A stretch of 64,000 bases of DNA from Aphrocallistes beatrix (lineage: Eukaryota > Porifera > Hexactinellida > Sceptrulophora > Aphrocallistidae): positions 11,629,524 to 11,693,523 of the forward strand of contig OY725488.1 in the NCBI GenBank assembly GCA_963281255.1, written 5' to 3'. The stretch's first letter is position 1; each line of letters opens with the position of its first letter. Below the pieces are notes generated by a model, which was not told the origin of the DNA, did no database searches, and saw only the letters and a list, made by a program, of their open reading frames with translations. This document shows positions 1-64,000 of this stretch, piece after piece. Position numbers and translations under genes: made by a program.

Positions 1-3000
1 CTTTCTCGATGAGACCTTCCTTCTGTCTTTCAAAGGATTTGAGATACGTCTTCTCTTCATCAATGGCCCGCTTGTAAGTCTGTAGGGCAGTGATCTCTTT
101 CAAAATTCTCATTTTCTCCTCGGTTTGGGTGTGCATACTCGGGACAGTCTCAGATAGGTTCGATTCACTCTCTGCCACTTCTCTTTCCAGTTCGGTCTGA
201 AGAAGAAGAATTCTCTCCTGGGCCCGAGTAAGATCAGTTCGACTCTGCTCCCTTTCAGTCTCCACACCTCTCATATCTTCCCTCAAATTCTCTACATCTC
301 TCACTCTCAAACCCAACTCCGCTCTAACCCTATCTACCTCAACACGCTTCCCTTCCACCTCTTCTCTCAGCGAGATAATAACACTATCTGCCTCGCTCTA
401 CCTCTCTCAGCCTCTCATCCATCCCACTCGCCTCACTCTCAGATCTCTCCCGCACGGACTGGAGTTGTGACGTCATGACAGACACTTGCTGCTCCACAGC
501 TGATTTCTCACCTCTCAAAGCGATCAGCTGACTCTCCAACTCTCCTACTCTACCCTGGAGCACAGAGTTCTCTCGCAACAGCGCCGCTCTCTGCTCTCGC
601 GACTCAGCACTGTCTCTCTTAAGAGCGGACAGCTCCGGTCTAATCTCATCCAACTCTGCACTCACTCTACTCAGGTCTGATTCTAGCCTATCTCTGGTTC
701 CTCCAGAGCTGACTAGCTGGGCTGCTAACTCCTGTTTCTCTCTCTCTACAGCTGACAGCTGGTTGCTAGCAGTTAGATTCTGCTGGAATTGCTCTGTGAG
801 TTGCCTCTTCTCGCTTTGCTTCCTCGCCAGCAGTTCCTTCATCTCGGATATCTCCGTGTGATTACTCCTCAGCTCATTCTCTAACACTCTAGCCTTCTCT
901 CTCAGAGATTCTCTCTCTTGTTCAAGCTGCTCCACTTGATGTGTGAAGTGTCGAGAGAGACCCTACACAGTTATATGAATTTAACGTTTAAGAAATAAGT
1001 TATTTGATTCAATTAATAATTTCGGAAATATCATTTATGAAAGGTGAAATTCAGTGATACATTTTTTTTAAAAAAAATCTAAAAAACAAAGTAATTATAC
1101 CAAAAATAAGTAAGACTGGTTTGGTAGAAACTCGAAAAGTCGGAGCATTCTAACTCAGCGAACTCTATAATTGCTGAGATTAATCATATTGCAACAGAAC
1201 CCTTGGATAATACAGAGCTAAGACAAGTCCAGTAGAACCTCCATAACTTCTCAGCACCCCACTTAGAATTGTGTGCAATAATCACAATATAATTAGCCAA
1301 AACGATTTGAATAAATCGATTTATAGAAAATTTAAATGTCATTTTAGGTTTACAAAATTTGTCAATTTTCAAAATTTTGATGCGTAATGATGACGTCATA
1401 ACAGAGTGATGAGTCATCATTTTTTATGATAGTTGCATCATATGTGAGATATATCAATATACACATTCTATTAAAATTTTAGCCTTCTATCACCTAAAAT
1501 GGCGGTGAAATGATAACTTTCTCTCGTTTCTAATGATGAATTCAATGGATTTATGAAATATTTCCATGGTGGATGAAAGGTATCTGGTGCTAAATCGTCA
1601 TAGGACATCGATGATAAAGACATTTTTTACAGAAGTAGCGACCTTGATTCTCGATTTTCGCTGCGTGCCAGGACAAATTTTTCCCCATAAAACTTACCAT
1701 ACAAAACACAGTTCCAGGTCTTAGACTGGAAAAGTTTTCTAAAATCATCGAGAATATTCGATTTAGAATCTCTAAAGACCATAATAGCTAAGATTGTTTG
1801 AGTATGAATCATTTTATACATAATGAAGCTTGTATCAGAACTTATGAGCCACCCTGTATGATAAATTATTTGTTTACTTTTGTTTACAATATATACATAA
1901 AGTAAACAAATTACAAAAATAGGCTAGAGACTAGCTTCCAACGGTTGACATGGGGTGTTTAGTGCTGTAGATTTCGAATATTATATCTTCGGATCCATAT
2001 GAGAAATTATTTGTTACCCTTTGTTACAATATTTATATAAAATGAAAAAATTCCGAAATAGGTTAGATTGAGTAACTTCAGGCGCCCGCAGGAGGACTCT
2101 GCGGACACGAAGTGTCCGTAAGCCGCGCAGCACAAGCAAGCGAAGCGCGCTTGTCTATATAATAGATGGATTTTGGTTCAGAGAAATGGATACGTACTAA
2201 ACAAGAACGTATTATCCGAGTACATACTAACCGAGTTCTACTGTACCTCATGGGAGATAAATTATTCAATGTCTGTTTCTACTCATGAACGCACCAGTTT
2301 CTCTTTCTCTCTACTCGCCAGAATCTCTCTGTTCTCCCCTCTCTCCTCTGCCAGAGCATCCACCTCTCTTCCCCTCTCAGCCAGCATTCTCTCCAGCCCT
2401 GACACCTTAGTCTCTGCCTCCTGCAGTCTCTGCAGCAGAGACACTCTCTCTCGCTCCCAGTCCCCACTCCTTCCTCCCGCAGCAGACCTAGCCTCCAGTC
2501 CCTCTACTCGAGACGTCAGCTGTCTCTCACTCTCCAACGCCTAACAAGAAGAACACAAATTGAATTATGTGCACAGTAGAACTCGGATAAGAGTACCCTT
2601 CCGGGAAGCGGAAAAAAGTACCTACTAACCGAGTTGATATGACATAGGAATCTTTATATATAGTCAAGTCAAAATAGGAATTAAATAGTCCCAACAAATG
2701 TTCACAGAAAAAGTAGAACCTTAAAATAGGATATCTTCCTCTTCTATCATTTCGAAATTATTATTCAAAACTCTTCGACACTTACAGAGAAAAAACTCCA
2801 GGCACGAGAATTTTATAAAAATTCTAATTCCTAATTCCTACCTCTGCGTTGGTCTAATTACCAAATTAAAAAAACGTTGGTATAACTCCTAGCATCACGC
2901 TAGTTGGCCAAATTCCTACCTAAACGTTGATCTTATTCCGCTGCCCCTTTTGAAATAAAAACAACCGTTGGTCAAATTCCTACTCGGCAAAAACGGTTGG

Positions 3001-6000
3001 TCTGATTCCTAACATCATACTTGTTGGTTTAATTCCCAATTAAGCGTTGGTCAAATTCGCGATCCCAAGATAATATCCTTCGATAGAGCCTTGGCCCAAT
3101 CAAGCCTGAATGGCGGACACTTCGTCGCTCGGACATTTCGTCATGGAATTTTCGTTTTCTAAAATGCCCTTTTCGCACCTAGTGATTTTCCAATTAAAAT
3201 GCCTCATTTTCACCCTTTTTTTCAAACATAGTCCACTCAAATGCCTCACTTTCCGTTCCTTACACATTAGTGCCGTTCATTCTAGTCTCTAATGAGACAA
3301 AAGTTCGGGACGAAGTGTCGGATTACCATCAAGCCTACGGAGGCTGTCCTGTGCTGAACTCACCACATCTCTCTCCTCGCTGGTCCTATCCACTTCGCAC
3401 TGCAGCTGCTGCAGCTCAGCTCTGTACTGCTGGTAGTACTGTGCACCTGCTCACTCGCCTGCTGCTCCACTCTGGCCTTGTACGCCGCAAACCCTCCCAC
3501 CACCTCGTCACTCCCGCCACTCTCATTGGACAGCTGTAGCCTCGCTTCCAGCTGCTCTACGTGGTACTTGTACTGCTTGGTCAGCTCTTCTGATAAGAGG
3601 GACAGCTCTCTCGACTTCTCTTCCTCTCCTAAAGCCTAGCAGATAAAGCTATGCTACAGTATGCACACATATATTCATCTTCATAATCTTATATATCAAA
3701 ACTCTAGGATATGTTTGTTTGACGGAATTAAATGAAGAATTGGTAAGTGTAGAGATATGAAGATTAGCTTGTAGGTGTTAAATGATTAGTCTATGATTAT
3801 TAAGTTCGAATATCCAAGCGAAATTTTGACAGTGCAAAAAAATAAAGGAAAAATCACACATTTCTATCAATAAACAATGGCTTCACTTTCACAATAGAAA
3901 TCATTGTAGTCTATATAATACTAGACTATTGTTATTAAACTTAATTGAAACCAATAACTTATATAGATATCTTCATTTTATTAAAGTGTATAGCAATAAA
4001 AAGGTTATGTATACATTTTCACACCTTTAGATGTACATTTTCCTTTTGACGAATTTTTTAAAATATGCTAGATATTAGCTTTCAAAGGGGATCCTCTAGC
4101 TGACTGCCTCCCAATCATGTTCCAACGTCAATGGACTCATATATTGGTTGAAAGGGGGAAGGAGGGCCTAATTCTACTCAGCCTATGAGCCCAGATAATC
4201 CGGTCAATCATGCTAGTAGACTGGAACGCTATTTTCTGAACTGAGACTGTTTAGAAGTAAATTGAGTGGTGCTTGCTTACAAGACCGCCTTAAAGACATT
4301 ACACATAGTTTTAGCTGAAATGTATCAGCTTATGAGTATCAGGTAGAATAGATTTACGAGGAATGCGGGTTTAAGGTTTGTATATTCAGTTCAGGGTCGG
4401 CACCACTAGAAGTGTCCTGTGTGATCTATACCCAGGTGATACAGAATAGTGATCACACTCCTATGTTACCTAATTGTACAGGATATATCTTCCATAAATG
4501 GACACACAGTTTCAGAGAAATTCCTCTTAGGACATACATGCCCGATAGAACATGGCGCAGGCCATGGTGTTCCTTCTAATTTTCGGGGACATGACTTCTG
4601 GCGGGGAAGACAGTCGAGATTCTGGAGACCTAAATGAAGTTACGGGGGGAAAGGTCTAAACTAGCATTTTTCACATTTTAATGTAGATTTTCAATCAAAA
4701 ATATTATGGATTCCGGTGAGCACTCATCCCGGAATTCTTGAGGGAGTACTGACTCTATGCATAGGTATCAGCTCACTTGGGACTCAGTGCGTAGACAAAC
4801 CTTAACACTTGCATGCCCATAGCGAAAGTGAAAGTAAATTGAAAGTGAAAATGAAAATGGGGTCATTTCTATTTATACCTTTGACCCCAAAGGCATTGCA
4901 GGGTTAAAACCGGTCACAAGACACAAATAAATGATCTCATTAGAAACTGAATTAATAGAAGTTATTTATTCGGAGAAGAATGGTTAGAACAGGAATGAAA
5001 TATGGTTAGATTATCTAAGAAACAGCACTACACTAGACACAAGAACAAGTTCCGTACATACCAACTTGAACCATGATAAAAGCGGGACATAATCGTAAAA
5101 TTTCATGTAAAAACGGGACACTACAGGGTGGCTTTTAAGTTCTGTCCCAAGCTTCATTAGGTATAAAATTTCTTAAACTCAAACAATCTTAGTTATTATG
5201 GTCTTTAGAGATTGTAATTCGAATATTCTCAATGATTTTATAAGATTTTTCGAGTCTAAGAACTGGAACTGTGTTTTGTATGGTGAGTTTTGCGAAAAAA
5301 ATATGTGTCCTGGAACGCAGCGAAAATCGAGAATCAGGGCCACTGCTTCTGTAAAAAATGTCTCGATAATCGATTTTCCATGGCGATTTAGCACCAGATA
5401 CCTTCCATTCACCATTGAAATATTTCACAAATCCATTGAATTCATTATCAGAAACGAGATAAAGTTATTATTTCACGACTTCAAATTACAGTAGAGTTCG
5501 CTTATTAGCAAGTCGGGTTTTGCACGAGAAAAACTTGCTAATAAGCGAACTCTACTGTAGGTACATTATGCAAAATCACCCAAAATGGCACTTTTTTTCA
5601 CATCACAAAAAAATCTAATCCAAAAGGTTCTCAATACATACTGATCTAAACATTCTATATTTCTACAAATTTAGATTATTCGAGGAAAATGTGAGAGCTA
5701 ATTTGTTCTGAAATTTGAAGACTCTAGAAAGATAATTTGAAAAGCAGTGGTCCCTGATTCTCGATTTTCGCTGCGAGCCAGGACACATATTTTTTCACAA
5801 AACTCACCATACAAAACACAGTTCCAGTTCTTAGACTCGAAAATTCTTATAAAATCATTGAGAATATTCGAATTACAATCTCTAAAGATCATAATAACTA
5901 AGATTGTTTGAGTTTAAGAAATTTTATACCTAATAAAGCTTGGGACAGAACTTAAAAGCCACCCAGTAGAAGAAATTAGCCCATAAAAAAGAGATAAAAA

Positions 6001-6343
6001 CAAGACAGTTAGCATGCATGAAGTTCATAGTCAATAATTTGGTTTATTAAAGGACAAAAATAGTCTCAGACAGTACACCTTTAACAATGGGACTAATATG
6101 ATACTTGAACTCACCTTTAGCTCTGATATCTTCGATTTCTCTCGCGTGACTCTCGTTCAGTTCTCCTAACCTCTTCTCCACTTCTGATTGGACAGCAGCG
6201 GTCCAGTCAGCTGACTCCTTCACACCTCTCAGCTGTTCCTGTCTGCGTCTGGAGACAAACTCTCTCCCTTGCTTGGCTAGAATCTCTCTCTGCTCTGAAG
6301 AGAGATGAGAGAACTTACTCTCATCTCCTCCTACCTCAGACAT
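1..6343 (-). CDS. Coiled-coil protein, N-terminal part (gene continues past left edge)
   Basis: Four exons read leftwards: 6343-6115 (ATG at 6343), 3628-3364, 2540-2295 and 962 to the window edge. Donors (gtgagt, gtgagt, gtgcgt) and acceptors (ttag, ttag, gtag) are visible. The product is almost wholly charged heptad-like sequence rich in E, K, R, Q and L, so a long rod-like coiled coil is the only safe prediction; it resembles golgin, centrosomal and myosin-tail proteins in general and I do not recognise the family. Two lesions are apparent. Exon 2 is 265 bases and is one base short of the length needed to join the flanking phases; the coiled-coil frame changes near 3445. In exon 4 the frame ends at a stop at 384-386, but one surplus base near 395 separates it from a second coiled-coil frame open to base 1. 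These may be assembly errors or decay. Exons are GC-richer than introns. No transmembrane segment is seen. Confidence 0.7.
963..2294. repeat. Repeat-filled intron of the coiled-coil gene
   Basis: It holds a fragment of the CRE/AP-1-motif repeat (about 1340-1515), a single arm of the GTGGCTTTTAAGTTCTGTCC fold-back family (about 1530-1855), the GC-rich tail of the CRE repeat (about 2082-2160) and a MITE whose right end reads CCGAGTTCTACTG before TA (about 2168-2247). No coding exon was seen. Confidence 0.55.
2573..3325. repeat. Intron repeats: pogo-like MITE, ACGTTGGTC repeats, GGCGGACACTTCGTC MITE
   Basis: A CAGTAGAACTCGG end lies at 2576 with a decayed opposite end near 2640. From 2825 to 3055 phrases like CGTTGGTCAAATTCCTA recur at irregular 30-60 bp spacing. 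From about 3111 to 3325 a small element has inverted ends GGCGGACACTTCGTC and GACGAAGTGTCGG; one end of the same family recurs at 38872. Confidence 0.5.
5124..5968. mobile_element. Fold-back element with a nested 69-bp pogo-like hairpin
   Basis: The left arm begins CAGGGTGGCTTTTAAGTTCT and the right arm ends with its complement near 5967; the arms are about 220-250 bp. A 69-bp element sits between them at 5489-5557: perfect 24-bp inverted ends starting CAGTAGAGTTCGCTTATTAG, flanked by TA on both sides, with almost no loop. Single arms of the larger family occur at about 1530-1855 and 43815-44000. The open frames here are palindromic and I do not regard them as genes. The rest of the intron (3629-5123, 5969-6114) shows only short repeat scraps. 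Confidence 0.65.
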
Positions 6344-6539
6344 ATACTCTACCTACCTACCTAGCTGATGTATACTGTAAATGCAATGCTATTGCATTAA
6401 GTCGAAGCCGGGTTTTTCTTACTTCTTTACAGGTTCAAACTGTATTAAAATACCGATGGACAGTAACATATATATTTGGGTCATTTATACCAGAAATATT
6501 GTGAAAATAAGAAAAACCGGGGAGAAAAAAATGATGACT

Positions 6540-6728
6540 GTGCATGCCAACTTGAGGCATGAAAAAAGCGGGATGTAGTGTTGAAGTCGCGCATGGCGGC
6601 AGCAATAGAAAAGTATTGTCTGGAATTTTTAAAAAAAGCGTGACATAGGAGAAATTTCATAAGAAAACGGGAAACTCGTGAAAATTAGCTTAAGAAAAGG
6701 GTGAAAAAACGGGACGGTTGGCATGAAT
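6540..6728. mobile_element. GCGGGAC-type MITE (full copy)
   Basis: About 190 bp with short inverted ends CATGCCAAC and GTTGGCATG. The interior repeats the phrases AAAGCGGGAC and AAACGGGAC. Other copies lie at about 17820-17950, 24340-24555, 26338-26500, 28193-28383 (inverted), 55245-55440 and, split by a later insertion, 22975-24080. It has no coding capacity. Confidence 0.65.
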
Positions 6729-6929
6729 GCATTTGCACACGACATGGCCAGCCCCCCTCCAGGTTTGGAGCCTGTGGGGGGGGCTGTGGTGCTGGGCAGT
6801 GGAGCAGTGGAGGAAGCTGTGGTATGGCAGGACTCCACACAAACTTATAGGTTACAACTAAACTCAAAATTATGTTAATTGAGTCTAAATATATATCCCA
6901 ATTACATTTTTCATCCACTCTGCACTTTT

Positions 6930-7170
6930 TTAGGATAGTTATATCATATGTGAGATATATTAATATACAGATTCTATTAAAATTTCAGCAATCTATCACC
7001 TAAAATGGCTTAGTAATAGTCCAAAAACTGAAATGTCTATTTTAAAAGGTGACAATGACGTCATAATTCGATGATGAGTCAACATTTTCGTCTGAGGTCA
7101 GAACTTAGTGGAGTCATAATCAAAAGACTCCCACATGCCAAAAACCAGCTTTCTGTGCCTCGCAGTTTCT
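6930..7170. repeat. Fragment of the CRE/AP-1-motif repeat
   Basis: It contains TGACGTCA and TGAGTCA separated by about 16 bases, followed by the CTTTCTGTGCCTCGCAGTTT phrase found in the longer copies at 16490-17815, 43100-43645 and 53965-54485. It is a partial copy only. Confidence 0.55.
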
Positions 7171-7267
7171 TCAATCATATATAGATATATACATATGCAA
7201 TCTGTTTTGATACATTTTGAACAAACACACTATTTAGAATTCAGAAAAACTAATCATTCATTTAGGT

Positions 7268-7643
7268 CAGTGGTTCCCAACGGGAGCTCTACCGCCCCCC
7301 AGGGGGCGTTTGCTTGCCTCAGGGGGGCGCTGGAGAGGAAGGGGCGTTGTGGGGAACGTTGAGAAGGGAGCACTGAATAAGAATTTAATGTTATATATGT
7401 AAATATCATTGTAACATTGTAGTGTTGCTCAATTACAAGCTGCCTACAAGAAAATTATTCATCAATCAGAATATATCCAATGTATTATGTCTCAGTTTTG
7501 GATCAACAGTTACAGATGGCTTCTTATCGAGGAATTATAAAAAGGGATTCTACTCTGACTTAATAAACAATGAAGTAAGGGGGCCTTCTGAAAGTTTCAA
7601 GCACTTTAGGGGGCGTTACAAAGAAAAAGGATGGGAAACACTG
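7268..7643. mobile_element. hAT-type MITE with 8-bp target duplication
   Basis: The ends read CAGTGGTTCCCAAC and GGGAAACACTG, a typical hAT terminal inverted repeat. It is flanked by ATTTAGGT (7260-7267) and ATTTAGGC (7644-7651), a 7/8 match to an 8-bp target-site duplication. The interior is GC-rich near the left end with G-runs. No transposase is present. Confidence 0.75.
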
Positions 7644-9132
7644 ATTTAGGCAAAGGGATCAGGAAAAAATAATCAATTTCAGGAAGGGGACTCTTAATTC
7701 ATTTAGGCAAACTCTAAATAATAAGTGTCACATCATACAAAATGTTTGAAACTAGATATACTTTTAATTCCTTACCACATATAGAGTAAGACATATAGAG
7801 TAGAGTTTGGGTTAATATTATGCTAATCGTAAATTTTCATGCGGGGACTATAGCTAGAATTGGTCGAATCCCAATGGAATTTACCAAGCCAATATTAGCT
7901 GTCAATGGTGAGTCGACACTAGCTTCCATCTAGAAAGTTTCTCATCTACCAACTTGGTTATCTTGATTCTTTTACTTAATGTCAACCGATACAATTTGAT
8001 TAGTTAATTATCTCCAAACCTTGTCACTGATACGTATGACTCTTAGACAAATCTCCCTCTGAACTTAATATAACATGTTGTTGTGTACTGCTCTTTAGTT
8101 CAATATTGTGCTGTAAGACAGTTTTACTTACAAATCATATGATGTAAGATTAGCAGTGTTTGGATGAGTTGATCTTGTGGATGCTAGTAAACAACCACAC
8201 GACACAACTAGTGCCATCTCCACGTTATCATCAATTGCTTCGTAGAAGAGGTGGCACGAGAATAACCACATTAACATTCAACTTAACAAGGTTCAATCCA
8301 CTCGAGTGGATAGTGTGTAGCGTAGGGAGAGAGTATATAAATAGCTGTAATGAGTTGGATCCAGAATAAACTCTCTAATCAACAGAACTCAAATATAAAC
8401 TAAACAAACGCTAATTTGAAGACAGAACTACTTCAAGCTTTACATTTCAAGTGAGTTATAGACTGAATTCTATAAATAGAATATTTAAACTGTTTCAATT
8501 TCACACTATATTATTATGCTCACCATCTCGTTTCAAAATTAGCTGTTAGATCATAATTCTAATTCACTAAGTTTTTCAGAATCCCGCCCGAACCCCGAAA
8601 CTGTTTCTGAGCTGATCCGACTCTATTCTAATATTAGTACAACCGTAATGTATGATTTTAATTGTCTACTGGAAATTTTCAATTATAGTACAAACCCCAA
8701 TTTATAGGATTCCCCGCCTAAGATTGAATACCGCGACACAGTCCTGGTGAACATATTTGACCTCGTTCGTTTATAGTTTTTTTCAAATTAACTTCCAATT
8801 TTGTTGCGTTTCCGCGATTTGGATTATCCAACTATTATTCATACAAGCTCTGACTTGTAACCTCACTTACTTCATTGAAAGGAATGTGTCTTACATTGGA
8901 ATTGTATACTTCTGAATTCGGCGAAGAAGATACCAAATACTTGAAAATAATAGATAATTGAACCCTTGCACTCATATACTTCTGAAAGGTTTTTTTGTTT
9001 TCAGCGCGAAGTTAAAACTGAGCAAGAGTTGTGTTTTAAAAACACAACGATAAAGAGTAAATTTTATGAGTAAATATAATCAAATTTGAATTTTTAGCTT
9101 TTTTTTTTAAAAATTTTTGAATCGACAATAAA
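7644..9132. other. Non-coding stretch, possible solo LTR
   Basis: No gene seen. Around 8075-8480 there is a TATA-like GTATATAAATAG at about 8335 followed some 30 bp later by AATAAA, an arrangement seen in LTRs. I could not find matching LTR ends or internal coding, so this reading is weak. Confidence 0.25.
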
Positions 9133-9500
9133 CTAGTAGTAGGCACTGACCATTGGCACTGATCATAGAAGCTACCCATAGGGACCGACGATATAAACTG
9201 ACAATAGACACTGACTATTGGCACTGATCATAGAAGCTACCCATGGGAACCGACGATATAAACTGACAATACACACTGACTATTGGAACTGATCATAGAA
9301 GCTACCCATAGGGACCGACGATATAAACTGACAATAGTCACTGACTATTGGAACTGATCATAGAAGCTACCCATAGGGACCGACGATATAAACTGACAAT
9401 AGTCACTGACTATTGGAACTGATCATAGAAGCTACCCATAGGGACCGAGGATATAAACTGACAATAGTCACTGACTATTGGAACTGATCATGGAAGCTAA
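9133..9500. repeat. Tandem array, 65-bp unit, about 5.6 copies
   Basis: The anchor ACCGACG recurs at 9184, 9249, 9314, 9379 and (as ACCGAGG) 9444, an exact 65-bp period. Each unit includes CTGATCATAGAAGCTACCCA. Copies differ by a few substitutions. It is a minisatellite, not a CRISPR: the repeats abut with no spacers. Confidence 0.9.
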
Positions 9501-10465
9501 TTTTTATAAATATTTAGAATCCTCTTTGGAGGTTTGGGGAGGTACAATTACTTGAGAACGGTCAATATTTGAATATCTCCAGAGTATATACTTACCAACC
9601 CCTCTTGAAAATTTCCCTGGATTTTAAATGAAGCCGAATATATGTAATAAAGATTTTGAAATACACAAGCAAACTATTTAGGGAAAGGTTCATCGTATAT
9701 AATGTAACCTTACTCATCAAATAATCACTTGATCAAAATAATAGAACAATTTTCGAAATTCGTTATCCAGGAAATTTTCCTGGATTCCTGGAAGACTAAA
9801 TAATGAGGAACATCAGTAAATTCTATAAACTAGATTCCATTAATGGAAATTATTATAGACTAGTTAAAGGCTCAAAATCCCTGGATCCCTGGATCCCTGG
9901 ATCATAAGTCATTTCCCTGGAGGGTTGGTAAGTATGAGGGTATAGACTGGGTCCACAACTCAACACCAGGGGGGCATCCTGGCATTTGCGCCTAGTTTGA
10001 TTCTACGTCCTCGGATTTCTTTCGAACACCTAAGCCAAAATCATAGGAAGGCCCCGGTTTGGAAAATTCCTGTAACCGCTCCAGACTCCACAGTATAGGC
10101 TGGGTGAATTCTGCCAAATGAGTTAGTGCTTAAATCGATTAATAGTCTTGTCGTATCAATTTGATCAGAAGAGTTCAGTTTTAACTTCAAAACCCCAGTT
10201 GTGCTGAATCAAATTCAAACTTCAATAAATTATTAATATCAGTGAATGCATAGACCTTTCATTTAGAGTTTTATCTAGCTTTTTTATGATTTAGACCTAA
10301 GTCCCTCTGATTATTTTCATGCGCTTGTTTTATTTTGTTTTGTTACTCCACATCCTCCACCTAAATATGATTCCATCAAATAACAAAGATGACTCATTAT
10401 CTTCACATTTCTAAGTTCCACATGAGTAGAGTTCTACTCTATTTATACTGTTTGTGTTTCTACAG
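9501..10465. other. Upstream region of the NACHT-LRR gene
   Basis: No coding sequence. A dispersed element at about 9955-10095 (GGGGGGCATCCTGGCATTTG region) recurs inverted at about 18570-18690. The last bases before the ATG, TTTCTACAG, look like a 3' splice site, so a 5' non-coding exon or a trans-splice acceptor may lie here. Confidence 0.4.
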
Positions 10466-13400
10466 ATGTCGTTGAGTGAAATATCCATCTTGACGAAGCT
10501 TACGCGTAGCCTGACGAACGACGACGTGAAGAAACTGCACGACTCACTCTCAGTGCCAGACGGTGTCTGTGACAGAACGTGTGAAGTGGTCGATTTCCTT
10601 CTCGCACTGAAAGGATGGAGAGGATTGGACAAGTACCGATTCTACCTCTCTCTCCAATCCATACGACCTGATTTGGTGCAGCTAGCTCTGAATATAGCCT
10701 GGCTGTGTGTCGGGTATCCAGGAACAGAAGAAGCCACGTCCCAGACCATAACTATCAAGAGTCTGATCGAATTCCTGAAGTCAGAAGTCTCGATGAAGAA
10801 CTTGAAACTGATCCAGATGAGCTACGGAGAGGAAACGAGCGAGGTTCGGTTTGAAAATGTCTTAAAGTTGATGTTAGACAATAAAGTAATCGAGAAAAAT
10901 CTAACAAATCTGTCAGAAGTGCTCTGTGGCATGGAACGTAACGACATCGCAATGAAAATGAATCCTTTCAAGGGAGGATTTACAGAGATGTCTGAACAAG
11001 AATTCACTTCTAAATTCAGGAAAGAATTGACTCGCATTGGAAAGCAAATAGTCGAATGGGAAACTAACGTGAAAAACTACCTCGAAACCCAGTTCAGAGA
11101 TGTGAAACAGATGTTGGGGAGTGATACTGCTGTCAGTCTAGAGAAGGTGTACGTCGATCTGACAATACTCAAGCAGAAACCGAGAAAGGTGAAACTGGAA
11201 GATGAGACGACGTATAACGAAATTGCATATTTGAGGAAAATTGCGAATAAAGAAGTTGAAGTAAGTCCGATAAACTTCACTGAAGAACTGGAATCCTGCG
11301 ACCCGTCCAAGCCAGAAATTTGGTGTTTCATCGGAAACCCCGGTTGCGGGAAAACATTCCTGTGCAACCGCACAGCACTGAGATTCGGGAATAACGAAGT
11401 GTCCAGATTCTCCTACTCTCTGTGCATCCCCTGCAGGAAGAAAGAGTGGCACGAGATGGAGTCTTCGCGTGTGGACGCAGGTTTCCCAATCACCACCGAA
11501 TTCGTTTGTCAATGGCTTTGCCTCGGTCTACCAGTCGGTCCCAGTTGGACGACACAACTGGCGAAACACATCACGGAGACGGACGGAGAAGGACTGCTAC
11601 TCATCGTAGACAGTCTGGACGAATTCACGAAAGATGTCCCCTTCGACAAAACTCTTCTCTTCCTCCTCCTGACCAGACAGACTCTGACACGGTCCTTCAT
11701 CCTACTGACCAGCAGGCCTGGCGCCTGGACAGATGTGTCGACTTCGCACCACCTCCACATCTCCACCTTCTTCCAGGTGTTGGGGTTCTCTCCTGCACAG
11801 AGGGACCTGTACTTCGAGAAGCAATTTGAGGACACTTCCCTGTTCGATCGGTGCACTGGTCTCCTCGATCGTTACGACGAGATGAAACAGCTGTCTCTGA
11901 TTCCAGTGAACGCGTCCCTGTTCGCTGCCCTGCTCAAAAGTGAAGACGGAGCTCGCATCCACACACTGACACAACTCTACTACGAGCTGACTCTGTACCT
12001 GATACGGAGACAGCTGGACCGAATGGGATTCGATGAGCTGACCCAAGTGAATGAAATCTGTGAGCTGGATAGCGGCGTTGTGGAATGTCTGCACGAGATC
12101 GGTTGTATTGCGTTCCAGGGCGTGGCCATGAGGGAGATGATCTCCGACAAAAAGGTGCCACTGCAAATTGGAAGTGTGAAAATGACTAGCCACTGTCTGG
12201 GTCTGGTGCACGAATATGTGAGGGAGGAGAAGATGGGTCACTTCACGAAGGTTTGGTCATTCGCTCATTTGACCATTCAAGAGTTCATTGGCGCCATCTG
12301 GCTTCGTAGCACGAAATGGCACGACCAGTGTCTGTCCGTGAGGTTCATTGTGCACACGAACGACGTGTTCTCCCAGTTCCGCATGGTGGTGAGGTTCCTG
12401 TGTGGACTGTTGTCCGACGAGTCAATGAATGTGTTTTATCTCCTTTATAAACACGTGACACCTCGCCCTGTTCCCATCTCCCAACTTCCTGAATGTGTCC
12501 AACTCAGGTTTCAAAGTCGTGATTTATTCGGATACACAGACTGGAGTGAATTCACAGAAAAGTTTCTCCAGCTGAACGCCATGTTACGCGAATCGAACTC
12601 TGAATCCATTTCGAAATATTTCAACGCGTGCAGACGTTTCCTGCCTGAATCAATCTGTTTGTACATTCTGAGTGCTGTGACTCCCAACGAGTGGATCTGT
12701 TTCCTCGAATCCCTGCCACTTCTCAGCCACATCCACCTCATTTATGTGGATTCTGATTACGTCACTCCGGAACAACTCTTCCATCTATTAGAGTCCGTTG
12801 AACAATGCTCTGTGGATTGTGTAGCTTTGGATTTATCCTATAAATCTAACACAGAGGTTCTTCCTTATGCGAATGCAATCCAACGCACTCAGCTGTCTAA
12901 CACTAAGCTAAGTTTAGACCTGGAGTATAGTAAGCTAACTGAAACTGAAACAGTTAAAGCCTTATTCTCCTCCTCAGCCAATCAGATTCTATCAGGCCTG
13001 CGTTTATGTAATAATGAATTTCCTCCTGACACTTACAGTCTGCTAGCCAATCAGATTTCGACTTGTCAGAACTTAGAATATATTCACAGTGAAACCTCTG
13101 AAATTGAAGTTCTATTTTCAGCTCTTTCCTCTGCCACACACTTCAATGGATTACACCTCGACATTCCCACTGAATACCATCAACAGCTGTTCTCTCTGCT
13201 GCCTACACTCTCTAACCTCAGAGAAATAGAATGGGATGACTACTCTATTCTACCTCACATAACACACCTCTCTACTCTGTCCTTCCTACTTATAGGATAT
13301 TATCAGGATACTCGTGTCAACCTCTCAGACAGTCTGCTACAGCTGCTAAACTCAAACAGACACTCAATCAGAGTATTGGAATTATGGAATTTAGAGGAGA

Positions 13401-13813
13401 TTGGATTCAGCAGTTTAGATGGATTTCTCCGTTGTTTGCAGTTCTGTACTAACTTAGTAAAGTTGGAACTATGGTATGCTCGTATAAGTTGTGATGACGT
13501 CACTCTCTGGTGCTCGACACTTCACAGTCTCACCTCTTTACTATATTTGGACTTCTACGATGTCTCCCTATCTGACTCAGGAATGTTGAGTCTGTGTAGA
13601 GGTCTGCTCTTCCATCCTACCATTAAATATCTGCGCGCATGCTACTGTGAACTGAGTTCCAATTCCTGTCTACCTCTCAGAAATCTGATTCCTACCCTCA
13701 CACAGCTGAAGTACCTGAATGTGAATAAACTCTCCGAACCAGAAACTGAACCTATCGAACTCCTCAAACTAACAGCTGATCAGTATGCTATAAAGCTTGA
13801 CCTCGATGATTAG
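10466..13813 (+). CDS. NLR-type receptor: tandem DED-like folds, NACHT, leucine-rich repeats
   Basis: An intronless frame of 1115 codons plus stop; I take the ATG at 10466, which directly follows a splice-acceptor-like TTTCTACAG. Residues 1-75 and about 95-165 are two helical death-fold modules. Each ends in the RxDL-type signature of death-effector domains (RPDL at 67-70, RNDI at 158-161). A helical linker leads to a NACHT ATPase with Walker A GNPGCGKT (290-297) and Walker B LLLIVDSLDE (377-386). Winged-helix-like and helical sequence follows. The last 350 or so residues carry irregular leucine-rich repeats. There is no signal peptide or membrane segment, so it should be cytosolic. By family it would sense ligand through the LRRs, oligomerise through NACHT and recruit DED partners such as initiator caspases; that role is inferred. 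The 5' two thirds is much GC-richer than the flanks. Confidence 0.9.
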   Translation: MSLSEISILTKLTRSLTNDDVKKLHDSLSVPDGVCDRTCEVVDFLLALKGWRGLDKYRFYLSLQSIRPDLVQLALNIAWLCVGYPGTEEATSQTITIKSLIEFLKSEVSMKNLKLIQMSYGEETSEVRFENVLKLMLDNKVIEKNLTNLSEVLCGMERNDIAMKMNPFKGGFTEMSEQEFTSKFRKELTRIGKQIVEWETNVKNYLETQFRDVKQMLGSDTAVSLEKVYVDLTILKQKPRKVKLEDETTYNEIAYLRKIANKEVEVSPINFTEELESCDPSKPEIWCFIGNPGCGKTFLCNRTALRFGNNEVSRFSYSLCIPCRKKEWHEMESSRVDAGFPITTEFVCQWLCLGLPVGPSWTTQLAKHITETDGEGLLLIVDSLDEFTKDVPFDKTLLFLLLTRQTLTRSFILLTSRPGAWTDVSTSHHLHISTFFQVLGFSPAQRDLYFEKQFEDTSLFDRCTGLLDRYDEMKQLSLIPVNASLFAALLKSEDGARIHTLTQLYYELTLYLIRRQLDRMGFDELTQVNEICELDSGVVECLHEIGCIAFQGVAMREMISDKKVPLQIGSVKMTSHCLGLVHEYVREEKMGHFTKVWSFAHLTIQEFIGAIWLRSTKWHDQCLSVRFIVHTNDVFSQFRMVVRFLCGLLSDESMNVFYLLYKHVTPRPVPISQLPECVQLRFQSRDLFGYTDWSEFTEKFLQLNAMLRESNSESISKYFNACRRFLPESICLYILSAVTPNEWICFLESLPLLSHIHLIYVDSDYVTPEQLFHLLESVEQCSVDCVALDLSYKSNTEVLPYANAIQRTQLSNTKLSLDLEYSKLTETETVKALFSSSANQILSGLRLCNNEFPPDTYSLLANQISTCQNLEYIHSETSEIEVLFSALSSATHFNGLHLDIPTEYHQQLFSLLPTLSNLREIEWDDYSILPHITHLSTLSFLLIGYYQDTRVNLSDSLLQLLNSNRHSIRVLELWNLEEIGFSSLDGFLRCLQFCTNLVKLELWYARISCDDVTLWCSTLHSLTSLLYLDFYDVSLSDSGMLSLCRGLLFHPTIKYLRACYCELSSNSCLPLRNLIPTLTQLKYLNVNKLSEPETEPIELLKLTADQYAIKLDLDD

Positions 13814-13876
13814 GTAATAATAAGTTAAATTTAGAATGTGTCACTGCTGTCAGTTGCTAATCTGAATTTAGAACTG

Positions 13877-14018
13877 CTAACTATTGACTAGCTTAATCAT
13901 TCGTTTCAGTTTCACAATCAACTGTACACTAAACTGAGTTTCTGCTTCCACTTCTGAGACACTCACCACTTCACACCTCTCCCTAACTGTACTTTGCATT
14001 CGTTCTAATAGAGCGACA
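13877..14018 (-). CDS. Possible terminal exon of an unidentified minus-strand gene
   Basis: An open frame of about 46 codons ends at a TAG (13877-13879) and is preceded on the minus strand by an acceptor-like ATCTATTCAG. The peptide is helical and charged. I find no convincing upstream exon between 14.0 and 15.5 kb, so it may be chance. It starts 60 bp beyond the stop codon of the convergent NACHT-LRR gene. Confidence 0.25.
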
Positions 14019-15343
14019 CTGAATAGATAAACGTTACAGAGGTGTTATAATATGGAACTATAAATGTGAGTTAGTGGCAGAGCTAGCGACACCAAATTAT
14101 TGATTGAAGGAAGCGACAAATGATTTTGAAAATTCTGAAGATGGCTTTAATGTGATTTCACATTTAGATTGACCAATAGATTTGCAACTTTTCATTTTCA
14201 TTGTAATTGTCGAGTATGAAATTCCATTCTGTTTTTCCCTGAAATAAACTCTGATTTTTGATTGGTTGAAATATCCTACTCTTTACTTCTTGTTTATTAT
14301 TATATTTTTATTTATTTTTGATTGAATAATTATTTATTCTTTCTTGTTCTAGAAACATCTTTGAGGACTGGCTGTGGTGATCTTCTTGTCTCACACATTC
14401 CTATTCCCCCATTTCATCTCTATAGAACTTGACTTGAACATTTTTTGTTGTGTTGTTATTTACTTTTGAATTAAACAATTTTGTGAGTCTAATTTTGTTC
14501 CAAACACTTAGTAGGGAAATAAATATCTGATCTAGTGCAGCTTCTAGTATTATAGATTTCATATGGGGTACGACTAATCATATTTTCACACCTTGCATAA
14601 AAACCTATGTGCAAAGTAGAAGTGCTACAACCTGCCAATGCTTCTAAATTATGAATTTTGATTTAGAATGAAAATACAATCCTGGTTCCTTAACAAAGTA
14701 TTAATGTAGTCAGTGGATTTGATAATTATAATCGTAGAATTACACGAGCAATCCTAAGGAATTATACTTATCCTTGTAACTATTGAGTAGTACATTATGG
14801 GCAATGGCGGATCAAGATATTTTAATTTAGAGCCCCAACTTAAATTAGACTTCCTAGAATTAGAAAACCAGCGTTAATGCAAAGTCAGGGATTTGGATTG
14901 GGTTCATGAGAGAGCAATTAAGGTCTGGGAGGATGCTGGAAACTCTGAATTCATTTTTTACTGTGACGACTATTGACTGTTAAATACCGTAGATTGAGAC
15001 GTTAGGAGAGACGAACCTTTAGGAAAAAGGCATCTCTTATTTGTTGCCACTGTCCTAGCTATGGATTTTGTATTGGATTTAGACTGAGTCACTCTAACTC
15101 CCTATTTATTCCTAGTTCGAAACTTATACATAATACTACCAACTAGAAATATCCATAAACAGTATTACATTGGTTGACTTAAGAGTTTTATTTTTTAGGG
15201 ACTGTCAACTTATATCATAAACGATACAGTCCTTTATGTACAATTCAATTAACACTTTGAAATTCTGTTCGGGATTTCATACATAATTCAGAAGCGTAGA
15301 TAAAGAAGAATATTCCATCTCAACTAAGATTCTTCTGCCCCAA
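14019..15343. other. Intergenic AT-rich DNA, no gene seen
   Basis: I see no coding exons, long tandem repeats or RNA genes. It is ordinary AT-rich spacer with several AATAAA-like and poly-T runs. Confidence 0.4.
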
Positions 15344-15513
15344 ACAAGGCCGTAGACACCAGGTGTGATTGGTCTTGTTGGGAATAAATGTGGTCAGGTT
15401 GAAACTAGTCCTACCGTACATAATAATACATAACGGTCTTTTTAAGGCAAAATTGCCAAAAGTGGTCAGATTGAAACCAGACTAACCGGAGCGGTGACTA
15501 CGGGCCTGCCAAA
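15344..15513. mobile_element. MITE with GGCCGTAG ends
   Basis: Inverted ends GGCCGTAGACACC and GGTGACTACGGGCC, about 170 bp; the interior contains GTGGTCAGGTTGAAAC. A relative lies at about 62352-62480 (GGGCCGTAGCCACC). Confidence 0.55.
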
Positions 15514-16489
15514 TCTGCAGAACATTAATCTAAAATGGTCGCCAAATCAGGAAAAGTTTCGTTAGAAACAAAAGCTATTCGAATCCCAAACTCTCGAAAT
15601 CCCTCAGATACTGCACCCCGCACTCGGAGCAAGACTCCAAGTTGGTGTTGCCGTGGAGCTCTGCTAGCTGCCGCGGGTTCAAGCCGCTACGGCGATGCAG
15701 TCCGTCTACGTTCTGTGACACGGTGAATTGGACCAGGCCCGCTTCGTGCAGTGCCACCATGGACATGTGTGTGAGTGTAGGCAGCGCACGGATCAGCTGC
15801 ACCTCCTTCTTCCCCGCAGAACGTCTGCTCTGTCCGTGTGCGTAGCTCCCACATACCGGGACCTAGAAACAGGTGTAGCTAACCACTGATCTGTAATGCA
15901 ACAAATTTTGAATGGAAAGAAAGTTATCAAATATTATACATACTAACAGTCCGTTTTTTGGGGGGAAGTCTCGCTTTATTCGCTTTTTCATTGAGCAAAT
16001 TTTCACGAGTGGCTCGTTTTGGATATGTACAGTTCTGTGCACAGACAATTCGGTACATACTGCAATCCTTGCTATTAAAATTGATTAATGTATATATAAA
16101 TTAGGGTGTTCCAAAACATTTTGATGACTTAAAATCTCACGTTTCGGAGATATTGGTCGAAACAGTTGGGACCATTAGTAATTTGAAGAACGAAGGTTGT
16201 CTCAACTCTTTTCACCGATATCTCCGAACCGGTATGTTTCAGGCCATTAAAATGTATCATTAGCTGATATATAACCACCTCCAAATATCTCAAAAATGAA
16301 GTTACTAGTTACTTTGCATGTCAGAAGTACGCCTTTTGCAATGTTAAGTCTCAACCTGGACAAATCCCATTATAAATCTGCATGAGGGGAAACCTAACTT
16401 GCACGAGCACTAAATCATCTCCAAATTGCTTGATTTTTTCATGGAGAATATTTGGTGATCAATGGAAGCTATTCGAATAGTGTGCATCT

Positions 16490-17815
16490 GAAGATATATA
16501 TATACAAGCGCGCTTCGCTTGCTTGTGCTGCGGGCTGGCGAAAACTTTGTGTCCGCCGGAGGCGGTCTTTGGGCGCCTGTGGTCACCATTGATTAATTAT
16601 ATGGGAGATAACATCTCTAATACGTCTGTCATAGTGCTATAATCGATAACGCATGAAAAATCACCGAATCTGTCAATTTTAAAAATTTTTGATGCGTAAT
16701 GATGACGTCATAACAGAGTAATGAGTCATCATTTTTTGAAGATAGTTGGATAATATGTGAGGTATGTTAGTATACAGATTCTATTAAAGTTTCAGCCCTC
16801 TATCTCCTATAATGGCTGAGTTATGCTCGAATAACTGTATTGCTTAACTTTTAAAAAAGTGACAATGACGTCATAATTCCATGATGAGTCGAAATTTTCA
16901 TCTGAGCTCAAAACTTACTGGAGCCATAGCCAAAAAACTCCCACACGCCAAAAATCAGCTATTTTTGACTGCCAGTTTGTTCAATCAAATCGTTACATAT
17001 ATATATATATATATATATAAATTAATCGAGTTTTAATAGTAAGGATATATATATACAAGCGCGCTTCGTTTGCTTCCGCTGCGCGGCTGGCGGACACTTT
17101 GTGTCCTCCAGAGGCGCCCTGCGGGCGCTTGAGGTCACATTGATTAATTATATGGGAGATAACATCTATAAATATGTCTGTCTTACTGTTATAATCGATA
17201 TCACACCAAAAATCACCAAATTCGTCAATTTTTTAAAATTTGCTGCGTAATGATGACGTCATAACAGAGTGATGAGTTATCATATTTTGATGATAGTTAC
17301 ATCATATGTGAGGTATATTAATATGCACATTCTATTAAAGTTTCAGCCTTCTTTCGCTTAAAATAGCTGAGTTATGGTCGAAAAACTGAAATTTCTAATT
17401 ATCAAAAAGCTGACAATGGCGTCATAATTCCATGATGAGTCGATATTTTGGTTTGAGCTCAGAACTTAGTGGAGCTATAGCCAAAATACTCCCACGTACC
17501 AAAACTCAGCTTTCTGCGCCTGGCATTTTCTTCAATCAATTCGTTATATATATATAACGAATTGATTGAAGAAACCGCCAGGCACATAAAGCTGATTTTG
17601 GGTATGGCTCCAACAAGTTCTGAGCTCATACTACAAGTAAAATGTCGACACATAATGGAATTATGACGTCATAAACACCGTTTTTTAATTAGAAATGTTT
17701 TTCCAGTTTTTCCACTATAACTCTGCCATTTAAGATGATAGAAGGCTATTATCACATGTGATACAACTATCATCAAAAATGATGGCTCATCACTCTTATG
17801 ACGTCTATAGAAAAG
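16490..17815. repeat. Three adjacent copies of the CRE/AP-1-motif repeat
   Basis: Two inverted-orientation copies (about 16490-17040 and 17041-17560) lie end to end. A third (about 17540-17815) meets the second head to head through ATATAACGAATTGATTGAAG. Each carries a GC-rich tail (CAAGCGCGCTTCG...), TGACGTCA and TGAGTCA. They lie in what was the intron of the sirtuin pseudogene. Confidence 0.7.
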
Positions 17816-17819
17816 TGTT

Positions 17820-17955
17820 ATGCTTGGAATATAAATAAATTGAGACATAATTAGAAAATTTTATCTAACAACGGGACATTCATGGAAATTAATTCAATAG
17901 GAGAGTGAAAAATGCGGGACGTCCCTCCAAAAACGTGACGGTTGGTATATATGTC
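17820..17955. mobile_element. GCGGGAC-type MITE, partial copy
   Basis: It shares the AACGGGACATTCATG and GACGGTTGGTATATATG phrases with the copy at 24340-24555 in the intact sirtuin intron. It is therefore part of the duplicated segment rather than an independent insertion. Confidence 0.5.
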
Positions 17956-18860
17956 ACTCAATAAAGCGTCAACTTCACACTCTAGAAAATTTTTTCCTAA
18001 ATAAATATTTTGACGGTGTACATCTACACCATAAATAGATCTTACATTCAAATTTGTTTAAAATCAGACGGTCCGATTTCGCAATAGCGTGCGTACAGAC
18101 ATACATACATTCATACGGACGGACGGAGTACGCCGTCCATGCCATAGTGCATCTCCCACAAGAGCTGCACTGAAACTAACCCGTCTCCAGCATAGTAACC
18201 ATTCCACTCCTGAAGTCAGGAATGCCAGCCCCCGTGAAGAAGACCACATGCTTCCCTTTCCGAATCCACAGTCGACGAACTCTTTCTTTTGCTCTTCATC
18301 CCCGATATTGTATTGCCGTCCGGCGGCTCCGGAGTTAGGCTTAGCCCCCGGAATGACCGGGCACTCACGCACCACTGTCTCAGTCGGTTTCAGTTTCCCT
18401 TTCATCTCTCCAAACTTCTCCTTGAACACCGCCGTTCCTTCCAACCGCGGTCTCGCCTTCTCGGGCTCCTCCGTCGGTTTATCTGCTCCAGTGTTCGCCG
18501 GGATTTATCCACTTTGGTTAATTATCCCAGTACAAGAGTCTTGGAACTTGGAGCATGAATTCCGTATATAAAATCCGGGGGTCTTACTATGATTTGGCTT
18601 AGGTGTTGAATGAAATCCGGAGCCGCAGAATCAAACTCGGCGCAAATGCCCCGGATGAACTTTTGAGTTTGGGTTAACATGTTAATGAGGCAGCGCTATG
18701 TTACATTTAGGATAGTTGTGATTAATTAAAGTCAGCAACATTTGTAAACAATGTTTACTTCAGAGTGTTCATTGTGTTTATAAGCCATATGCTGTCCTGA
18801 AATAGTTTTATTATTTTAGAAAATTTTTACATCCTTTATCTTTAACTGATAAAGATTTAG

Positions 18861-20225
18861 TACACGAGTCAGGTGCTTAGGACCGCTGTTCAAGCTCTAT
18901 TCAGATGTCTGATCCTCCATCGACCCTCAACAGGCGTTACTTACGCTGTCACAAGGAATGGGAGCAGAGTTCAGTCGATTACTTCTATGAGCTACGTGCT
19001 GTCGCGATGGCAGCCGAGTCTCTTTGCGAATGGCTTTCCTTGTACTAACCAGTCAGATGCCAGCACAGAATCCCTGAAAGAGTGGATAGCAGCCAAGACG
19101 AGGACACAAAACCCATTGCAAGAGACTCTATCGTTATGGACCGTAGAACACGCCCAACGAGGCTTAGGACTCGATCGGGTGACAGGGACTTGAACCGCAA
19201 ACTCGAGGTACGGACAAGAGCAAGCGAGAGGATAGAAGAATTTGTGAAGAGTGAGAGCGAAGAGGTCTTAAGCAGAACCAGCCACACGTGGAGCACCATA
19301 CTAAGCAAGAGGAAGCTGTGTGGAGAGAAGGCAATAACACGATTAGACGTCTAACTATCCGAGTAGATAAGGTTTCTTTGAATGGTTACCGCAGATTATC
19401 GGAATTTGAATACAGTTACGAAAAGGGACGCATATGGACGGCCCAATCCACAGCTGATTAAGATGAACTCTCCGGAAGTAGATGGTTAAGCTGCCTCGAC
19501 GTCGCTAGTGCGTGTTGGTTGATGGACATACCTCACACGGGATTGGCAAACCCACGCATGCGTAGATGACATCCTGACTCACTCACTGGACTCACTCATC
19601 AACTGCACACGTGTGGCACTAACGCGGCTACGGGACGACAGAGTCCAGTTGCTCTCAGACAAGTGTGACTAGGATGCCAACGCACGGAGTTTGGCGGGCA
19701 TCTGATTACCTCTGGCCGACACCAGCCGCTCCATAGCAACGTGGAGGAGACACTGGCATTCGAACAGCCACGTGACAAGTTGGAGCTTCAACGGCTCCTG
19801 GGCTCGTGAGTTTCTATCGGGCTACATCCCAATATGGCCTGTGTCCCCGAACCCTTGTACGGCTGAGGAGAAGGCTGTGTCCTATGTGTGAATGCAGAGT
19901 GTCGCAGGGCATTTGGCGCTGAGAAGGAACCTCACAGCTCTCCGTCTTACTCGCCTATCCGGATTGGATCTCCATTTTACTTGCAGACTGAAGTATCTGT
20001 GGCAGTTGGAGGAGTACTGTCCCAGTTGGATGGAAATCAGAAATTATGCCCGTTACTCTACCAGCCTGAATCCGAGACAGATAAGAAGGCAGCTGGAGAG
20101 ATAGAATGCTGGATTCTCATAGCCTCAAGCAGGAAGTCCGAGACAACCTAAAGGCAGCCTGTAAGATAATCTTTCTTAGCGATCTCAACCCTCTGCGTTG
20201 GCTGAGGAAGCAGAGAGATCCTAGA
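18861..20225 (+). mobile_element. Degenerate Ty3/gypsy-type retrotransposon relic
   Basis: Between about 19384 and 20225 scraps of a reverse transcriptase/RNase H polyprotein appear in shifting frames: DYRNLNTVTKRDAY near 19393, the catalytic-loop remnant VDDILTHS at about 19562, and the RNase H start motif FYLQT...VGGVLSQLDGNQ at about 19975-20040. Many stops and frameshifts show it is dead. The stretch 18861-19383 has open frames rich in charged residues that could be gag-pol remnants but carry no motif I recognise. No LTR pair was found. It lies between the sirtuin pseudogene and the fold-back element. Confidence 0.7.
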
Positions 20226-20540
20226 TGCAGGTTTGTGCACTGGGTCTGGATTACGAAATACGTACGTGCAGGATGATGGGTCTGTTTTCAGTGTTAGCAA
20301 AATTTCAGTACAGAAAATCACAGACCAATACAGAACTAGTAGATTTCTCCATTGTTGTATACTAATCTTGTCAGTTACACTTCGGGATAATTATACGCGT
20401 AACATAAATCTAGTAGTTCGTTTCTTGAATGACAACTCCCTTAACAGTTTGCATTCCCCCTTTAAGGCAAAGGCAGAAGATAGAGGAGTGAGAAAATTCG
20501 AGCAAGTGTGGTTTCTCTTGAAGCATCAGTTAAGAGGCTC

Positions 20541-21623
20541 CATAGCCTACTGTATATAAGGCCTCACAGTAACTTGCGGATTTGGGACTAGGGATGCGGA
20601 GGAAGACCGTTAAACTAATACATGAGCTGCCTTAAATCATTTACAAAGCACAATAGAGCTTAGGAATGTATTATCAGCATATATAAATATGGTGTCAAAG
20701 TATCCATATCCATTGTTAAAAATTTGATTAGTCACCATATGGTTGCGCGCAATAGGTCATATTTGTGACAAATTTGGTGATTTTCAGAGGCCGTTTAGGG
20801 GCACTTCTAAGTGTTTTTATTGTAAAATTTTTTGCATAGAACTGAGATGTGAATGGGTTAATACGAAAAATTTGGAATTTTTTCATGGAATGTTCTTACA
20901 TTCCAGTGTTGCTATGGAAACGTGTTTTGGTCAGTTGGGGCTATATCTTGAAAACAGCGATAGCTAGACATTCAAATTTAATCCCATTTGATAGCAAATA
21001 GGCTACTTCCTATTAAGCTATAATACAATTTCTATGTCTTAATTCAATAATTTACGAGTTATTAGACAATTTATCATATTGGTCACATTTGGTAATTTGT
21101 CGAATATCTCGTAAAACATTGAATTTAGAGGTCGAAATTATATTATCACTTAATATGAAGTAGTATATTCGCTATCAAATGGGATTACATTTGAATGTGT
21201 AGCCATTGCAGTTTTCAAGATATAACGCCAACTGACCAAAACACGTTTCCATAGCAACACTGGAATGCACCAACTTTCCATGAAAAAATTCCAAATTTTT
21301 CCTATTAACCCATTCACATCTCAGTTCTATGCGAAAGAAATTACAATAAAAACACTTAGAAGTGCCCCTAAACGGCATCTGAAAATCACCAAATTTGTCA
21401 CAAATATCACCTATTGCGCAACCATATGGTGACTAATCAAATTTTTAACAACGGATATGGATACTTTGACACCATATTTATATATGCTGATAATACATTC
21501 CTAAGCTCTATTGTGCTTTGTAAATGATTTAAGGCAGCTCATGTATTAGTTTAACGGTCTTCCTCCGCATCCCTAGTCCCAAATCCGCAAGTTACTGTGA
21601 GGCCTTATATACAGTAGGCTATG
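20541..21623. mobile_element. 1.1-kb fold-back element, copy 1
   Basis: The ends CATAGCCTACTGTATATAAG and its complement are the outer tips of arms of about 500 bp that pair almost throughout. The unit is flanked by a 7-bp direct repeat GAGGCTC (20534-20540 and 21624-21630). Short mirrored open frames in both arms exist only because the arms are complementary; no transposase motif is visible. A second copy is at 23036-24040. Confidence 0.8.
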
Positions 21624-21954
21624 GAGGCTCCTACCTACGTATCTATGCCGATGAAAGCTGGAGGAAAGGGTAGTTTAGAAGCAAATCAAAAATATACGTT
21701 GGAAAACTATTTCAAGTTATTAAAAGAGCGCCTCGGCCCGCCTGCCGATATATTCGAAACCATAGGTTAAATTCGTCAGAAACAAAAGCCCTTTCGAATC
21801 CCAAACTCTCCAAATTAAACCCCATCCTAAGCTAGCAGATATTTAGAATAGATATAAGGAATATAATAGAAATAAACACTCTTAAATAAATGATAAACTA
21901 AAATATTCACAAACAAACTATACCCAACCCACAACTCTCCACCAGATAGAACAG

Positions 21955-24900
21955 CTATGAATCCATCTCACTCACTGCATGGCTCCACTCTCCCTTTCTG
22001 ACGTCATAGTCCAGCCTCAACTGTTTCACGCCTGCACTCACGTCCACTCCCAGTTCGTAGTCAGGTTCATTATAATGCCCTTGGAAGACGATGATTATCT
22101 TCAGCACTGAAGATGGCGCGGATTTAAACTTGAAAGAGAATGGTTCCTTTTCAATCCGCGTTTCCGTTTCTTGGCTGGGCAGTTTGGCGTAGAGTGCGTG
22201 TATAAATGAGTAGGGCGTGTCCTCGAACACGTCCAGTCCTTGCATCTTGAACTCCCAGTCTCCCAGCATGGACGCTTGCTGGAGAGAGAAGCTAGCTCTG
22301 CGCTTCAGCTTGAAGCTGGGTATCGGGATGCTCAGCTGCGCCATGACTTTCTCCATGAACGCGTCACACATGCTGTGCACGTTGACAGTGGCTAGCTTGT
22401 GCAGAGCTGTCTTCTGCAGGTTGCAGATGGCGAGTTTCCCGCCTCGCGATCCTACGGTCGCTGGGATGTCAGCCGCGGGACTGACAGTGAGACTGGAGCC
22501 TAGCACCACGCACACGTCCGCCTTTCCCGCGTGCTCGTACGCCGCCCTGATCTCACGCTCCGGCAGCTGCTCTCCGAAGTTAACGATGGAGTCCAGCAAC
22601 ACGTTGCGACAGTTGGGATCGTCACAGCGACGCGTCGTCTCATGGCTGAACACGCCAAACGCTTCTCTCGTCTCGAAATCCCTCAGATACTGCACCCCGC
22701 ACTTGGAGCAAGACTCCAAGTTGGTGTTGCCGTGGAGCTCTGCTAGCTGCCGCGGGTTCAAGCCGCTACGGCGGTGCAGTCCGTCTACGTTCTGTGACAC
22801 GGTGAATTGGACCAGGCCCGCTTCGTGCAATGCCACCATGGACATGTGTGTGAGTGTAGGCAGCGCACGGATCAGCTGCACCTCTTTCTTCCTCGCAGAA
22901 CGTCTGCTCTGTCCGTGTGCGCGTAGCTCCCACATACCGGGACCTAGAAACAGGTGTAGCTAACCTTCAAATATTATACATGCCAACGGTCCGTTTTTGG
23001 CGGGACGTTCCGCTTTATTTGCTTTTTTATTGAGCCATAGCCTACTGTAAATAATGTCTCACAGTAACTTGCGGATTTGGGACTAGGGATGCGGTAGAAG
23101 ATGGTTGAACTAATACATGAGCTGAATTAAATCATTAACAAAGCACAATAGAGCTTAGGAATGTATTACCAGCATATATAAATATGGTGTCAAAGTACCT
23201 ATATCCGTTGTTAAAATTTCGATTAGTCATTATATGGTTGCGCAATAGGTTATATTTTTGCCAAATTTATTGATTTTCAGAGGTCGTTTAAGGGTACTTC
23301 TAATTGTTTTTATTATACATTTTTCGCATAGAACTGATATGTGAATGGGTGGGTTAATAGGAAAAATTTGGAATTTTTTCATTGAATGTTGATACATTCC
23401 AGTGTTGTTATGGAAACGTGTTTTGGTCAGTTGGGGTCATATCTTGAAAACCGCAAGAGCCAGACATTCAAAATTCCATTTGATAGCAAATATACTACTT
23501 TCTATTAAGCGATAATATAATTTGGACGTCTAAATTCAATGGTTTACGAGATATTCGACAAATCACCAAATGTGACCAATATGATAAATTGTCTAATAAC
23601 TCGCAATCCATTGAATTTAGGCAGATAAATTATACTATGACTTAATAGGAAATAGTTTATTCGCTATCAAATGGTATTACTTTCGAATGTTCAGCTATCG
23701 CGGTTTTCAAGATATGACCCCAACTGACCAAAACACGTTTCCATAGCAACACTGGAATGTAGCAACATTCCATGAAAAAGTTTTTCATATTAACCCATTC
23801 ACATCTCAGTTCTTTTCGAAAAAAATTATAATAAAATCACTTATGGTGACTAATCTAAATTTTAACAACGGATATGGGTACTTTGACACCATATTTATAT
23901 ATGCTGGTAATAAATTCCTAAACTCTATTGTGCTTTGTTAATGATTTAAGGCAGTTCATGTATTATTTCAACCATCTTCTACCGCATCCCTAGTCCCAAA
24001 TCCGCAAGTTACTGTGAGACCTTATATACAGTAGGCTATGATGCTAATTTCCACGAGTGATTCGTTTTGGGATATGGACAGTTCTGTGCACAGACTCATC
24101 ATGGAATTATGACGCAATTGTCACCTTTTTTATAATGATAACTGAAGGCTATTAAACAACTATGATAAAAAAATGATGGTTCATCACTCTGTTATGATGT
24201 CATCTTTACGCATCAAAAAAATGAAAAATTGACTTATTGGATGATTTTTCGTGCAACATCGATTTTCAACTTCGTTCGTGCACACTTTATTATAACTTGA
24301 TTGGTATGTATAAATATTGAGTTGAAATGTGTTCAGTTCATACTAGCCAAATTGAGCCATGATAAAAGCGGAGTTAACTTCGCGGGACATGGCGAGACGC
24401 AATAGAAAAGTGTTATTCTTGGAATATAAATAAATTGAGACATAATTGTAAAATTTCTAAAAATCTAAAAACGGGACATTCATGAAAATTAATTCAATAA
24501 GAGAGTGAAAAATGAGGGACGTCCCGCAAAAATGTGACGGTTGGTATATATGTCAGTCAGTCAATAAAGCGCCAACTTCACACTCGTGAAAAATTGAAAT
24601 TTATTCCTAAATAAATATTTTGACGGTGTACATCTACACCATAAAGAGATCTTACATTCAAATTTGTTTAAAATCGGATTTCGCAGTAGCGCGCGTACGG
24701 ATATACATAAATTCATACAGACGGACAGACGGACGGACGTAGTACGTCGTCCATGCCATAGTGCATCTCCCACAGAGCTGCACTCAACTAACCCGTCTCC
24801 AGCATAGTATCCATTCCACTCCTGAAGTCAGGAATGCCAGCGCTCGTACTGATGCCAGCCCCCGTGAAGAAGATCACATGCTTCCCTTTCCGAATCCACT

Positions 24901-25801
24901 CCGCCACCTGATCCACCTTCCGACTCAGTTCTTGCGGAGAGTCGACGAACTCTTTCTTCTGCTCTTCATCCCCGATATTGTACTGCCGTCCGGCGGCTCC
25001 GGAGTTAGGCTTAGCCCCCGGAATGACCGGGCCCTCACGCACCACTGTCTCAGTCGGTTTCAGTTTCCCTTTCATCTCTCCCAACTTCTCCTTGAACACC
25101 GCCGTTCCTTCTAACAGCGGTCTCGCCTTCTCGGCCTCTTCCGTCGGTTTATCTGCTCCTGTGTTCGCCGGGATTTTGTCCACTTTGGCCGGGGGCTGCT
25201 CGGGCTTACCAGGGAGCACCTTCACGATGGCTAAGTCTAGCATCTTCTGCATCATCTCCTCTTCCTTCTTGTCCGCCATCTCTGCCTTCTCGACTGTCGT
25301 GATGTACCCGCCCCGTCTCGTCAATGCCTTCACAGCCAAGCCCCCTTGGCACCCACCCTCCCATATAAGGAGGTGCTGCGCCCCCTTCTCACACTTGGAC
25401 AGGTCGGGGACACTCTCAGGAGGGTACGGGTGCACCAGACAGTACTTGAAGTCTTGGCAGGTATTCAGCACGATGTTCTGTAGCTGGTTAGGATTCTGTG
25501 CCTGTACAATTATCCCAGTACATGACTCTATGTTGAGTGTGTGGAGAGGATTCAACGGGTCTGGGACTAGAGTGAAGTCTGTGCATTTGTAGACCTCGAA
25601 TAGAGAGGAAATGACTTTGCCGCGCAACTCTAGTTTACACTTGGAACTCTTCTCAACGTACACCTTGCCAACGGTTTTGTTGATCTGGAATGTACACCCC
25701 TGACAACCGGATATGTAGACCATGCTAGAGGGACTCTCACACTCGACCTTAATCTCCTCCCCATTCTTGGAGATGTAGTCCACTCTGCCTCGATTATGCA
25801 T
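21955..25801 (-). CDS. CAP-type beta-helix/Sir2 fusion protein (sirtuin deacylase)
   Basis: Two exons, 25801-24793 and 22943-21955, with donor CGG|gttag and acceptor ttctag|GTCCC, total 1998 bases: 665 residues plus stop. Residues about 5-150 repeat short beta-strand rungs like the C-CAP/CARP beta-helix of adenylyl-cyclase-associated proteins and tubulin cofactor C. A charged proline-rich linker (about 160-285) follows. The Sir2 domain has the NAD loop TGAGISTSAGIPDFRS (313-328), NVDGLH (388-393), proposed catalytic H407, zinc pairs C415/C418 and a later CDDPNC, and GSSLTVSPAADIP. It most resembles SIRT6/7-like enzymes, so NAD-dependent lysine deacylation is expected; targets are unknown. A C-terminal beta-rich extension of about 130 residues follows. 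The ATG at 25801 directly follows TTAGCTAG, an acceptor-like sequence. The gene was duplicated; the other copy (15.5-18.6 kb) is dead. Confidence 0.88.
22975..24780. mobile_element. Sirtuin intron: MITE split by fold-back copy 2 (23036-24040)
   Basis: A GCGGGAC-type MITE is interrupted after TTATTGAGC by a 1005-bp fold-back (23036-24040, ends CATAGCCTACTGTA and GTAGGCTATG) and resumes after 24040. The pseudogene copy at about 15985 has the uninterrupted sequence. Then follow a CRE-repeat fragment (about 24095-24260) and a further GCGGGAC MITE (about 24340-24555). Confidence 0.7.
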
Positions 25802-25921
25802 CTAGCTAAGCTGTTGATCTAAGATAATTCCATAGGTCAATTAAGTACAGGTGATTCCGCGGAATCTGGACACTTTGGTCCCGGATATTTTATCCCGATT
25901 AAGCGGACATACCTAATTTAC

Positions 25922-26110
25922 GGAATGGAATGGAATGGAACGGAATGGAATGGAATGGAATGGAATGGAATGGAATGGAATGGAATGGAATGGAATGGAA
26001 TGGAATGGAATGGAATGGAATGGAATGGAATGGAATGGAATGGAATGGAATGGAATGGAATGGAATGGAATGGAATGGAATGGAATGGAATGGAATGGAA
26101 TGGAACGGAA
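25922..26110. repeat. (GGAAT)n pentanucleotide array
   Basis: About 38 near-perfect GGAAT units, with a few GGAAC at the edges. It is embedded in an element reading CTAATTTACGGAATGGAA, which occurs unexpanded at about 62570-62640. All six frames are open but meaningless. Confidence 0.95.
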
Positions 26111-27172
26111 CCATTCCGGGAAATCTGAACACCTAATTTACAGAACTTGACGGACGGTTCCGGAATTTTAAATGCCTAATTTACGGAATATTCCGTAAAT
26201 TCGGTATGTCCCGAATAAGCGGAGTTCTCAATTATCCGATGAAATTTAATATTAGCTTCTATGTATTGGAACCATCCCGTTCCAGGAGATTTGTTCGATA
26301 ACGGGTGTCCCGATTAATTAAGCGGCCATCGGCATATATTGCATCTTGAGCCATGATAAAGGCAGGACGCGGCGTTTGAAGTATTAAGCAAGTAATCCAA
26401 AAAAGCGGAGAGATTTCATATAAAAACGGGACCTTTAGAAAATATGCTCATAAAAAGAGATAAAAAAGCGGGATGCACCGGGGTCCGGGGAAAAAACGGA
26501 ACAGTAGTAGCTGGGGCGATTGTTAATTCAATGAATTCAAGCCATTTTCAGGCCTCTCAACCTGTAATTTAACTAAATCGTGTGATGGCAAGTGACAAAT
26601 AGTGAGATATGGAAAAATAGTATTATGGACAATGGTTTTAAATCGTGAGAGTTGAGATGCCTGCATTTTCTGCCTGATGAAAATTTGTCTTAGAATAAAA
26701 GGTTATTTAAAAATGAATGCAATAATATTGAGCGATTTGATAGAAGGAAAGAATCAATAACTTCCTATAAAACATGATTAGCCTTATTTACAAGGCAGCA
26801 GTTCTAGGCATTTTTATCCGTAGATCCTAATCTATTCAGGGTCTACTTTCAGAACCCAAACACGATTCTCTAAAAAACCTGTGGCATAACCGTAATACAA
26901 CCTATTCGTTCCAGTGAACCACAGGTAGGGAACCAATGTTGTAAGGGGAAACAAAGTTATACTTAGTATCCTCCCTCTAGGGATTTAAAGCAAGTGATCG
27001 ATTCGTTTTGACTGCCAGTGTGTACTCAGTACTTAGTTCTTCTCCTTAAAATCCATTGCTCTTATAGAAAAACAATGATAGCGTAGAGCATAGGTGTACA
27101 ACGATACTAATGTTACTAATTAAGCCTTCTATGGAGTAGACTGATTTGGTAAAAGTCTGTTATCTGAGAATA
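26111..27172. other. Intergenic repeats
   Basis: It holds the right part of the element that contains the GGAAT array (to about 26335) and a GCGGGAC-type MITE at about 26338-26500. The rest is plain AT-rich DNA with no gene seen. Confidence 0.45.
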
Positions 27173-27488
27173 CAGTGCACCCTCGCTAATCCGAACCTCG
27201 CTAGTCCGAACACTTCATTCTTACAATCCGAACACCCGAAATATAATCTTATTCGCCTCTATGCTTTAAATCAACGTTTATAATATTATACATTTCAATA
27301 AGATTGATAAACCTCATTAAAGAAGCAATTATAACAAATTATTATCCTTAATATTCTAACAATTCAAATTTTTTATAGTTAATACCCCATTGAATTAGTG
27401 TTATTTCACTAATCGGAACAAATTCACTAATCCGAACGATTTTTTCGATCATTGGCACAGAGCTGTTCGGATTAGCGAGGGTGTACTG
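27173..27488. mobile_element. Pogo-like MITE (CAGTGCACCCTCGCTAATCC ends)
   Basis: 316 bp between TA dinucleotides; the left end CAGTGCACCCTCGCTAATCC mirrors the right end GGATTAGCGAGGGTGTACTG. A 5'-truncated relative lies at about 54505-54746. It is non-coding. Confidence 0.8.
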
Positions 27489-27787
27489 TATACAGTTTCT
27501 AATTTTGTGCATTAATTGTAATAGACTGATTTGGCAAAATTAATTACAAGCCTTATCTGAGAATTCTGCTGAGAGCATTCTATTCAGCTTCACGTTTGAT
27601 GCAATTGCCTTAAAAAGCAATTCACAATGACTCAAGTAGACACATTATGCAACGTCTTTTAAGGACGATCTTAGTGTAAAACTTGCATCATAGTTTTTGG
27701 AGTTACATCATGTGGGATGCCTGGATGGCGACTGCCTACTAAAGGTGCAGACAAACTGGTGTATCATTATGATATATTTTACACATA

Positions 27788-27975
27788 CAGTCAGGGTCGC
27801 TTATTGTGAACCACCAGGGGACCAAAAATATGTTTATAATAGAGATACATACTTCATATTAAGTGAACTTGATTCAATACAAATCCTTTCTAAAAAATGA
27901 AATTGGGACCAGGAGGTTAGTTCATAATAAACGAATGTTCATATTAAGCGGGTTCATAATAAGCGAACCCGACTG
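27788..27975. mobile_element. Pogo-like MITE (CAGTCAGGGTCGCTTAT ends)
   Basis: 188 bp flanked by TA on both sides; ends CAGTCAGGGTCGCTTATTGT and ATAAGCGAACCCGACTG. The interior has GAACCACCAGGGGACC. The same family interrupts the NHL gene at about 58469-58654. Confidence 0.8.
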
Positions 27976-28192
27976 TAATGCAACCATTAATGAGTCATTA
28001 TCACTTGATTATAAAAAAGCTCAGGTATTTGTATAATCACATCCTCATATACGAATGAATAATCTAGTCTAAAGTAATACTTGTATAACATAATTTGCTC
28101 TTTATGAATAGTTTCGTCCAAACCTGTTTTTATTGGTTGTGTGCTCGTATCAATAAAAAGAATATTTAAATGTGATAAAATTTAAGCTATCT

Positions 28193-28383
28193 CCATACTT
28201 GCCAGCTGTCCCGTTTTTGGTCGGACGTCCCACTTTTTTCACTCTTCTATTGAGCTAATCTTCACGAGTGTCCCGCTTTTACATTTCCCTATTATGTTCC
28301 GCTTTTTGTATTCTATTGCGTCCCAACATGTCCCGCGAAATTCAACGCTACGTCCCTCTTTTATCATGGTTCAAGTTGGTATG
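28193..28383. mobile_element. GCGGGAC-type MITE, inverted copy
   Basis: It reads as the complement of the copy at 6540-6728, from TTGCCAGCTGTCCCGTTTTT to AACTTGAAC complemented as GTTCAAGTTGGTATG. It abuts the left end of the KRBA2/Ginger-like element. Confidence 0.65.
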
Positions 28384-28385
28384 TA

Positions 28386-31300
28386 TGTTGCAGTGCAAAC
28401 GCGAGATTGGTGTACACGCGTGTACACTGGTGTAAACCCGGGTTTCCATTAAGTTTGATAATCTCGCGTTTACACCAGTGTAAACGCGAGTACCTATATA
28501 ATTAAATATTGTGGTTGATTTATTACTCTAGAATACGATATGGTGAATTGTTTATTGTTAAAACAGTATACTATATTAATTAACAAATTTAATACGTATT
28601 AAAATTTTCTCTTTTAATTTGTTTGGATTTCGAGAGTCTGTAGTAATTAATTGCATTGTGTTAATTTTAAAGATTCTATGTAGCATGCCATGAATAAATA
28701 AGAGGAGTAATTGTAGAATTTGCAATCTGCATTATACTGAAATAAGTCACGATTTTATAAGTGTGATGAAAACCTAAAATAAATGTATGATGAACAACAT
28801 AAAAATAAGTATTCATTAAATGTCTTTGTCATCTCGAGAGATATTTTTTCCTGTTTATAGTAAATCTGACAGCTGTTAAATTGCTTGGAATGGTGCATGA
28901 GCAGATGTTGAGTTTGATGTTCTTGTTGCAGTGCAAACCCGAGATTGGTGTGAATGTTGCAGTGCAAACGCGAGATTGGTGTATACGCGTGTACACCAGT
29001 GTGAACGCGTGTACACCAACTAGCTGGTGTACACGCGTGTACACTGGTGTAAACCCGGGTTTCCATTAAGTTTGATAATCTCGCGTTTACACCAGTGTTA
29101 ACGCGAGTACCTATATAATTAAATATTGTGGTTGATTTATTACTCTAGAATACGATATGATGAATTGTTTATTGTTAAAACAGTATACTATATTAATTAA
29201 CTAATTTAATACGTATTAAAATTTTCTCTTTTAATTTGTTTGGATTTCGAGAGTCTTTAGTAATTAATTGCATTGTGTTAATTTTAAAGATTCTATGTAG
29301 CATGCCATGAATAAATAAGAAGAGTAATTGTAGAATTTGCAATCTGCATTATACTGAAATAAGTCACGATTTTATAAGTGTGATGAAAACCTAAAATAAA
29401 TGTATGATGGGCAACATAAAAATAAGTATCCATTAAATGTCTTTGTCATCTCGAGAGATATTTCTTCCTGTTTACAGTAAATCTGACAGCTGTTAAATTG
29501 CTTGGAATGGTGCATGAGCAGATGTCGAGTTTGATGTTCTTGCAAAATGCCATAAGTAGATATGTTCATTGACAATTTAGTCTAGATCATAGAATTGCAA
29601 TTGTTGCATATTAAAATGTCCAAGGTAGAGTTTGAAAAATTGGTGTTTTCTTTGTCGAAGGATGCATCAAGTTCGAATTTTACACGAGCTGATATTGTTA
29701 ACAAAATCGCAATGCTTCATGGAGCGAAACCGTCGGTCAACCAGAAAAAAGAACTCTCAAAATGGCAAAGGGTTCATGATCGCTTTGAGTTATTATCCTA
29801 TCAAGGAACAGAAATTCTTTATCTGAAGAGGAGATGAGATGCACCTGCGAAACGGGTATTGGCAGTGGAGGAGTTGTTCCCAATCTTGGAAAAGCTTCAC
29901 AAAATCGAGGGGAACCATACAGGTCGGACAACTCTACAAACGTGCTGCACAAGAGTTTTACGGTGTAAGTGAAAAAATATGTGGACTGTTCGTTAGGACA
30001 TGTCAAGTGTGCCACCTCAAAAAGTCCAAGAAGTCCCTTAAGAGCATTGTTGTAAAACCCATATCTTCAACCAACTTTCTTTCCCGGGCTCAGATCGATT
30101 TGATAGATATGAGCGATCAGAATCCTGAGGTTAATCTATCACCAGATGGCGTCACACCCTATAAGTTTATATTGGTGTACATCGATCATTTTACCAAGAA
30201 GATAAATGTGTTCCCGCTCAAACGTAAAACAGCTGAAGAGGTAACTGAGCGACTTTTAGATATCTTCTGTGATTCTGGGCCTCCTCAAATCTTGCACTCT
30301 GACAATGGGAAAGAGTTTTCCAACAATCTTCTGTTTTCAACTCTAGCAGCGAAGTGGCCCACTTTGAAGATAGTTCACGGGAAACCTCGACATCCAGAGA
30401 GTCAAGGAGCTGTAGAGCGAGTTAATCGCGACATTAAGGACAGCCTATTCGGGATGATGCATGATCATGACAACGATCAATGTTGGGTCAAATACCTCAG
30501 ATGGGTGCAATGGAATCATAATACTAGTTACCATACAGCAATTCGAATGAGTCCATATGAAGCTGTATATAACAAAAAGCCTTCGATCGGGTTATCCAAT
30601 ATTAGCATTCCTCAAGAATTCTGGGCAGAGATTAACACTAAAGATGACATTGATATCTTTCAAAAGGAGATAGAACAACGTGAAAGCTTAGAGGTTGACA
30701 ACGAACTTTTGGATAGCATCGAACGTTCAGAGTTTGATAGCCATTATTCGCAAATTGATTCACCTCTTTCAATTATTTCTCATTACGATGAATATGATCA
30801 TGTTATTCCATCACCACCTCCCTCAAAATTTCCTCCTATCGATGAATATGATAATGCAATTGTGGCCCCACTTCCGGTTGGAATAATTGTTCACGAAAAT
30901 CTTGTCCCAATTCGATCTGAAAGTTTCCCAACACCGGTGAATAATTCATTTGCTCAAAATATCCAAATTTCTAATTCTCCAAGTAATTCATATCAAGTCC
31001 CCTCAGCAGAATCAGATTGTTTGAATCCTAGCAAAGAATGCGTTGTATGCTGCAGAGAAACAACTGGTGCACACTCATGTCCATATTGTTTTGGAAATAT
31101 CCACACTATCTGTGGAAGAACTGAAGGAGAGGAAGGCTACGGAAGTAGTGTGGTGTGCCCTGCATGTGATTTTTCGACAAGAAATGCTGCATGCGATAAG
31201 ATTGAATCAAACGCAGCCAAGAAAAGCAGCAAGAGAGAATGTTAAATGCAAGTGTGAAGAAGTTCAAGCATGCTGAAGTGGGTGATTCAGTGCTAATACC

Positions 31301-33213
31301 TATCTCGCAGCCTGATAAAGTAAGTTCCTTAGGTCCTCGTAACATTATTGGATGTATCACGAGCAGAAGCGATTCAACATACTCAATTGGAACAAATCAA
31401 GGAACGTTGGCTGTTAATTATTGTCGTAACCAGTTCGAAGTATGCCCAACAAATATTCTCTCAATTGATTCAATCCCTGCTGGTACTATCTCGCAGACCG
31501 AGGCAATGCAAAGCGCCTCTCTTGGAATTTGCAATAGCTCAGCTTGTAGATGTAAACATTGCAAGACTCAGAGATGCCCCTGCAAGAAATCAAATAGAAG
31601 CTGTAATACAAAATGCCATAAGGGTCATACTTGTTTTAACAAGTATGTTTAGTTTTGTGTGTTTACTGTGCAATCGAGTTAGTCGAAAAGACGCAATAGC
31701 GCGCGCAAAATTTGAAATCCTCTCATTTCATTACATTATTAATGATTTAGGTCAGCAGTATTCTGAGCGGAAAATATTTCAACACCATATATTTTTAATT
31801 CCATACTAATCCAGTGGCGGCGGACCGGGGGGGACGAACGTGCGGTCGCCCTCCCAAAGTTTTGATTTACCATTATAACTAGGGGTTGAACCTGGTTCTC
31901 AAAGCACAGGACATTTCTCGGGTCCAAAATTTCGATTACTATTCTATACCCAGGTATATGAAACCATGTATTCGTAAACATAATTACGTATATGCAATGA
32001 ATAACAATAAAGTACTATTTCTTTTAATGTTTCGTTGAAGACTCTTAATAATCGAGTAAACATAACAATGTAGTCCCGTATGTATATATAAATTTATCAT
32101 TGATAATAAAAATCAACTTGACCAGTTTTGTTGCTACTAATTGATAAATTGTTTATACAAACTTGCTGACTTTTACAATCCACAGCATGTTAAGCATCAA
32201 AACAGCCGAACTTACCGTATTGGTATCGACATATATCACAACCCCAACGACGGGTGCATTTGAACCAACTATATACTTATTTGTGTGTTGTGATATGGTA
32301 TAATCAGTAAAGCACTAGAAAGATATCCCTATAGAGTTTCCTCATCCCAAAATGTGGGAGGATTATTTTATTTAATACCCCCGCCCCACTCAAAATAATG
32401 GGGGTATTTATGCTAACGCAAATTAGTAAATAATTAGATCCCTATGCATTGGTAGCCACTTTGACCGCCCTCCCCAGAAGAAATTCCCAGCGCCTCCACT
32501 GTACTAATCGAGTACTAAATACAATATATAAGTACACTTGTACATTGGGTCCAGCTTAATATCATACCTAAAATTAAACCTAGGGGGGCAAGAGCCAGCG
32601 AAGCGAGCGATTGTAAGGGGGTCTGGGGGCTTGCTCCCCATAATTTTTTGAATCTCAGACGCTCAAATATCGATCTACAGCTATTGTTGTCACCTAGAGA
32701 GGAGAGGAAAATCTCGGACTATAGTGGAATACAAATACAATTGGGATAAATATCTGGAGTCGCCTATAAAATATTATATACACCGGTGTGAACGCGTTCA
32801 CAGTGGGTAGCGTATACACTGCAACAATCCCACAATAGTACCAAAGATAATTCTACGCAAATGTCCCTTTTCTATACACAAATATCTCAATGCATGTGTC
32901 TAAAATTCCCTAAGTAATAAAACTAGAAACCGAGATTATAATACTTATTGAAATCGAATTGCACACGAGAATAAATCAGATTAGATGTAATTAGTATACG
33001 TCTCATCATATCGTATTTTCTAGAGTAATAAATCAACCACAATATTTAATTATATAGGTACTCGCGTTTACACTGGTGTAAACGCGAGATTATCAAACTT
33101 AATGGAAACCCGGGTTCACACCAGTGTACACGCGTGTACACCAGCTAGTTGGTGTACACGCATTCACACTGGTGTACACGCGTGTACACCAATCTCGCGT
33201 TTGCACTGCAACA
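28386..33213. mobile_element. KRBA2/Ginger-like DNA transposon with long palindrome-rich inverted ends
   Basis: The left end TGTTGCAGTGCAAACGCGAG and right end CTCGCGTTTGCACTGCAACA (ending 33213) are the tips of inverted repeats of roughly 200 bp; the inner parts include ATTAAATATTGTGGTTGATT on both sides. The ends are built from palindromes such as GGTGTACACGCGTGTACACC. The left end is tandemly duplicated: about 28414-28927 recurs at 29031-29541 with a 617-bp offset. Between the coding relic and the right end, about 31812-32505 looks like a nested MITE with CAGTGG/CCACTG ends. No clear target duplication was found. Confidence 0.7.
29626..31652 (+). pseudogene. Broken KRBA2-like integrase/transposase of the element
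   Basis: Coding remains begin at an ATG (about 29616) with a small helical N-terminal domain and meet an in-frame TGA at 29835-29837. They change frame near 29930, run through a retroviral-type rve (DDE) integrase core (an H2C2-like CQVCH motif at about 30004; DHFTKK and HSDNGKEF blocks; the catalytic E in the QGAVERVNRD block), and change frame again near 31230. A PHD/RING-like Cys-rich block (CVVCC...CPYC...CPAC) and a CXC/tesmin-like tail (CRCKHCKTQRCPCKK) end at 31652. With at least three lesions relative to the second copy and family expectation, this copy is inactive. Confidence 0.75.
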
Positions 33214-33350
33214 TGAACGCGTTCACACTGGTGTACACGCGTGTACACCAATTCGGTTGGTGTACACGCGTTCACACCGGTGTAAACGCGAGATTGTCTA
33301 GACTCTAAAGTTTAATTATTCTCGCGTTTACACCAGTGTAAACGCGGGTA
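33214..33350. repeat. Palindromic GTGTACACGCGTGTACAC array beyond the element
   Basis: Further GGTGTACACGCG and CTCGCGTTTACACC units in both orientations continue past the inferred right tip. This suggests a second, nested or partial, terminal copy. Confidence 0.55.
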
Positions 33351-33555
33351 GTGATGTGATGGAATATTATGGTTTATTTAGAAAATAGTGTGTAAGTGTG
33401 TATGTATGTACATACGTATTCAATTAATTAATTTGTTTATTTTTATTGTAATGAAATCTGAACGTGCTGCATATTTATGCATATTGTAGTGGATGCAGAA
33501 CTTGCACTCATTTTATATTATAATTATTCGTAAATTTATTTTAATTACACTAAGT

Positions 33556-33705
33556 GCATAGGCGCCGAACTTTTCGAGATCTAAGGACAATTTCAGGGTT
33601 CTAGGGGGGCTCAGCCCTAAATTTTGTATTGCGTCTATGGGCCATCATCCAATCTAGGGGGGGGGGCTCGAGCCCCCCCAGCCCCCTCTGGTTCGGCGCC
33701 TATGC
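33556..33705. mobile_element. MITE with GCATAGGCGCCGAAC ends
   Basis: 15-bp perfect inverted ends (GCATAGGCGCCGAAC and its complement) around 150 bp with GGGGGGCTCGAGCCCCCC-like palindromes. It is non-coding. Confidence 0.7.
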
Positions 33706-34559
33706 TAAGATGTAACCCTGTTGGAATGTGAAGTTATAGAAGAGAAATTCCTATGGTATAATAACCTTTCTCAAATCACCAAACCGCATTTATATCTAGA
33801 AATTTAAGTAGGCGTTTTCTTTGAATGGCTATAAAGAATCGTTTATAATTTTTCCATGGAAACTACATAATCATGTTTTTAACAGTAATTACCCAGAGTA
33901 CCAAATTGTCAATCATTCTGCTGTTTATATTCGAAGATTAGTTACTTCCTCAAAGATATTGAATAATAAACTCAATATTCCCTTTATGTCACTACCAATC
34001 TCCTGGGTCATAGGCAGATTCTCATTATCACCTCCTTCAAGTTTATATTGGAGATTCCTGATAAAGCGTCGGCAAAGCGATAGAGACTGGAAGTCAAGTT
34101 AAGGCCGGAGTCACATAGGCAAACCACCCGTACTACCTCCTTCCAGTATCAGGTTAGAAGGATTAGAAATAATGGTAGAAATTGTATAGAATCATAGACT
34201 CATCTTATGCACGAACCCGCGTAGGATACTTACTACTTAGCAATGTTCTGCAACTATCCTCAATTCATCATGCACAAAGACAATTTCATATGACCTCGGT
34301 GACGAACGTAATAAAAAATAACAAAATAACAAATTTTCCTTCAATTTAACACAGATTTAGAGCTTCTAACGTACTGAATGCTACATATATTTAAAAACAT
34401 CGGGATGGATATATTGGTTTCGCGGTAAGCATTATTTTCGCCCTGGATTCATCTATAATATTTTCTTCCAAATTTCATTGCAATTACCCACTAAAGTTTT
34501 TTCAGTAAAATATGATATAGTATATCAGAGAGTTGTTATGTTTTTCTTTGTAAAAAAAT
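33706..34559. other. Intergenic DNA, no gene seen
   Basis: AT-rich sequence; the longest open stretch (about 33821-34102) has no recognisable motif or splice signals. Confidence 0.4.
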
Positions 34560-36170
34560 TCAGAGTGAGTAAATATACAAGTATTTTCTGTTGATTGGTA
34601 GATTTTCGGAGAGGATATTATGATTTCTATATAGATCAATTGCAATAAAATTTAGTTGAACAATTACAAGCCCCTCTATTGAAAATAAATAAGCAGTTTT
34701 GTTGTTAAAACAACTATGACCCCTATGACATTTTGTGTTGCAACTTCTATTCGTTTTTTTGCAGGGACATCTCTGAGTTTTGCAATATTTACACCTGCAA
34801 GCTGAGTTACCTACGATGCCAAGAGATGCATTCTGCATTGCCTCTGTCTGCGTTACTGTAATACTAGGAATTGACTCAATTGAGAGAAGCTTCGTAGGAC
34901 ATACTTCAAACTGGTTTCGACTATAATTAACCGCCAATTTCCCTCGAGATGTTCCTATTGAATATGTGGAGTCCCCTATACTCGTTATACACCCAAGAAT
35001 GTTGCGTGGGCCTAAAGAACTAATTTTGTCAGGCTGTGAGATAGGTATTAATACTGAATCTCCCACTTCAGCATCCTTGAACTTTTTGGAACTCGCATTT
35101 AGCATCCTCTCCTGTTGATTTTCCTGGCTCCGTTTGATTGCAGCTCTCATTTGATTGCATTCTTCATTCCTATTTGAAATGTCACATGCAGGGCATATTA
35201 CCCCACTTCCATAGCCTTCCTCTCCCTCTGATCTTCCACAAATAACATGGATAAACCCAGAACAATATGGACATGTATGTGCACCAGATGTTTCTTTGCA
35301 ACAAACAACACATTCTTTACTTGCTATTGACGACGAACAAGTAGGTTCTGGTGAAATTAATGGAGAAAGATCTGATGGGGCGTCAATGGGATATGAAAGT
35401 CTATCAACCGACGACTGACTTCCTTGATCAAATGAACTGCAAGATGGTAGAATATGAAACTTAGAGAGAGATGGTATCACGCAGTCGCTAACAATTATCC
35501 CAGAAGGTAGTGGTTCATCATATTCATTCTCGTACTCATTGACTCGGGGAGGAAATTTTGAAAGAGGTGAAGAAGCAATCAATGGAGAAGATTGTTCATC
35601 AAAATCGGGAACATTATCTCCTACTTCTGAATGATCATTGACTTCTGCAACACTAGGTTGGGCTATCTCCCTCTGAAAAATATCGATATCGTCTTCAGTG
35701 TTGATGTCTGGCCAGAATTCACGAGGAATGCCAATATTTGTCAAACCGATTGAAGGTTTTTTATTGTACACTGCCTCATATGGAGTCATTCGGATTGCAG
35801 TGTGGTAGCTGGTGTTATGATTCCATTGTACCCATCTGAGGTATCTCACCCAACAATGGTCGTTGTCATGATCGTGCATCATCCCGAACAGCGCGTCTTT
35901 TACATCGCGATTGACTCTTTCCACAGCGCCTTGAGTTTCTGGGTGTCGGGGTGTGCCATGAACGATTTTAAGGTTTGGCCATTTCGCTGCTAGGGTGGAG
36001 AAAAGGAGGTTGTTTGAAAATCCCCTGCCATTATCTGAGTGAAGGATTTGAGGTGGACCAGAATCACAAAAAATATTGAGGAGTTGCTCAGTTACCTCTT
36101 CGGCCGACTTGCGTTTGAGTGGCATTAAGTTGATCTTTTTGGTGAAATGATCAATGTATACCAAAATCTT
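34560..36170 (-). pseudogene. Second, 5'-truncated KRBA2-like integrase copy
   Basis: One uninterrupted frame starts abruptly inside the integrase core at VYIDHFTKK (near 36164) and continues through the HSDNGRGF and QGAVERVNRD blocks, the PHD-like Cys block and the CXC tail (CRCKYCKTQRCPCKKTNRSC), then reads on past the usual end. It lies inverted to the copy at 29.6-31.7 kb and is closely similar to it. The region encoding the N-terminal domain and about 100 further residues is absent and I find no terminal inverted repeats, so it is a truncated copy. It was probably mobilised as part of a larger element or left by deletion. Confidence 0.75.
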
Positions 36171-36592
36171 ATCTTAAAATATGAGATATTTACATACACG
36201 TACTGTTAATATCGGATGACTATTTTTTCTTTTATAGTAAACACCCCGAATCTTATGGTTTCTCCGCCCAAAATGACTTAAATCGGAAATGACGTGACAC
36301 ACTGCAGGAGCAAAGTTATTACTAGTAATAGAATATACAAAAGTAGATTGGGATTTTGATACTTCATAGATCAATGCACATACATATTTTTAAATTGAGC
36401 AAGAATAGTCATATAGGTTTATTCTTGGCTGTTTACAAGTGTGTAAAAAATGTATAATCAAATCTTTTTGGAAATCAAAAGTGGTCAATTGAGCAAAAGT
36501 ATTTATTTAATAAGCCCTAAAGCAACAGAACAAAGCTTGTATACACAAAATGAATATAGAAAATTAAGGTATAGAGAAGAGTTTGCAAATTG
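36171..36592. repeat. Spacer with a short CCCGCCCAAAATGACTTA-family repeat
   Basis: A fragment at about 36240-36305 (TTCTCCGCCCAAAATGACTT) belongs to a dispersed family also at 46605-46695, 49640-49742, 53497-53578 and 56818-56895. Nothing else was seen. Confidence 0.45.
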
Positions 36593-38812
36593 TTAAACAT
36601 ATTTGTTTGCAGAATATAAGAAATTTGAACCTCCACCATTACTTGAAAGTAACTTCTTCATTTGAGTGTCAATGTTCGGTGTCTGAGATAAATTTGGCAT
36701 GGGACAAGTGCTATTTATAGCTGTATTTGGAAATATGCTACTAGATTGTTTTCCTGTATTAGTTTTGGTATGATTTCCTTTGCTAGTAGAAGTTAATTTG
36801 CCTTGCGTATTCTTTGTAGTACATTTCAAGTGTTCTGGCTTGGGAATTATTTTCGAAATGTTTTGCGCCTCACTTTTATTAGTAGTAGAAAGATTTTTAG
36901 AATTATTAGAGGATTTGTGATAACCTTTGTCGTGTTCTCTGTTTTCTCTCATAGAATAACTATACATTTCCACACTTATATTCTCATCCGTTTTCGTAGT
37001 CTCACTAATCCTGAAGTCTTGCACTGGTAAACTTGTATTTTTGTCCTGTGATGTTGATTGGCATGCATTATTTATAGGTGAATGTCCACTTAAGTCTAAT
37101 TGAGGATATTGAGTTGGATTTTCAGAATAGTTGCTAAGGATCTTACTTCTATGGCTTTCTTCGAATTTTGGTGATATTTCCGGTGACTCAAATGTATTTG
37201 ATTTTAATGGCAACCTGCTTTGTGAATACTTTCCTGGAGATGGACTTTTACTTTCGAATATAGGATTAGAAGCAGTTCTTCTGAGTGTTATTCTAGTATC
37301 ACCTTTTGGAGGCATTTCGATAGATACCACAGGATTACAGTCGTTAAACTTCAATTTAATGTTCGAAATATCTGAGTCATTCAACAAAACGGAATCCTCT
37401 ATTGACAATTTTGTAGAGCAAGTAAATTCTTCGCTGTTAGATATGTTAACACAGTCAGTTGAAACTGTGGAGTGAAATAGCTCAAAGAAAATTAGATTCT
37501 TTCTATTGAATTCTTTACTTCTTCTAGCTAGTTTCCTTATTTTATTCTTCTTTAAATTCAAACTCCCCACTATATCAGTAGTCTCACTCATCATGAAGTT
37601 AAACACTCCTTGCAACATTGCTGATACAGTGTACGCAGGTTTCCAGCACTTAGGATTAAAATCACTCAATTCAAAGGAAATTTTTTCATTTTCTTTATAA
37701 CGTCCGTTAGGCGTAATGAACTGAATTTGGGGAGGAGAGAAAGGGTAATTCTCTGGAAATTCTAATTTTCCATGATATTCTCCTCCCTCAAAGGGAGTTT
37801 CTTTAAGTCCTATAAATTTGAAATGCCAGTCTGAGATTTCATTTTGTCTATAATTGACTATAATGTTATCAATTGGATCTTTTGATAGTTTTTCAAATTC
37901 TTTTAAAATCCTTTCTTTCTTTTCTGCCGCTAAATTTAAATGAACATTATTCGAAAATGAAGAAGTTTCTGAAGGCAAATGTTGTTGTGAAATCGATTGG
38001 GAAAAACCTTTTTGGTGAACTTCAGAATTTTTGTAGTCAGTTTTACTTCCGGGAATCGCTCCGAAATCTGATATTGTTTCTGGGTTCGCTGGTTGAGGCA
38101 AGTCTGAAATATCGTATGAAATAGGGTCCGATGAAAGTTTCTTTCCTTCAAGAAATGTATTTGTTGTAGAAATATTTTGCGTTTTGATTTTATTTGATGT
38201 AGTTTTGGATAATTTACTGTGCTCATCTGATTGATTTGAAAGAATCTCGGTATGATCAGTGTCCGCGTTGGAAAATGGACCAGAATGGTCAGGATTGGAT
38301 GTGTACTGATTACGGAACATTTCAGTGCAAATTTTATTTTTTCTATTAAAATCTTTGCTTTTTCTAGCTAAACTTCTTACCACAGCCGTATCCATTATTA
38401 AACTTCCCACTACTTCTGTTGTTTCAGTCATCATGAAGCTATACACTCCTTGTAACACTACTGACACAGTGAAGGCAGGTTTCCAACATTCAGGATGGAA
38501 ATCACTCAATGCAAAACAAACTCTCTCATGTGTCTTGAAGCGTCCGTTAGGCGTAATGAAACGAATAGAGGGAGGGGAGAAAGGATAATTACCTGGAAAT
38601 ACTAGTTTTCCATGATATTCTCCTCCCTCAAAAGGGGTCACTTCAAGACCTATAAGCAAAAAGTGCCATTCTAAAAAATTATCTTCTTCGAAATTAACGA
38701 ATATGTTGTCAATTGGGGTTCTTGATATTTGTTTATATTCGCCTAAAAGTCTTTTCTTTGCTCGAATTAACCAGCGTGTACTTTCACTTTGAGAAAAAGA
38801 AGAAACTTTCAT
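36593..38812 (-). CDS. UBE2J-like E2 with two UBC domains, the second lacking the catalytic cysteine
   Basis: An intronless 739-residue frame from ATG 38812, preceded immediately by in-frame TAG in an acceptor-like ATATTCTAG. UBC domain 1 (about 10-165) follows the UBE2J/Ubc6 pattern: FEGGEYHGKL, NYPFSPPSI, TPNGRFKT, then RVCFALSDFHPECW with C99 at the thioester position. UBC domain 2 (about 295-450) has the same blocks exactly 280 residues later, but reads KISFELSDFNPKCW, so S379 replaces the cysteine. A serine/asparagine-rich, probably disordered tail of about 290 residues follows. Canonical UBE2J proteins have one UBC and a C-terminal membrane anchor; no anchor is present here. It should take a modifier from an E1 and pass it to an E3, with domain 2 as a non-catalytic binding or regulatory copy (inference). 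It is co-directional with an RBR E3 494 bp upstream. Confidence 0.9.
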   Translation of the reverse strand: MKVSSFSQSESTRWLIRAKKRLLGEYKQISRTPIDNIFVNFEEDNFLEWHFLLIGLEVTPFEGGEYHGKLVFPGNYPFSPPSIRFITPNGRFKTHERVCFALSDFHPECWKPAFTVSVVLQGVYSFMMTETTEVVGSLIMDTAVVRSLARKSKDFNRKNKICTEMFRNQYTSNPDHSGPFSNADTDHTEILSNQSDEHSKLSKTTSNKIKTQNISTTNTFLEGKKLSSDPISYDISDLPQPANPETISDFGAIPGSKTDYKNSEVHQKGFSQSISQQHLPSETSSFSNNVHLNLAAEKKERILKEFEKLSKDPIDNIIVNYRQNEISDWHFKFIGLKETPFEGGEYHGKLEFPENYPFSPPQIQFITPNGRYKENEKISFELSDFNPKCWKPAYTVSAMLQGVFNFMMSETTDIVGSLNLKKNKIRKLARRSKEFNRKNLIFFELFHSTVSTDCVNISNSEEFTCSTKLSIEDSVLLNDSDISNIKLKFNDCNPVVSIEMPPKGDTRITLRRTASNPIFESKSPSPGKYSQSRLPLKSNTFESPEISPKFEESHRSKILSNYSENPTQYPQLDLSGHSPINNACQSTSQDKNTSLPVQDFRISETTKTDENISVEMYSYSMRENREHDKGYHKSSNNSKNLSTTNKSEAQNISKIIPKPEHLKCTTKNTQGKLTSTSKGNHTKTNTGKQSSSIFPNTAINSTCPMPNLSQTPNIDTQMKKLLSSNGGGSNFLYSANKYV

Positions 38813-39306
38813 CTAGAATATGATATAAAAGCTAAAATTTGATAAAAAAGATAGAATAACAAATATGAATGGCGGACACTTCGTCAACGGACATTTAGTA
38901 TAATGAACATCCTTTCAAAAAGATATTTCATCTGGTTTGGATTTCGTCAGATATATTTTGACACTTTAATTTGTAATTGTTCAAAAAATTGATTGTTTAC
39001 TTTATGGCTGCAGGGCTGGGTTTGGATAAATGATTTAGCTAAATATTTTTGGAAATTTAGGGATATTGCTTTTACTTGTAGCAGTATTAGCATCATGAAA
39101 AAGTAAAATAATTCACACTCTATGCTATCGAATATTTAGGCAGTCTTACTTCTATAGAAAAACAACAAGCATGTTTCCATAGAATGAATATAAACTACTG
39201 TAGATAATATTTTAGTCAATCTTGGATAACATATTAACACAACACAAAGTCTCTTTTAGGAATCATGTATATAAATTCATCCTCTTGTCATGGTGCGCTT
39301 GGTAAG
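38813..39306. other. 494-bp spacer between RBR and E2 genes
   Basis: It contains one end of the GGCGGACACTTCGTC repeat family near 38872; otherwise AT-rich with no gene. It would hold the 3' end of the RBR transcript and the promoter or trans-splice site of the E2 gene. Confidence 0.45.
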
Positions 39307-40125
39307 TTATTTTTTTAGTTTAGTCTGTATAGGAGCCGGAGTACATGTAATTTTAGTGTAATTTCTTCCCTTACAAATGAGACTACCTCCACTAGTCTTG
39401 GTTAAGCAAATGAAGCAGAACTTTGTCTTACAACTCCTGCACGTCATTTCATTACAGCCACCATGATGCTGAATAACTGTAAAGCATTCTGGACAAGCTC
39501 TTATTTGAGGAACCTTTACCACTTTTGTACCATCATTAAATTCCATCAATGGACTCGCCCGAAGTTGGTCGATGTCATCCTTTAGACAGCCTGAATTCCC
39601 GCATTCTCTGAAGTTACTTGGATTGTTCCACTCCTTCAAGCAATACCAGCAAAAGTGGTAATCCTTCATCTTCTTATTGGTACAGCTAAGGCATTTCACT
39701 GCAGGGTTATTTGAATCTTTTCGTGTACAAAAGCTTTCACAACCTGGACATAATTGAATATCTTGACTCTCACAAAAGTTTACGGATATCGCAACAGTTA
39801 ACAACTGTTCTTCTTTATCATTTGGAATACCAAACTTAATGATATCATCGGTGCTTATAATATGTGGACATTTAGCACAACTTATCTCGAATTTCAAGTT
39901 TTTAATCTGTTCCCACGTATTGTCAAGCAGATCATCAGGGCATATGAAATGACCACATGTCATTTTCAGACCGCTTTCATCAAAGCAAATACAGCACTCT
40001 CCCTTAGGATGAGAAAATGATACAGTTCTTTTCTCATCTCTTGCATCGATATAGTCGTTTCCTTTTCGTGTTCCCCATACATTGCAATTATATTCTTCGA
40101 GAGAAGATTTTTGAGCTGCACACAT
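39307..40125 (-). CDS. RBR-type (RING-IBR-RING) E3 ubiquitin ligase
   Basis: Intronless, 272 residues from ATG 40125; an in-frame extension upstream lacks an ATG. RING1 begins CCIC (44-47) with CGH and CAKC later. The IBR has LCPGC...CTR, KCLSC and FCWYC (to about 162). RING2 is CPECFTVIQHHGGCNEMTC (211-229) followed by CKTKFCFIC; C224 in HGGC is the expected thioester cysteine, as in parkin and HHARI. By family it accepts ubiquitin or a ubiquitin-like protein from an E2 onto C224 before transfer. It is short, with no UBL, ankyrin or Ariadne domain, so autoinhibition is not evident. It lies between the ubiquitin-like gene (upstream) and the two-domain E2 (downstream), all on the minus strand. 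Confidence 0.93.
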   Translation of the reverse strand: MCAAQKSSLEEYNCNVWGTRKGNDYIDARDEKRTVSFSHPKGECCICFDESGLKMTCGHFICPDDLLDNTWEQIKNLKFEISCAKCPHIISTDDIIKFGIPNDKEEQLLTVAISVNFCESQDIQLCPGCESFCTRKDSNNPAVKCLSCTNKKMKDYHFCWYCLKEWNNPSNFRECGNSGCLKDDIDQLRASPLMEFNDGTKVVKVPQIRACPECFTVIQHHGGCNEMTCRSCKTKFCFICLTKTSGGSLICKGRNYTKITCTPAPIQTKLKK

Positions 40126-40210
40126 CACTAATTTTTGATATGAATTAATAAAAAGCAAGATAAATAATTAACGCTTGCGTCTCTAAGGGTTTTAGATATC
40201 ACAAACAAGC

Positions 40211-40280
40211 TTTTTTGATTGCGTTCCGCAGCTTGCGGACACTGCGTATCCACAGAGTCGCCCTGTAGGCGCCTGAGGAT
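40211..40280. repeat. GC-rich tail of the CRE/AP-1-motif repeat
   Basis: An isolated fragment (GCGGACACTGCGTATCC region) matching tails at 16505, 17045, 43575, 44295 and 54400. Confidence 0.5.
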
Positions 40281-40327
40281 TCTCTACTACTAAAGATTGC
40301 TGAATTTTCATTTGTCTATGGTTACAG

Positions 40328-40670
40328 TCATGAATTCAGAACTGTAGAAGAAAAAGTTTCAAAAACATTTTCAGATATTATCACGTATATATGAACGACA
40401 ACCTATTGTTAAAGTAAAGTCGTAAATGTACCTGGCATTCAAGATTTAATCATTTCTTTTCCTTTTTTGATTGTGAGGTTTCTCGTATATTTCAGTTTTG
40501 AGTATTTCACAATTAACAATCATTGTTTCACTTGGCAAAAAACTTATGGAGTGATTATCTTGAGGATAGATGCCACACCTTTCAAAAATCACGAAGGTGT
40601 AGAGCCCAAAGATGAGTTTAAATTTGTGAGTCTCTGCGTGAGGCTTGGACTATTGTTAGAAAAATTATAG
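40328..40670 (+). CDS. Possible two-exon gene fragment, function unknown
   Basis: An acceptor-like GGTTACAG precedes a 57-bp open stretch (40328-40384) ending at a weak GTATAT donor. A strong pyrimidine tract and TTTCAG (ending 40495) opens a 58-codon frame closing with TAG at 40668-40670. Phases join. The peptide has no motif I recognise, and no upstream start was found. It is on the opposite strand to the ubiquitin-pathway genes. Confidence 0.25.
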
Positions 40671-41513
40671 TATACCTTGGCAGGGACGTAACCAGCCTCT
40701 TACGCCTGGGTGAGGAAGTTTGGAAAATTTCCTCAAAATGAGTTTTCGAGCGCAGACCTGCCGACTTTTACAATCAATTACCTGAATGGATAACTATTTT
40801 CCCCTGGACATTTGCCCATATCCCTGGATTTTGCTTGTTTAAATATCCAAAATGTTTAGTTAACCCTTGTGACATGAATGATCATCCTAAATAAACAAAG
40901 GGAATTTACAACCCATAATGTAAAAATAGTCTTCGTAAATATGAAATGATGTGTGTCTTAGGATTTCCTGGGCTTCGTAAGAATTATAATATTTACGTTT
41001 CGTATCCTACGAGTCATTTAATGTGAGGTTGCACTATCGATCTGTCGATTTTTTTAGGAAGGGACCAGAGGCCGAACAACATTTCCAGGGGGTCAAATAC
41101 TGTAATATGGGATTTAGTGCTGTACTATGTAGAGCGAAACTTTTTCAGTTTAATCACTTAAAAGATTTTATATACACCTTTAGATGCTAACCAAATATAT
41201 GTTGTAAAGATTGAAGAATTCCTAGAGGTGACGGCTGATCCTGGGACATTGGGACCTGTGATACATATTGAAATCACGTTTATAGCAAAAATCAAACGAA
41301 ATACAGTGAGTTTTGCTCATATGGAATGGTTGCTAATACGCGAAGTTGCTAATAAGGGAACATAATTAACACAAAATCTTCACCTGGGACCTGAAGATTG
41401 GTTGCTAATAGAGCAATATTGCTAATAAGGGAGTGCTAATAACCAAATTTCACTGTAATACAGTACATAGTATTATTGTTGTGATGTTACCATTCCAAAA
41501 ATACAATAAACTA
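40671..41513. other. Spacer with decayed GCTAATAAGG MITE remnants
   Basis: No gene. Around 41315-41460 repeats of GTTGCTAATA and an ACTGTAA end resemble the pogo-like family at 46850-47023. Confidence 0.4.
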
Positions 41514-42035
41514 CAGTAGAACCCCGCGTATCGGGGCACCTCCGTCCAAGCACAATGCGCCCCGATACGAGGGAGTGCCCCGATAAGCGGGATTCTGGGA
41601 AAATTATAATATACTTGTACTTTTGTGAAAATAATCAAGTTACAACTTACACAACACAACCTTAAAACTTAGTATTTCTCTATAATGGCCGCTAAGCGTC
41701 ACCCACTCCCGATAGAGACACGTGCTGAGGTCATTGAACTAAGCAAGGCAGGCAGATCCGAGAGGCAGATCGCCTTGCTTAGTTCAATGACCTCAGCACG
41801 TGTCTCTATCGGGAGTGGGTGACGCTTAGCGGCCATTATAGAGATATACTAAGTTTTCAAGCACAAAAAGTATGTTACTTGAGGGAAAAAATCTCTGGCG
41901 GAGTGCCCCGATAAGCGAATGACGCCCCAATACGCGGGGTTCACTTTTAGTGGAAAAAAAAAAAATTCCCATCCTACCGCCCCGATAAGAGGGGTGCCCC
42001 GATACCCGCAGTCCCCGATACGCGGGGTTCTACTG
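41514..42035. mobile_element. Pogo-like fold-back carrying mirrored starts of a transposase
   Basis: 522 bp between TA dinucleotides with ends CAGTAGAACCCCGCGTATCG and its complement. Its centre is a near-perfect hairpin: about 81-bp arms (41667-41749 and 41773-41855) round a 23-base loop. Each arm contains ATG and some 23-30 codons beginning MAAKRHPLPIETRAEVIELS on opposite strands. That segment resembles the N-terminal helix-turn-helix of pogo/Tigger/CENP-B-type transposases. The remainder of the transposase is absent. Confidence 0.75.
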
Positions 42036-42399
42036 TATATACTATTTCTATCCTTTCTTCATACTTATAAAACCCTTAAACGTGAAAATGACAGGTGCAT
42101 ATCTAAACTATAAACGGATTACCATCAGAGTGACCAGAGAAATTTTATCAAAGTCTGAACATTTTACTTTAGAGAAAAGAAACTTCCAAGAAGTCTTATG
42201 AAAATCTTTATACGCCATATAAGTTGACTTACATTTGTAAATAATATTATTCTGAACACATGGAAAAAACTGAACATTATCAAAGTAAGACTGAAATGTC
42301 CAGAGGAAAAAACGGTATCTAGTCACCCTAATTATAAAAAATAGAATATAAACTCAGTCCTTTCTTCCCATACTCAAAAAATCTTGCTATTTAGTAGAC

Positions 42400-42727
42400 C
42401 AGCGCTGTCTAACAGGCGGCCCGCTGCCTTGCTTTGTGCGTTGTCTGCTTCAATCTCCCCCTTTTTTACCCACTTTTAGACAAATTCTCCAAATTTTTCC
42501 ATATCATGCATCTCGTTTTCTCGTTGGTAGGGACATAGGGACATAGGGCTGATAGACCATGGTCCTACCAATTCTTTTCAATAGATATTAGCTTCTATTG
42601 TTCACGATACAAATTGTCCAAAATGCCTCTATCCATACCCATCCCGAGTGCACGCCCCTGTATTGCGGCCCGCCACTAAATGGTATGAAGCAGTTGCGGC
42701 CCAAAGTAAATATAGTTGGACGCCCTG
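42400..42727. mobile_element. hAT-type MITE with perfect 8-bp target duplication
   Basis: Ends CAGCGCTGTCTAAC and GTTGGACGCCCTG, flanked by TAGTAGAC on both sides (42392-42399, 42728-42735). The interior has GCGGCCC phrases and no coding capacity. Confidence 0.85.
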
Positions 42728-42862
42728 TAGTAGACCACACTATTTTTAAATGGAAATAAGTACAAATAATTGAAGAGAGGATAACCTCATTTTACCAAAA
42801 TAAACAAATTCAAGATATAAAAAGTTAATAAATATTATGAAATAATACTTATCATGATTGCG

Positions 42863-45139
42863 TTAAAATGCTTGAATGCCTCCTCCACCAGGAAGTCTCG
42901 CTACCATGACTATATTAGATCCATTCTTAATTCCGTAATCAATTAGCTTCTTTGTTTGACCATTGATAACTTCCTCTAATTCTTTCGAACCAAAAAGTAA
43001 TCTTTGATCTTCCCGCTGGGTTCCACTTCTCACGACTAATTCTTCCTTTAACTTCGTAACTGTATAAGCCTAGCGAAATTAAAATTTAATTATCCAGTTA
43101 TCCTTACTATTAAAACTCGATTAATGTTTATATACGTATATATATATATATATATCTGTAACGAATTGATTGAAGAAACTGCAGGTCATAGAAAGCTAAT
43201 TTTTGGCATGTGGGAGTCTTTTGGCTATGGCTCCAGTAAGTTCTGAGCTCAGAGCAAAATGTCGACTCATCATAGAATTATTACGTCATTGTCACATTTT
43301 TGTTAAGCAACAGAGTTATTCGAGCATAACTCAGCCATTATAGGAGATGGAAGGCTGAAATTTTAATAGAATCTGTATACTAACATGTCTCACATATGAT
43401 GCAACTATCATTAAAAAATGATGACTCATCACTTTGTTATGACGTCATCATTACGCATCAAAAAATTTAAAATTGACAAATTTGGTGATTTTTCGAGTGA
43501 TATCGATTATCCCAGTAGGACGGACATATTTAAAGATACTATATCCCTTATAATTAACCAATGTGACCCCATGCGACCGAAGGGAGCCTCCGTCGGACAC
43601 AAAGTGTCCGCCAGCCGCGCAGCGCAAGCAAGCGAAGCGCGTTGTCATCATTACGATACTTAAATATTCCATCTCTTAGAAAGTTGTTCAACAGACTGAT
43701 AATACAGCTACTTTAAAATGTCAAAAAATGGGGAAATTGTCCATTCATAAATTCTTACAAATATGTATATGACATACTACTCTATTTATCCGTTGGAATC
43801 TCGTGGTAGTTTATAAGTTCCATCCCAAGCTCAATTGAGATTAAATATGTAAAACTCACACAATCTTGGTTCTCATGTTGGAGATTGTAGTTAGAATATT
43901 ATGAATTATTTTGAAATTGTATAATACCTGACACTATAAATTTGCATGGTGAGTTTAAAAAGTTCACCGAAACATTGGAATTCTGTCAGGGTTACGCTGA
44001 GATTCCTTCACTCGGAAACATTCTAATTAGGTACAGAAAGCTGATTTTGCATGTGGGAGTCAAATGATATGACTACGATTAAGTTCTAAGATCTAAGCGA
44101 AAAAAAAGAAAACAGTTTTTCAATACAATACTACTATGTGCGGCTTCGCTCTCATAATAGACTCATTGTACAACTTTAGGGGTGTATAATTCGAATATTA
44201 TATTTTCGGATCTATATGAGAAATTATATTTGACTTTTGTTTACAATATTTATATAAATTAAACAAATTCCTAAATAGGCTAGATTGAGTAACTCCAGGC
44301 GCCCGCAGGGCGACTCTGCAGACACAAAGTGTCCGCAAGCCGCGCAGCGCAAGCAAGCGTAGCGCGCTTGTTAGTATTCAAAACTTCAATTCTTTCTAAT
44401 CTTATTTAAATTTTGCAATCAAATTCATTGTATAACCCATTATTTTGGAAACTATTTTTTCGAAAATAGTTTAAAAGAAGCGCATAGAGGAACGCGCTCC
44501 TTTATTGTAGGAGCGGGAGCTCTCCCACTCTTTAAAATTGGGAGCGGAGGCTGGTGGGCAGTCTAATTATATAGCTAAACCAAATTTTCACAATTACAAA
44601 AAATGAAAAATAACTTTACTATTCAATGTATATAGTACTATATTGCATCACTCTAACAGCATAAACCATTGTACGACACAACAATTTTCGTTGTTACTAA
44701 TACTTCAAAGCAATAATTTATGTACATATGCAAATTTTATTATTATGTATAGCAATGAAAAAGTTTATATGCTAATATGTGTTAAGTTTTAAAGTAAACA
44801 TATTCCTAAAATAGACTAGAGACTAGCTTTCAACAGTTGATCTAGGGCTTTTAGGAGTGTATATTCCAAATATCGTATTTTCGGGATTATATATTAAATT
44901 ATTTTGCCTCTTTTTGCAATAGTTATATAAAGTAAACAAATTTCGAAAATGGATTCGGTAAAGTCATCAATATTTGGGACCGGTTGGGAATCTCTGAATT
45001 ATTTTTAACTAGAAAATGATTATACTTGTATTTCGCCTTATGAGAAGATTCTTATATTAATACTCACATTAAATTCGCTGGTCTTAATATGTATAGTCAT
45101 CTGCTTTCCTTTAAATCCTTGTACATAGATTTGATTCAT
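42863..45139 (-). CDS. Ubiquitin-like modifier with internal diglycine (two exons)
   Basis: Exon 1 is 45139-45068 (24 codons, donor AAT|gtgagt); exon 2 is 43069-42863 (acceptor cgctag|GCT, 68 codons plus TAA). The joined frame encodes 92 residues collinear with ubiquitin: MNQIYVQGFKGKQMTI matches the first hairpin, DQRLLFGSKELEE matches the QRLIFAGKQLED region (K53 at the K48 position, K12 at K11), and LIDYGIKNGSNIVMVARLPGG matches its C-terminus. Four glycines (85-88) and IQAF follow, so a protease must expose the diglycine. Conjugation to targets is inferred from the fold and this tail. The 2-kb intron holds a CRE-type repeat and other repeats. The ATG follows AGTTTAAG, acceptor-like. RBR E3 and two-domain E2 genes lie downstream on the same strand. 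Confidence 0.85.
43101..43645. repeat. Full-length CRE/AP-1-motif repeat in the modifier intron
   Basis: It begins TCCTTACTATTAAAACTCGA with a TA-rich run, then AACGAATTGATTGAAGAAAC, TGAGCTCAGAGC, TGACTCATCACTTTGTTATG, TGACGTCATCATTACG, and ends in the GC-rich tail (GGACACAAAGTGTCCGCC ... GCAAGCGAAGCGCG). About 545 bp; it has no obvious coding function. Confidence 0.7.
43646..45067. repeat. Remainder of the modifier intron: repeat scraps
   Basis: A partial fold-back arm lies at about 43815-44000, a CRE-repeat GC tail at about 44290-44372, and GC-rich GAGCGGGAGCTC palindromes near 44510; the rest is AT-rich. No further coding exon was found. Confidence 0.45.
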
Positions 45140-45582
45140 CTTAAACTTGAAATATAGTAAGATTTAATAACAATATAATTAATATATTTGTAATATAAAT
45201 TTTCTTGCAAGCTACTTTTATAACTAATTTTACTCATAATTAATCATATTTCTAGCAGTTTAATTCTGTAATATGACGAATAATGACTTATAAGAATCTA
45301 TATTATTAGATCATTTATCAAAGACGAGGCATATCTCTTCATTAGTCATATTAATCCTAATATAATTAGTCATAACATATAGTTCTAAAGTTGCATTGTT
45401 GTTTGATCATATCCACTGTTTTATTTCAATTAGTCATATTTTAATTTTTCCTCTGATCCAATCCATATATCTTTCGTCTGGACACAGTGATCATAAAACA
45501 AGTGTGATGTTAGCAGTGAATTAGCAGCGAGAAACCGAGCACACTATAAGATGTAATCATTTTGGAACTATCCCTACTTACA

Positions 45583-45690
45583 AGGTTGCCGTGGGAATGG
45601 GAAAATGTGGGAATTCCCATGGTAAACCCACAGATTCCCATATGCGATGGGAATGACTTTAAGGCTATGGGAATTCCCATATGTAGTTAT
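45583..45690. mobile_element. Partial hAT-type GGTTGCCGTGGGAA element (unexpanded)
   Basis: It starts AAGGTTGCCGTGGGAATGGG and holds several GGGAATTCCC palindromes, but lacks the second terminal repeat. It is related to the element at 57849-58152, where GGGAAT has expanded. Confidence 0.6.
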
Positions 45691-45754
45691 GCACGTTATG
45701 CACTATGCTATTCAATACAATAACATTAATGCTTCCATAGGCTCTTAAAAACAG

Positions 45755-45885
45755 GTTCTTGTCTCTATATCCGTGATGCGGACGGGAAGTATCTACTCCA
45801 TGAGGCGATGGATTTCAATGCTGACGAATGCTTTGAACTTTTAATGAAGGAAATCGATGAAGACAAATATAAAATAACCTACTAA
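45755..45885 (+). CDS. Possible terminal exon of an unidentified plus-strand gene
   Basis: After an acceptor-like TTAAAAACAG an open stretch of 43 codons plus TAA encodes a charged peptide (GSCLYIRDADGKYLLHEAMD and onward). An AATAAA lies 73 bp past the stop (45958-45963). Codon use looks coding. No upstream exon or start was identified in 45140-45750. I do not recognise the family. Confidence 0.35.
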
Positions 45886-46203
45886 GAATTGATTTACTCT
45901 ACAACCCCGTAGCCTTCGAATTTTGACTGAGACAAGATTTTATCCACAACAAACATCAATAAACACAAAATACTTGTATATCACATATCTTCTATTTACA
46001 TATTCAGTTTTATACAAGTTGAATAAGTCAAGATTGGATATACATTAGTTTCTATTGAATAATAAAAAATATTCATTAATGTAACAAAATATGACTAAAA
46101 GTATAGTCACTTTGGAAAAGGCATTGAAGTAATTTACAAACTTTACATGTATACACAAAGAACATATTTTTCTGAACAAACTCTCTTCAGGAGTTTTTAC
46201 TTT

Positions 46204-49200
46204 CTATTGAGGTGATTCATAAACAATTTCAACATCATCTGTGTCAGATATTATTAATTGAGTGTCGGATTCATATCCATCTGCAATGTTAGAGTAAATT
46301 TCAGTGGTTTCATACAGAGGACAAACGGGATATTGTAGATAGATTGGATTGGTTTGCATTTCACACCCCATTTCCATTGAAGATAGGTTCTTGTGGATTG
46401 GGAGATCATCCAATGCAGCGTTAGTAAAGGTGGTATTTTCAATAACTAAATTATTCTGCGCTCTCTTTCCGTGTCCAAAAGTTTTAAACGTTTCTTTCAC
46501 ATTAGAGTCAACTTCGTATATGTTTCCTTCAACATTATTTGGAGATTCACTCACCGATTTCAAATCTAAAAGGAAATTTTGGTTTAAATATTTAATACCC
46601 ATCAATGTACTATGGATTTTGCTAACTCATTTCCGATTAAGTCATTTTGGGCGGGGAAACCTTAGAAATGCGGGGTCCAAGCTATAAATAGAATTGGCGG
46701 GATATTATTGATAATGAAAAATGTGATATATTTACTAACAGAGTTGTTTGACAACAATGATTTTTAATAATCAAAATCATGATTTAAATCATATACATAA
46801 TAAAGCCTCTCGTTAATACTAGCACGGATAAAGCGAAATCCTATAAGTACAGTGGTGTTCGCTTAATAGCAAGCCGATTTTAGCTCGAAATTTGCTTGCT
46901 AATAAGCGAACTTGCTAATAGAGAAACGATATTAACATAATAAGCACGCTTGGGACCTGAAAATAACTTGCTAATAGACGAATATTGCTATTAAGAGCAA
47001 TTGCTAATAAGCAAACACCACTGTACCATACGTACGTACATTCATTTCAAATCACCATGGATATCGGCTCTTACACTCAGCCAACAATTAAATGAATTAT
47101 TTCCTACATTACTGATGCTGTAGTGCGAATAATTTGAAATGAGCTGAGCTCTGTATTCATTTTGCAAAAAATAACTCACCAATCGTTCCACTTCTTGTCT
47201 TGGATTCCTTATCAAGTTGTCTCTCTAAAGTATTTTTCTTGAATCGGTTGCTGGTCAAAGAACTCGCAGTAGAGTTTGACGCATTAGATCCGGCAGGAGT
47301 CTTAAGTGTGTTTGTGGAATAAGCATATTTATCCTTTCTCTTGAGAAATGCCAACACTTCTGCATTCCTGAGCACAACTACGAAGAGGAAGACTAGCCCC
47401 ATCAAACCATTGACGATGATGAAAACCCATTCAAGAACTGAATGCTGAATTGCAACGTTGAAGATCAGAATCAACCAAGGCAATCCAAGCACAGGTGTCA
47501 GCACCAACCCAGCGACCAGGGCACTCTTAATGGTATCTCGAGCTTCGTTATCTTTATTGGATTTAGCTTGGATGATTCGAATCATGGCGATTATCAGGAA
47601 GATAACATTAACCAATATTATACTCCAAATAGGCACAATAAAAGCCCAAATGACGCCTCCTATAACGTTGAGGAAACAGTGCCTGCTGACATCCACGTAG
47701 TAATCTCTTGCAACAGCTATAGTGATGATTGGAATGATTACAGGAAATATCCAACCGAAAACCATCAGATACTTATATATTTTCCTTGTGGACAAAACGC
47801 CTAAAAGAGAGTATATTTTGTTAGTCAAAATTGTAAGTTTCATTCTTAATTCACTGTTTGGGAGCATTAGAAAATATTGAAGATTCAACACCAGTAATTA
47901 GGTTCAAACTCACCTATGACGAGTTTATGCATGATGAATATTCCAATGCAAAAGGTCCAGGTAAACACTGCTAGCCAGGAGTAGTGGAGTAGGAATGCAA
48001 TTATCTTACACAACACAATGTGATATGTACCAACTTGAATCCCAAATACGAAGAGTCCAGTGGCGAGTAGCATAGAGATGCAATAGTTGAAGTAGACAAT
48101 GTTAGCTTCCACTTTGAAAAAGATTTTTCTTGCTGAAATGAATATGATGAGAGACATTAACAGAGAGATGAATGAGATGCCAACGAACAGATAACTAATG
48201 ACTGAAAGTGCTATTGATTCGCCAAAACTTCTCTGAATCTCATGAGGAGTAACGAATACTGCGAAACTCGTGAAATGGGAAGAGATACAGTTTGTGAAAT
48301 TTGGACTCTTTTGATCTGTGTTTAGACCGTTACTGACCCAATTTGTTCCATTCAGGAATGCACAAATACTTTTAGATTTAGAAGCTTCACTAGAATACAC
48401 ATCGAATGAGAGTGTTGCCTAGAGGGATTAGAACAATAAAGTAGTTCGGTGCATTTTATATGCACATTATAATAGTACAGTCGACTCCGCTCAATAGGAC
48501 CAACGGTTAATATGGGGCAAACACACTACAAAAATCGGACCACTTTTGGCAGGCCCAGAATAGTTATCACACATAGAAGCAGATACAAAATATTCTTGAT
48601 CAATAGGGTTCTCAGCTTAATCAGATCAAAACATTCTTCCACCGATGTGGTCCTATTAAGCAGAGTCGACTTTATATTGTTAAATTGTTGAGTAAATATT
48701 CAGCTTTTACGCATTTGAAAGCTAATAATGTAGTATAATTATGAAGATTGGTATATCTACTTGTAGCATTGTTATAATATTATCTTTTAAGGATTCTTTA
48801 CCGTCGGGATGATGCGAGGTTACTGGGGAAAAAGGGTTGATGAGAAAAAAGTATCTAATTTCGTAAATAATGAATTTTGGCCCTAACGATTTGAGGGATG
48901 TGGATTATCTACGTACACAGCTATGCTAATAATGAATAAAAAAGAGATTGAATGCATCCTTTAAAGAGGAAATCACAAATACAGAGTCACCACAAAAGTC
49001 ACGTAGCACTTTAATATCACAATAATTCGCTTGGAAAACTGGAATGTCTAAAAAAGAACTTAAATTAATTTCAAAAAGTGTTAACTTACGAGTAACCCTA
49101 ACTAACTTACGGGTGACCCTGTACTAGCATTGATGAAAGACAATTGAACATTGATAACGTATTATTTATACAATAAACTTACATTTTCGTTCAACATAAC

Positions 49201-52200
49201 GATACCAGACCTTCCTTCCAATGCGATCGTCAGAATATCACTGCCTTGAGTAGACTGTATGAATCCATTTTCTTCGTTGGAAACTGAATGTTGACTCTCA
49301 ATTCTTTTAGTAATCGAAGTAGCGATCTTGATAAAGGATGTTGTTAGAATATAAATTTAAATTTTTGGTTTTGTTACGCAGTAGATACAGGTTATAAGAA
49401 CATCGTTGAGAGAAAAAATGTCCATAATCGAGATGTTTTTATTAAAGACATCAGACTTTGCTACCGTTTTAAAGTTATAAAACTATCCTACCATGGATGC
49501 ATTATTATCAGAAAACCACATTTTTAAACGATACTTTCTAGTCCATTGATGAAATTACAATAACAATGACAAGCTATAAAACAATATAGATATTTGAAAT
49601 TACGTATATCCAAGTATCTTTTGTTCTAGCTTTAAACATTAGGTAATTAACCAATGACTATGGATATTGTAAACTCATTTTCAGTTAAGTCATTCGGGCG
49701 GGGAAACTTTAGAAATGTGAGGTCCAAACTATAAATAGATAACCCATATCAACCGAAGGTTTATTAAATTTGATAATTCCTACCTTCGCTGTGGTATTGA
49801 CTTACCGCTAGACTTCTTCCATCTGTTGATAGATTAGAAGCAAGATTTGCTGAAAGCTCTACCATTACAGAGTACTGCACATCTTCAGAACTCTTCTTCG
49901 GGAGAACAATTTCAGCTTTTGTACCATTCTTATCTTCACTACTGTTCAGAGCAACATTTTGGACTACAATGGTGATCAATTCTGACTCTAGCGTTCTAAC
50001 AGTGTTAACTTCTCTATTTTCCGTGAAGTTCTCGCTGAGTCGCTGTGAAAACCTCTCCAGTATATTTAATGTGACTGCAAATGCTGTAGGTATGGTTGAA
50101 ACAAGTTGAAAGACTTGTTGCTAGAAATCGAATTTACATACGTAAATATATATCGTAAACTCACAGTAAATAAAAGTACAGTAGACTCTGCTCAATTGGG
50201 TCACCTTTGTCAGGACCGGAATAGCTCTCACACATTGAAGCCAATACAAAATAATTTCGGCTATTAGGGTTCTCCGCTTAATCGGGTTAAAATGTTCTCT
50301 GATCGATGTGACCTTATTAAGCGGAGTCGACTGTAATACGGTTGCCCACATATTCATATTCAGTTAACGCGTGTTTTAAGCAGTGTATTTGTATATATTA
50401 AGGAATTCAAATATATGCTCGCATTCTAAAGCAGAAACAAAGAATGGTTCTAAAAAGTTCAAAACAACTACTATTGAACGCCCGTAGTATCATATGTACT
50501 AATTTAAGTTCTTAAATATGTAGGGTTTCACTCAGAGGGTGGTAAGGGGGCACTTCCACCCCTGCTCATTCAAGTGCCTTTTTAGAAATAAAATGAAGAG
50601 ATGTGATTTAGTACCTGCCTAGGAATCTATTGAGGAGGAAACTGGCAAATGGTCTGTATGGATGTCTTAGGTAAAATTTTACATAGACGAAGATATTAAG
50701 GAATGTCTATAGACAACTGTAGAGTCTCACTAACAAACTATCAAGGATAGATACGGTAGAACTCGGTTAGTACGTACTCGGGATAAGACGTACTTCGGCT
50801 TAGTACGTACTCATTTTCTGAACCAAAATTCATGTAATACAGTGAAGATTGGATATAACGACGTACCATCAGGTAAGAGAAAAATGTCGTTATTTGCGAT
50901 CTGTCACTACTATATCCGATCTTAGGGTCACACACACAATATACGCTTAGTTCGCTCTGGGTAAGGAAAAATGGTCGCTATTTGCGATTTGTCGTTATAT
51001 CCAATCTTCACTGTATATATATTCATATGTAATATCAACTCGGTTAGTATTTATGGATAGTACATGCTTTTTTCCGATTCCCGGAGAGGGTACGTATTAT
51101 CTACTACGTATATATGGAAATATCTTTAAAGTACCTGCGCTACATTCATCGTTTCTGATTCTTGCAAGAGTGAACTCCCATTCACGATACTACTCAGAAG
51201 CCGAGTGATCTTCTCAGCTGTCTCGCTACTGAATATCCCGTTCATCCTATCAATAATCAATTCTGCTACCCTTGCAGCATCCACTAATATCATGCTCCTA
51301 TTCTCACTCTCGATTTCAACATCATTATTTGTAGCATCAATAACAACCTTTGTGAGATCTGCGGTTTGTCCCGATCTCTCATCAGAAATGGATCCTACAC
51401 CATTTAACTCATCGCTGATTTCTTCTAAAGTTTCTTGAATGATTTCAATGGTTAATTCGAGTTCATAAGTGACAGATGCAACATCCTTTCCTGCTACATT
51501 CTCTGCTACGCAATAGAATATCTTCTCTCCATCATTTGCTAGATCTGTAATGTTGACTAGAAGTGTTGGTGAATCGATGAATTTTGACGTGAAATCTCTT
51601 GTCCAGTATATGTCTGGTAGCGGTACTCCTGTAGCAACGCATTCAATACTTTCAATAGCAACTTTGGTTAGATTCAGTATTCTCGTTATGTTCATGTTTG
51701 GGGAAGTGATTTGAGGAGCCGTGATAGTTGAAATTGTAGCAGTAGGATGTGTTGTTACATGTGATCCTAGAAATAAAAGAATTCGTTGCATCTCGTTTGC
51801 TGCTCGTGCTCCAGATCTCGACCACAACTAAATTATAATCAACATTCCGAATTTTAACATTCAAAAAGGTGCTATAGTCCTACAATTAAAGATCCTTTGA
51901 TAATAAAACTTAGCGGGAATGCCTCTTCAGAGAAGTTTTGTCTCTCATCATTACTTATACTAGTTTTGTAATATTATACGTGTAAGTAATAGTATAGAAA
52001 TGCAAAGATAAAGTTTGTTATGATAGTGAAAAAAAGATTTATCACTGATATTGATTTTAAGTAACAAAATATCAAGCCATGCATTTCAGAATTCGGCCGC
52101 TATACAATAAAGTAAAGTCTGCCAACTAAATATGACTATTTAGATAGGATTAATAAGAATCATATTGCTTTTCATCAATGAAAGTCAATTGTACTTACCG

Positions 52201-55200
52201 ATTACAGTGATATCCAATTGAATAGCAAGTGTCTGTTGATCATCCCAATTGTCAACATAGAACTTGTACACTCCTCCCTGAGTGACATAGAAAGTTGAGA
52301 AGGAGAGAGTGTTGGATGCTACAGAGCTGTTATCAGGTCTCTGCCATCTCCCAGCTAGATCAGTACTCAGAACTACATTCTGTGTCAGCACAGCAACAGA
52401 AGCTGAGTTCATGTTAGGAGGTAGGAGAGAGAATGATTGGATGGATCCGTTGTTCAATGTTATAACAGGAGTACCTGGGAAAAAGAAACGATTTATGATA
52501 AAAATTGTCATGCATTTGAACCTACAATGCATTATATTTACGTACTACAATGCATTAAAACCTACCTTGTACAGTATATTGTGTACTGAGTATGGTGGAG
52601 TTAGTTCTGATATCAATACACTGGATGTTATAGCTGGTACCACTCTGTAACAACATATTGTTGTATGGGATTAGTGGGTTTGGGAATATTCTATTATTTC
52701 CTGTAACTCTCCACTTTATATCAGTTAATGAGATGGAACTGTTGGAACTGTTGCAGAATAGAACTATCTCCTCTCTGTCTATTCCAATTGTGTAGATGCG
52801 ATCAATCGAGTTTAAACCATATTTGAACACTAGATGAAGTTGAATCTTTCAAAACGTTAAGTACAAAATAGGAATGCAAGCTATCCTTGCTCTCGCATTG
52901 CAGTTTACTTAAATTATGAAACTGTTTTGTAATTACGTTTCCTTTCGACGTTATGTATTTTATAGTATTTTGTTCGAACCTGCATAATCCGACATCCTTT
53001 AGGAAACGAAAAAATTGTCAGATTATACAGTGCAATTCATACTATGCAGCGCCAGTTAATGGTAGAAAACTAAAAACATATCGGAAAATGCAGGTCTTCC
53101 GGATTATACAGGTATTGAATAATAGAGGTTTTACTGTACAGTAAAACTTAAAGTTCACCATTTTTACTCGTATCAATGAAAGTAAAATGGAATTTAATCC
53201 TTTTTATCCTCCAAAAAAATTGGAGTATTTTTGATATATGATAAAAATCTAAATTTATACCGCCTATGGATGTAGCTAGGATTTTTAGTCCTGCACTTTT
53301 TAAGGTGATAAAGGTTACATGAAACCCTCCAGGGGTGGTGCAACCCTGTACCAAAATCGAATTACACTGCAAGCACCTTGGCTCCTCGGACGATACCAGA
53401 CTAGCACCTATAAGTGCTGACCAAGCACCTAGATAAACCCCTGGTACTGTCCTAATGGAGTTCCTAATTTTGAGATTAATTAATAATATCTTCAATGACA
53501 ATGGATTTTGCTAACTCATCCGGTTAAGTCATTATAATTACGAGGGAAGCCATAAAATGTGGGTCCAAGCTACATTAATAAGTTCAAACAATATTTGTAT
53601 ATTACCTTCAAACGACAGAGGATCCAGCATCTGAACTCTATAAATCCTACTGACTCCATTATCTCGAGTGACTTCACATGTGTAGTAGCCAGGTTTATCA
53701 GTGGTTACAGCCAGAACGCTAACTCCTGTAGCTACATTAGTTGTACCATTGAGAACTGTTATACTTCCATTTTGACCATAATGTCTCCAATTCACTTGTG
53801 GAGTGTTCTTGTTCTCTGTGATGCAATACAGAACTGTGTTTTCAGCAAGAAATGTATTATTACTCAGTTCATCCAATGTATTCGCGCTTTGTATTCTCCC
53901 AAATAAAGTTACTATAAACGGTAAATAATAAAGAAAAAGTTTGCTAATTTATCCATACAATTAAAACTTGATTAATGTTTATTTATCTATATATATCTGT
54001 AGTGAATTGATTGAAGAAACTGCCAGGCACAGAAAGCTGATTTTTAGCATCTTTTGGCTATGGCTCCAGTAAGTTCTGAGCTCAGACGAAAGTGTCGACT
54101 CATCATGGAATTATGACGTCATTGTCACCTTTTTTTATAATTAGAAATTTCAGTTTTTCGATCATAACTCAGCCATTTTAAGTGATAGAAGGCTGAAATT
54201 TAATAGAATGTGTATATTAATATAGCTCACATATGATACAACTATCATCAAAAATGATGACTCATCACTCTGTTATGATGTCATCATTACTCATCAAAAT
54301 TTTAAAAATGGACAAATTTGGTGATTTTTCGTGCGATATCGATTATTACAGTAGGATAGACGTATTTAGAGATGTTATCTCCCTTAGAATTAATCAATGT
54401 GACCCCAGACGCCCAAAGTGCGCCTCCGGTGGACACAAAGTGTCCGCCAGCCGCGCAGCGGAAGCAAGCGAAGCGCGGTTGTATCTTGAATGTATGGTAC
54501 AAATATCATCTTGTAACAAATATATTCGCTTCTATGCTTTGAATCAACTTTAATAATCTTATATCTTCCAACTAGAATGAGAAGCCGCATCAAAAAAGCA
54601 TTCATAACAAAGTAATATCCTTAATTTTCTAACAATACACATTTGCCGCATTGAATTGAATTATGTTATTTTACTAATCGGAACAAATTCACTAAGCCGA
54701 ACGACTTTTAGGCATAGATGTGTTCGGATTAGCGAGGGTGCACTGTATTAGTTATTTTTAACCTACCATCTCGAGAACTGCAGAAGTAACAACGTCTTTC
54801 CAAACCACATCTAGCATCGTTCCACCGGCGACCCCTTCTCCAATTGTTTTCAACGCAATCTTCACCTCCATGAGCATTATTTGGCTCATTGCGAGCCCAG
54901 TTCCTATAGGAGCTATTGCTTCCATCTAGCCATACAAAGCTCCTTTCTCTCTCCCCATCGTTAAGCCCAATCCAGCACGAATATCTCCTTCTAGAGTCTT
55001 CAATGTAGTTATATAATGCTGCATCTTCGCTTGCAGAATCTATACTAGCTAGATATCCTCCCCATGTCTGGCACTTAGCTCTAGCTTCAACCCAATTGAT
55101 CCGAGAAAAGAAGTAGCTGAAACATTTTCCTTCACTTGTAATCAAATCACAGCCACTGGTAGGCACTATAAACAATAAAATGGAAGAGTAGATTCCGGAT

Positions 55201-55915
55201 GGTTATTGTATACCTAGGCATCCAACAATAGGCATCAAAAAATCGGTACATGCCAAATTGAGCCATGATAAAAGCGGGACGCGTCGATGAATTTCGCGGG
55301 ACATAATATAAAAGTATTATATATAAGGAATCCAAAAAAGCGGGTACATAATGGGGAAATTTCATGTAAAAGTGGGACACTTGTGAAAATTAGTTCAATA
55401 GAAGAATGAAAAACACGGGACGGCTGGAATGTATGGATTAGACTCCCTAATAATGGACCATTTAGGCCAGTGATGTCAAACCTTATTAATTTACGAGCCA
55501 ATTCCAGATTTTTCAGAACTTACACGGGTCACAGGTTAAGATTAAATTAAATTTAACAGTTTTTCAATTGTGTAATATTTGTAAACTATATTAGTAAATC
55601 ATAAATTAGGAATAACCAAATAATCATTATCGTAATTTAACCTGATTTTTTTAGATTTTTAATATTGTTGTAATAAGCTTTTGTTAAATATAATATATTT
55701 GTGAACTGTACTGCTGTGATGGAATGATGCAATATATTCTCTATAAAATTGCCAAAATGAAGTTAGAAAAACAAGAAAAATGGGTATCATCGGTACAAAC
55801 TTAGGTAATAACTGGAATTGCTATAACTACGAAATTTATCAAGATATTTACCTTCAGCGAATATAGTAACAGCTGAGAAAAATGTAAGTAATAATATACT
55901 CAGTATCAAATTCAT
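46204..55915 (-). CDS. Adhesion GPCR with N-terminal C-type lectin and four Ig domains
   Basis: Eleven exons: 55915-55852, 55165-54767, 53911-53606, 52829-52566, 52474-52199, 51766-51135, 50120-49806, 49326-49183, 48418-47914, 47800-47180, 46565-46204. All splice sites are GT-AG, all phases agree, total 3888 bases (1295 residues). Order: signal peptide (1-20); C-type lectin domain (about 22-155) with the mannose-type EPN motif and WND; four Ig-like domains (about 156-540, the last with WTRD and YCVAEN); GAIN domain (about 560-850) ending in a GPS with HFTSFAVF, where canonical sites have HLT; seven hydrophobic helices (about 860-1130, GLPW in helix 6); a 120-residue Tyr-containing cytoplasmic tail. 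By family it is autoproteolysed at the GPS, and the tethered peptide activates G-protein signalling. Introns hold many MITEs. Confidence 0.92.
46605..47100. mobile_element. aGPCR last intron: GGCGGGGAAACC repeat and pogo-like MITE (46850-47023)
   Basis: At 46605-46695 a copy of the TAAGTCATTTTGGGCGGGGA family. At 46850-47023 a TA-flanked element has ends CAGTGGTGTTCGCTTAATAG and GCTAATAAGCAAACACCACTG (20-bp tips), with GCTAATAG phrases inside. Confidence 0.7.
48478..48672. mobile_element. Pogo-like MITE (CAGTCGACTCCGCT ends) in aGPCR intron
   Basis: About 195 bp; ends CAGTCGACTCCGCTCAATAG and CTATTAAGCAGAGTCGACTT, the right tip slightly decayed. Same family as 50179-50333 and 59478-59636. 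Confidence 0.75.
50179..50333. mobile_element. Pogo-like MITE (CAGTAGACTCTGCT ends) in aGPCR intron
   Basis: 155 bp flanked by TA; ends CAGTAGACTCTGCTCAATTG and TATTAAGCGGAGTCGACTG. The interior includes AATAGCTCTCACACATTGAA. Confidence 0.75.
50755..51090. repeat. aGPCR intron: two overlapping MITE remnants
   Basis: From 50757, GTAGAACTCGGTTAGTACGT belongs to the ACTCGG family seen near 2170 and 2576, with its complement around 51035-51090. Nested between is an element with CAGTGAAGATTGGATATAAC (50840) and its complement ending TTCACTG (51014). Confidence 0.6.
53262..53445. mobile_element. MITE with CCAGGGGTTTATCTAGGTGC-type ends
   Basis: A sequence near ACCTAGATAAACCCCTGG recurs in the opposite orientation at about 60264-60440 (GGGGTTTATCTAGGTGCTCG), with shared interior phrases AGCACCTTGGCT and GGTATCGTCC. 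Confidence 0.6.
53965..54746. repeat. CRE/AP-1-motif repeat plus truncated pogo-like MITE in aGPCR intron
   Basis: A near-full CRE repeat spans about 53965-54485, ending in the GC-rich tail. It is followed to 54746 by the right part of the GGATTAGCGAGGGTGCACTG family (compare 27173-27488). Confidence 0.7.
55245..55440. mobile_element. GCGGGAC-type MITE in aGPCR first intron
   Basis: It runs from ACATGCCAAATTGAGCCATG to GACGGCTGGAATGTATGG, with inner AAGCGGGAC repeats. A hAT-like single end CAGTGATGTCAAAC follows at about 55470. Confidence 0.6.
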
Positions 55916-57342
55916 GTTTAGATGTTTTCGTCAAAGTTAGTTAACACACCACTAACGACAGCAATTTATTTATACTAGATTGATTGTAGGAAGTGATGGA
56001 TTTTGCTTAGTTTAGCTTTTGTAAGTGTCTAATACTCACAGATCTCAGATCTTAGTCTTCATTGATTTACAACCACTTCGGGATCACTGTAGTTGAAAAT
56101 TGCAATGTGTGCATTGCACACTTTGCAATTTTCCTTTCATAGTTAGAACTTACATTATAATTAGGATTCGACTATTTTCACATTCCTAGAAATTAGATGC
56201 TGCGTACCTGAAAAACAGGTATAAGCGTTTGATTATCTGTCAAATCAGATTATTCATAAATTCCGCGGTGGACACTTACATGCTAACTATGTCTTGATAT
56301 GGGAACCGCACATTTGCGCACATGTTATTAATTCATAGTTGCGTACAGCACTTTATTCTTATTTGCGTACTACAATAACTCAATGGCTGGAAATATGTAT
56401 TTAATTAATGTAAATTTATTAAGGGAATATATTTAAATACAAGTGCTTACTTGTCAACATTTGAAATGTATGCAAATTAATGTACGCAAAACCACTTAAT
56501 AGAAAGATCGAGTATGACTTCTTTTTCTAACTTTTATCTTCATCGTAGCAGCATGCTAACCATCTTTACAATTTGCTTATCTGACCTTTTTTTCGGGTTT
56601 CAATGAGTGTCAGATTGTGTAGGTTCCACTATTGGAGGAGTTTAAGCAAATTCTGTGAGCCTATTGGTTTAAATTTAGGCACCTGTTGACTCTCGGCATA
56701 CACCTGGATGAAACCTTGACTCACGTATCCATTGTTTATTTTTCCAAGTTCCATCCATAAGAATAAAGTAATAAATTGGGATACATTATTAAAACCCGAT
56801 TTAGCCTAGGGGTCAGTTCTATTTATAGAATATGCCCGCACTCTTAGGATTTCCCCGCCCAAAATGACTTAACCGGAATTGAGTTATCAAAATTCCTAGT
56901 CCGACTCGGGGTTTTAAGTTAATCTCATTGCATTGTTGATGTGCATCTATGGAAAGGTTCTTCCAGCCGTAAGGACGCCAATACAGGCGTATGAATCTGA
57001 ATAAACTCCTATCTCGTAAATTCGTGATGCTAAATGCAGAGGACCAGAAACACTGCACAAAGTACATACTGGAATATTGCAATCTTGAACACTGGGAAAC
57101 CTACAATGGTTGAGCTGGAAATACTTTTAAGCAGGAGACTGAGAGTCCGAGACTCTAACACAGTAGTTCTCAACCTGAGGCACACTGGATCCCAAATATC
57201 AGCGCCACCACTGTCCCTGTCACCTTCCCTAGATTTCATCCCGTCCCTCCACCTCTTTGCATATTGCACTTCTGTATAGTATTGTGAATCATCATATGGA
57301 AGCATAACAAGGGTTTATCCACTAATTGATTATACTATAGTA
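55916..57342. other. Region upstream of the aGPCR gene
   Basis: No gene seen. A near-perfect 39-bp palindrome (about 56096-56134, centre GTGTGCATTGCACAC) lies roughly 190 bp upstream of the aGPCR start codon. A TTTCCCCGCCCAAAATGACT repeat is at about 56818-56895 and a hAT-like end CAGTAGTTCTCAACC at about 57161. Confidence 0.45.
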
Positions 57343-57500
57343 TAGTAAAACCTATATTAGGGAACACCTCCCATTAAAGAACACCTCCGCTTAGGGGACA
57401 CCTTTTTTAAGTCCCGATTTTCTCAAATCCTTTAGGCAGACCTCTTATCAAGGAACACTCAACAGTCCCAAAAAGTGTTCCCTAATTGGAGGTTTTACTG
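57343..57500. mobile_element. MITE with TAGTAAAACC/GGTTTTACTG ends
   Basis: About 158 bp; the left TAGTAAAACCTATATTAGGG and right CCTAATTGGAGGTTTTACTG tips mirror one another. The interior repeats GGAACACCTCC. TA lies on the right side. Confidence 0.65.
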
Positions 57501-57848
57501 TATCTGAATTCTGATTTTTCTATTACTGTTGCCCCGGTGTTACGTAAGTTAAGTGATAAGCTAGACGTCTAATACTTAATCACTCGAAAATATCTGCAGC
57601 ACATATTTGGGATTGATAGACACAATAACTAATTTTTGATTGTTAGTGAGAGCTAATCCAAGTGGACTAGCAAGCTTTTTTTCTTGGTGACCTTGGTCCC
57701 CCAGGGTGTGGAGGAGTGATCCTTCCTTTGAAAATATTTTGACTCTGATATCTTCCCAATCACTGAGAATTAAGTTACCAGCAGCATCAATAGCGAAGAA
57801 CCAAGGATCACCAATCTGCGTTCCATCAACACCACCACGAGTAATTAG

Positions 57849-58152
57849 CAGGGTTGCCGTGGGAAAGAAATTTCCATTCCCATTCCCATTCCCACGAGAT
57901 TTCCCGTGGGAATTCCCACGTGGAAAAATCATTTCCCATTCCCATCCCCATCCCCATCCCATTCCCATTCCCATTCCCATTCCCATTCCCATTCCCATTC
58001 CCATTCCCATTCCCATTCCCATTCCCATTCCCATTCCCATTCCCATTCCCATTCCCATTCCCATTCCCATTCCCATTCCCATTCCCATTCCCATTCCCAT
58101 TCCCATTCCCATTCCCATTCCCATGGGAAAACCCATTCCCACGGCAACCCTG
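57849..58152. mobile_element. hAT-type MITE with (GGGAAT)n expansion
   Basis: 304 bp; ends CAGGGTTGCCGTGGGAA and TTCCCACGGCAACCCTG, flanked by GTAATTAG on both sides (57841-57848, 58153-58160). About 29 TTCCCA hexamers fill 57944-58123. It lies within coding sequence of the NHL pseudogene. Confidence 0.9.
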
Positions 58153-58468
58153 GTAATTAGTGAACGTTTCAAGTCTCCGGCATGAGAGAAGACAAGAATG
58201 CAAGAGAGTTTGTGGTGAGAATATACACTTCTTCATTTGACAACTTAACGTCGCTAGGTTCAGTCATGGATTGGTGTGAAATGTCTCTCTGGTGGTGAAG
58301 ATCGCTATCTAGGATTTGGATTCGATTGTTTAAAGAATCGGAGACAAACACCTCCTCACTGTTAGAAGAGACAGCAAGCTGTTTGGGCCAATCAAACTGT
58401 CCCACACCAGACCCCTTGCCTCCTAGTCTAACTACGAGACGGAAATATGCCAACACTTTAAATTGGAA

Positions 58469-58654
58469 AAGTCAGGGTCGCTTATAATGAACCACCAGGG
58501 GACCAAAAAATCTGTTTATAATAGAGATACTTCATATTAAGCGAAATAGATTCAATACAAATCCTATCTAAAAAATCAAATTGGGACCAGGAAGTTAGTT
58601 CATATTAAACGAATGTTCATATTAAGCGGGGTTCATAATAAGGGACTCTGACTG
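58469..58654. mobile_element. Pogo-like MITE inside the NHL gene
   Basis: Same family as 27788-27975: AGTCAGGGTCGCTTATAATG at the left and AAGGGACTCTGACTG followed by TA at the right. The left tip is decayed and adjoining coding sequence seems lost. Confidence 0.75.
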
Positions 58655-59477
58655 TATTGTCTTTATGCATCGCAATACCCCATGGCTCTTTCATATGATC
58701 ATGCGAGAATGTAGTTAAGAACTCTCCACTCTCTGAAAATACTGAGATGCGCCCAGCGTTGCCTACATCGTCAAGATAATATCCCTCTGCGATATAAATC
58801 TGGCCTGAATCGGAGTTGATAGCGACACCTTTAGGCCAAAGGAGTTCTCCTGGGCCGTGTCCTTCAACCGCCACAGCTACTTTTGATTGTATTTCTTGGT
58901 AGCGGGGGACAGTTGGCACCTCTTCTTCTGCTACTTCACCCACGTGTTGGATCAGCTGCTCCAGTTCTAGAGGATCACCACGGAAAACCGGACGTGTCTC
59001 GGGGCATGGCTTACGAACCTCTGCCAGTTTCTCGTCCAACTTAGCGAGGAGTTCGATTTGAGTCTCTCGCAGTGAGTTCATTTGGAACCCACGCTCTGTT
59101 TCAGCTCTGAATATAATCAATTCTTCTTCTTCTCGTGCGCGAGATGTACGTCTGGAGGCTATGTCTACACGGGTGTCACGAGCTGTGTCGAGGAGCATCA
59201 AGCGTCTCTGGTTGAGACATGTGATCAGGTGATCAAAGAAATAATTAATGTGCGTCTCTGCTGGGTCTACCAATTGTGGAATGTCTGGGAAATAAACTGC
59301 CATTTTGAGTCGATATTCGTTTCGAAAGATTCTTTCAGCAAGATATAATTAGAAGTGGTTAGTTCGGTGATAAATGATAGAGAACGTGAATCGCAACTAT
59401 TTATACAAAACAGTATTAAATCAAACAGCATTTCATTGAGAATGAAAGCGTTGTAATCATGCAATAATTTTAAAATA

Positions 59478-59636
59478 CAGTCGACTCCGCTTAACAAGGT
59501 CACATCGGTCAGAGGACATTTTGGCCTGATTAAGCGGAAAACCATTTTAACCGAAAATATGTTGTATTGGTTTTTGTGTGAGAGGTCTGCCAAAAGTGGC
59601 CAGATTAAATAGTGACCTTATTAAGCGGAGTCGACC
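59478..59636. mobile_element. Pogo-like MITE (CAGTCGACTCCGCTTAA ends)
   Basis: About 160 bp; the left CAGTCGACTCCGCTTAACAA mirrors the right TTATTAAGCGGAGTCGAC. TA precedes it. It lies upstream of the NHL pseudogene start. Confidence 0.75.
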
Positions 59637-59659
59637 AGCGACTATATAATCTTATACAA

Positions 59660-60243
59660 GGTGTCTCAAAAGTTCTGAACAAATGTTGCTGATGTATTAT
59701 ACATAGACAAATAGATCGAATATCCGATACCTCTTTTTAATAAAAAAATAGGGAGGATTATCTTAATTATTTTGCATTCCCAATGGTCTGCTTTTCTCAA
59801 TTTATTTGCAATGCTGGATCATATATATCGTTGTCTCGTAAAGAATATTTTTTATTTCAATAAAAATACTCATATCCATGGTACATTTTATGGCTGTACT
59901 TAAAAATACTCGATCTTATCGAAGATTTCCGTTGCATAAATTAAAAGTAATAATATTATTTTAGTATTATGAATCAATTACAGAAATAGAAGTGATTAAT
60001 GTAATATTTCATCAGAAAAATAGTGATCTTCAAACTTGACATTTTTGAGCTCCGAATTTTGGAGTCAATGGTATGTAATTATTTAAAATTTTATAAGAAA
60101 TGTCTTTTGCGTAATGAGTTGAGCTCATTTCTATGCTAGAAGGGTGCTAGATTTCATTTATGGAGGCTAATTTGGACTAAAACCAAGTGATCTTAGTCAA
60201 ATTAACAAAGTAAAATTGATTGTTGCAGAACTTTTGAGACACC
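59660..60243. mobile_element. Mariner-like MITE (GGTGTCTCAAAAGTTCTG ends)
   Basis: 584 bp with perfect 18-bp inverted ends. The end sequence resembles mariner termini in general form. The interior is AT-rich without a transposase. A loosely similar single end, GGGTGTTCCAAAACATTTTG, lies at about 16108. Confidence 0.7.
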
Positions 60244-60826
60244 CAATATAATAGTGCAGCTCCTAGCAGGGGTTTATCTAGGTGCTCGGCCAGCCTGGTA
60301 TCGTCCGAGAAGCCAAGGTGCTTGAAAGAGGATCCGATTTAGGTGCCGGGTTGCCACCACCCCTGGAATTTCTGTTTGGGTGCCATATAACCTTTATCAC
60401 ATTCAAAAAAAGTGCCGGACTAGAAAATCCTAGACAAACCCATGACTCCTAGTATGGGTCATGATCGGCGTGCGACATCCTACGTCTGTCTGCTAGCTCC
60501 TGGAAATTCAATTGGACCAAATTTGGACCATATACTCTTTATATGGTGGAGATTTGAACCAGCATTCACGTCTAATAAGCTAGGATAACAAGTGAAGAAG
60601 TAATGCAAGAGGTAAATAGTACTGATACTGAGGCTGAGAATCCTGTGACCAGTTCTAATTTCCAGTACACTGCCAGAGCATAAACCAAATTAGCTGCAAT
60701 TAAATAATGTATAATTCTATATAAATATATGTAAATCCTATTGATATCGCCATGACGTAAAACATTAATTAAATAAAAATCAGTAAAAAATTAACACCAT
60801 CGAGTTTAAGCCCCGATTCTTCACAC
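60244..60826. repeat. Spacer with the GGGTTTATCTAGGTGC MITE; 3' flank of DCAF11
   Basis: The MITE is at about 60264-60440 (see 53262-53445). The remainder, to the DCAF11 stop, is AT-rich and probably carries its 3' UTR. Confidence 0.5.
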
Positions 60827-62251
60827 CTACGCGAAATCTTTACAATACTTCCACTGTGTCCAAGTGCCGTCCCATGACGAAGTGTTCAGCCACATCTGAT
60901 AGGGATGCCAGTCCAGGTCCCGTATCAGAGACTGGTGATCCCCCACCTTACGCACCAACTGTCCAGTCAGCAGATCATACACGCATGCGCTGCTCTTATT
61001 CCCGTGAGTGCCGGCTGTGTAGACGTAGCGGGAAGCAGTGCAATGCTGTGGAGAGAACTTGGCGCGTATCAGTGTGCTCTGCACTGTGTGTCCGGTGTAG
61101 GAGCAGATGGAGCAGTCGCCTTTCAGGCGTAGCTTCGAGAGGAAGCGGGGGGCGCGTTCCCATCGGTAGTCCCAGTTCTGTCGCGAGACGGCCGTCTTGG
61201 TCCGCTCCACTGCACTCCCTTCCCCAGGACAGCGGACGTCCCAGAGCTTGGCGCTCTGGTCCTTGGAGTTGGAGAGGAAGTAGCGCTCGTCGTAGCGGGC
61301 GTCCAGGCTGGTCACAGAGTCGATGTGTCCGGGGAAGGTGGCCACCGGGTTGTCCCTCTCCCCGCGCAGCCCCCGGCGGTCCCAGAGCCGAATCAGTCCG
61401 TCCTCCCCCCCGGTGATCACCATCTGGCCGGAGGTGTCAAGGAACACGCAGGCATTGGCGTGATCTTCGTGTGCGGCCACTCTCTCCACCTGAACTTTAG
61501 TCCGCACGTCGCTCAGGTATAAATAGCCGTCCGAACAGGTGCTGGCGATGCATTCACTGTCGTTAGAGAAGGAAGAGTCGAATATGGCGAACCTATCGTA
61601 GTCTGGAGAGAGTGTGATTGGGGTAGAGGAGGGGGACTTTGCTTCTAACCGGTAGAGGTACAGGGCCGGGGACCATGTGGTGTAGAGCATGAGGTTATTG
61701 GTCCGGTTCACGGCGCAACATAGAACAGCCCAGCCAACCTCCTCTGCATGTATACGATGCTTGGTACGGAAAGAAGGGACTTCGTATATGATCAGAGTTC
61801 CATTCTGAGCCGCCACGTAGAATAGGCTCCCGTCTTGCGAGTAGCGAGACACGTAAACGCGAGACTCTATATCCATGGTTACGCCTTTACAATTAGGAAT
61901 GCGTCCTGACTCGAATCCACACATTCTTCCCGGACTGATGTTACAGCTGAACTCTCTGGCACGAAGAGAGGAGCAGAGATTGGGTGGAGACCGCAGGCCT
62001 TTCCCACAACCCGCCGCTACACTCAATTCCAGATCGGAGCCGCTTGTCAGAAGGGAGCACTTGCTCTTAGGGTCTACAGTGTCACAGTACTCTGAGAGGG
62101 AAGACTGCAACTGAGTCTCACTGTCCACTTCTGGACGGGTTAGGTGCACTCGTGCTCTCTGACGATTACGCAACACCTGCCGCAGGAACTGCAGGATCAC
62201 CCCTGTCTCCCCTGGCTCCCCCTCACTCCCCACAGACTCAGAATCACTCAT
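60827..62251 (-). CDS. DCAF11: DCAF11/WDR23, WD40 substrate receptor of CUL4-DDB1
   Basis: Intronless, 474 residues from ATG 62251. A polar N-terminal region with a helical segment (ILQFLRQVLRNRQRARV) precedes WD40 repeats; LWDRRGL and LWDVRCP carry the WDxR motif used to dock on DDB1. The block NWDYRWERAPRFLSKLRLKG, then GHTVQSTLIRAKFSP, YVYTAG, YDLLTGQLVRKV and SSWDGTWTQWKYC, is characteristic of WDR23. Human DCAF11 is about 70 residues longer, mainly N-terminally. It acts as a substrate receptor of CRL4 and in animals is known for promoting turnover of NRF2/SKN-1. The gene is markedly GC-richer than its flanks. The lack of introns may indicate a retrocopy or intron loss. Confidence 0.95.
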   Translation of the reverse strand: MSDSESVGSEGEPGETGVILQFLRQVLRNRQRARVHLTRPEVDSETQLQSSLSEYCDTVDPKSKCSLLTSGSDLELSVAAGCGKGLRSPPNLCSSLRAREFSCNISPGRMCGFESGRIPNCKGVTMDIESRVYVSRYSQDGSLFYVAAQNGTLIIYEVPSFRTKHRIHAEEVGWAVLCCAVNRTNNLMLYTTWSPALYLYRLEAKSPSSTPITLSPDYDRFAIFDSSFSNDSECIASTCSDGYLYLSDVRTKVQVERVAAHEDHANACVFLDTSGQMVITGGEDGLIRLWDRRGLRGERDNPVATFPGHIDSVTSLDARYDERYFLSNSKDQSAKLWDVRCPGEGSAVERTKTAVSRQNWDYRWERAPRFLSKLRLKGDCSICSYTGHTVQSTLIRAKFSPQHCTASRYVYTAGTHGNKSSACVYDLLTGQLVRKVGDHQSLIRDLDWHPYQMWLNTSSWDGTWTQWKYCKDFA

Positions 62252-62890
62252 TTCTAACTTAGTAAGTGCGGGTTACACCAGGTTATACCGTAGCTAATAG
62301 CTGAAAGAGAAAATATAGAGGTAGCATAGGATTGGAAAACACATTATTGTACAGGGCCGTAGCCACCGGTCAGGGTGGTCTGGCTTCAACCTGATCACTT
62401 TTTATTAATTTAGCCTCAAAAGGGACCATTTTGTACGATCGGACTGGTTTCAACCGGACCACTTCACACCTGGTGACTGCATTGTTGTAATAATCTTAAA
62501 AGATTTAATTAATATTGGATAACTTGGGGTATTTCTATTTATAGTAATGACCCCAAATTAGGACATATCTAATTTACGGAATGGAACGGAACCATTCCGG
62601 AATTTTAAATGCCTAATTTACGGAATGTTTCGTAAATTAGGCATTTATAATATCCGGAATGGGATATTTGTAAAAAAGGTATGTCCCAATTTCTATGGCT
62701 TCCCCGCCGAAAATTAACGGAAATGAATAAGCATAATTCAAAGTTTCTCCCAGGTTTTAATTAAGGAGATGGCGGAGAAATAGAGCCCTCACAGAAGAGG
62801 GGAAGCGTGGTTCCAAATTTAAGGTTGGCCTTTCCTATCATAGCTAACTTTTGCTTTTTCAACCGATTCATTTAATTTTTTCAGTGCAGA
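62252..62890. repeat. MITEs upstream of DCAF11, including the unexpanded GGAAT element
   Basis: At about 62352-62480 GGGCCGTAGCCACCGGTCAG and inner GGTTTCAACCGGACC mark a relative of 15344-15513. At about 62560-62700 CTAATTTACGGAATGGAACG, CGGAACCATTCCGG and TAAATTAGGCATTTATAAT form inverted repeats matching the flanks of the pentamer array at 25922-26110. Confidence 0.6.
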
Positions 62891-64000
62891 TTTGAATCGC
62901 AGAATTATCTTCAAAACTGCATTAATAATTGAAATAATTCAAGATTAAAAATTTTTTTTAAAAATTTGGTCATTTTACAAGGAAGAAATCGGCACAATAT
63001 GCTGACAATCCTTTAGAAACTTTTCAAATTGTTTCACAAATCGATGATCTAACTAATGAACAGACAGATTTTTGAAATTTTGAAAATTGTTAAAATTCAC
63101 ACCAAAACACCCGAGGAATTTTATTTTTAGTAATTTTGACACTATTTTTTTCATAATTCTCTTTTATTTGTATTATCAAAAATCTGTCTGTTCATTATGT
63201 TCTACTCTTCGAGATCTATCAGAAACCGTTGAGTTTTCGCCCCTATGTTGAATTTACAAAAAGTTATCACCTTTATTATTGCTGAAAAAAAAGTCTCAGA
63301 AAATAGTATTTAGAAAATATTTATATATGTCCCTCAATTCCCATTAGTTTTAACTGCTTAGGAATATTAAATAACATGCAAATATTCTTATTCGACAACT
63401 TATAGCAGTACTTAACTTCAAAATATGGTATATCCAAATTTTTCTCCATCAAAAGTGTAAAAAACTGGTCATTGCTGACCGGCCACCCAAAAATAACCAC
63501 ATTCGATAGTGTTCGCCGGAATCCGAGATCAATAACTTCTTTGAACCATGTAAGATCATCATTTTAATACTAAATTCGTGCTCAGCACTAAATTTCCAGC
63601 AATTTGATATATATATTGACCACATTTGGAGAATTTTTTGGATGTCCGTGCATAGCAACGGCCAGGATTTTTTCACATTCCTGGCCGTTGCTAGGAACCC
63701 GCAGCCAAAGAATTTCTCCAAGTATGTCCAATATATATATCAAATTGCTGGAAATTTAGTGCTGAGCACGAATTTACCATTAAAATGATGATCTAACATG
63801 GCTCAAAGAAGCTATGGATATGAGACTTTTCGTTTCAAAAATGTGTCCTTTTTTAGGCGACAACAGGTGGGACAAGTGGCTCTAAGTGGCGAAATATTAG
63901 CATTGAAATTCTAAAAATCGAAATTAATGTTTAGAACCCCTTTACGGATCTAAAAATGATTAAAAAGGACTTTTGGCAAATTTTTGATAATAAACAAAAT
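62891..64000. repeat. Non-coding region with two inverted-repeat structures
   Basis: AATGAACAGACAGATTTTTG (about 63055) has its complement ending near 63200. A larger fold-back spans about 63531-63813 with arms of about 130 bp (CTCAGCACTAAATTTCCAGC in the left arm). No gene seen. Confidence 0.55.

Follow-up and report, generated by a model that had tools for sequence, protein, structure and literature searches.

Do three neighbouring genes of a glass sponge, coding for a ubiquitin-like protein (Ubl), an RBR-type E3 ligase and an E2 enzyme, make up a dedicated transfer chain for a modifier of its own? We examined this question in a window, the whole stretch of 64,000 nucleotides that was analysed, from the genome of Aphrocallistes beatrix (100.5 Mb, 28 contigs). 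A sequence-only reading had placed the three genes on its minus strand, and all of them were confirmed there, at unchanged coordinates, by Pfam profiles, open frames and kept motifs.

Three ubiquitin-system genes on one strand

The Ubl gene is made up of two exons:

45068..45139, minus strand: Ubl exon 1 (24 codons, MNQIYVQGF..., donor GTGAGT), with a matching exon 1 in paralogues
43070..45067, minus strand: predicted Ubl intron, GT...AG
42863..43069, minus strand: Ubl exon 2 including the stop codon (68 aa; Pfam ubiquitin, PF00240, 1.4e-7)
42884..42898, minus strand: Arg-Leu-Pro-Gly-Gly at the Ubl C-terminus, followed by the six-residue tail GGIQAF

The splice is predicted for the window copy, and a matching exon 1 lies upstream of exon 2 in each of the remaining 13 Ubl genes of the cluster. 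The window Ubl shows 36% identity with ubiquitin across the aligned part and ends in ARLPGG-GGIQAF, bearing out the processable diglycine initially attributed to it. Indeed, Arg-x-x-Gly-Gly is kept in all 14 cluster Ubls, 13 of which continue beyond Gly-Gly with a tail of 1–6 residues, and one of which stops at Gly-Gly; the place of ubiquitin Arg74 is occupied by Pro in ten copies and by His, Gln, Ser and Arg once each. Three Ubl relatives on contig C20 keep the Gly-Gly ahead of a fused domain. The only match in a protein search with the Ubl was the window's own fragment.

Downstream on the same strand lies the RBR gene:

39307..40125, minus strand: RBR E3 ligase gene, 272 aa in one frame (IBR models, 3.9e-7 and 4.5e-7)
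39868..39996, minus strand: RING1 ligand region, residues 44–86, with invariant or nearly invariant Cys/His
39586..39750, minus strand: IBR ligand region, residues 126–180, from the alignment of ligands
39373..39495, minus strand: RING2 region, residues 211–251, from profile and alignment
39454..39456, minus strand: catalytic Cys224 codon, in the RING2 GGC motif
40128..40129, minus strand: AG two bases ahead of the RBR start codon, a putative splice or spliced-leader acceptor

The zinc ligands of RING1, IBR and RING2 are all present, and the Pfam matches are to IBR models only. The predicted structure (pLDDT 84.3, pTM 0.82) retrieved exclusively RBR ligases (ARIH2, ARIH1, HOIL-1, HOIP, parkin and RNF216) among the 50 Foldseek matches listed of 114, with low TM-scores by query length (0.15–0.35 in those 50) because the domains are arranged differently. 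The RING2 catalytic position is Cys in 22 of the 24 alignment rows with letters there. It is Cys in 12 out of 12 intact RBRs paired with a Ubl and also in all four readable RBRs of the region that do not directly follow a Ubl, indicating that its retention is independent of Ubl pairing. All three readable members of a neighbouring, Ubl-less RBR group at 11.40–11.56 Mb have Ser at the place of Cys224. A coiled-coil exon was seen for two of these Ser224 RBRs. A comparison of the RBR alignment with viral and genome contigs, which is a weak test with two patterns each, revealed no relative, and an NCBIfam scan of the RBR and of both E2 domains described below was uninformative.

The third gene had been read as a UBE2J-like E2, and this holds, with UBE2J2 as the best solved relative of its first domain (4.3e-42). 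A second UBC domain, which is catalytically dead, had been missed:

36593..38812, minus strand: UBE2J-derived E2, one 739-aa frame with two UBC domains and a long tail without recognised domain
38312..38800, minus strand: UBC domain 1, retaining the J2 active-site Cys and His
38516..38518, minus strand: catalytic Cys codon of UBC domain 1 (Ubc6 Cys87), from comparison with UBE2J2/Ubc6
37463..37924, minus strand: UBC domain 2, with catalytic Cys to Ser and His to Asn
37676..37678, minus strand: Ser codon at the catalytic place of UBC domain 2

The E2 profile (UQ_con, 6.2e-35) matches in two stretches, and the J2 active site (GRF loop, TPNGRF; Cys, Asp and His) is kept in UBC domain 1 only. No C-terminal membrane anchor was found in the 739-aa frame, whose top 19-residue hydropathy is 1.02, versus 2.90 in an anchored copy of the cluster; the window E2 thus departs from the layout of UBE2J2/Ubc6, with a single UBC domain and an anchor.

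The trio belongs to a tandemly repeated cassette

The window trio belongs to a series of repeated cassettes. Fourteen Ubl copies occur within C1:11.67–11.99 Mb and, for every one of them, the next of the three families downstream on the same strand, 0.6–4 kb away, is an RBR. In 10,000 random placements, a same-strand RBR within 4.5 kb downstream was encountered for 1.9 Ubl copies on average and never for more than 9, and a lone accidental trio is hence rejected. The distance matrices of Ubls and RBRs are also correlated in Mantel tests using 12 of the 14 pairs (r of 0.81, or 0.79 with exon 2 alone; 0 of 20,000 permutations each). The 14 best-scoring places for UBE2J-like E2s all follow an RBR and share its strand. 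They are spread over five cassettes, in one of which the E2 is interrupted by a stop and the RBR is broken. The linkage of these families is therefore far stronger than a single locus could show, with the same order and strand in the 14 Ubl-RBR pairs and in the five continued by an E2, although part of it is duplication history, since the locus is a unit of a tandem array. Likewise, the proposed unit of three families stands for its Ubl and RBR, which form the core, and not for the nine cassettes without an E2 match directly after the RBR. The double UBC domain with its dead second half is a new finding of this analysis.

Our preferred reading, held with moderate confidence and deduced from sequence comparisons, is that the locus represents a copy of a tandemly amplified glass-sponge cassette, which couples a ubiquitin-like modifier with a dedicated RBR ligase and, in some copies, with a dedicated UBE2J-derived E2 as well. 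It would be a lineage-specific module, probably served by a general E1.

Linkage might also exist without a common pathway, the families being co-amplified by tandem duplication while the RBR and the E2 act on ordinary ubiquitin, leaving the Ubl to function as a decoy or a free regulator. Joint duplication alone is sufficient for the conserved order and the matched distances, and the nine cassettes in which no E2 match follows the RBR would fit as well. Besides, the genome contains other arrays of ubiquitin-system genes, of USP on C17, of ubiquitin repeats on C15 and of VWA-E2-U-box genes on C7, indicating that arrays form easily here. Nevertheless, the Gly-Gly found throughout the cluster Ubls contrasts with its presence in only 1 of 16 repeats, as read by eye, of the two ubiquitin-repeat genes on C15, and with the absence of RxxGG from all four dispersed Ubl relatives on C12 and C16; the occurrence of a Ubl-RBR model in a second glass sponge, Oopsacas minuta, also argues against mere co-amplification, which we consider unlikely.

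Ubl and RBR in a second glass sponge

Conserved linkage in related genomes had been suggested as a check, and for the Ubl and the RBR it is seen once, as a gene model. The only named RBR relatives retrieved are from O. minuta, whose gene model P0026 joins a Ubl and an RBR, the latter falling in the same supported clade as ten A. beatrix copies. A protein search with the E2, with 7994 candidates scored, showed no relative from O. minuta, and linkage to the E2 was seen in one genome only, that of A. beatrix.

The joined model raises the alternative of a single gene, producing either a Ubl-RBR chain, with a regulatory Ubl as in parkin or HOIL-1, or a precursor cut after LPGG. P0026 reads RLP-ET-MADV at the joint, as a splice within the first Gly codon would give, and another relative, P0040, is a single open frame Ubl-LPGG-RBR. 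In the window, the AG that precedes the RBR start by two bases matches the phase of a GT within the Gly75 codon. A phase-compatible AG exists in 4 of 12 intact cassettes, and three of these four also carry a GT within a Gly codon of their Ubl. Against this, window Ubl and RBR occupy separate frames, with a stop codon of its own closing the Ubl, and eight of the 12 intact cassettes lack such an AG in the open sequence leading up to the RBR ATG, with a stop immediately ahead of the ATG in three of them. Such a splice would, moreover, destroy the Gly-Gly, which is nevertheless kept, and P0026 is an annotation, known as a protein model only. We regard a single gene as rather unlikely. The predicted structure of P0026 is poor (pLDDT 55.3, pTM 0.39) and uninformative on Ubl docking.

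The E2 and ordinary ubiquitin

The E2 could instead be mainly a soluble, J2-type enzyme that modifies serine and threonine with ordinary ubiquitin, its vicinity to the RBR being incidental. This agrees with domain 1, which retains Cys, Asp and His at the active-site places of the J2 family; of these, the Cys and His are described for Ubc6/Ube2J2 in the available part of PMC11649903. The accessible text of the same source reports that changing Ser89 to Ala abolishes the RING-driven gain. In a post hoc comparison, with E2 protein ids assigned to genome places via frame length, the six E2s read of the seven standing first or second after an RBR carry Ala, Glu, Asp or Ile at the Ser89 place, whereas four E2s read at more distant positions of one array have Ser there, as does the anchored copy. 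The replacements in the six speak against the proposal, which appears very unlikely to us.

Finally, decayed repeats or gene-calling noise are hardly credible: although some units are broken (RBRs at C1:11974478 and 11897884, and an E2 with a stop at 11896369), noise or a pseudogene is ruled out for the window copy by its open frames, its kept active sites and dN/dS values among close copies well under 1 (0.15–0.39 across the 20 closest RBR pairs and 0.18–0.32 in four UBC-domain comparisons).

Proposed working of the module

The amplified modifier cassette that we favour builds on genes, order, repetition, purifying selection and retained catalytic and Gly-Gly residues that are all observed. 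A protease of the ubiquitin-specific type would trim the short Ubl tail, exposing Gly-Gly, and a general E1 would then activate the modifier, helped perhaps by the Arg retained at the place of ubiquitin Arg72. A family search scoring the best candidates found neither an E1 nor a USP in the Ubl cluster, in agreement with the initial remark that none was visible. Nine matches to PF10585 (E1) occur elsewhere, at four loci (contigs C14, C4, C7 and C6), and correspond to UBA6, UBA1, a UBA1-like gene and one unclassified place; the activating enzyme might be any of the first three. We infer that UBC domain 1 would accept the modifier on its Cys and that the RBR would take it on Cys224 and pass it to substrates, with each Ubl paired with its neighbouring RBR, whereas the dead UBC domain 2 could be a UEV-like binding module. 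The many diverged copies might then constitute parallel modifier-ligase pairs, with a role perhaps in defence or self-recognition.

A bolder version is conceivable, if doubtful: glass sponges would possess at least a dozen private ubiquitin-like tags, each matched to the adjoining RBR and some to their own J-type E2, an orthogonal repertoire amplifying like an immune gene family. In any case, so many copies of a cassette with conserved active sites provide natural pairs, matched as well as mismatched, with which to probe directly how E2, E3 and modifier evolve together.

Comparison with known systems

We know of no animal locus in which the gene for a ubiquitin-like modifier lies together with those for the E2 and E3 that serve it, and no sponge or animal Ubl-RBR-E2 cluster was among the matches listed in a literature search covering open-access sources and few subscription journals. 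Known UBE2J enzymes work with RING E3s and carry a membrane anchor. The sponge E2 resembles UBE2J2/Ubc6 in UBC domain 1, with TPNGRF and the catalytic Cys and His, and differs in its two UBC domains, the second one dead, in that no tail anchor was found and in adjoining an RBR. To our knowledge, a J-type E2 feeding an RBR has not been described and, if true, the passage of a modifier between them would be an added pairing.

As an RBR-only ligase without flanking domains, the sponge RBR is similar, by description, to the teleost ARIT clade, for which the available part of PMC12234341 describes induction of two salmon genes by virus and interferon, and no linkage to a Ubl or E2. Parkin and HOIL-1 also inherit a Ubl and an RBR together, in one chain, and P0026 and P0040 look joined too; in contrast, the Ubl frame of the window is closed by a stop codon of its own and encodes a C-terminal Gly-Gly. 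The parkin Ubl is not known as a modifier.

Modifier, E2 and E3 are clustered, as in the sponge, in the ubiquitylation operon of Caldiarchaeum (ubiquitin, E1, E2 and small RING E3), whose modifier precursor loses its tail before use according to the accessible portion of PMC5654768. This is, however, a prokaryotic operon with an E1 and a small RING E3, which that portion does not describe as an amplified array, whereas the sponge array has an RBR and no E1 match in the cluster.

The ISG15 system (ISG15, UBA7, UBE2L6 and HERC5, with ARIH1 as an RBR E3) likewise serves a non-core Ubl modifier with its own E2 and E3. The genes of this system are not known to be linked, and the E2 belongs to the L-type rather than the J-type. 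That an RBR can be the E3 for such a modifier is stated for ARIH1 and ISG15 in the available part of PMC9551088. ISG15 has two Ubl domains and, in the portion of PMC9722776 at hand, is identified only in vertebrates; rather than a tandem Ubl with UBA7 and UBE2L6, the window contains a single Ubl next to a J-type E2. If true, the sponge module would be a modifier system beyond vertebrate ISG15, which may have a defensive role in an animal that lacks adaptive immunity.

Three adjacent genes in the window

The three neighbouring minus-strand genes of the sequence-only reading are real, with frames, domain matches and active-site residues located:

45068-45139, minus: exon 1 of the ubiquitin-like modifier gene (Ubl)
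42863-43069, minus: exon 2 of the Ubl gene
39307-40125, minus: RBR E3 ligase gene, a single open frame
36593-38812, minus: UBE2J-like E2 gene, two UBC domains

A predicted 2-kb intron separates the Ubl exons, and the product ends in ARLPGG followed by a tail of six residues. The RBR carries IBR matches, zinc ligands and C224 within the RING2 GGC motif; its structure model is confident, and the 50 matches listed among solved structures are RBR ligases, with ARIH2 on top and TM-scores that are low because the domains are arranged differently. UBE2J2 is the nearest solved structure to the E2 (4.3e-42), in which we found no membrane anchor. Its UBC domain 1 has a Cys and a His matching Cys87 and His94 of Ubc6, as assigned in a recent study (PMC11649903), while UBC domain 2 has Ser and Asn at these positions and should therefore be inactive.

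Elsewhere in the window we found a 1,127-aa NLR-like frame (10430-13813, plus; NACHT 2.4e-16, weak NLRC4 HD2 match), a GPS motif and 7tm_2 domain from an adhesion-type receptor (47157-48418, minus), of which an Ig-like match at 51129-51827 may be part, and a C-type lectin domain (54732-55202, minus; 5.6e-18). Two similar transposon-like frames (29827-31245, plus; 34560-36173, minus) combine an integrase core with a SCAND3-like zinc finger, and one of them sits just past the E2 gene.

The trio is one copy of a repeated cassette

The window occupies C1:11629524-11693523 of the source genome (100.5 Mb, 28 contigs). In searches of this genome, all 37 matches to the window RBR lie on the window contig, at C1:11.40-11.99 Mb, and ordinary IBR proteins occur on further contigs as well. 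Hand-merging reduced these matches to 29 places, leaving out a 29-residue fragment at 11870749. The Ubl gave 21 matches: 14 on C1:11.67-11.99 Mb, two each on C12 and C16, and three on C20. For all 14 cluster Ubls, the next downstream member of the three families is an RBR on the same strand, 615-3969 bases away, although the pair at 11.972 Mb has an unrelated frame in between and a broken RBR. Random placements with strand kept (10,000 trials) gave a mean of 1.9 and a maximum of 9 such pairs, against the 14 observed. Between some cassettes (C1:11962000-11981999; L062, L063) there are repeated, similar frames of ~370-390 aa, rich in hydrophobic residues.

Distances among Ubls track those among their partner RBRs (r = 0.81; 0.79 with exon 2 alone; 0/20,000 permutations for each) in the 12 of 14 pairs entered, the other two partner RBRs being broken. 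Such a match is expected when cassettes are duplicated as units, so it speaks for common descent of the two genes rather than for a functional link.

The E2 search retrieved 61 matches genome-wide, 28 of them within C1:11.66-11.96 Mb, outside which only C16:4038827 (43% identity) and C1:5443241 (42%) are clearly UBE2J-like. The 14 cluster places that scored highest (at least 199 bits) all lie downstream of a same-strand RBR, and E2s are the only members of the three families in between; they are distributed among cassettes as follows:

E2 genes per cassette
window cassette: 1
11.857 Mb: 4
11.900 Mb: 1, with a stop
11.906 Mb: 7
11.944 Mb: 1

The adjacency is thus stronger than first claimed, with Ubl-RBR in 14/14 cassettes and Ubl-RBR-E2 in 5/14. 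A second E2 group, 50-55% identical, is encoded on the plus strand at 11.81-11.90 Mb, opposite to the minus-strand RBRs of that region; a member that was read has a hydrophobic segment at its end, as in UBE2J2, and so have P0045 and P0047, two E2s of the RBR-downstream group.

Relatives beyond the source genome

A protein search with the window RBR retrieved 41 relatives including the window copy, four of them from the glass sponge Oopsacas minuta, in keeping with a glass sponge as the source of the window. One of these, the gene model P0026, has a Ubl followed by an RBR, with the junction at RLP. In the RBR tree, P0026, another Oopsacas RBR, three other proteins and 10 source-genome RBRs form one clade (100/99), the last 10 as their own subclade (95/93); the clade, and with it the Ubl-RBR linkage, therefore seems to predate the divergence of the two sponge lineages. 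Two further Oopsacas RBRs fall outside it in this midpoint-rooted tree. Another relative, P0040, reads Ubl-LPGG-RBR in a single frame, on a very long branch of unsure placement. Of the conserved linkage that the sequence-only reading proposed to look for, the Ubl-RBR part is seen once, in the gene model P0026; the order with E2 was seen in the source genome only.

Conserved residues and selection

Arg-x-x-Gly-Gly ends all 14 cluster Ubls, with tails of 0-6 residues, and its Gly codons differ among them. The Arg of this motif lies at the position of ubiquitin Arg72, the residue read by E1. The four dispersed relatives on C12 and C16 have no Gly-Gly, and the three on C20 (484-491 kb; L020, L026, L028) are single frames joined through Gly-Gly to a Cys-rich domain. 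Contig C15 holds an array of frames built from diverged ubiquitin repeats (555-585 kb; L072, L073); in the two genes read, Gly-Gly ends 1/16 repeats, as judged by eye.

Cys224 is present in the 12/12 intact RBRs paired with a Ubl, and in 4/4 readable RBRs of the cluster stretch that do not directly follow one. In a Ubl-less group at C1:11.40-11.56 Mb, the three readable RBRs (L043, L046, L049) have Ser instead; lacking the catalytic Cys, they are likely dead ligases, and L043 and L049 are each preceded by a coiled-coil exon. Values of dN/dS were 0.15-0.39 for RBRs (20 closest of 153 pairs), 0.19-0.65 for Ubl exon 2 (10 closest of 91 pairs), 0.18-0.32 for UBC domains (four comparisons) and 0.40 for the full-length window E2 against its nearest copy.

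A candidate modifier pathway

Of the readings considered, a dedicated modifier pathway fits the locus best, though it is as yet unproven, and the chief doubt about it is that Ubl and RBR might be fused by splicing. The window copy has an AG two bases ahead of the RBR start, and its phase fits that of a GT within the Gly75 codon; splicing between the two could give a fusion transcript that lacks Gly-Gly. Such an in-phase AG occurs in 4/12 intact cassettes, and in three of these four a Gly codon likewise contains a GT. In the other eight, the open stretch before the RBR start contains no phase-compatible AG. The glass sponge Aphrocallistes vastus is described in PMC10282587 as using a spliced leader, which could explain the AG equally well and would allow an operon-like message from the cassette.

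No E1 or protease was visible beside the trio, and genome-wide family searches, in which the best candidates were scored, placed no E1 or USP match in the whole cluster either. The E1 matches are on C14 (UBA6), C4 (UBA1), C7 (UBA1-like, by eye, from likeness to the C4 gene) and C6 (unclassified); a 91-aa piece of the C7 gene had no match among solved structures. This gene (357.5-359.3 kb; L067) lies amid nine E2-like matches at C7:242-390 kb (L071:2-1912), seven in frames of 841-1,081 aa, and the one frame read joins VWA, E2 and U-box in a single chain. More than 10 USP (UCH) matches form an array at C17:3.63-3.67 Mb.

From the kept residues and the known RBR mechanism, we infer that, in a dedicated pathway, the Ubl tail would be removed, the Ubl activated by a general E1, held as a thioester on UBC domain 1 of the E2 and passed to RBR C224 and then to substrate, with the dead UBC domain 2 possibly serving as a binding part. 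What makes the locus especially interesting is that the cassette array comes with built-in controls. For an RBR handling a Ubl, the nearest proof of principle is ARIH1, which, according to PMC9551088, attaches ISG15 to cGAS via its Cys357.
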